A stretch of DNA of 25,600 nt. Source: Clostridia bacterium (GTDB taxonomy: Bacteria; Bacillota_A; Clostridia; Oscillospirales; CAG-272). The notes below the pieces were generated by a model. It was given only the letters and a program-made list of their open reading frames with translations. It was not told where the DNA came from and did no database searches. A program made the translations under genes and the position numbers. Positions 1 to 25,600 of the stretch are shown one piece after another; position 1 is the first letter of the stretch, and each line of letters begins with the position of its first letter. The DNA lies in assembly GCA_017453335.1 (NCBI GenBank), contig JAFTKI010000022.1, forward strand, positions 1-25,600. The letters run 5' to 3'.

Positions 1-11
1 CTCACAGTGGA

Positions 12-133
12 ACCCGTTTACGGGTGGCAAGTAACGATTGCATGGCTGACAGGCCAATAAAAAGCGCACTTGTGCGCCGCCAGTAGTATTAGGGCTATGC
101 CCGAAACTGAAATACCCCCCGTTATACGGGGGG
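12..133 (+). other. Chain of short GC-rich hairpins at the window edge, possible 3' end of a structured RNA or mobile element
   Basis: Four perfect hairpins follow each other: ACCCGT/ACGGGT (12-17, 20-25), GCGCAC/GTGCGC (64-69, 72-77), GGGC/GCCC (92-95, 99-102) and a C-rich/G-rich stem (115-122, 126-133) with a 3-nt loop. No convincing protein is encoded here. The last stem is followed by an A/T-rich stretch, so the chain would fit the tail of a plus-strand transcript that begins left of the window. I cannot name the RNA or element. Confidence 0.4.
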
Positions 134-163
134 GGGGATATTTATTACAAAATTCAATTTTTA

Positions 164-221
164 CAATCCCTCCGTCACGGCTACGCCGTGCCACCTCCCT
201 TTACACAAGGGAGGCTTTTTT
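164..221 (+). repeat. Terminator-like dispersed intergenic repeat
   Basis: Two adjacent hairpins, CACGGC/GCCGTG (176-181, 185-190) and an 8-bp stem CCTCCCTT/AAGGGAGG (194-201, 207-214), are followed by a T-run at 216-221. The shape is that of a plus-strand intrinsic terminator. From memory, near-identical CCTCCCTT...AAGGGAGG modules are scattered between genes in gut Clostridia genomes; this copy cannot be confirmed as repeated within the window. Confidence 0.5.
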
Positions 222-270
222 GTTTGCCCGAAATGCGCACTTACTCACCACCGAATGCGGCGGTGCATAA

Positions 271-310
271 AAAATAGCCGATATGGGTTTGTTTCCATAT
301 CGGCTATTTT
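271..310. terminator. Bidirectional intrinsic terminator after the GH20 operon
   Basis: A perfect 16-bp stem (271-286 with 295-310) encloses an 8-nt loop. Its arms start with AAAA and end with TTTT, so it can terminate on either strand. It lies about 50 nt beyond the stop codon of the minus-strand GH20 gene and is the probable end of that operon. Nothing else is recognisable between 311 and 359. Confidence 0.85.
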
Positions 311-359
311 ACTGTCCTTTAGAATCCAACGCCTACGAACTCGAGGCTATTTGTATGGT

Positions 360-2228
360 TCAGATCACACCTGCCATGACGGTAGGAAAATAACCGTAGA
401 GGTGTACGTATTTGCCGTCCTGTCCTTTTTTGATCGGAAGCGGCTCGATTTCCAGCTCCTCGATCTTTTCAAATTCTCCGCCCAGGTAACCGTGGATGCG
501 GTCGGCGGCAGAGCGCAAGCGTTCCTTTAAGCCGCCAAGACGCAAATCCTGCGTGGTAAAGCCAAAGGTCTTGCTCTCGCGGTACCATTGACGGCGGAAG
601 GTGAGAATAAAATCGTCCAGCCATTCCAAAACCTGCGGAATGTCACAGTCGGCGATTTTTTGCATCGTCTCACGGTCGTTTGCGCGGTAGGCATCGTACA
701 AGCGTGTACCCATGTCGCATTTGATGGTGAGGATACGGCAGAGCTTTGCCAGCGTTTCAAAGGCATAGCCGAAGATGGGATGATCGGAGAGCGCGAACAG
801 CTTTTCTGCGTTCTCGCCAAACAGACGCGCGGCGTTTTCCCGATTGTAATGACAGTCCATCAAACGCTCCAGGGGATCGTTGTAGAGCAGATAACGGCTC
901 ACTCCCATCGGGTGTCCTACGGCATCGGGGGAGATCTCGGGAAGTCCGTCGGCAAGGTCAAATGCCATCAGATCGTCAAAGGAGATGCCAAAGCATTGCT
1001 GTGCGCGCCGATTCAGCCATTCGTTGTCGATCTTTTCGGCGTAGTTCCGCTCGGCGTAGTAGAGCGCGCTTGCCAATGCCGAGAACTGCGATGCCTCACT
1101 GCTGTTGGTTGCCCAAGCGGTGGCGATAATGGTCTTGATACCGCTTTTCTCGCACTCGTCCAGTTGTACCTTGGTGGACTCAATCGAAAACGCATTGTGT
1201 GCGCCGAATCCGCTCCACCGCCAAGCTCCGCCCGCAAAGGCAATGGGATTTTTTGAAAACTGCAGGTGACAGTCCTGCATGTGACGGGCAAGCGCAGGGT
1301 CCATGGTGTAATAATCCCAGTAGATCAGCGTGACCTCGGGAGGTACACGGTCGATCACCTCTTGGGGGATGCTGCCTTCGTACACGTTGTATTTTCCGAA
1401 TGCCATGCGGAAGAACATATCGCTCCAGATCATGGGAGCAAAATCAAATTGCTTGCAAAGCTCCACCACGCGAGAGAGATGCTCCAGCATGATATCGGCG
1501 GGATCGCGGTAGCCGTTTTTGCGTTGGTATTCTCCGCGACCGAGCATGTGTGCCTCGTCCATACCGAGATTGATCCGCTTGGAGCGGAAGCACTTGCGGC
1601 ACTGACGCAGCACGGCGGTCACGAAATCATAGGTACGCTCGTCACCCACCATCAGAATATCGTCGGTGTCCTTGAAGCCGTCGAAATCGGGCCAACGCAG
1701 AGCCGTGGAAAGGTGCGCCAGCGTTTGGATGCAGGGAATGACCTCGATCCCGAACAGATCGGCGTAGTCATCGATCTCCTTCAGCTCGGCTTCGGTGTAG
1801 CGTCCGCGCATGTGTCCGAAATAGGGATAGCCCGGAAGCTCAAAGGTGTCCTCGGTATACAGCATGAGCGAATCGTAGCCCGCCAATGCCAGATAGCGGA
1901 TCAGGCGCTTGGTGGATGCCACCGTCATCACCGAATTTCGGGAATCGTCCGCCATGTAGCAAAGGGTATCAAAACGAGCATTTTCGCGTACGGGTGTGCC
2001 GTTTTTCAAAAACTCGGGCAAAAAAGAGAGCGCACGAAAGAGATCGTTCGGCTTGCGGTAGGTCAGCGTAACTTCTCCGGCACTGCCCGAAACGGATAAT
2101 TCGTCTCCTTTTTTTGCTATGATACGAAGATCGGCTTGCTCACAGACCGTAAAGCCCAGCGAGGAAGCCACTTCGCGTGCGGCCAGCGTTTGCTTTTCGG
2201 AAAATCCGATGAGATGAATCTTGTTCAT
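360..2228 (-). CDS. GH20-family beta-N-acetylhexosaminidase, probably cytoplasmic
   Basis: The 622-aa protein is a glycoside hydrolase family 20 type enzyme, expected to release terminal beta-linked GlcNAc or GalNAc from oligosaccharides. An N-terminal alpha/beta domain of about 90 residues precedes a TIM barrel. The motif GMDEAH carries the Asp-Glu pair (D224/E225) that in GH20 orients the substrate acetamido group and donates the proton. There is no signal peptide or anchor, and size and layout resemble intracellular GH20 enzymes of Firmicutes (from memory). The start at 2228 is chosen because AGGAG (2236-2240) lies 7 nt upstream; the longer reading from 2255 would begin inside an intercistronic hairpin. 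It is the last gene of a minus-strand operon with an unknown barrel hydrolase and a permease. Family confidence is high; linkage specificity is not visible. Confidence 0.88.
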   Translation of the reverse strand: MNKIHLIGFSEKQTLAAREVASSLGFTVCEQADLRIIAKKGDELSVSGSAGEVTLTYRKPNDLFRALSFLPEFLKNGTPVRENARFDTLCYMADDSRNSVMTVASTKRLIRYLALAGYDSLMLYTEDTFELPGYPYFGHMRGRYTEAELKEIDDYADLFGIEVIPCIQTLAHLSTALRWPDFDGFKDTDDILMVGDERTYDFVTAVLRQCRKCFRSKRINLGMDEAHMLGRGEYQRKNGYRDPADIMLEHLSRVVELCKQFDFAPMIWSDMFFRMAFGKYNVYEGSIPQEVIDRVPPEVTLIYWDYYTMDPALARHMQDCHLQFSKNPIAFAGGAWRWSGFGAHNAFSIESTKVQLDECEKSGIKTIIATAWATNSSEASQFSALASALYYAERNYAEKIDNEWLNRRAQQCFGISFDDLMAFDLADGLPEISPDAVGHPMGVSRYLLYNDPLERLMDCHYNRENAARLFGENAEKLFALSDHPIFGYAFETLAKLCRILTIKCDMGTRLYDAYRANDRETMQKIADCDIPQVLEWLDDFILTFRRQWYRESKTFGFTTQDLRLGGLKERLRSAADRIHGYLGGEFEKIEELEIEPLPIKKGQDGKYVHLYGYFPTVMAGVI

Positions 2229-2235
2229 AATGAAT

Positions 2236-2240
2236 CTCCT
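2236..2240 (-). promoter_or_regulatory. Ribosome-binding site fixing the GH20 start
   Basis: AGGAG on the minus strand, 7 nt before ATG at 2228. It favours this start over the in-frame ATG at 2255. Confidence 0.8.
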
Positions 2241-2244
2241 AAAG

Positions 2245-2270
2245 AAAGCCGCCAATCGTTTGACGGCTTT
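2245..2270 (-). promoter_or_regulatory. Intercistronic hairpin
   Basis: An 11-bp stem (2245-2255 with 2260-2270, one G-T wobble) with a 4-nt loop lies between the stop of the unknown hydrolase gene and the GH20 ribosome-binding site. On the minus strand it is followed only by CTTTCTTTAG, so it is a weak terminator at best. It may be an attenuator or an mRNA stability/processing element. Confidence 0.55.
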
Positions 2271-2283
2271 TTCGTTTACTTTA

Positions 2284-3309
2284 TTATTTCATGAATTCCT
2301 TGCGCTTTTGCTCAAGAACCGCATCGTAGTGGCGGCTGCGGATGCGCGCGCAAGCCTCGCCCATTACCTGCCAGCAACGGTCGCAGTTGGTGCTGCGGTA
2401 GTCGTTGGATTCGCCTGCGCGATAGCTCCAATACAGGATGTTTCTTGCACCCGCATCGTAAGCGGCATCGGTTGCAAGAATGATGTCATCCTCGTGACCG
2501 AGGGGCAGATCGTAGCCCTGGATCCAGATATGATTGTCCTTGCCCACGCTCTTTGCGTTGGCAATGGCATCTCTGCTCTGGGTGTAAACGTATTCGTAGG
2601 GATCCTTTCCGCGCTTCTTGGGACTCCAATAGGGATCGATACCCCAGTCGGTCAGGTTGGAAACCTTCAGCATTTCGTTGGTCTGCTCCAGTGTGTGGAT
2701 CATAACGCAGGAAGCGTTCTCCATGCCAAGCTCCTTGGAATAGGTGGTCACGCGGTCAAAATAGTTGGCGATCGACCATGCGCGGAAAGCCTCGGTCTCG
2801 GGCGTGAGGATCATGGGCATTTCATGACCGTACTTTTCTGCGAACAGCTTTTTACAGGTGGGGCAGCAGCAACAGAACTTGCCGTCCTTTTCCTTCAGGT
2901 GCGGCTCGTCCCAGAAGATCTTCTTGCCGCCCATTTCACGAACTTGGTCAAGCCAATCCTTGGTAAACTGAACGAACGCCTCGCTGTTGTAGCAGGAGCT
3001 TACGGGGTTGGGGGTTCCGTCCGACCAGATCTGATGTGCCTCGGGATGATACTGGAGGAAGTGCGATTTATCACCGGGAGGGCCTCCGATTCCCCAGTTA
3101 TCAACCCAGACCTCAAGTCCGAAGTCCTCGGAGATCTTGATGATATCCTTTACCACGGTCTTGTGGCGATCCCAGTCGTTGTGCGTAAACATGTGTACCA
3201 CAACGTTCATGTTGTGATTCACGATGTCGCGCATATCGTCCTCAACGTGGCGCAGAATGCGGTTGCCGTGATAAGCAACACCCGTTTTCAGCTGTTCATA
3301 GTGTGCCAT
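2284..3309 (-). CDS. Uncharacterised TIM-barrel protein, putative glycoside hydrolase
   Basis: The 341-aa protein is not a family I can name. It reads as a beta/alpha barrel: alternating strands and helices, a WVDNWG segment near residues 68-73 and a conserved-looking IFWDEPHL (131-138) whose Glu135 is the best candidate acid. A cysteine cluster at 146-149 plus Cys152, followed by KKLF, resembles the CxCxxC...F motif seen after the catalytic strand in several putative barrel hydrolase families. No signal peptide is present. A ribosome-binding site (GAAAGGA) precedes ATG at 3309. Its position between a permease and a GH20 enzyme suggests it trims the same imported glycan. The substrate is unknown; a sugar epimerase or isomerase barrel is a less likely alternative. 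Confidence 0.7.
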   Translation of the reverse strand: MAHYEQLKTGVAYHGNRILRHVEDDMRDIVNHNMNVVVHMFTHNDWDRHKTVVKDIIKISEDFGLEVWVDNWGIGGPPGDKSHFLQYHPEAHQIWSDGTPNPVSSCYNSEAFVQFTKDWLDQVREMGGKKIFWDEPHLKEKDGKFCCCCPTCKKLFAEKYGHEMPMILTPETEAFRAWSIANYFDRVTTYSKELGMENASCVMIHTLEQTNEMLKVSNLTDWGIDPYWSPKKRGKDPYEYVYTQSRDAIANAKSVGKDNHIWIQGYDLPLGHEDDIILATDAAYDAGARNILYWSYRAGESNDYRSTNCDRCWQVMGEACARIRSRHYDAVLEQKRKEFMK

Positions 3310-3363
3310 AGAAAAAAATCCTTTCTTGTAATGATGTTGAATATGTATACTTTTGTTTGATGT

Positions 3364-4245
3364 TCAGAATACGGAAATCATGATCAATCCCGCGCCAAGC
3401 GTCAGGCATCCCACTGCGTTGAGCGCCGAAAGCTTTTCCCTGAAGAAGATGCAAGCGCTGATCACGCTGAACAAAAGCACGCCCGCGTTATCAAAGGTAT
3501 AAAGCACGGTGGTATCGGGCATCATGTCGATCAGGGCAACGAGCAGGTTGACCGAGGTTGCGGTTGCCAAGGCGCAGATCAGCAAAAAGAGTGCCGATTT
3601 TTTCGTTTGACGGAAGTCCGATGCAAATTTCTTACGGCGTTTGATCAAAGCCTCGATCAGCGAAACCAGAACGGCAACACCGTAGGTGATCACGATCATT
3701 TCTTCCTTGTCACCAACGCCCGTTTCCTCTTGCTGGACGTTGAGCAATGCACCGTAAAGTCCGTTGAAGAGAAACAGCCCCGCGCAAAAGATAAAAAAGC
3801 TGAAGTTGGTGATCTTTTGGTCGTCCTTTTTAAGACTGATCATCACGATCGAAACAATAACGATCGCCACGGCTATCCACTGCAAAAGCGAGAGCTTTTC
3901 GGTTCCGCGTGCCAGATTGATGAAGGCGGGAACCAGAATTCCGCCTGCCAGTGCGCAGACCATTTGCACCGAAAAGGGCCCTTTATTGGATGCCTTGACC
4001 ATCATGGCGTTATAGACGATCAGGGCAATACCGTTCAGGAAGCCGATCAGAAGCGTCATGGGCTTTGGCGCAAAATCAAAGCCGCACATGATCAGTGCCA
4101 CTAAGAGAACCACAAATCCGCTGATCATCGAAAAGACCGATGAGGAGGCATCGGGATCGCCCGGATAATGGTTGGAGTAAAGTCGGCAGAACAGAGATTG
4201 TCCCGTACAAACGATGATAAAAATGGCAAGAAACAGATATTCCAT
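3364..4245 (-). CDS. DMT/EamA-like membrane transporter
   Basis: The 293-aa product is almost entirely hydrophobic, with about ten predicted membrane helices in two halves. A polar loop near residues 170-180 and the basic segment RRKKF separate the halves. This is the size and pattern of the drug/metabolite transporter superfamily. The C-terminal half ends in the typical ...FFREKLSALNAVGCLTLG-like helix pair. It is the first gene of the operon, directly behind a strong promoter and an AGAAAGGA ribosome-binding site. With two hydrolases downstream, it may carry a sugar or glycan breakdown product, but DMT substrates cannot be read from sequence. Confidence 0.8.
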   Translation of the reverse strand: MEYLFLAIFIIVCTGQSLFCRLYSNHYPGDPDASSSVFSMISGFVVLLVALIMCGFDFAPKPMTLLIGFLNGIALIVYNAMMVKASNKGPFSVQMVCALAGGILVPAFINLARGTEKLSLLQWIAVAIVIVSIVMISLKKDDQKITNFSFFIFCAGLFLFNGLYGALLNVQQEETGVGDKEEMIVITYGVAVLVSLIEALIKRRKKFASDFRQTKKSALFLLICALATATSVNLLVALIDMMPDTTVLYTFDNAGVLLFSVISACIFFREKLSALNAVGCLTLGAGLIMISVF

Positions 4246-4271
4246 AAAATACGGATCCTTTCTGAAAACGG

Positions 4272-4291
4272 TATGGTTTATTCAAACCATA
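4272..4291 (-). promoter_or_regulatory. Candidate operator palindrome at the transcription start
   Basis: A perfect dyad, TATGGTTT-4 nt-AAACCATA, spans 4272-4291. It touches the last base of the -10 box and covers the predicted +1. This is where a repressor dimer would block transcription. No regulator gene is adjacent. Confidence 0.5.
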
Positions 4292-4319
4292 TCATATCAC
4301 GATTTTCCGCAAATGTCAA
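4291..4319 (-). promoter_or_regulatory. Housekeeping promoter of the permease-hydrolase-GH20 operon
   Basis: On the minus strand, TTGACA (4319-4314), a 17-nt spacer and TATGAT (4296-4291). The predicted start is near 4284, about 40 nt before the permease ATG. Confidence 0.88.
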
Positions 4320-4407
4320 GGAAGAAACTCAAAGCTGACCAACACAGAACAATTCGGGCAAACGTCGGTGCGGTTATCTTGCAGAAATTGAGGGCTTTGT
4401 GGTTGCG

Positions 4408-4436
4408 ATTGTACCATAAAAAATAAAGAAAGTAAA
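4408..4436 (-). promoter_or_regulatory. Weak second promoter upstream of the permease operon
   Basis: Minus-strand TTTACT (4436-4431), 17-nt spacer, TACAAT (4413-4408). The -10 box is good and the -35 box matches only 4 of 6. The remaining sequence 4320-4497 shows no gene, apart from a small ATCCCG/CGGGAT hairpin at 4471-4491. Confidence 0.3.
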
Positions 4437-4497
4437 GCCGTTTGCGCATAGTTTTATCGATTCTTCAAATATCCCGTTCTTTTTTCGGGATAAAAAA

Positions 4498-4523
4498 GCG
4501 GTGTATCCCAAAGGACACACCGC
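4498..4523 (-). terminator. Intrinsic terminator of the PTS operon
   Basis: An 11-bp stem with one mismatch (4498-4508 with 4513-4523), loop CAAA, followed on the minus strand by six T. It lies about 19 nt beyond the EIICB stop codon. Confidence 0.88.
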
Positions 4524-4541
4524 GGTTATGGTTATTTATCT

Positions 4542-6158
4542 CTATTCCTTTTGATTTTGCAGATAATCTTCCAATTCGCTTTTGATCACGGACACCTGCG
4601 GTCCGTACACCACCTGTACACCGTCGCCCTTTCGGATCACACCTGCCGCGCCGCTTTGCTTGAGCAAGGATTCCTCGACACGCGAGGGATCCTTCACCGT
4701 AACGCGCAACCGTGTCGCACAGCAATCCAGCGTTTCCAGATTGTCGGCACCGCCCAAGCCCTTTGCAATGAGCGCGGAAACACCGTCGGTTTTAGCATTC
4801 TTCTTTTCGTTGTAATCTGCGCGCGTGTAAAGCTTGGTCTCGCTTTCATCATCCTCTCGCCCGGGCGTGAGATAGTTTCTTTTGCGGATGAGGAAGCGGA
4901 ACAGCAGAAAATACACGATGAAATAGAATACACCCACCAAGGGGATCATCAGCCAATTGGTCTTTTCGTTTCCTTGCAGAACGCCGAAGAGGAAAAGGTC
5001 GATCAGTCCTCCCGAGAAGGTCATTCCAACGCCTACGTTCAACAGGTGCATCAGCATATAGGCAAGACCTGCCAGCACCGAGTGGATCACATACAATAAG
5101 GGGGCAACAAACAGGAAAGTGAATTCCAAGGGCTCCGTAATACCCGTCAGCATCGCGGTCAGAGCCGCCGAGAGCAAAAGTCCGCCCGCAACCCGTCTTT
5201 TGTGCGGCTTGGCGCAGGTGTACATTGCAAGTGCCGCACCGGGAAGACCGAAGATCATCAAAGGGAATTTTCCGCTCATAAAACGGCAGGCATCCACCGA
5301 AAAGCGCGTGGTGTTGGGCGATGCCAGCTCGGCAAAAAAGATATTTTGCGCACCGAACACCAGGGTGCCGTCGATCAATGCCGAGCCGCCCACTCCCGTT
5401 TGCCAGAAGGGAAGGTAGAAAACGTGGTGCAAACCGAACGGGATCAGAATACGCTCAATAAAGCCGTAGATCAGTGTGCCGCCAAGTCCCGAGCGCAGAA
5501 CGAGATCGCCCAGCGCGTAAATACCGTTCTGAACGTAGGGCCACACGAAAAACATGAGCACGCCCACGAGAATATAAACTGCGGTGGAAATGATGGGAAC
5601 GAAACGTGTCCCGCCGAAAAAGGAGATCACATTTGGTAAACGGATCTTATAGAATCGGTTGTTCAGTGCCGCCACGCCAAGACCGACAATGATACCGCCG
5701 AACACCCCCATCTGCAACGATTCGATTCCCACCACGTTGGCAATCGTTCCCTCTGCCATCGCGCCGGGCTCCAACCGACCGCTGATCGAAAGCAGGGCGT
5801 TTACGGTTTTGTGCATGACGAAAAAAGCGATTGCCGCCGACAAGGTAGCGGTGGCTTTTTCCTGCTCTGCCATACCGAGTGCCACGCCCATGGCAAATAA
5901 AAGGGGCAGATTGTCAAAGATGACCGTTCCGACCGATGCTAAGAGACTGAAGATCGAATACGCCACCGTCCCGGGGCCCATCCATTCAAGAAGCCCGTAG
6001 GTCTCCAGCATGGCGGAGTTGGTCAGCGATGCCCCCACACCCAGCAAAAGTCCCGCGATGGGCAGCAGAGCGATGGGGAGCATAAAGGCTCGTCCCACAC
6101 GTTGCAGTACGCCGAACGTACCGCCTTTTTTTTGATCCTTTAATAATGCCTGTGCCAT
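4542..6158 (-). CDS. PTS EIICB permease, glucose/N-acetylglucosamine superfamily
   Basis: The 538-aa membrane protein imports and phosphorylates a hexose. Residues 1-430 form the EIIC domain with about ten membrane segments, the FGLHHVFYLPFW stretch (241-252) and the signature GITEPLEF (339-346), whose Glu342 contacts sugar in this superfamily. After a charged linker, the EIIB domain carries LDCCATRLRV; Cys480 aligns with the phosphorylated cysteine, preceded by an extra Cys479. There is no fused EIIA; that is the upstream gene. The AAAGGAG ribosome-binding site runs into the EIIA stop codon and the genes are 3 nt apart, so translation is probably coupled. Glucose, GlcNAc or a glucoside are all possible; GlcNAc would fit the nearby hexosaminidases. 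Confidence 0.93.
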   Translation of the reverse strand: MAQALLKDQKKGGTFGVLQRVGRAFMLPIALLPIAGLLLGVGASLTNSAMLETYGLLEWMGPGTVAYSIFSLLASVGTVIFDNLPLLFAMGVALGMAEQEKATATLSAAIAFFVMHKTVNALLSISGRLEPGAMAEGTIANVVGIESLQMGVFGGIIVGLGVAALNNRFYKIRLPNVISFFGGTRFVPIISTAVYILVGVLMFFVWPYVQNGIYALGDLVLRSGLGGTLIYGFIERILIPFGLHHVFYLPFWQTGVGGSALIDGTLVFGAQNIFFAELASPNTTRFSVDACRFMSGKFPLMIFGLPGAALAMYTCAKPHKRRVAGGLLLSAALTAMLTGITEPLEFTFLFVAPLLYVIHSVLAGLAYMLMHLLNVGVGMTFSGGLIDLFLFGVLQGNEKTNWLMIPLVGVFYFIVYFLLFRFLIRKRNYLTPGREDDESETKLYTRADYNEKKNAKTDGVSALIAKGLGGADNLETLDCCATRLRVTVKDPSRVEESLLKQSGAAGVIRKGDGVQVVYGPQVSVIKSELEDYLQNQKE

Positions 6159-6161
6159 GTT

Positions 6162-6647
6162 TTACTCCTTTTTCTGATCGGCTAAACGGTAGACGGCAAG
6201 CTCGCTTTTGCCGCCCAAGCCTTTTCCCGTGCGCACCGTGAAAGCCTCTGTCGCATCGGGGTTGGTGAGCAGAACCACAACGTGCGTATAGAGCTTTTCT
6301 TGCTTCAAAAGATCAAGATCAACCCTTGCCAGCACGTCGCCCGCGCGAACGCGGTCACCCTCGGCAACCATCGGCAGAAATCCCTTGCCTTTGAGCGATA
6401 CCGTATCGATTCCGATGTGTACCATCATTTCCACGCCGTCCTCGCTCACCAAAGTATAGGCGTGCCGCGCATCGGCAACGCTTTCGATCTGCCCCGACAT
6501 CGGTGCGTAAACGGTTCCCGCATCGGGAAGCACCGCCGCACCGATCCCCAGCATTCCCGAGGCAAAGACCTCATCGGGAACCTCCGAGAGCGGAATTGCA
6601 GCTCCGTCGGCAGGGAAAAGCAGTAATTTTTCTTTTTTTCCAAACAT
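6162..6647 (-). CDS. crr: PTS EIIA component, glucose type (Crr-like)
   Basis: The 161-aa soluble protein passes phosphate from HPr to the EIIB cysteine. It has the beta-sandwich EIIA-Glc signature: APMSGQIESV, His62, and the phospho-accepting His77 in VHIGIDTVSLKGKGF. The 15-residue spacing of the two histidines matches EIIA-Glc. The C terminus is a little shorter than typical. ATG at 6647 is preceded by GAGGT at suitable spacing. It lies between ptsI and the EIICB gene in one transcription unit, so it almost certainly serves that permease; it could also feed other EIIA-less permeases in the genome. Confidence 0.93.
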   Translation of the reverse strand: MFGKKEKLLLFPADGAAIPLSEVPDEVFASGMLGIGAAVLPDAGTVYAPMSGQIESVADARHAYTLVSEDGVEMMVHIGIDTVSLKGKGFLPMVAEGDRVRAGDVLARVDLDLLKQEKLYTHVVVLLTNPDATEAFTVRTGKGLGGKSELAVYRLADQKKE

Positions 6648-6675
6648 TTTGATTACCTCAATTTATTCATAACAC

Positions 6676-8325
6676 TCAGTTGCATTCGCTGACCTTGCCG
6701 CGCACGCCCAACAGATAGGGAACCGATACCGAAAGCTCGTCAACGGCAAGATCGGCAAATTTTTGCGTGAGCGACAGATCGGCGGCAAGCTCTCCGCATA
6801 CCCCGATCCAACCGCCGCGGCGGTGAATGGCATCGGCGGCTTTTGCGATCATCCGCAGGATCGGCTCGGTGTTTTCCCGAATCAAGCGATCCAGGGCGGG
6901 ATTCTGTCGGTCTGCCGCCAGCGTATACTGTGCCAGATCGTTGGTTCCCACCGAGAAAAAATCCACCTCGCGTGCCAGCTCCTCGCACATCACAACGGCG
7001 GCGGGCGTTTCGATCATAATACCGAATTCTATCGTGCTGTCAAAGCGAAGCTCCTCTCGCTTCAGCTCCTCCATACACTCCTCCAGCAAGCGGCGGCACT
7101 CCCGAACCTCGTCCACCGATACCACCATCGGAATCATCAAGGAAATCCGTCCCAAAGCAGATGCGCGCAAAATGGCACGCAGTTGTGTTTTGAAAAGATC
7201 CTTTCTGGCAAGGCAAACGCGAATTGCGCGAAATCCCATGGCAGGATTTTCTTCCTCGGGGAGTCCGAAATAGGTGATCTTTTTATCGGCACCAACGTCC
7301 AGTGTGCGGATCACGGTGCGTTTTCCCTGCATCTTTTGCGCGATTTCGGCGTATGCGCGGAAAAGCTGCTCCTCGGTGGGATAATCGGTACAGCCGAGAT
7401 ACAGAAATTCACTGCGCAACAGCCCGATCCCGTCGGCTCCGTTGGCCAGTGCCGCAGGAACCTCATCGCCGTCTCCCAAATTGGCGTAGATCAGGATCCT
7501 GTGGCCGCTCTTAGTGGCGGCGGGTTTGTTCATCAATGAGCGCAGATAACGGTCATGCTCTTCCGCAATCCGATCCTCTTTGCGTTGCCTTTCCGCAAAT
7601 GCCGCGATCTCGGCTTGGCTTGGCGAGAGCGTCAGCTTTCCGTCGGCGGCATTGAGAAGAGCAAAGGAGCCGTCCCATTCGGGATCGACCGTGCCAACAT
7701 CCACCAATGCGGGGATTCCCATTGCTCTTGCAAGAATTGCGGTGTGCGAATTGGGCGTCCCCCGAAAGGTGACGAATCCGAGAATCTTGGATTTGTCCAG
7801 AAGAACGGTCTGTGAGGGGGAGAGGTCATCGGCAACCAGAATAAAAGGTGTATCCGTGTGCAGATCATTTTCGCCGTCGGCACAAAGAATTTCCATTACG
7901 GTTTTTGCTATGTCGCGGATGTCGGCGGCGCGGGCAGAAAGATAAGGATCGTTCAAAGAGACCAGCATGGCTTGAAAGCTGCGCGAGGCAGATTCCAGCG
8001 CGTCCTCGGCACATTTTCCCGCATCGATCTCGGCACGAATCCCGTCCAGAAAGTCGCCGTCCTCCAAAAGCATGGCGTGAATTTCAAAAATTTTTGCTTC
8101 CTCGTCTCCCAGCATCTGCAGGGCACGCTCGTACAGCAAGACCGTCTTTTGACGCCCCAGCTCCAACGCCTGTTTGATACGCGCCCATTCTTCTTCTTTT
8201 CCTTGGGAAAGGATCTGCCGTTTTTTAAAGGTTCTCTCTTGATAAAAGCGAAGCGGTCCTGCGGCAAGGCGCGATGTGATACCGATGCCGCGCAATGTTT
8301 GCGATTTGAGCGCGGAATTACTCAT
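6676..8325 (-). CDS. ptsI: PTS Enzyme I (phosphoenolpyruvate-protein phosphotransferase)
   Basis: The 549-aa cytoplasmic enzyme takes phosphate from phosphoenolpyruvate and gives it to HPr. The N-terminal HPr-binding/phosphohistidine domain has the active His194 in TPNSHTAILAR. The PEP-binding barrel follows, with LLRSEFLY, RTLDVGADK and the C-terminal GVCGELA carrying Cys510. The usual GGRTSH reads GTPNSH here, so the residue two before His is Asn instead of Thr. The length is somewhat below the usual 570-575. The start at 8325 (MSNSALKS) is chosen because GGGGG lies just upstream and the family's N-terminal domain begins there; the 40 residues possible upstream are out-of-frame HPr coding sequence. 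It overlaps ptsH by 8 nt, implying translational coupling. Confidence 0.94.
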   Translation of the reverse strand: MSNSALKSQTLRGIGITSRLAAGPLRFYQERTFKKRQILSQGKEEEWARIKQALELGRQKTVLLYERALQMLGDEEAKIFEIHAMLLEDGDFLDGIRAEIDAGKCAEDALESASRSFQAMLVSLNDPYLSARAADIRDIAKTVMEILCADGENDLHTDTPFILVADDLSPSQTVLLDKSKILGFVTFRGTPNSHTAILARAMGIPALVDVGTVDPEWDGSFALLNAADGKLTLSPSQAEIAAFAERQRKEDRIAEEHDRYLRSLMNKPAATKSGHRILIYANLGDGDEVPAALANGADGIGLLRSEFLYLGCTDYPTEEQLFRAYAEIAQKMQGKRTVIRTLDVGADKKITYFGLPEEENPAMGFRAIRVCLARKDLFKTQLRAILRASALGRISLMIPMVVSVDEVRECRRLLEECMEELKREELRFDSTIEFGIMIETPAAVVMCEELAREVDFFSVGTNDLAQYTLAADRQNPALDRLIRENTEPILRMIAKAADAIHRRGGWIGVCGELAADLSLTQKFADLAVDELSVSVPYLLGVRGKVSECN

Positions 8326-8602
8326 GCGTATCCCCCTTTTTCTCCAGCTCAAGCGAGCGTAACTGGATTTCCAACGAGGTTGCCGCTTGCTCCTCGTCCT
8401 CACCGCTGATCGAAAAGGTAAGCTCGGTACCGTGAACTGCGCCAAGACTCATCAGGGCAAGCAAGCGTTTCCCGTCAACCTCTTTTCCGTTGGCAGAAAC
8501 GCGGATCTCGGAGGTAAAACGCTTGGCAAAGGTTGCAAGCTGTCCCGCGGGCCGCGCGTGCAAACCGTTCGGATCCTGAATCCGATAGAAAAACTGTTTC
8601 AT
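8318..8602 (-). CDS. ptsH: HPr phosphocarrier protein with Arg at position 46
   Basis: The 94-aa HPr shuttles phosphate from Enzyme I to EIIA. His15 lies in the canonical NGLHARPAG. The later MSLGAVHG loop is conserved, but position 46, normally the regulatory serine phosphorylated by HPr kinase, is Arg (codon CGC, 8467-8465). The catalytic PTS role looks intact, while Ser46-based catabolite signalling through CcpA would be absent for this copy. ATG at 8602 is chosen from the AAAGGA site and the family length. It is the first gene of the PTS operon. I find no convincing promoter in 8603-8674, so the start of transcription is unclear. Confidence 0.93.
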   Translation of the reverse strand: MKQFFYRIQDPNGLHARPAGQLATFAKRFTSEIRVSANGKEVDGKRLLALMSLGAVHGTELTFSISGEDEEQAATSLEIQLRSLELEKKGDTHE

Positions 8603-8674
8603 ACAACGCCATCCTTTTTTTGTTTTTTTATTAGTGTGCCGAAAAGATTTGTTGTTATACCAAAGCAAACCAAA

Positions 8675-8705
8675 AAAACGGCAAAGCATCGTGCTTTGCC
8701 GTTTT
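8675..8705 (-). terminator. Intrinsic terminator of the SLOG gene
   Basis: A perfect 14-bp stem (8675-8688 with 8692-8705) with a 3-nt loop, followed on the minus strand by a run of T. It sits between the SLOG gene stop and ptsH and separates the two transcription units. Confidence 0.9.
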
Positions 8706-8718
8706 AAATATGAAAAAA

Positions 8719-9201
8719 TTATGCGTCGATCAGATCGTGCAGATTGATCAGCTCCAGCCCTTGTTTCAGGGCAAGCGCCGCCGTATACGCGGTTCCTCCG
8801 CCGCTTGAATTGCGAAGATATGCCACACAAACGTCGGAGCCCTCCACCAGCGCGCGGTTGCGTTGTTGAAGAACGCCCTTATAGTAGCCTGTGCTGACAT
8901 ATTGCACTTTGTCTGCCTGCGCCTTGATCTGCTCGTACAAAACCGTATCATCCTCGGACCAGCCCCGTGTTTGCGAGGGACAGGGAAGGATCAATTCCAG
9001 TCGGACTTCGGGAAACCGTTTGCGCAAGGAAAGCACTGCAAGTGCCGCCATGGTATCAAATCCCAACGCACCGCCCGTGCGGAAGACCGCAGCACCTGCA
9101 AGAATTTGTTGCTCGATCAGATGCAGAAGAGAATCGAACAGCGTCTTATATTCTTCATCGGGGATATGCCTGTGTCCCGTAAAGCAAACCGTTCGTCCCA
9201 T
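8719..9201 (-). CDS. SLOG-family protein (DUF1273/YpsA-like)
   Basis: The 160-aa cytoplasmic protein belongs to the SLOG Rossmann-like superfamily, thought to bind nucleotides or nucleotide-derived signals. Visible signatures are CFTGHR (6-11) after the first strand, RTGGALGFDTMAA (41-53) forming the glycine-rich ligand loop, and a C-terminal SSGGGTAYTA loop typical of the family. YpsA of Bacillus is linked to cell division and stress, but function is unsettled. It is monocistronic, with its own promoter (9231-9259) and terminator. AAAGGAG lies 6 nt before ATG. Next-door spoIIE is divergent. Confidence 0.85.
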   Translation of the reverse strand: MGRTVCFTGHRHIPDEEYKTLFDSLLHLIEQQILAGAAVFRTGGALGFDTMAALAVLSLRKRFPEVRLELILPCPSQTRGWSEDDTVLYEQIKAQADKVQYVSTGYYKGVLQQRNRALVEGSDVCVAYLRNSSGGGTAYTAALALKQGLELINLHDLIDA

Positions 9202-9230
9202 TGCGCGCTCCTTTCCTTTTTGTTTTCTTG

Positions 9231-9259
9231 ATTATATCATATTCAGCCCGTAATTGCAA
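9231..9259 (-). promoter_or_regulatory. Housekeeping promoter of the SLOG gene
   Basis: Minus-strand TTGCAA (9259-9254), 17-nt spacer, TATAAT (9236-9231). The predicted start is about 25 nt before the gene. Confidence 0.85.
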
Positions 9260-9426
9260 ATGATTTTTGATAACTTTCGCCGTCTTTTTGCGAAAGAATC
9301 CAAAAAAAATCATTTTTTCGTGCGACAGAAACTGACGAAAAATACGATAGGCTTTGATTTTTCCCGAAAGGTTGTTCTGCGATTCCGCAGGAAGATCGAG
9401 AAATCGAAAAGAAACAACGAAAGAAC

Positions 9427-9481
9427 GCAGGATTCGACCTGCAGGATTCGAGCGTTTTTGCTGTGGAAAGGGAGTAAAATA
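9427..9481 (+). promoter_or_regulatory. Candidate spoIIE control region with tandem Spo0A-box-like repeats
   Basis: The 11-nt sequence GCAGGATTCGA occurs twice, 14 nt apart (9427-9437 and 9441-9451). The first copy contains TTCGAC (9433-9438), 6 of 7 bases of an inverted Spo0A box. A TAAAAT -10 candidate lies at 9476-9481 with no good -35 at normal spacing, as in the Spo0A-activated spoIIE promoter of Bacillus. The rest of 9260-9522 shows no gene. Confidence 0.35.
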
Positions 9482-9509
9482 GTGGAGAATAAAGAATCTT
9501 GAAAAAAGA

Positions 9510-9515
9510 AAGGAA
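9510..9515 (+). promoter_or_regulatory. Ribosome-binding site fixing the spoIIE start
   Basis: AAGGAA, with its core 8-9 nt before ATG at 9523. It argues against the in-frame TTG at 9499, which lies upstream of the site. Confidence 0.7.
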
Positions 9516-9522
9516 GTTGATT

Positions 9523-11973
9523 ATGCAGGAAAACATCGATATGGAACGGGTAAAAAAACAAACGGGGGCCAAAGAGGGGACAAGCATCTCCTTACGAGTT
9601 ATCGTAAAATGGCTGCTCATGGAATTCGTTTGGGCGGTGGGCGGTTGGCTTTTGGGACAAGCCGAGCTTGCCTTTGAGGTCTTTCCCTTGGGCATTGCCT
9701 TTTTGTGCGCCTCGGGAAGCCACACCCTGCCGATCCTTGTGGGTGCGCTTTTCGCAGGGGTGTGGTACATGGAAACGCCTGCGATCTACATCGCGGTATA
9801 CGTTGCGGCGGCATTGATCCGTTTGGTGGCTGGGCTTTGGTTGGAAACTGCCGCGGATCAAAAGCCGATGTGGAAGCGGTTGCTTGAACATCTGTTTTCC
9901 AAGCTTGAATTCGCGCAAGAGGCACCGAAGAGTGCGGCGAGTCTTTGGAGCGGACAGGCTTTGAGCGAGCCGAAAAAGAAGGGACTATTCAATGAAGGGA
10001 TATGGCTGCGCATTTCGGCAGGTGCGATCTGCGCGTTGATCCTTGCTCTGTACCGCGTTCTGGCGAACGATTTTCAGTATTACGATTTCTTTGCCGCTGT
10101 TTTCTCGGTGCTGGTCACGGTTGTGGCAACGGTGATCTATTCCATGTCGCTCAACGGTCAGGCGGAAAAATCACTTCCCAGCCGAATTTCGCGCACCGTG
10201 CTGTTGTTTTCGCTGGTATACGCGGCAAAAACTGTGGCGGTGATCGGCTTGCCGCTTGCCCCCGTGTTGGCGTTTTTGTTTACCCTGTATACAACCAAGC
10301 GCGAGGGAACTGCAATGGGGGCTATTTGTGCGGCTGTTGTGGGAATTGCCTGTGATCCATTGCACGCGCCTGCCTATCTTTTGGCGGCGCTGGTGTGCGG
10401 AATGATGAAAAAGGAGGATCACGGTGTCGGTGTTGCGGCAATCTCCGCCTTTGCGGCACTGACTTGGCTTGTTTACATTGAGGGCGTGAGTGCGTTATTG
10501 GTTTATCTGCCGTCCTTTTTGCTCTCGGGTACAGCTTATACCGTCGTCGATCGTTTCTTTAGCGACCGTGAGCCTGCAACCGACGCAAAAGAAGATGAGG
10601 ACAGCGTTCGCTTGCGTATGGAAGGAACACGGCACAAGGACGCAAACGACCGTTTCAGAGGTATTTCGGAGGCGTTTTCCTCACTCTCCGAGGTGTTTTA
10701 TAATCTCAGCGATCGGTTTCGCCGTCCGGGAAGCTTGGATCTGCGCCGCGTTTGCGACCGCTCCTTTGACCGATACTGTACCGATTGCCCGCATAAAACG
10801 GTTTGTTGGGGTATGGAATATTCCAATACGGTTGCCACGGTCAACCGTTTGACCTCTGCCTTGCACACCAAGGGAAAGGTCACACTCGGGCAGATCCCGC
10901 CCTCTTTGGCACACCGTTGCGAGCAGCTTCCCGAAATTTTGGAATCGATCAACCGTGACTGCGCAAAATTGACGGGGGAAATGCTTCGTAACAACCGCAC
11001 CGAGATCTTTGCGATGGATTATGAGGCGGCGGCAAGCATTATCAACGATGCGCTGGCGGAGGATGACGGCGAATACCGCTTTGACACCGAGCTGGAGCAG
11101 AAGATCTCCGAGTATCTGAGCGATGCGGGTGTGCGCGCCGAGCGCGTTACGGTGTATGGAAAACGGCGCAGACAGATCGCTATCCACAACGTAGAGGCAC
11201 AGGGCGCCAAGGTCTCGATCGATACCCTTTGTGCCGATCTGAGTGAAATGAGCGGATCGTTTCTGGATCGCCCGATGTTCGAATTGGACGGAAAAAGCGG
11301 TACCATGACACTGCGTGCAAAACGGAAATTCTCGGTTACGGGTGCGCAAAGCAACGTTTCTGCCGATGGCGGAGTCAGCGGAGATTCGGTCAATTTGTTT
11401 TTTAACAAGCAAGATTTTTTCTATGCGCTGATCAATGACGGAATGGGAGCGGGGCGAGAGGCTGCTGCTACCTCCAACCTTTGCTCGGTGTTTCTGGAAA
11501 AAATGCTTCGGGCGGGTAACCGTGCCAATACCTCTGTGCGTGTTTTGAATAATCTCGTTTGCTCGCGTTCGAGCGACAGCGTGCGGGAATGCTCGTCCAC
11601 GGTTGATCTTTTGGAGCTTGACCTGATGACAGGCGACTGTGTGTTTATCAAAAGCGGGGCGGCTCCCAGCTTCGTCGTACGGCAGGGGACTGTGCATCGC
11701 TTGGAATGCGGCAGTGCGCCGATCGGGATTCTGAACGGTATTGAAGCACAAAGCACCGCCTTTTGCCTGAAGGAGGGAGACTTGGTGGTAATGATCAGCG
11801 ATGGAATTTTGCAGGACGATTCCGAGTGCGGGTGGCTGATGTCCTATCTGGCGGCATCGGAGGATCGTACCCCCGAGGAGCTGGTAGCTCAGATCATGTC
11901 AAGATCGTCCGATTCGGAACGGCATGATGATTGCTCTGTGATCGCTCTGCGGATCGAAGCCGTACGGGAATGA
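9523..11973 (+). CDS. spoIIE: Stage II sporulation protein E, PP2C-type phosphatase
   Basis: The 816-aa membrane phosphatase dephosphorylates SpoIIAA in the forespore and so releases sigma-F; it also acts at the asymmetric division site. Residues of about 25-350 form a multi-helix membrane domain. A cytoplasmic regulatory region follows with the cysteine motif CTDCPHKTVC. The C-terminal PP2C domain has INDGMGAGREA (Asp639) and MISDGIL (Asp760), the metal-binding aspartates. The length is close to Bacillus SpoIIE. The ATG at 9523 is preferred over TTG at 9499 because AAGGAA lies just before it. The gene is monocistronic; a weak stem (11983-11998) with T-run follows. Presence implies an endospore former. 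Confidence 0.95.
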   Translation: MQENIDMERVKKQTGAKEGTSISLRVIVKWLLMEFVWAVGGWLLGQAELAFEVFPLGIAFLCASGSHTLPILVGALFAGVWYMETPAIYIAVYVAAALIRLVAGLWLETAADQKPMWKRLLEHLFSKLEFAQEAPKSAASLWSGQALSEPKKKGLFNEGIWLRISAGAICALILALYRVLANDFQYYDFFAAVFSVLVTVVATVIYSMSLNGQAEKSLPSRISRTVLLFSLVYAAKTVAVIGLPLAPVLAFLFTLYTTKREGTAMGAICAAVVGIACDPLHAPAYLLAALVCGMMKKEDHGVGVAAISAFAALTWLVYIEGVSALLVYLPSFLLSGTAYTVVDRFFSDREPATDAKEDEDSVRLRMEGTRHKDANDRFRGISEAFSSLSEVFYNLSDRFRRPGSLDLRRVCDRSFDRYCTDCPHKTVCWGMEYSNTVATVNRLTSALHTKGKVTLGQIPPSLAHRCEQLPEILESINRDCAKLTGEMLRNNRTEIFAMDYEAAASIINDALAEDDGEYRFDTELEQKISEYLSDAGVRAERVTVYGKRRRQIAIHNVEAQGAKVSIDTLCADLSEMSGSFLDRPMFELDGKSGTMTLRAKRKFSVTGAQSNVSADGGVSGDSVNLFFNKQDFFYALINDGMGAGREAAATSNLCSVFLEKMLRAGNRANTSVRVLNNLVCSRSSDSVRECSSTVDLLELDLMTGDCVFIKSGAAPSFVVRQGTVHRLECGSAPIGILNGIEAQSTAFCLKEGDLVVMISDGILQDDSECGWLMSYLAASEDRTPEELVAQIMSRSSDSERHDDCSVIALRIEAVRE

Positions 11974-11982
11974 GTTTCCGCG

Positions 11983-12004
11983 GCGAGGATTTCCTTGCAT
12001 TTTT
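11983..12004 (+). terminator. Weak intrinsic terminator after spoIIE
   Basis: A 6-bp stem GCGAGG/CCTTGC (11983-11988 with 11993-11998) with a 4-nt loop, followed by ATTTTT. Short, but well placed just after the stop codon. Confidence 0.45.
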
Positions 12005-12058
12005 CGAAATTTTTTGGTGAAAAAAGTGAAAAAAACGGAAAAAACTTTGCGCAGGTTA

Positions 12059-12087
12059 TTGCAACCGTAAAAAAAATGTGGTACAAT
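12059..12087 (+). promoter_or_regulatory. Housekeeping promoter of the acidic surface-protein operon
   Basis: TTGCAA (12059-12064), 17-nt A-rich spacer, TACAAT (12082-12087). An A/T-rich dyad AGTTAA...TTAACT follows at about 12090-12115, in the leader. Confidence 0.82.
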
Positions 12088-12150
12088 AAAGTTAAGTATT
12101 TTATATTATTAACTTTTATCTGAATTTGTTATTGTAAAAACGTGCAGAAC

Positions 12151-12155
12151 GGAGG
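12151..12155 (+). promoter_or_regulatory. Ribosome-binding site supporting a TTG start
   Basis: GGAGG lies 9 nt before TTG at 12165. No ATG is suitably placed, and the first membrane helix begins 16 codons later, so TTG is the likely start. Confidence 0.8.
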
Positions 12156-12164
12156 ACGAAAATC

Positions 12165-15083
12165 TTGTTTTCACCAATCTTTTTATCCGGAACGGGAGGA
12201 ATTTCCACACAAACCATGATTTGGATCGCGGTGATCGCACTGGCGTGTGTGCTGATCGCGGAGCTGGTGGGGATCTATATTTTGATCACCAAAATGATGC
12301 GTGCCCGTGAGCTGAAAGAGAAGAATTCCAATTACCGAAATTACGGTATGGGAGTGTTTCTTTTGTCGGGTGCGGTGGGCTTGAGCGGTCAGACCTTGTT
12401 GATGATCCTGGCGATCCTGACGCTGCTTGCAGCCTTGGTGCTTGTGGGACTTTTGGCGGCGGCTCGTATTCTGGGATATGATTTTTCGGCTTCCAAGAAA
12501 CCAGAGGCGCAAAGCGAACCCGTACAGCCCGAGGCACCCGTGAAGAAACAGCCCGAGGCAGTTTCGGCGTTTGCGGAGGACGAGCAGGATGATTACTTTG
12601 TATCCGAGGAGGACGTTTGGGAAGAGCCTGACGAGGCAGTACTTGCCGATCGCGTTGTAACCGAGGAGGCTGTGGTCACCGAAGCCGTTGCGGCAGAGGA
12701 GATTGAGGAAACTGTCGTAGAGGAAACTGTCGTAGAGGAGACTGTAGCGGAAGAGACCGTGACAGTAGAAACCGTGGCGGAAGAACCCGCAACCGATGCA
12801 ACTGCACAAGAGGAAAACGCTACCGAAAAACCGATCGAAACCGAAACAACCGTGACCGTTGTCGAGCCGGCCGCTCCTGTGGTAACTGCAGAGGAATCCA
12901 AAACGAAAAATGACGATCAGCCCTACCGTGTAGTGGAAAAGATCGTGACCGAAACCGTGAAAGAGGTTTACAAGGAGTCTTCCCAGCCTGCACAGCAGCC
13001 CGCAACGGGTACGAACGATTCTGTGGTGGAAAAGTTGGTTGATCTTTTGGACTACGAGATGCGTACACGGCGCGAACTGGAATTAGCCGAGGCTGCGAAA
13101 AAGGCGGCGGCAAACAACGAAACTGTTGCAACTGCTGCGTCCGCGACTGTTCTTTCCGATGAAGACGAGGACGATGAGGAAGACGAGAATACCGAGCCGG
13201 ACGAGACCGTTTCCGATTCTGCCGATGAGACCGACGATGAGGAAAATGATGCCGAGAACGATCGCTTCACCGGAAATGAACGCATCATCGGCTTTGATGA
13301 GCAGACGGGATGTTACATCGTGGCGCACTATCGCAAGAGCTTTGAAGCAAAGCTGATCCAGGCGCGCCCGAATATCAAACAATATTACAGCGAACTCAAA
13401 AACGCGTTGCTCTCGTATAAGGGAACGAAAAACCGCATCAGTTGGACGGCAGACAGCTTCCACAACGGCAGAACGCCGATTGCGAAGATCAACGTGAAAA
13501 CGAGAATTCTGGAGCTTTATCTGGCACTTGATCCCGAAACTCTGGAGGGAACGGTTTACCGCGGCAAGAATGTGGGCGACAAAAAGAAATATGCAGATAC
13601 GCCCTTCCAGTACAAGCTGCGTACCCCCAGAAAGTTCAAGTGGGCAATGGAGCTGGTACAGCGCGTATGCGAGGAAAAGGGCCTTACCCCCATTGATATC
13701 GAAAAGGTGGACTATGAGGCGCAGTATCCTTTTGACACCACCGAAAACCTGGTGGAACGCAAGCTGATCAAGGAATATATCCGACAGGAGAAGCCCGCAA
13801 GCTCCTTCGAGTTGGATCCCGAGCACGTGCCGACTGTTCCCACCGAGGACGAGACCGTGATCCCCGCGAATGCAAACTTCTCTTGGGAGTTTGACAATGA
13901 ACGCATGGTGGAAAAAGAACCCGAGGTGGTAGTTGAACCCGAGGTGGTGGTCGAACCCGCCCCCGAGCCTGTGACCGAACCCGAGACGGTTGTTCAAACA
14001 GCGCCCGAGGCGGCTCCTGCCGAGGTGGTGCGCGAAACCGTGAAGGTAACCGAAATGCGCTACACCGAGCGCTATTATTCGGACAAGCCCGAAAACGGGC
14101 CGGAGGTCACCGTTTTCGAGCCGATTACGGTTGAGGCAGAGCAGGTTGTGACTACAGAGACCGTTGCGGATGCGGAGACTGTTGTTGAATCGACAGCGGT
14201 TGATAGCACACAAGCCGAGGAAGTTGTTGTAAAGAAAGAAGAACCCGTACAGCTCGAAGAAACCGAAGATGCAGACACAACGCTTGCCGATAACGAGATC
14301 TCGGAGTCGGATGCCTTGAACGGGGAAAATGAGCTCGTCTCCCATGAGGTCGTATTTGCAGATGACGCATCTTACGGAGATGGCGAAGAGTATGCTCCTG
14401 TAGAAACGAATGACGGAAAGGTCGATGACGGACAGGAGAATATCACTGTGATCGAGCAATACGATGAATTCGAAGATGAAGATGATGGCGAAACGATCTT
14501 CTCCAATGAATATGAAGAGATTCCTTATGAGGAAGCTCCTTTCGAGGATGCCTTGATTGAAGAACCCGTGTTCGAGACGGTTGAAGACGACTACGTAGAA
14601 GACGACTATGTTGAAGAAGGCTACGTCGAAGAAAACTACACCGAAGAAGGCTATGCCGAAGAGGAGTATGCCGAGGAAGGCTATGTCGAAGAAGGCTACA
14701 CCGAAGAGGGATATGCTGAGGAAGGTTACGTAGAAGAGGGCTATGCCGAAGACAACTATGTCCAAGAGGGTTACGAAGAACCGTATGACGGACAGGCTTA
14801 CGAACAGCCTGCCGCAGAGTACAAGCCCCCGATCCGCGAGAGCTTCAATCCTTCGGTTGCCGTAATCGATCTTTGCTCGGTGGAATCCGTGTTCCGTGCA
14901 GGAGAGGTTATTTCGCTGGATACGCTCAAGGAACGCAATCTTGTTTTGGCGGGCGTGAGTGTTTTAAAGGTCTACACATCGGGCAAGCTTGGAAAAGCCT
15001 TCACCGTAGAAGCAAATCAGTTTACCGTGGATGCGATCCATGCGATCACCGAAGCACACGGCGACGTGATCGTAGTACGATAA
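12165..15083 (+). CDS. Membrane-anchored acidic repeat protein with uL15-like C-terminal domain
   Basis: The 972-aa protein has a mosaic layout. Two membrane helices (about 17-42 and 76-100) flank a strongly basic loop. A Glu/Val/Thr low-complexity stretch contains EETVV repeats (about 180-205). A compact domain of unknown function (about 365-550) includes KSFEAKLIQ, YYSELKNALLSYK and LYLALDP; I recall similar domains in other uncharacterised Clostridia proteins. Then come EPEVVV repeats (about 583-600), a second acidic region, and 13 tandem pentapeptides of EEGYV type (807-871). Residues 900-972 match the pattern of the C-terminal part of ribosomal protein L15: GEVISLDTLKE, VSVLKVY, GKLGKAFTVEANQF, then a terminal strand. 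It is not a ribosomal protein, given the anchor and size. It starts at TTG and is followed 13 nt later by a surface-protein gene. Function unknown. Confidence 0.8.
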   Translation: MFSPIFLSGTGGISTQTMIWIAVIALACVLIAELVGIYILITKMMRARELKEKNSNYRNYGMGVFLLSGAVGLSGQTLLMILAILTLLAALVLVGLLAAARILGYDFSASKKPEAQSEPVQPEAPVKKQPEAVSAFAEDEQDDYFVSEEDVWEEPDEAVLADRVVTEEAVVTEAVAAEEIEETVVEETVVEETVAEETVTVETVAEEPATDATAQEENATEKPIETETTVTVVEPAAPVVTAEESKTKNDDQPYRVVEKIVTETVKEVYKESSQPAQQPATGTNDSVVEKLVDLLDYEMRTRRELELAEAAKKAAANNETVATAASATVLSDEDEDDEEDENTEPDETVSDSADETDDEENDAENDRFTGNERIIGFDEQTGCYIVAHYRKSFEAKLIQARPNIKQYYSELKNALLSYKGTKNRISWTADSFHNGRTPIAKINVKTRILELYLALDPETLEGTVYRGKNVGDKKKYADTPFQYKLRTPRKFKWAMELVQRVCEEKGLTPIDIEKVDYEAQYPFDTTENLVERKLIKEYIRQEKPASSFELDPEHVPTVPTEDETVIPANANFSWEFDNERMVEKEPEVVVEPEVVVEPAPEPVTEPETVVQTAPEAAPAEVVRETVKVTEMRYTERYYSDKPENGPEVTVFEPITVEAEQVVTTETVADAETVVESTAVDSTQAEEVVVKKEEPVQLEETEDADTTLADNEISESDALNGENELVSHEVVFADDASYGDGEEYAPVETNDGKVDDGQENITVIEQYDEFEDEDDGETIFSNEYEEIPYEEAPFEDALIEEPVFETVEDDYVEDDYVEEGYVEENYTEEGYAEEEYAEEGYVEEGYTEEGYAEEGYVEEGYAEDNYVQEGYEEPYDGQAYEQPAAEYKPPIRESFNPSVAVIDLCSVESVFRAGEVISLDTLKERNLVLAGVSVLKVYTSGKLGKAFTVEANQFTVDAIHAITEAHGDVIVVR
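12705..12765 (+). repeat. In-frame 15-nt repeats encoding EETVV
   Basis: Three nearly identical 15-nt units encode EETVV/EETVA-type pentapeptides. The DNA identity is high, which suggests recent slippage or unequal recombination within the gene. Confidence 0.7.
14583..14777 (+). repeat. Thirteen in-frame 15-nt units encoding E-E-G-Y-x pentapeptides
   Basis: Thirteen contiguous 15-nt units (residues 807-871) read EDDYV twice, then variants of EEGY followed by V, T or A, ending EDNYV, QEGYE. Tyrosine recurs every fifth residue and nearly all others are acidic. Codons vary between units, so the peptide pattern is maintained beyond simple DNA identity. Confidence 0.92.
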
Positions 15084-15096
15084 GGAGGTCAACACA

Positions 15097-18000
15097 ATGT
15101 TCAAAAAAGTACATATCAAATTTGGGCTGGCTGTGCTGCTCCTTCTGGCAACGGTTTTGTCGTTCACGCTTCTGACACAGGCGGCAGAGAGCCAAACCAA
15201 CACCATCACCGTTTTTTATGACGAGAACTGTAAGGAAGTCAGATTGTTCTATAAGACGGGGGATGCCGAGGGTGAGGCGCTGCAAAGCGGTGTGGCAAAG
15301 GAGATCCCCGCAGGAACCGCGAATGTCCGTCTGGAGCTGAAGCTTCACGACGGTTATGATATTGATGAGTCGTTCGACAATCAGTATGTTCCGATCTTCA
15401 AGCCGGATGATCTGGTTTACGATTTCGGTGTTGCACTGACCGAGGATAAATCCATCGTTGTCACAACCAAACCGAAGGTTTACAACATCAACTATATCAG
15501 AACCACCCCCGAGGGAACTGCCGATATCGGAACAGCGCCCCAAACACATACCTATAAGGTTCAGACCGAGATCGTAAATCCCACGTTGGTTGGTTACGAT
15601 TTCGTGAAATGGCTGATCCTGCCGGCACATCCCGACAATATCCCCAACTTTGATCCGAGCAATTATACCGACGCGCTGGTGCCGTCGAATTCGGGCAAGG
15701 TGGAGCTGCCCGCAACCAAGCTTCCGAGCGATCCCGCACAAAAAACCTTCTACCTCTACCCCGTATGGACTCCGTACACCTACGAGGTTAAGGCTGTGGA
15801 CGTGATCTACTCGGGCAATCCCAACGAGCCGTTTGGCGGTTATCTGCGCTCCGAGCCGTATCTGATCGGGCTGTTCCCCGCGGGAACCCGAGTGCAGGGC
15901 AACGATGCTGCCGTTACCACCAACGGTGTCAACTTCACTTATAACGGCTTCTATTTTGACGAAACGGCAACCCTTGCAATCGATAAGGGCACCATCACCG
16001 TTATGGCGAACAACGACAACAACATCGTGTATCGCTATTACACTGCTTACGAATACGATCTGAAATACGGATGCTCGGTTGGCAACGAAAGCCTGACATT
16101 GCCCGAGGGCAGTGCGGCTCTTCCCACCAAGCACACCTACAATAAGCCCACCGTTTTGCTTGAGCCGATCCTGAAGGGATATACCTTTGCAGGCTGGAAG
16201 GTCGAGGTATACCAGAACGGCGCATGGGTGAATGTTTCCGATTTCATGAGCTACACCTTCCCGCAGATCACCCGTGTTCCCAATATGCTTTCTGCATATT
16301 CCACGGGAGAGCCGTCCGCCTTTTATTCGGAGCCTTGTGCCGAGTATGAGGGCAGACGCGTGATCCGTCTGACCGCACTGTGGACTCCCAAGGAGTTCGG
16401 TGTCAGCTTCGATCTTGATAGCTTTGCTGACCCAAATTTCCCCGCAGAAACGTATAACAAGTATATCTATAACACCGATCTTGTGATCCCCAATCCCGTA
16501 CGTCCCGGATATACCTTCCTTGGATGGACCTTGAATTCGGGCAGCTTTATCGATCAGACGATCGAGGCGGTGGACGGATATACGACCATTCCCGCAAAAA
16601 CCTATACCAACGATATTACTTTGGCGGCTCGCTGGGCGGCTAACACCTACGAGATCACCTTTGACGGAAACGGTGCGGACGGAGAGGCTGTTTTGCCGCC
16701 CATGTCCGCAGTTTACGATGAAGCCTTTGCTTTGCCGCAGGGGTTTGTATTCCCAACTCGCACAGGACACGATTTCAAAGGCTTTTCGCTGGATGCCGAA
16801 GGCTTGGAGATGCTGATCGATGCAGACGGTACTCCCCTCATTCCGATCTGGAACATTGACGGGGACAGCGTGCTGTATGCACAGTGGGATCGTTGCTCCT
16901 ACGAGTTTTCGATCACCGACTCCACTCAAACTCTGTTTGAAAATGCAATTGTTCGTGTGAACGGAACCGAGTACACGGGCGGTGCTTTGATATTCAAGTA
17001 CGGTGACACCATTACCGTTGAGGTTTCGATTCTGACTACGGAGCTGAACACCTATCGTCCTCTCAAGCTGATCCTTTGGAAGGGCGCCGAGGACACAGAG
17101 CCGCAGCCGATCGCACACTCCTACGTTTACACCTACACCTTCAATCTGGGCGCTCACAATACCGAATTGACGGGCGTGGTTGCCCCCTTGGCTTCGATCC
17201 CGCAGTTCAAGATCGATTATCTGACCGAAACGTTGGTAACCGATACGGGCAAGCTTCCCAACGGAAAGTACAGAGTGCTTTACGGAACCGAGTCCTTGCT
17301 GGTTGAGGTTCTTGACGGAACGGTTTATATCACCAAGAACGGTGAGAAAGAGCAGTGCAAGGCGGTCACCTTGGGTGAATCCGCATTTGACAGCACCATG
17401 ATCTCGATCGTGGTGTGCGGAAACGGCGTTTCCACTGCCGACAGCAACGTGATCCATCTTCCCATCGAACCCAGACCTTCCGCTCCCGTGCTGGATGCGG
17501 GCGGAAAGGGAGAGATCCAATATATTTATCCGCATGATGATACGAAAATCATCATTCAACTGACAAGACCCGAGGACGGTGCGCTTTACGAGTTCGCTTG
17601 CTCCTTGACCGATCGAGAAAACGAAGTGATTCGCTGGTATCTGGTGGGCGACACTGTACCGGAAGCCGGCACGATGATGTTTGAAAATCTGAAGCCCGGA
17701 ACGCCTTATTACATTTTCGTTCGTAAGAGAGCGGTAGCAGATCAGCATCCTCACGGTATTTCGCAGGTTATCATGGTAAACACCACCAGCGACAGCACGA
17801 TTGAGGCAAAGAAGCAGGAGCTTGATGAGATTCGTAAAACTGCCGATGGCGACGTGCTCAGAGAGCTGATCGATCATGTGAAGGCTGAGCTGGATGCGCT
17901 GGGTGCTTTGGGAGCATCTCCCGACTTTGAAAGTCGGATGAATGCGATTCTGGAGCAGGTATCTCCCACAAAGATTGCCTTTGCCAGAAACAAGGATCTT

Positions 18001-19413
18001 CTGATCAAAAATCTGACCGCGTATTACACTGCGCTTGTTAACAGCGGATGCTTCAACGATACGGGCGTGGAAAACTTGAAGAATATCTACACCTATTCCG
18101 TGGCTGCCATCAAAGCTGCCGCTACAAGCGAGAGCGCACAGCTGACTTATGACATTGCGGTGTTGCAGATGTCAGAGATCCGCGTTACGCACATGATTCA
18201 CGATGTGTTGCATCTGATTTCGCTCAACAGCAGTCTGCCGCAGGGCTTGACCTTCCGTCAGTTCCGCGTGGATGATATCGAGAATCTTCTTGATTCGGTA
18301 TATTCGTCGATCGAAAATCAAAAGGTTGTGGTAAACGGCAGCTTTATGACCGCGCAGGAGGCACAGACATTGCTGGAAACTCTGGAGGTTCTGGCATCCT
18401 ATTCTGTGGAGCTGTTCTACACGCAAGGAAACGTAGCATTTACCGAGTTTGATCCCGACGGATACGAGCTTCGTTTGCTGATTCCTTCGAATATGCTCGA
18501 TAAGACAGGCTTGCAGGTGGCGTATTTTGACGAAAAAACGGGAGAGATCACGCTTCTGGAAACCAAGCGCGAGGGCAACGAGCTGGTGTTCTATGCCGAT
18601 CGCGTTGAGGACTTCATCATTTTGGGAGATGCCACCGTTGATATGACCTTCTTCCTGATTGCAATGTCTGCAATTCTGGTGATGCAAGTGATCGCAATTG
18701 CGATCCTGCTGACTCGCCGCAAAAAGACGGCAGAGGGGAACTCTGTGAATGGTGTTGCCTTCCTGCCCACAATGCTTGCAGCTCACTTTGCACCGACAGG
18801 CGCTATGGTATGGTTCCTGATCCTGTGCGGATTGGTGATCGTTGCGCAGATTTATCTAATCTATTTGCTCAAGACCTCTAATCTGTTCCACCGTGACGGG
18901 CAGACTCCCTCCGAGGAGGATGACGCGAATGAGAAACGCATCAAAAAGACCGTAACGGATGCCGATAACGGGACAAGACAGAACGAGCAAAACGCAAACG
19001 CTCGAAAGAAGCCGACCAACACGGCTGCCGATGCGGCTGCGGCAATGATGGTCTTTGATGAACCGTATGATTACAGAGACAGTCAGAACAGCCGGAAAGA
19101 GGCTCCCGGGGAGTGGTTCTACGAGGATGAGGAGGACGAATCTGATCAGTCCGATTACGAGCAATCTGAGAATGCAAACAACGGTTGGAGCTATGATCCC
19201 GAAACGGGAGAGGTATTTGACTACGTTGAGGACGATGGGAACGAAGCGTATGAGATTCCCGTTGAGGATGCACCCGTGAACGAGAGAAAGACAACCGAGG
19301 AGGTTGCAGAGGAAGAAGTGCTTGAAGAGGAGATCGTGGACGAGATCTATATAGAGCCCGATATCACAGGCGATCAAGCGCCTCCTCCCGGCGGATACTA
19401 CGAAGAAGCATAA
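15097..19413 (+). CDS. Secreted, membrane-anchored surface protein with InlB-type B-repeats and acidic tail
   Basis: The 1438-aa protein starts with a signal peptide (basic MFKK, hydrophobic core, likely cut after QAA near residue 30). Four InlB/Listeria-Bacteroides type B-repeats follow (about 129-225, 315-430, 430-515, 515-605), recognisable by GYTFxGW, YEITFDGNGA and LYAQWD. A beta-sandwich or Fn3-like part (about 790-890) and a helical, coiled-coil-like part (about 898-1100) come next. Near the C terminus two helices (about 1182-1206 and 1234-1258) flank a basic RRKK loop, followed by a 170-residue acidic tail ending PPPGGYYEEA. There is no LPXTG motif, so it is membrane- rather than wall-anchored. 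A perfect AAGGAGGT overlaps the upstream stop codon: a two-gene operon. Adhesion or cell-surface organisation is plausible but unproven. Confidence 0.87.
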   Translation: MFKKVHIKFGLAVLLLLATVLSFTLLTQAAESQTNTITVFYDENCKEVRLFYKTGDAEGEALQSGVAKEIPAGTANVRLELKLHDGYDIDESFDNQYVPIFKPDDLVYDFGVALTEDKSIVVTTKPKVYNINYIRTTPEGTADIGTAPQTHTYKVQTEIVNPTLVGYDFVKWLILPAHPDNIPNFDPSNYTDALVPSNSGKVELPATKLPSDPAQKTFYLYPVWTPYTYEVKAVDVIYSGNPNEPFGGYLRSEPYLIGLFPAGTRVQGNDAAVTTNGVNFTYNGFYFDETATLAIDKGTITVMANNDNNIVYRYYTAYEYDLKYGCSVGNESLTLPEGSAALPTKHTYNKPTVLLEPILKGYTFAGWKVEVYQNGAWVNVSDFMSYTFPQITRVPNMLSAYSTGEPSAFYSEPCAEYEGRRVIRLTALWTPKEFGVSFDLDSFADPNFPAETYNKYIYNTDLVIPNPVRPGYTFLGWTLNSGSFIDQTIEAVDGYTTIPAKTYTNDITLAARWAANTYEITFDGNGADGEAVLPPMSAVYDEAFALPQGFVFPTRTGHDFKGFSLDAEGLEMLIDADGTPLIPIWNIDGDSVLYAQWDRCSYEFSITDSTQTLFENAIVRVNGTEYTGGALIFKYGDTITVEVSILTTELNTYRPLKLILWKGAEDTEPQPIAHSYVYTYTFNLGAHNTELTGVVAPLASIPQFKIDYLTETLVTDTGKLPNGKYRVLYGTESLLVEVLDGTVYITKNGEKEQCKAVTLGESAFDSTMISIVVCGNGVSTADSNVIHLPIEPRPSAPVLDAGGKGEIQYIYPHDDTKIIIQLTRPEDGALYEFACSLTDRENEVIRWYLVGDTVPEAGTMMFENLKPGTPYYIFVRKRAVADQHPHGISQVIMVNTTSDSTIEAKKQELDEIRKTADGDVLRELIDHVKAELDALGALGASPDFESRMNAILEQVSPTKIAFARNKDLLIKNLTAYYTALVNSGCFNDTGVENLKNIYTYSVAAIKAAATSESAQLTYDIAVLQMSEIRVTHMIHDVLHLISLNSSLPQGLTFRQFRVDDIENLLDSVYSSIENQKVVVNGSFMTAQEAQTLLETLEVLASYSVELFYTQGNVAFTEFDPDGYELRLLIPSNMLDKTGLQVAYFDEKTGEITLLETKREGNELVFYADRVEDFIILGDATVDMTFFLIAMSAILVMQVIAIAILLTRRKKTAEGNSVNGVAFLPTMLAAHFAPTGAMVWFLILCGLVIVAQIYLIYLLKTSNLFHRDGQTPSEEDDANEKRIKKTVTDADNGTRQNEQNANARKKPTNTAADAAAAMMVFDEPYDYRDSQNSRKEAPGEWFYEDEEDESDQSDYEQSENANNGWSYDPETGEVFDYVEDDGNEAYEIPVEDAPVNERKTTEEVAEEEVLEEEIVDEIYIEPDITGDQAPPPGGYYEEA

Positions 19414-19421
19414 AACAAAAC

Positions 19422-19460
19422 GCCCGTGTGATCTGTTTGGATCGCACGGGCAACTTTTTT
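19422..19460 (+). terminator. Intrinsic terminator of the surface-protein operon
   Basis: A 12-bp GC-rich stem with one wobble (19422-19433 with 19440-19451), 6-nt loop, then TTTTTT at 19455-19460. Nothing is recognised between here and the next promoter at 19573. Confidence 0.92.
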
Positions 19461-19572
19461 ATCACACAAACGTACGTTTCATCATTTTTCAAAGAGGGCA
19501 AACCGGCAGGAAGTGTTCCCCTTGCAGTATCAAAATTTCCAATCTAAGATCAAAAAACAGGTGGATTTTTTG

Positions 19573-19601
19573 TTGACAAAGTGAAGGTTTTGTGATAAAA
19601 T
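19573..19601 (+). promoter_or_regulatory. Housekeeping promoter of the lipoprotein gene
   Basis: TTGACA (19573-19578), 17-nt spacer, TAAAAT (19596-19601). The predicted start is near 19608. Confidence 0.9.
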
Positions 19602-19609
19602 ATATAGTA

Positions 19610-19656
19610 ACGACAACCGCTGAAAGGGTTTTCCCCTGTATGACGGAGTCTGTCGT
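19610..19656 (+). promoter_or_regulatory. Structured 5' leader of the lipoprotein mRNA
   Basis: ACGACA at 19610-19615, right at the predicted transcript start, pairs with TGTCGT at 19651-19656. Inside, CCG/CGG and GGG/CCC can pair. The result is a compact folded leader ending 15 nt before AGGAG (19672-19676). It matches no riboswitch I recognise. Confidence 0.35.
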
Positions 19657-19683
19657 AATACTAATATCAAAAGGAGAAAAAAC

Positions 19684-20070
19684 ATGAAAAAGATTTTGAG
19701 TTTGGCGTTGGTAGTGGTTCTGCTGCTTGCTTGCTTTACCGCTTGCGGCTCGATCGACAGCTATGCGGATAAGCTTGAGGAGGCAGGCTACAAGGTTGAA
19801 GTTGTAGAAGAAGATGAAATTGCCGAGTACGCCGATAAAATGGGCTTGAATGCTGATGAATCGGCAGTGGTAAGCATGCTGTATGCGGCAAAAGCAGACG
19901 GCTTGATTCCCAGCATGGTTGTGATCATGGAATGTGCAGATTCCGACGCGGCAGAGCATATTGCAGAAACCGCAGACGGTGGTCTTGGCCTTCTCGGAAT
20001 GTCTGTTGAGGTAGAGGGCAAATTCGTGATTGCAGGCACCTCGAGCGCTGTGGAAGCAGCAATGGGCTAA
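19684..20070 (+). CDS. Small predicted lipoprotein of unknown function
   Basis: The 128-aa product has a classic lipoprotein signal: MKK, a hydrophobic core and a cysteine at 21 in FTACGS. Cys17 is a less likely acylation site. The mature part of about 108 residues is acidic and looks like one alpha/beta domain with two similar halves: a KVEVVEEDE strand followed by an ADKM helix, then a VVIMEC strand followed by helix AAEHIAE and FVIAGTSSAVEAAM. That pattern fits a small sensor or inhibitor domain on the outer membrane face. It has its own promoter, leader and AGGAG site 7 nt before ATG, and a strong terminator follows. I do not recognise the family. Confidence 0.78.
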   Translation: MKKILSLALVVVLLLACFTACGSIDSYADKLEEAGYKVEVVEEDEIAEYADKMGLNADESAVVSMLYAAKADGLIPSMVVIMECADSDAAEHIAETADGGLGLLGMSVEVEGKFVIAGTSSAVEAAMG

Positions 20071-20117
20071 TCCGAACAGCGCTTTTCGTGACATACATCG
20101 TCAAAAGAATAGCATAA

Positions 20118-20165
20118 ACGCTCGCCCCCGAGAGCGGTACCGATCTCGGGGGCGGGCGTATTTTG
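20118..20165 (+). terminator. Strong intrinsic terminator of the lipoprotein gene
   Basis: A 16-bp, very GC-rich stem with one wobble (20118-20133 with 20144-20159), a 10-nt loop and a short T-run (ATTTTG). It lies about 48 nt past the lipoprotein stop. Nothing is recognised between 20166 and 20245. Confidence 0.75.
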
Positions 20166-20245
20166 ATGCTCTTGTGTGTAAGAACTTTGACGAGGGGGCT
20201 TTATTCTTAATGATTCCAACACTTGCGAAATTCAACATAAAAATT

Positions 20246-20283
20246 AGACACATCATTCAGGATAACTCCTGAATGATGTGTCC
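20246..20283 (-). terminator. 38-nt terminator-like inverted repeat, copy 1
   Basis: Arms AGACACATCA (20246-20255) and TGATGTGTCC (20274-20283) enclose an 18-nt apex that is itself a perfect 7-bp hairpin. T-runs lie on both flanks, so it may terminate the minus-strand fucosidase operon (stop at 20308) and also act on the plus strand. It is one of three related copies. Confidence 0.85.
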
Positions 20284-20307
20284 GATTTTTTTGGTTTTGA
20301 TGAAATA

Positions 20308-21537
20308 TCAGATTTCGATTTTGGCGATTTTGATAACAAGATTTTCGCCGTATTTTTGGGAATCGTAACAAACCGTTACGCGCTCGCCGTTTTGTACAAA
20401 GTCCAGATCCTTGCCGGAATCAAGCCATTTGATCGATCGGATCTTTTCGGGAAGCGCAAATCTATCTGTGTAATCCGCTCTTTCAAAGCGTTCTGCCACG
20501 TTGATATTGCCACCCATCGGAATATCGTGTACAAATAAGTAGTAGCAACCCTCGCCGCGAAGAAGGAAATCCTTATCCTTGCCCTCAATCGCAATTTTGG
20601 TGGGACGGGGCAAATACAGCGCGTCTCTGTGGATCTCCGCCCATTCGCCCAGTGTCAGAAGCATTGCTTTATCCAAGGGGCGCAACAGACCGTTGCCCAT
20701 GGGTCCCACGTTGAGCAAAAAGTTTGCGCCAAAGCGTCGACAGATGCAATAGTCACCAATGATCTCCGCGAGTGATTTGAAATGGAAGTCGCGTTTTGCA
20801 TATCCCCAATGGTCGGCGAATATCTGACACATCTCGCTTGCGATGTACTTTGGTGAGTCCTCCAGATTGATCTCTCCCGGTCTGCCACGCTCAAAGGTTA
20901 CGGAGTCCAGTTCAATGTGACCGAGGGCACCGCGGGCATGAAGTCCTGTATTGTTAATGATCATTGCCTCCGGCTGATAGGTGCGGATCATACCATAAAG
21001 CGCGTCTTCCTCCCAATCATCGTTCGGGCGGTCCCACATTCCGTCAAACCAAAGACCGCCAATCTTTCCGTAACGGGTGCAAAGAATCTCAACACTGCGG
21101 CGCAGGTATTTGAGATATGCGGGAAAATCGGTATAATAGGTCGGTTCATGCCAATCCAGGAGCGTGTGATAGAAGAACGGAATGATCCCGTGATTGTGAC
21201 AGGCGTCGACAAATTCTCGAACCAAATCGCGGCCTGCCGCACTGTGCGGCGCATCATAGGCGTTAAGCCCACAGGTGTCGTAAAGCGAAAAGCCGTCGTG
21301 GTGACGCGTGGTAAGTGTAATATATTTACATCCTGCGGCGCGCGCTGTCGCAGCAAGCTCGTCAGCCCATTCGGGCACAGGATTAAAAACGTCAAACAGC
21401 TTTTCGTAGTCCGAGGGCGAGATGTTGGTGGAGCGAAGCGCCCACTCGCCCTTGCCGTTTTCGCTGTAAAGCCCAAAATGCACGAACATTCCAAATCCGA
21501 GCGTTTCAAATCGCTTGATATATTCCTTAACGATCAT
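20308..21537 (-). CDS. GH29-family alpha-L-fucosidase, probably cytoplasmic
   Basis: The 409-aa enzyme should release alpha-linked L-fucose. It has the GH29 barrel start GFGMFVHFGLYS, the substrate-binding TTRHHDGF (His79/His80), and GGLWFDGMW with Asp165 as the likely catalytic nucleophile. Later NVGPMGNG is typical of the family. A short C-terminal beta domain follows. No signal peptide is seen, so it probably acts on imported fucosylated oligosaccharides. AAGGAG lies 7 nt before ATG, and only 3 nt separate it from the upstream GH20-like gene, showing an operon. The general acid is not assignable by eye, and the alpha-1,2/3/4/6 linkage is unknown. Confidence 0.93.
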   Translation of the reverse strand: MIVKEYIKRFETLGFGMFVHFGLYSENGKGEWALRSTNISPSDYEKLFDVFNPVPEWADELAATARAAGCKYITLTTRHHDGFSLYDTCGLNAYDAPHSAAGRDLVREFVDACHNHGIIPFFYHTLLDWHEPTYYTDFPAYLKYLRRSVEILCTRYGKIGGLWFDGMWDRPNDDWEEDALYGMIRTYQPEAMIINNTGLHARGALGHIELDSVTFERGRPGEINLEDSPKYIASEMCQIFADHWGYAKRDFHFKSLAEIIGDYCICRRFGANFLLNVGPMGNGLLRPLDKAMLLTLGEWAEIHRDALYLPRPTKIAIEGKDKDFLLRGEGCYYLFVHDIPMGGNINVAERFERADYTDRFALPEKIRSIKWLDSGKDLDFVQNGERVTVCYDSQKYGENLVIKIAKIEI

Positions 21538-21540
21538 TGT

Positions 21541-22515
21541 TTAACTCCTTTTGCCGTAATATGTTTCAATGGCAAGCTTTTGGCAGGTTGCGTCGTGCAA
21601 AAGACCGTAAAGCATTTCGGGAATGGTCAGATGCCACGGTGCGCTCATAAAGCCGAGCAATTTGCTGTCGTTCATGTATTTCTTTGCGAAATTCATAGTG
21701 CGCAGGTTGCAGGTAGGCTCCGACCAAGTGGACGCACAGGGAATTTGATCATACCCCAGTTCCTCAAGCCTTTTGTATTGTCTGACAGATGGAGAAGCAT
21801 ACATATCATCTTCGCCTACGTGGATGGATCCGTAGTGATAATTGGAGAGGACAACGTCTTTGGGGACGGCTTGGGCAAACTTTGCTTCACTGCCGTAATA
21901 ATCAAAAACCGCCGTTCCTGCCCACATCCACGGTCTTGCTCCGTTTTTTCTGCAGGCATCAAACAGTTTTTGTGTATCCTCTGCAAATTGTTCGGGGCTT
22001 TTGGTGATGATGATCGAACGCCCGTTGATACGCTGTGAGCTCCAATCCTCCTCATCCATACCAATATGAAAAAGCTCGGGACCGTCAAAAAGCTCGCACG
22101 CCTCGTTGATGATATCATTACAAAAATCATAGTATTCTTTTGTTCCGATCTTATACATCATGTCTTTCATCCAACCGTTGTGACAGGCTGAAAAGTTGAA
22201 TTTGGGCAACGGCTCAAGACCGATCGAGCGCAGACGTTTTAACTCGTCCTTGAATTTTTCCCGCGACCAGCTTCCTCTTACCGCAAGCTCGGGATGAGAT
22301 CTTAATTCAACCGCCTCTCCCATGTCGATCAGCAAGGAGGTGATCTTACAGCCTGGTAAAAAATCGGTTACAGTCTTCCAAGTGGCATCGTCGGTAACCA
22401 GATAGTCACGGTAGATCCAATCGATGCTTTCCTTTTTGTACAGCTTCGCGTTGCCGGGCTTTTGCCACATATTTCCGCCAAGATGCATCAGAAACACGAA
22501 TCTTTTTTCGTTCAT
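21541..22515 (-). CDS. GH20-like TIM-barrel hydrolase, divergent
   Basis: The 324-aa protein looks like a single barrel domain. LFHIGMDEED (148-157) places an Asp154-Glu155 pair in the same local pattern as the GMDEAH motif of the GH20 enzyme at 360-2228. LPKFNFSACHNGWM precedes it as the usual barrel strand with a substrate-facing His. The protein lacks the N-terminal accessory domain of standard GH20 enzymes and is much shorter. No signal peptide. GGAGGG lies before ATG at 22515. It has its own promoter (22555-22583) and shares an operon with the fucosidase, so a role on fucosylated amino-sugar glycans is likely. Exact activity is unproven; a non-catalytic relative is possible. Confidence 0.72.
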   Translation of the reverse strand: MNEKRFVFLMHLGGNMWQKPGNAKLYKKESIDWIYRDYLVTDDATWKTVTDFLPGCKITSLLIDMGEAVELRSHPELAVRGSWSREKFKDELKRLRSIGLEPLPKFNFSACHNGWMKDMMYKIGTKEYYDFCNDIINEACELFDGPELFHIGMDEEDWSSQRINGRSIIITKSPEQFAEDTQKLFDACRKNGARPWMWAGTAVFDYYGSEAKFAQAVPKDVVLSNYHYGSIHVGEDDMYASPSVRQYKRLEELGYDQIPCASTWSEPTCNLRTMNFAKKYMNDSKLLGFMSAPWHLTIPEMLYGLLHDATCQKLAIETYYGKRS

Positions 22516-22554
22516 ACGAATCCCTCCACTGTTTGATCAAGGTGTTTTGCAGAT

Positions 22555-22583
22555 ATTGTATCATGAATGATGAGATTATTCAA
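22555..22583 (-). promoter_or_regulatory. Internal promoter overlapping the end of the decayed gene
   Basis: Minus-strand TTGAAT (22583-22578), 17-nt spacer, TACAAT (22560-22555). The -35 box lies in the last codons of the pseudogene, so the two downstream hydrolases can be transcribed independently of it. Confidence 0.65.
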
Positions 22584-23275
22584 AGTGGATAAAAGCATAG
22601 CCACCCGCGGGAAGTGTTAAGGTATAATCATCTCCGCAGGGAACCAACGTACCGTCGCTTTCCAACAGCTCGGGGCGAGCGCCGTTTTTAAATACGACCT
22701 TTGAAGATCGGGTAGCCTCGGGGAGTCTGACCTCGCCTTTTTCCACCGTGCGTTCGATACCGATGTTATTGAATACGGTGAGGTAATAGCCGCCGCTTTT
22801 ACACTCGTTGACAAACCAATGCAGTCCCTCTACAGAGCAGGGAAGTGTGTCGCGCAGAAGCTGTTCAAGATCTGCAATCTTTACGCAGTTTTTGTGGCTG
22901 GCGGCAAATTCGGAGTCCCCTGTAAGGTCTACCGGATATTTGTATGAGTTGATAGCAGCATTTTTTCTGTGCCTGCGTTGAGCATATCCACGGCATCGGG
23001 CGATACTCCTCGACCAGCGTCATGTGATATTCCTCAATATAACAGCCGCCCTGCAAGCGGTCTATGTAAAAGGGAGCGCGGTGCTCCTTCAGGTAATGAT
23101 AAAGCTCGGTTCCCCTTGCCGCCAAATTGTTGAATTTGTATTCATCCTTCAGGAGGAGACTTTGATTGAATTTGACACCCGCTTCGTCCTTTCCAAGACC
23201 GCAATCGATCATTGCCTGCCAGGTCAGCGGGCGATATGGGTGATAAAAACAGAACTTTTGGTTGCTTGGTACAAT
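22576..23275 (-). pseudogene. Frameshifted, start-less gene of the glycan cluster
   Basis: A continuous protein of about 230 residues can be rebuilt only with two one-base corrections. Frame A (from about 23275) reads KFCFYHPYRPLTWQAM, DRLQGGCYIEEYHMTLVEEY. Frame B covers about 12 residues (DAVDMLNAGTEK). Frame C reads INSYKYPVDLTGDSEFAASH onwards to AFIHFE and a stop at 22576. The shifts fall at a C-run near 22998-23000 and at a six-base A-run (22961-22966), each looking like a lost base. A perfect promoter (23318-23346) and AAAGGAG (23276-23282) remain, but no ATG or GTG follows at usable distance. The rebuilt protein resembles part of a barrel hydrolase plus a C-terminal beta domain; I cannot name the family. 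Sequencing error is the main alternative. Confidence 0.75.
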
Positions 23276-23282
23276 CTCCTTT
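23276..23282 (-). promoter_or_regulatory. Orphan ribosome-binding site
   Basis: AAAGGAG on the minus strand, downstream of a perfect promoter, with no usable start codon after it. The first in-frame ATG is 64 nt further on. It supports loss of the original start. Confidence 0.6.
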
Positions 23283-23317
23283 GTATGATATTTCTGTAAA
23301 GATAAATACCTTGTTTT

Positions 23318-23346
23318 ATTATAAGTATTCTAATTCTGTTTGTCAA
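23318..23346 (-). promoter_or_regulatory. Consensus promoter upstream of the decayed gene
   Basis: Minus-strand TTGACA (23346-23341), 17-nt spacer, TATAAT (23323-23318): a perfect housekeeping promoter that still drives the pseudogene and possibly the downstream hydrolases. Confidence 0.92.
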
Positions 23347-23375
23347 GGTCAAAGAGCAAAAAGATATGCAAAAAA

Positions 23376-23413
23376 GGACACATCACAATGGATTTCTCCA
23401 AAATGATGTGTCC
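23376..23413 (-). terminator. 38-nt terminator-like inverted repeat, copy 2
   Basis: Arms GGACACATCA (23376-23385) and TGATGTGTCC (23404-23413) with an 18-nt apex containing a TGGA/TCCA stem. T6 follows on the minus strand and a T-rich tract on the plus strand. It begins 6 nt beyond the stop codon of the GH110-like gene. Confidence 0.87.
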
Positions 23414-23419
23414 GATTTT

Positions 23420-25030
23420 TTATTTTTCGATGATATCCGTACAGTTTTGAAATCTATTTTCAAACGGAAGGCCTGCGGATTGAATGTTTCCCTCAAACAA
23501 AACATCTTTGCAATGCGAAAGATCAAGAGCGGTCGTTACATCGAAGGTGTTTTGGGAGATTTTGATTCCCGAGTGGTAATACGGAGCCTCGGGGCAGGCA
23601 TCAAAAGAGGGACACGCGACAATACAGCCCTTTTTTCCAACAAAACGACAGTTTCTGATTGTCAAGTCGTTGATGGGACTGCCTTCGTACCAATAATTTT
23701 TATCTCCTGTCAAAGCAATCTTGAGTGAACATTCGCAATCCTCGATCAGTACTTTTCCTCCGGTCTGCAATCTCAGATGGGTTGCTGCCTTGCCGAACCG
23801 ACAGTTTTTGATGTGAAGGTCTGCTTGAATGGAAAGATTTTCGATTGTGTCGCCCTCGCAGATATTGTGGGGATCGCCGTTAAAATAAATATCTGCCGTG
23901 AAGTCTCCTGTTATCTCCACTTGCTCGACGGTCAGATTCTGTTTCAAAAAGGCTGTGTTTCCCCGACAGATAGACAGCTTATCACCCTTGTCGAACATCT
24001 TGTAATGCGCGTTGACCCCGGGACTTGCTTGGATATCCGTGTTTAACTTTGCGTGGATCACGTTTCCCTCGACCGATTGAACGGTGTAATAGTTGCAGTG
24101 AATGTTAAGTGCGTCGTCTTTCATCCCCTCAAACACACTGTTCACGATCTCCACCCTTCCAAAGCAGGAGATCAGGTGGACCGCATCGGCGGCATTGGTG
24201 GCAATACCGTGCGAACGCTCGTCAAAGCAATATCGAACACCGTCAAGCGTGATGTTTTCCGAATACATACCGAGAATTCCCATGCCCGCACCGTTGAGGA
24301 TACGAACGTTTTCGAGAACCGTGTTTCGGGAGCGAATGATAAAGCAGGAGCTTACATCGCGCCTGGAGTGAGATATGACACCTGTAACGTTGTGAAACGC
24401 TTGTGGGGAGATCGCGCCGCGCAGTATGATGTATTCGTCTTTTTGCTCGGCGATCAGGTCAAGATAATGAAACGGGTACTGTTCTTTCGAAAGATAGGGA
24501 AGCTCCGTGCCGATTCTTACAAGGTATGTCTTTTTACATTCTTGAGTGTCCTTGTCGTACAGGTTGAAAAACATGGGAACCTTAAAAGCATCGGGATATT
24601 TCTTGTCGCCTGCAATGGGGATCAGACAACCGTTTTCCACCCGCAACGGGAAGTGGCGCTTTTGCTTTTCGGTTTGTAAGCATCGAATCTCGCCGTCTGT
24701 GATCTGTACAACGTCCATCTCGTTCATCAGGGAGCGCTCGTATTCTATGATCACGTTTTTTATGGTGACATTATGGCAACCGTCAAGCACAAAGGGCTGA
24801 ATGGTATCGTCCCCAAGCAAGAGGGTCGCACCGCCGAAATCAAGGGTGACGTTTGACAAGTCCTTGAGGTATATCGCCGTGTCCAACCAAGTTTTCTTTG
24901 ACATATAGATTGCACGGTATATTTTTTCCTCCAGGTGCGTTGTGTCGGAAAGTGCGAAGCACAGCTTATCTTCATTGTAAAAATAGTGTGTGTTGCTTTC
25001 GAATTTTGTCGATGTATCAAATGGTTTCAT
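23420..25030 (-). CDS. GH110-like alpha-galactosidase, right-handed beta-helix
   Basis: The 536-aa protein has the repeated short-strand pattern of a right-handed parallel beta-helix (NVTLDFGGATL, NVTIKNVIIEY, NITLDGVRYC, VEIVNSVFEGM). The stretch GAGMGILGMYSENITLDGV, then ADAVH (Asp282) and KDDALNIHC (Asp305/Asp306), matches the active-site layout I know for family GH110: a lone Asp followed 23 and 24 residues later by an Asp pair. GH110 enzymes remove terminal alpha-1,3-galactose, as in blood group B and alpha-Gal epitopes. Unlike many relatives there is no signal peptide. AAGGGGGG lies 6 nt before ATG. It is monocistronic, with a perfect promoter and the copy-2 terminator repeat. A different beta-helix hydrolase specificity is possible. 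Confidence 0.8.
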   Translation of the reverse strand: MKPFDTSTKFESNTHYFYNEDKLCFALSDTTHLEEKIYRAIYMSKKTWLDTAIYLKDLSNVTLDFGGATLLLGDDTIQPFVLDGCHNVTIKNVIIEYERSLMNEMDVVQITDGEIRCLQTEKQKRHFPLRVENGCLIPIAGDKKYPDAFKVPMFFNLYDKDTQECKKTYLVRIGTELPYLSKEQYPFHYLDLIAEQKDEYIILRGAISPQAFHNVTGVISHSRRDVSSCFIIRSRNTVLENVRILNGAGMGILGMYSENITLDGVRYCFDERSHGIATNAADAVHLISCFGRVEIVNSVFEGMKDDALNIHCNYYTVQSVEGNVIHAKLNTDIQASPGVNAHYKMFDKGDKLSICRGNTAFLKQNLTVEQVEITGDFTADIYFNGDPHNICEGDTIENLSIQADLHIKNCRFGKAATHLRLQTGGKVLIEDCECSLKIALTGDKNYWYEGSPINDLTIRNCRFVGKKGCIVACPSFDACPEAPYYHSGIKISQNTFDVTTALDLSHCKDVLFEGNIQSAGLPFENRFQNCTDIIEK

Positions 25031-25066
25031 CGTAGCCCCCCTTGATGATTACATTTTTGTGTCGTC

Positions 25067-25095
25067 ATTATACCACGTTGAAACATGATTGTCAA
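25067..25095 (-). promoter_or_regulatory. Consensus promoter of the GH110-like gene
   Basis: Minus-strand TTGACA (25095-25090), 17-nt spacer, TATAAT (25072-25067). The predicted start is about 30 nt before the ATG. Confidence 0.92.
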
Positions 25096-25153
25096 GACAG
25101 GATGTGATTTTATCAAACAACGAAAAATGCGGCGGTAAAAAACGAAAAATATT

Positions 25154-25191
25154 GGACACATCAGCACGCAAAATGCGAAAATGATGTGTCC
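25154..25191 (-). terminator. 38-nt terminator-like inverted repeat, copy 3
   Basis: Arms GGACACATCA (25154-25163) and TGATGTGTCC (25182-25191), extended by two more base pairs on the outside, enclose an 18-nt apex with a CGCA/TGCG stem. It follows the GGGtGRT gene on the minus strand by about 68 nt. Confidence 0.83.
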
Positions 25192-25210
25192 AACTTTTTA
25201 TTGTTTTTTG

Positions 25211-25233
25211 TAGGGGCGATTCACGAATCTCCC
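25211..25233. repeat. Short imperfect palindrome, possible dispersed repeat
   Basis: GGGGCGATTC-AC-GAATCTCCC is an imperfect dyad. From memory, modules of the form GTAGGGGCGATTCACGAATC are scattered in gut Clostridia genomes. Only one copy lies in this window. Confidence 0.3.
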
Positions 25234-25259
25234 ACCACGAAACCCTTTTGAATCAAGGA

Positions 25260-25600
25260 TTATTTGCTTGCCTCTTCGATAGCAACTGCTACAGCTACCG
25301 TCATTCCCACCATGGGGTTGTTACCTGCGCCGATGAGACCCATCATCTCTACGTGAGCGGGAACCGAAGAAGAACCTGCGAACTGAGCGTCGCCGTGCAT
25401 TCTTCCCAGAGTATCGGTCATACCGTAGGAAGCAGGACCTGCAGCCATGTTATCGGGGTGCAGAGTACGTCCCGTTCCGCCGCCCGATGCTACGGAGAAG
25501 TACTTCACGCCGTTCTCAGTACACCACTTCTTGTAGGTACCTGCAACGGGGTGCTGGAATCTGGTGGGGTTGGTGGAGTTACCCGTGATGGAAACGCCTA
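25260..25600 (-). CDS. GGGtGRT-family protein, C-terminal part (5' end outside the window)
   Basis: The open frame runs from the window edge to the stop at 25260, about 113 residues visible. It contains the family-naming motif GGGTGRT followed by LHPDN, then DTLGRMHGDAQFAGSSS and a glycine-rich hydrophobic C terminus with NNPMVGMTVAVAVA. This matches the conserved GGGtGRT protein family of Firmicutes (about 330 residues, function unknown). A GTG at 25508 could be read as a start, but the frame continues upstream through sensible sequence (VSITGNSTNP, then a KKWC segment), so the gene is simply cut by the window end. It appears unrelated to the neighbouring glycan cluster. Confidence 0.88.
   Translation of the reverse strand, partial: GVSITGNSTNPTRFQHPVAGTYKKWCTENGVKYFSVASGGGTGRTLHPDNMAAGPASYGMTDTLGRMHGDAQFAGSSSVPAHVEMMGLIGAGNNPMVGMTVAVAVAIEEASK

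Follow-up and report, generated by a model that had tools for sequence, protein, structure and literature searches.

A two-gene unit encoding two large predicted membrane proteins, one ending in a uL15-type domain, in a genus of Clostridia

1. Organization of the locus

The window analysed here (the whole stretch of DNA, 25,600 nucleotides, from a relative of uncultured gut Clostridia) carries two open reading frames on the same strand, 13 nt apart and placed as in the initial annotation. They are referred to as genes A and B, and their features are as follows.

12059..12087, + strand: promoter-like site 5' of gene A (TTGCAA-17-TACAAT, with TG before the second hexamer; 9/12 match)
12165..15083, + strand: gene A, 972 amino acids, TTG start; membrane module, acidic linkers, mid domain and uL15-type C-terminal domain
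12201..12485, + strand: membrane module of A (HMM 'nt', residues 13-107), with TM1, a basic loop and a long hydrophobic second segment
13245..13922, + strand: mid domain of A (residues 361-586), without a Pfam family; predicted cytoplasmic
13923..14846, + strand: acidic linker of A (residues 587-894), with EEGY-type repeats
14847..15080, + strand: uL15-type C-terminal domain of A (residues 895-972), from Pfam, profile, PDB search, model and Foldseek
15082..15089, + strand: ribosome-binding site of B, AAGGAGGT / TAAGGAGGT, overlapping the stop codon of A, 7 nt before the ATG of B
15097..19413, + strand: gene B, 1438 amino acids, ATG start; predicted signal peptide, InlB-type repeat ectodomain, juxtamembrane domain, membrane module and acidic tail, in that order
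15109..15186, + strand: N-terminal hydrophobic segment of B (residues 5-30), a predicted signal peptide, from the hydrophobicity scan
16402..16629, + strand: best Flg_new/InlB-type repeat stretch of B (residues 436-511), from Pfam
18634..18876, + strand: membrane module of B (residues 1180-1260), from the hydrophobicity scan and profile comparison
18877..19410, + strand: acidic tail of B (residues 1261-1438), predicted cytoplasmic
19422..19451, + strand: terminator-like hairpin 3' of gene B (13 pairs, 8 of them GC)

A GGAGG motif at 12151-12155 precedes the TTG start codon of A, and the ribosome-binding site reported to overlap the stop codon of A is present in the sequence at the spacing listed above. 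The promoter before A, which the initial annotation called strong, does not merit that adjective: it is a 9/12 match, and the whole scanned region contains 11 such sites against 7.9 ± 2.9 in shuffled sequences. Because sites of this class are not enriched over shuffles, the one at 12059-12087 is plausible by position only. Terminator-like sites are likewise not enriched (11 in the scanned region against 9.4 ± 2.9 in shuffles). Searches of the window for tRNAs and for Rfam families found none. The product of gene A is acidic, as first described, with a net charge of -153 and an Asp plus Glu content of 23.7%; residues 586-892 alone carry a net charge of -92.

2. The uL15-type C-terminal domain of A

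A uL15-like pattern had been recognized at the C-terminus of A, and both profile searches and structure prediction bear it out. The Pfam family PF00828 matches residues 906-968 with an E value of 2.2e-8 and 34.9 bits, above its cut-off of 21.5, and TIGR01071 (rplO_bact) scores 31.1 bits, under its equivalog cut-off of 77.95. With the single sequence of the domain the best PDB match has an E value of 0.0013; with a 25-row family profile the best value is 1.4e-13, and 56 chains are found at E <= 0.01, of which 55 are deposited as uL15, L15 or eL18 and one as 'Uncharacterized protein'. AlphaFold2 modelled the domain with a mean pLDDT of 91.6. Foldseek returned 516 matches to this model at E <= 10 (best E 1.3e-5, TM-score 0.76 by query), and the best 50 all come, by title, from ribosome or ribosomal-particle entries, among them the RbgA and YsxC particles, which we take to be ribosomal particles. 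A ends in a true uL15-type domain, and the resemblance is far beyond chance. What A has in common with ribosomal protein uL15 (rplO; PF00828, TIGR01071) is the globular C-terminal domain, by sequence family, profile and predicted fold. To our knowledge, the uL15-type fold is known only from ribosomes.

Judged from its sequence, A is nevertheless not the ribosomal protein, in line with the remark in the initial annotation that it is clearly not ribosomal. In the genomes of 17 relatives the uL15-type domain lies within a large A-type ORF in 16, while a separate rplO-type ORF of 148-157 amino acids is present in seven and a partial piece at a contig end in an eighth; none was seen in the other nine, which are possibly incomplete. 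PF00828 in these 17 genomes is confined to the A-type ORFs, the rplO-type ORFs, a 383-amino-acid protein in genome G011 and a sub-threshold piece in G015. In ribosomal uL15 a basic, Gly/Arg-rich N-terminal arm enters the rRNA, and the corresponding stretch of the host uL15 proteins carries a net charge of +10 to +11 over residues 1-70 in all seven. A has no such arm and in its place carries the acidic linker.

The domain itself has also changed. A column comparison identified 11 columns of the domain with a basic residue in at least six of the seven host uL15 proteins. Across 115 A-type domains two of these columns keep their basic character, column 41 in 108 domains and column 54 in 104, two others are basic in 21 and six, and seven are basic in none; the lost positions presumably touch rRNA in uL15. 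In a wider group of 98 domains four of the 11 columns stay basic, in 62 to 98 domains. The mean net charge of the domain is +0.4 in host uL15, -4.3 in the A-type group and +0.6 in the wider group. A tree of 62 domains (25 of the 115 A-type, 30 of the 98 wider and seven rplO) places the A-type group and the rplO group each in one clade with 100/100 support, from 77 columns and with 28 of 58 inner branches open. A thus differs from uL15 in being a membrane-anchored protein of 972 amino acids without the basic arm, whose domain is mostly stripped of the conserved basic positions. The notion that A is a ribosomal protein or a recent copy of the host uL15 was rejected on its architecture and the separate rplO-type ORFs. 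Database entries named 'uL15 family ribosomal protein' from Clostridia and Bacilli MAGs belong to the same family, with a mid domain and a C-terminal uL15-type domain, and the name implies a ribosomal role that this architecture does not support.

3. The mid domain of A

The mid domain has no match among Pfam families (best E 0.02) or PDB sequences (best E 0.57), and a Foldseek search with its model returned nothing at E <= 0.001. The model may weakly resemble the YjbR, DUF1801 (YdhG) and frataxin-like folds (best Foldseek E 0.04), without a sequence match in Pfam or the PDB. The domain recurs in EAL, DUF5305 and DUF2357 proteins and in proteins of about 340-390 amino acids, and P0078 and P0102 join it, four times, to a McrC-type DUF2357 domain. 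The PADLOC candidate models PDC-S18 also match it, with E values of 3.5e-25 in P0078, 2.7e-16 in L103, 6.5e-9 in L099 and 2.3e-4 in P0001. A itself does not match the model as a whole and covers positions 192-300 of 302, at E 2.3e-4. The mid domain is thus common to A, the PDC-S18 candidate and the DUF2357 (McrC N-terminal) proteins; A differs from these proteins in lacking a DUF2357 domain, a nuclease family and recognized defence neighbours.

Sampled genomes contain the mid domain in one of 398 at the level of the phylum (the seed itself), eight of 295 in the order and 49 of 295 in the family, and it occurs in 33 of the 35 genomes of the genus of G001 (a tool-made grouping). The distribution is patchy. 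A phylum-wide occurrence was considered and rejected, the single hit among the 398 sampled genomes being the seed. A phage origin was likewise considered and set aside; when viral contigs were scanned using the mid alignment, one of 17 pattern matches (L109) was a related locus.

4. Gene B and the two membrane modules

The InlB-type repeats described for B are confirmed, and the protein is predicted to be at the surface: three Flg_new/InlB-type stretches (PF09479, 58.8 bits against a cut-off of 27) follow the predicted signal peptide. B shares its repeats with the internalin-type surface proteins that carry PF09479, the Listeria-Bacteroides repeat. No leucine-rich repeat family is found among the Pfam matches to B at E <= 1, and no LPxTG motif, the wall anchor of InlA-type proteins, occurs in A or B. 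In contrast to internalin-type proteins, B has a membrane module with a long acidic tail, and the gene beside it, which looks like an obligate partner, encodes a uL15-type tail.

The membrane modules of A and B are related by profile comparison, with an hhalign probability of 90.2 and an E value of 1.5e-6 over 72 columns; the reversed alignment gives 0.9 and the best of 40 block-wise column shuffles 7.4. In both proteins, as in 65 relatives with two hydrophobic segments, Pro/Gly residues occur midway along the long second segment, which might be a hairpin.

5. Conservation of the A-B pair

A search with the mid region of A returned 224 proteins, from which 119 A-type proteins were compiled (the best 120 minus two DUF2357 proteins plus the window). 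Among these matches, the window included, the mid domain and membrane module are present in 119 of 119 and the tail in 115. A search with the tail region alone found only five proteins. Some of the listed relatives bear the source name 'uL15 family ribosomal protein', and another is called 'topoisomerase-4 subunit A'. A scan of genome contigs yielded 17 loci, all on MAG contigs and all from one Clostridia genus (tool-made grouping); ruminant gut samples are named in the titles of 12 of them.

An A-type mid domain is present at >=60% identity in 26 of the 35 genomes of this genus. In G010, G589 and G498 the contig ends in or at A, and the 23 genomes with sequence past the 3' end of A are informative for pairing. 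A adjoins a B-like gene in 22 of these 23, in 20 by phmmer homology and in two by layout. Among the 20 phmmer pairs, that of locus L068 is weak (22 bits), that of L063 is truncated by the contig and in L014 B is broken into two ORFs. The two pairs recognized by layout (L012 and L066) have A followed by a protein with a signal-like N-terminus and no phmmer match to B; the neighbour in L066 has an InlB-like start and a membrane module, and that in L012 is cut after 206 amino acids. The lone informative genome without a B neighbour is G583 (L070), and its A has no hydrophobic segment at all. The gap between A and B ranges from -4 to 39 nt in the 20 measured pairs, the window included. The genes upstream and downstream of the pair differ between loci: no conserved third gene was recognized among the loci compared, and a SpoIIE relative 5' of A occurs, on similarity to the window genes only, in the window and L001 alone. 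A and B are a conserved two-gene unit within one genus. Neither finding that was named in advance as refuting the initial reading, a C-terminal domain without structural match to uL15 or genes seldom adjacent in relatives, was obtained. The pairing initially envisaged across Clostridia was seen in this genus alone; elsewhere the two halves are found in one protein.

6. One-chain relatives and topology

The cytoplasmic part of a 1239-amino-acid relative was used as the query of a further search, which found 438 proteins; 119 of them (P0129-P0247), taken from the best 120, were scored. A one-chain form, with an ectodomain of >300 amino acids, one or more hydrophobic segments, the mid domain and the C-terminal domain, is present in 73 of the 119 scored among the matches listed; among the others 12 lack only the C-terminal domain, 23 have no ectodomain of this length and 11 have no hydrophobic segment. 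Precomputed matches to both PF09479 and PF00828 are present in 43 of 120 rows (best 120 of 438), and the relatives carry one to four copies of the mid domain. Names from Bacilli and Erysipelotrichaceae appear among the matches listed. In the 17 genomes of the pair, no one-chain protein with a uL15-type tail was seen.

Profile comparisons of the pair with these relatives, made without a shuffle control, gave a weak match for the membrane module of A (probability 67.3 over 22 columns), 75.4 over 76 columns for that of B and, for the juxtamembrane domain of B, 96.3 over 79 columns. B is matched at E <= 1e-5 by three of 125 wider-set proteins among the matches listed, and so its ectodomain would not generally be that of the ancestor. 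The best of these, P0125, aligns with residues 906-1422 of B and continues into the mid and C-terminal domains. From the one-chain relatives and the related membrane modules, the A-B pair looks like a split version of the one-chain family.

The relatives also bear on which side of the membrane the mid domain and tail occupy. Hydrophobic segments were taken from a hydrophobicity scan and not from a trained predictor. A single segment lies between ectodomain and mid domain in 20 of 85 ectodomain relatives among the matches listed (19 with the C-terminal domain), and one segment combined with a cleaved or N-terminal signal would place mid and tail inside. Two segments are present in 65 one-chain relatives, and their flanks, with mean charges of -1.8, -0.3, 0.2 and +1.6, are no guide to the side of the mid domain. 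L103 carries SBP-like and GGDEF-EAL parts and, after them, two mid domains, without an intervening hydrophobic segment; the cytoplasm is where EAL domains work. We infer that the mid domain and tail of A face the cytoplasm.

7. Discussion

We propose, with about even confidence, that A and B form a membrane-spanning complex held together by their related membrane segments, in which B supplies the outer part, A supplies the inner part and the uL15-type tail docks a protein and not rRNA. B would reach out with its InlB-type repeats and A reach in with the possibly YjbR-like mid domain and the tail, the two binding each other through the membrane modules, while the long acidic linkers may act as spacers. 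On the outer side the complex could adhere to a surface or glycan, or sense one, and the tail, which has probably turned into a module for docking or anchoring proteins, would connect the cell exterior with a cytoplasmic partner. The genus would have split a single ancestral protein into two subunits. One membrane-spanning unit is likely because relatives carry a predicted outside part and the same kind of tail in one protein; it is mainly on these one-chain relatives that the case for a complex rests.

Of the alternatives, the one that survives best, although we consider it unlikely, holds that A and B are related membrane proteins that are merely co-expressed, B being an adhesin and A a separate cytoplasmic scaffold. 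Adjacency with short gaps needs only co-expression, and the mid domain is found in many other proteins (EAL, DUF5305, DUF2357 and those of about 340-390 amino acids); what speaks against independence is that the one-chain relatives join an ectodomain to the mid and C-terminal domains and that G583, where B is not a neighbour, has an A without a hydrophobic segment.

Less probable still is a ribosome tether or ribosome-state sensor, with B and A coupling the cell surface to translation. The tail would then mimic uL15, and its target would be 23S rRNA, a uL15 partner or an intermediate of assembly. The tail does have the uL15 fold, and two lysine columns are kept in most A-type domains, as are four basic columns in the near-neutral wider group. 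Against this reading, an acidic linker (net -92) replaces the basic arm of uL15 (net +10 to +11), and nine of the 11 basic columns are lost, none of the nine being basic in more than 21 of the 115 A-type domains. A bolder reading, similarly doubtful, would have the uL15 fold leave the ribosome and serve a large family of transmembrane surface proteins of gut Firmicutes as their cytoplasmic tail; the two-subunit version would then couple an outside ligand to the translation apparatus or its assembly by uL15 mimicry.

That the mid and uL15-type domains belong to an extracellular scaffold, and so lie outside the cell, is very improbable. If the two hydrophobic segments of A and many relatives were ordinary transmembrane helices, the chain would end up outside again, but 20 of the 85 ectodomain relatives listed have one segment only, the mid domain follows a cytoplasmic EAL domain in L103, and the long second segment of A and B, with Pro/Gly turns in its middle, is a possible hairpin. 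Slightly weaker again is an anti-phage or stress surveillance system with the mid domain as its working part, which could call on the PDC-S18 matches (best in P0078) and the fusions to McrC-type DUF2357 in P0078 and P0102, yet PDC-S18 is a candidate label only, used in no paper found by literature search, PDC-S18 did not match P0123 or P0128 and nothing matched P0002, Pfam recognized no defence gene beside A-B in the window, and the presence of an A-type mid domain in 26 of 35 genomes of the genus points to a core gene more than to an accessory defence island.

A literature search, largely of papers outside subscription, found none on this architecture, and the terms 'L15', 'YjbR' and 'DUF5655' do not occur in the main text of PMC11090510. 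We know of no described system with the A-B layout. The parts are known folds or repeats, save the mid domain, and the layout is undescribed in the literature searched. The work also brings out the mid domain itself as an undescribed and much-reused domain, found as well in EAL, DUF2357 and DUF5305 proteins. The two-gene form offers a direct experimental handle on the membrane-spanning complex proposed here, its mostly-outside and mostly-inside chains being separately expressible for binding tests. If the proposal is true, databases mislabel some such surface proteins as ribosomal, and a ribosomal fold would have found a second use at the inner end of giant surface proteins that span the membrane of many uncultured gut bacteria.

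Short conserved stretches and repeats in A, B and related proteins

The acidic linkers of A, the membrane protein with a uL15-type C-terminal domain, carry two short conserved stretches.

Residues 253-271 (window 12921-12977): VVEKIVTETVKEVYKE-type stretch
Residues 622-638 (window 14028-14078): RETVKVTEMRYTERYY-type stretch

Simple patterns for the VVEKIVTETVKEVYKE-type and RETVKVTEMRYTERYY-type stretches matched 74 and 68, respectively, of the 119 A-type proteins (window included), which share with A its membrane module and the mid domain (residues 361-586 of A, without a Pfam family). For the predicted cytoplasmic tails of B, the InlB-repeat protein encoded next to A, a EPAANPRYSLPD-like pattern was drawn up post hoc, after inspection of those tails, and this short motif occurs in 12 of the 21 tails from the loci compared versus none of 4200 shuffled tails; it was not found in B of the window. 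In two related proteins, P0124 (locus L080) and P0128 (locus L084), an InlB-type repeat lies past the membrane segment, on the predicted cytoplasmic side; the repeat of P0124 is weak in Pfam (E = 0.022) and that of P0128 was recognized by eye.

Occurrence of the domains in other proteins

The mid domain is also found in tandem, with four copies located C-terminal to an McrC-type DUF2357 domain in the related proteins P0078 and P0102, both of which look cytoplasmic. P0078 matches PDC-S18, the PADLOC candidate defence model that detects mid, with an E-value of 3.5e-25. Further proteins carry either mid or the uL15-type domain.

L103:4483-8022 (genome of L015): GGDEF-EAL protein with two mid domains at its C-terminus
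L109:5001-5519: mid relative (35% identity), encoded on one IMG/VR contig
L033:4460-5611 (genome G011): 383-residue protein with a uL15-type C-terminal domain and two hydrophobic segments, without mid

Among the matches listed, the source names include 'uL15 family ribosomal protein', 'ribosomal protein L15' and 'topoisomerase-4 subunit A', which on A-type and wider membrane proteins look like mislabelling.

Genomic neighbourhood

The A-B pair is flanked in the window by the following genes.

360-8445, - strand: GH20-type hexosaminidase, PTS EIIC/EIIB, EIIA and enzyme I genes (one flank)
9499-11973: SpoIIE-type gene, ending approximately 190 bases upstream of A
20308-22515, - strand: alpha-L-fucosidase and weak GH20-like gene (other flank)

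Among the loci compared for neighbours, the order SpoIIE-type gene followed by A recurs only in L001. The GH20-type, PTS and fucosidase genes on the two flanks constitute a host-glycan or glycan-use neighbourhood.
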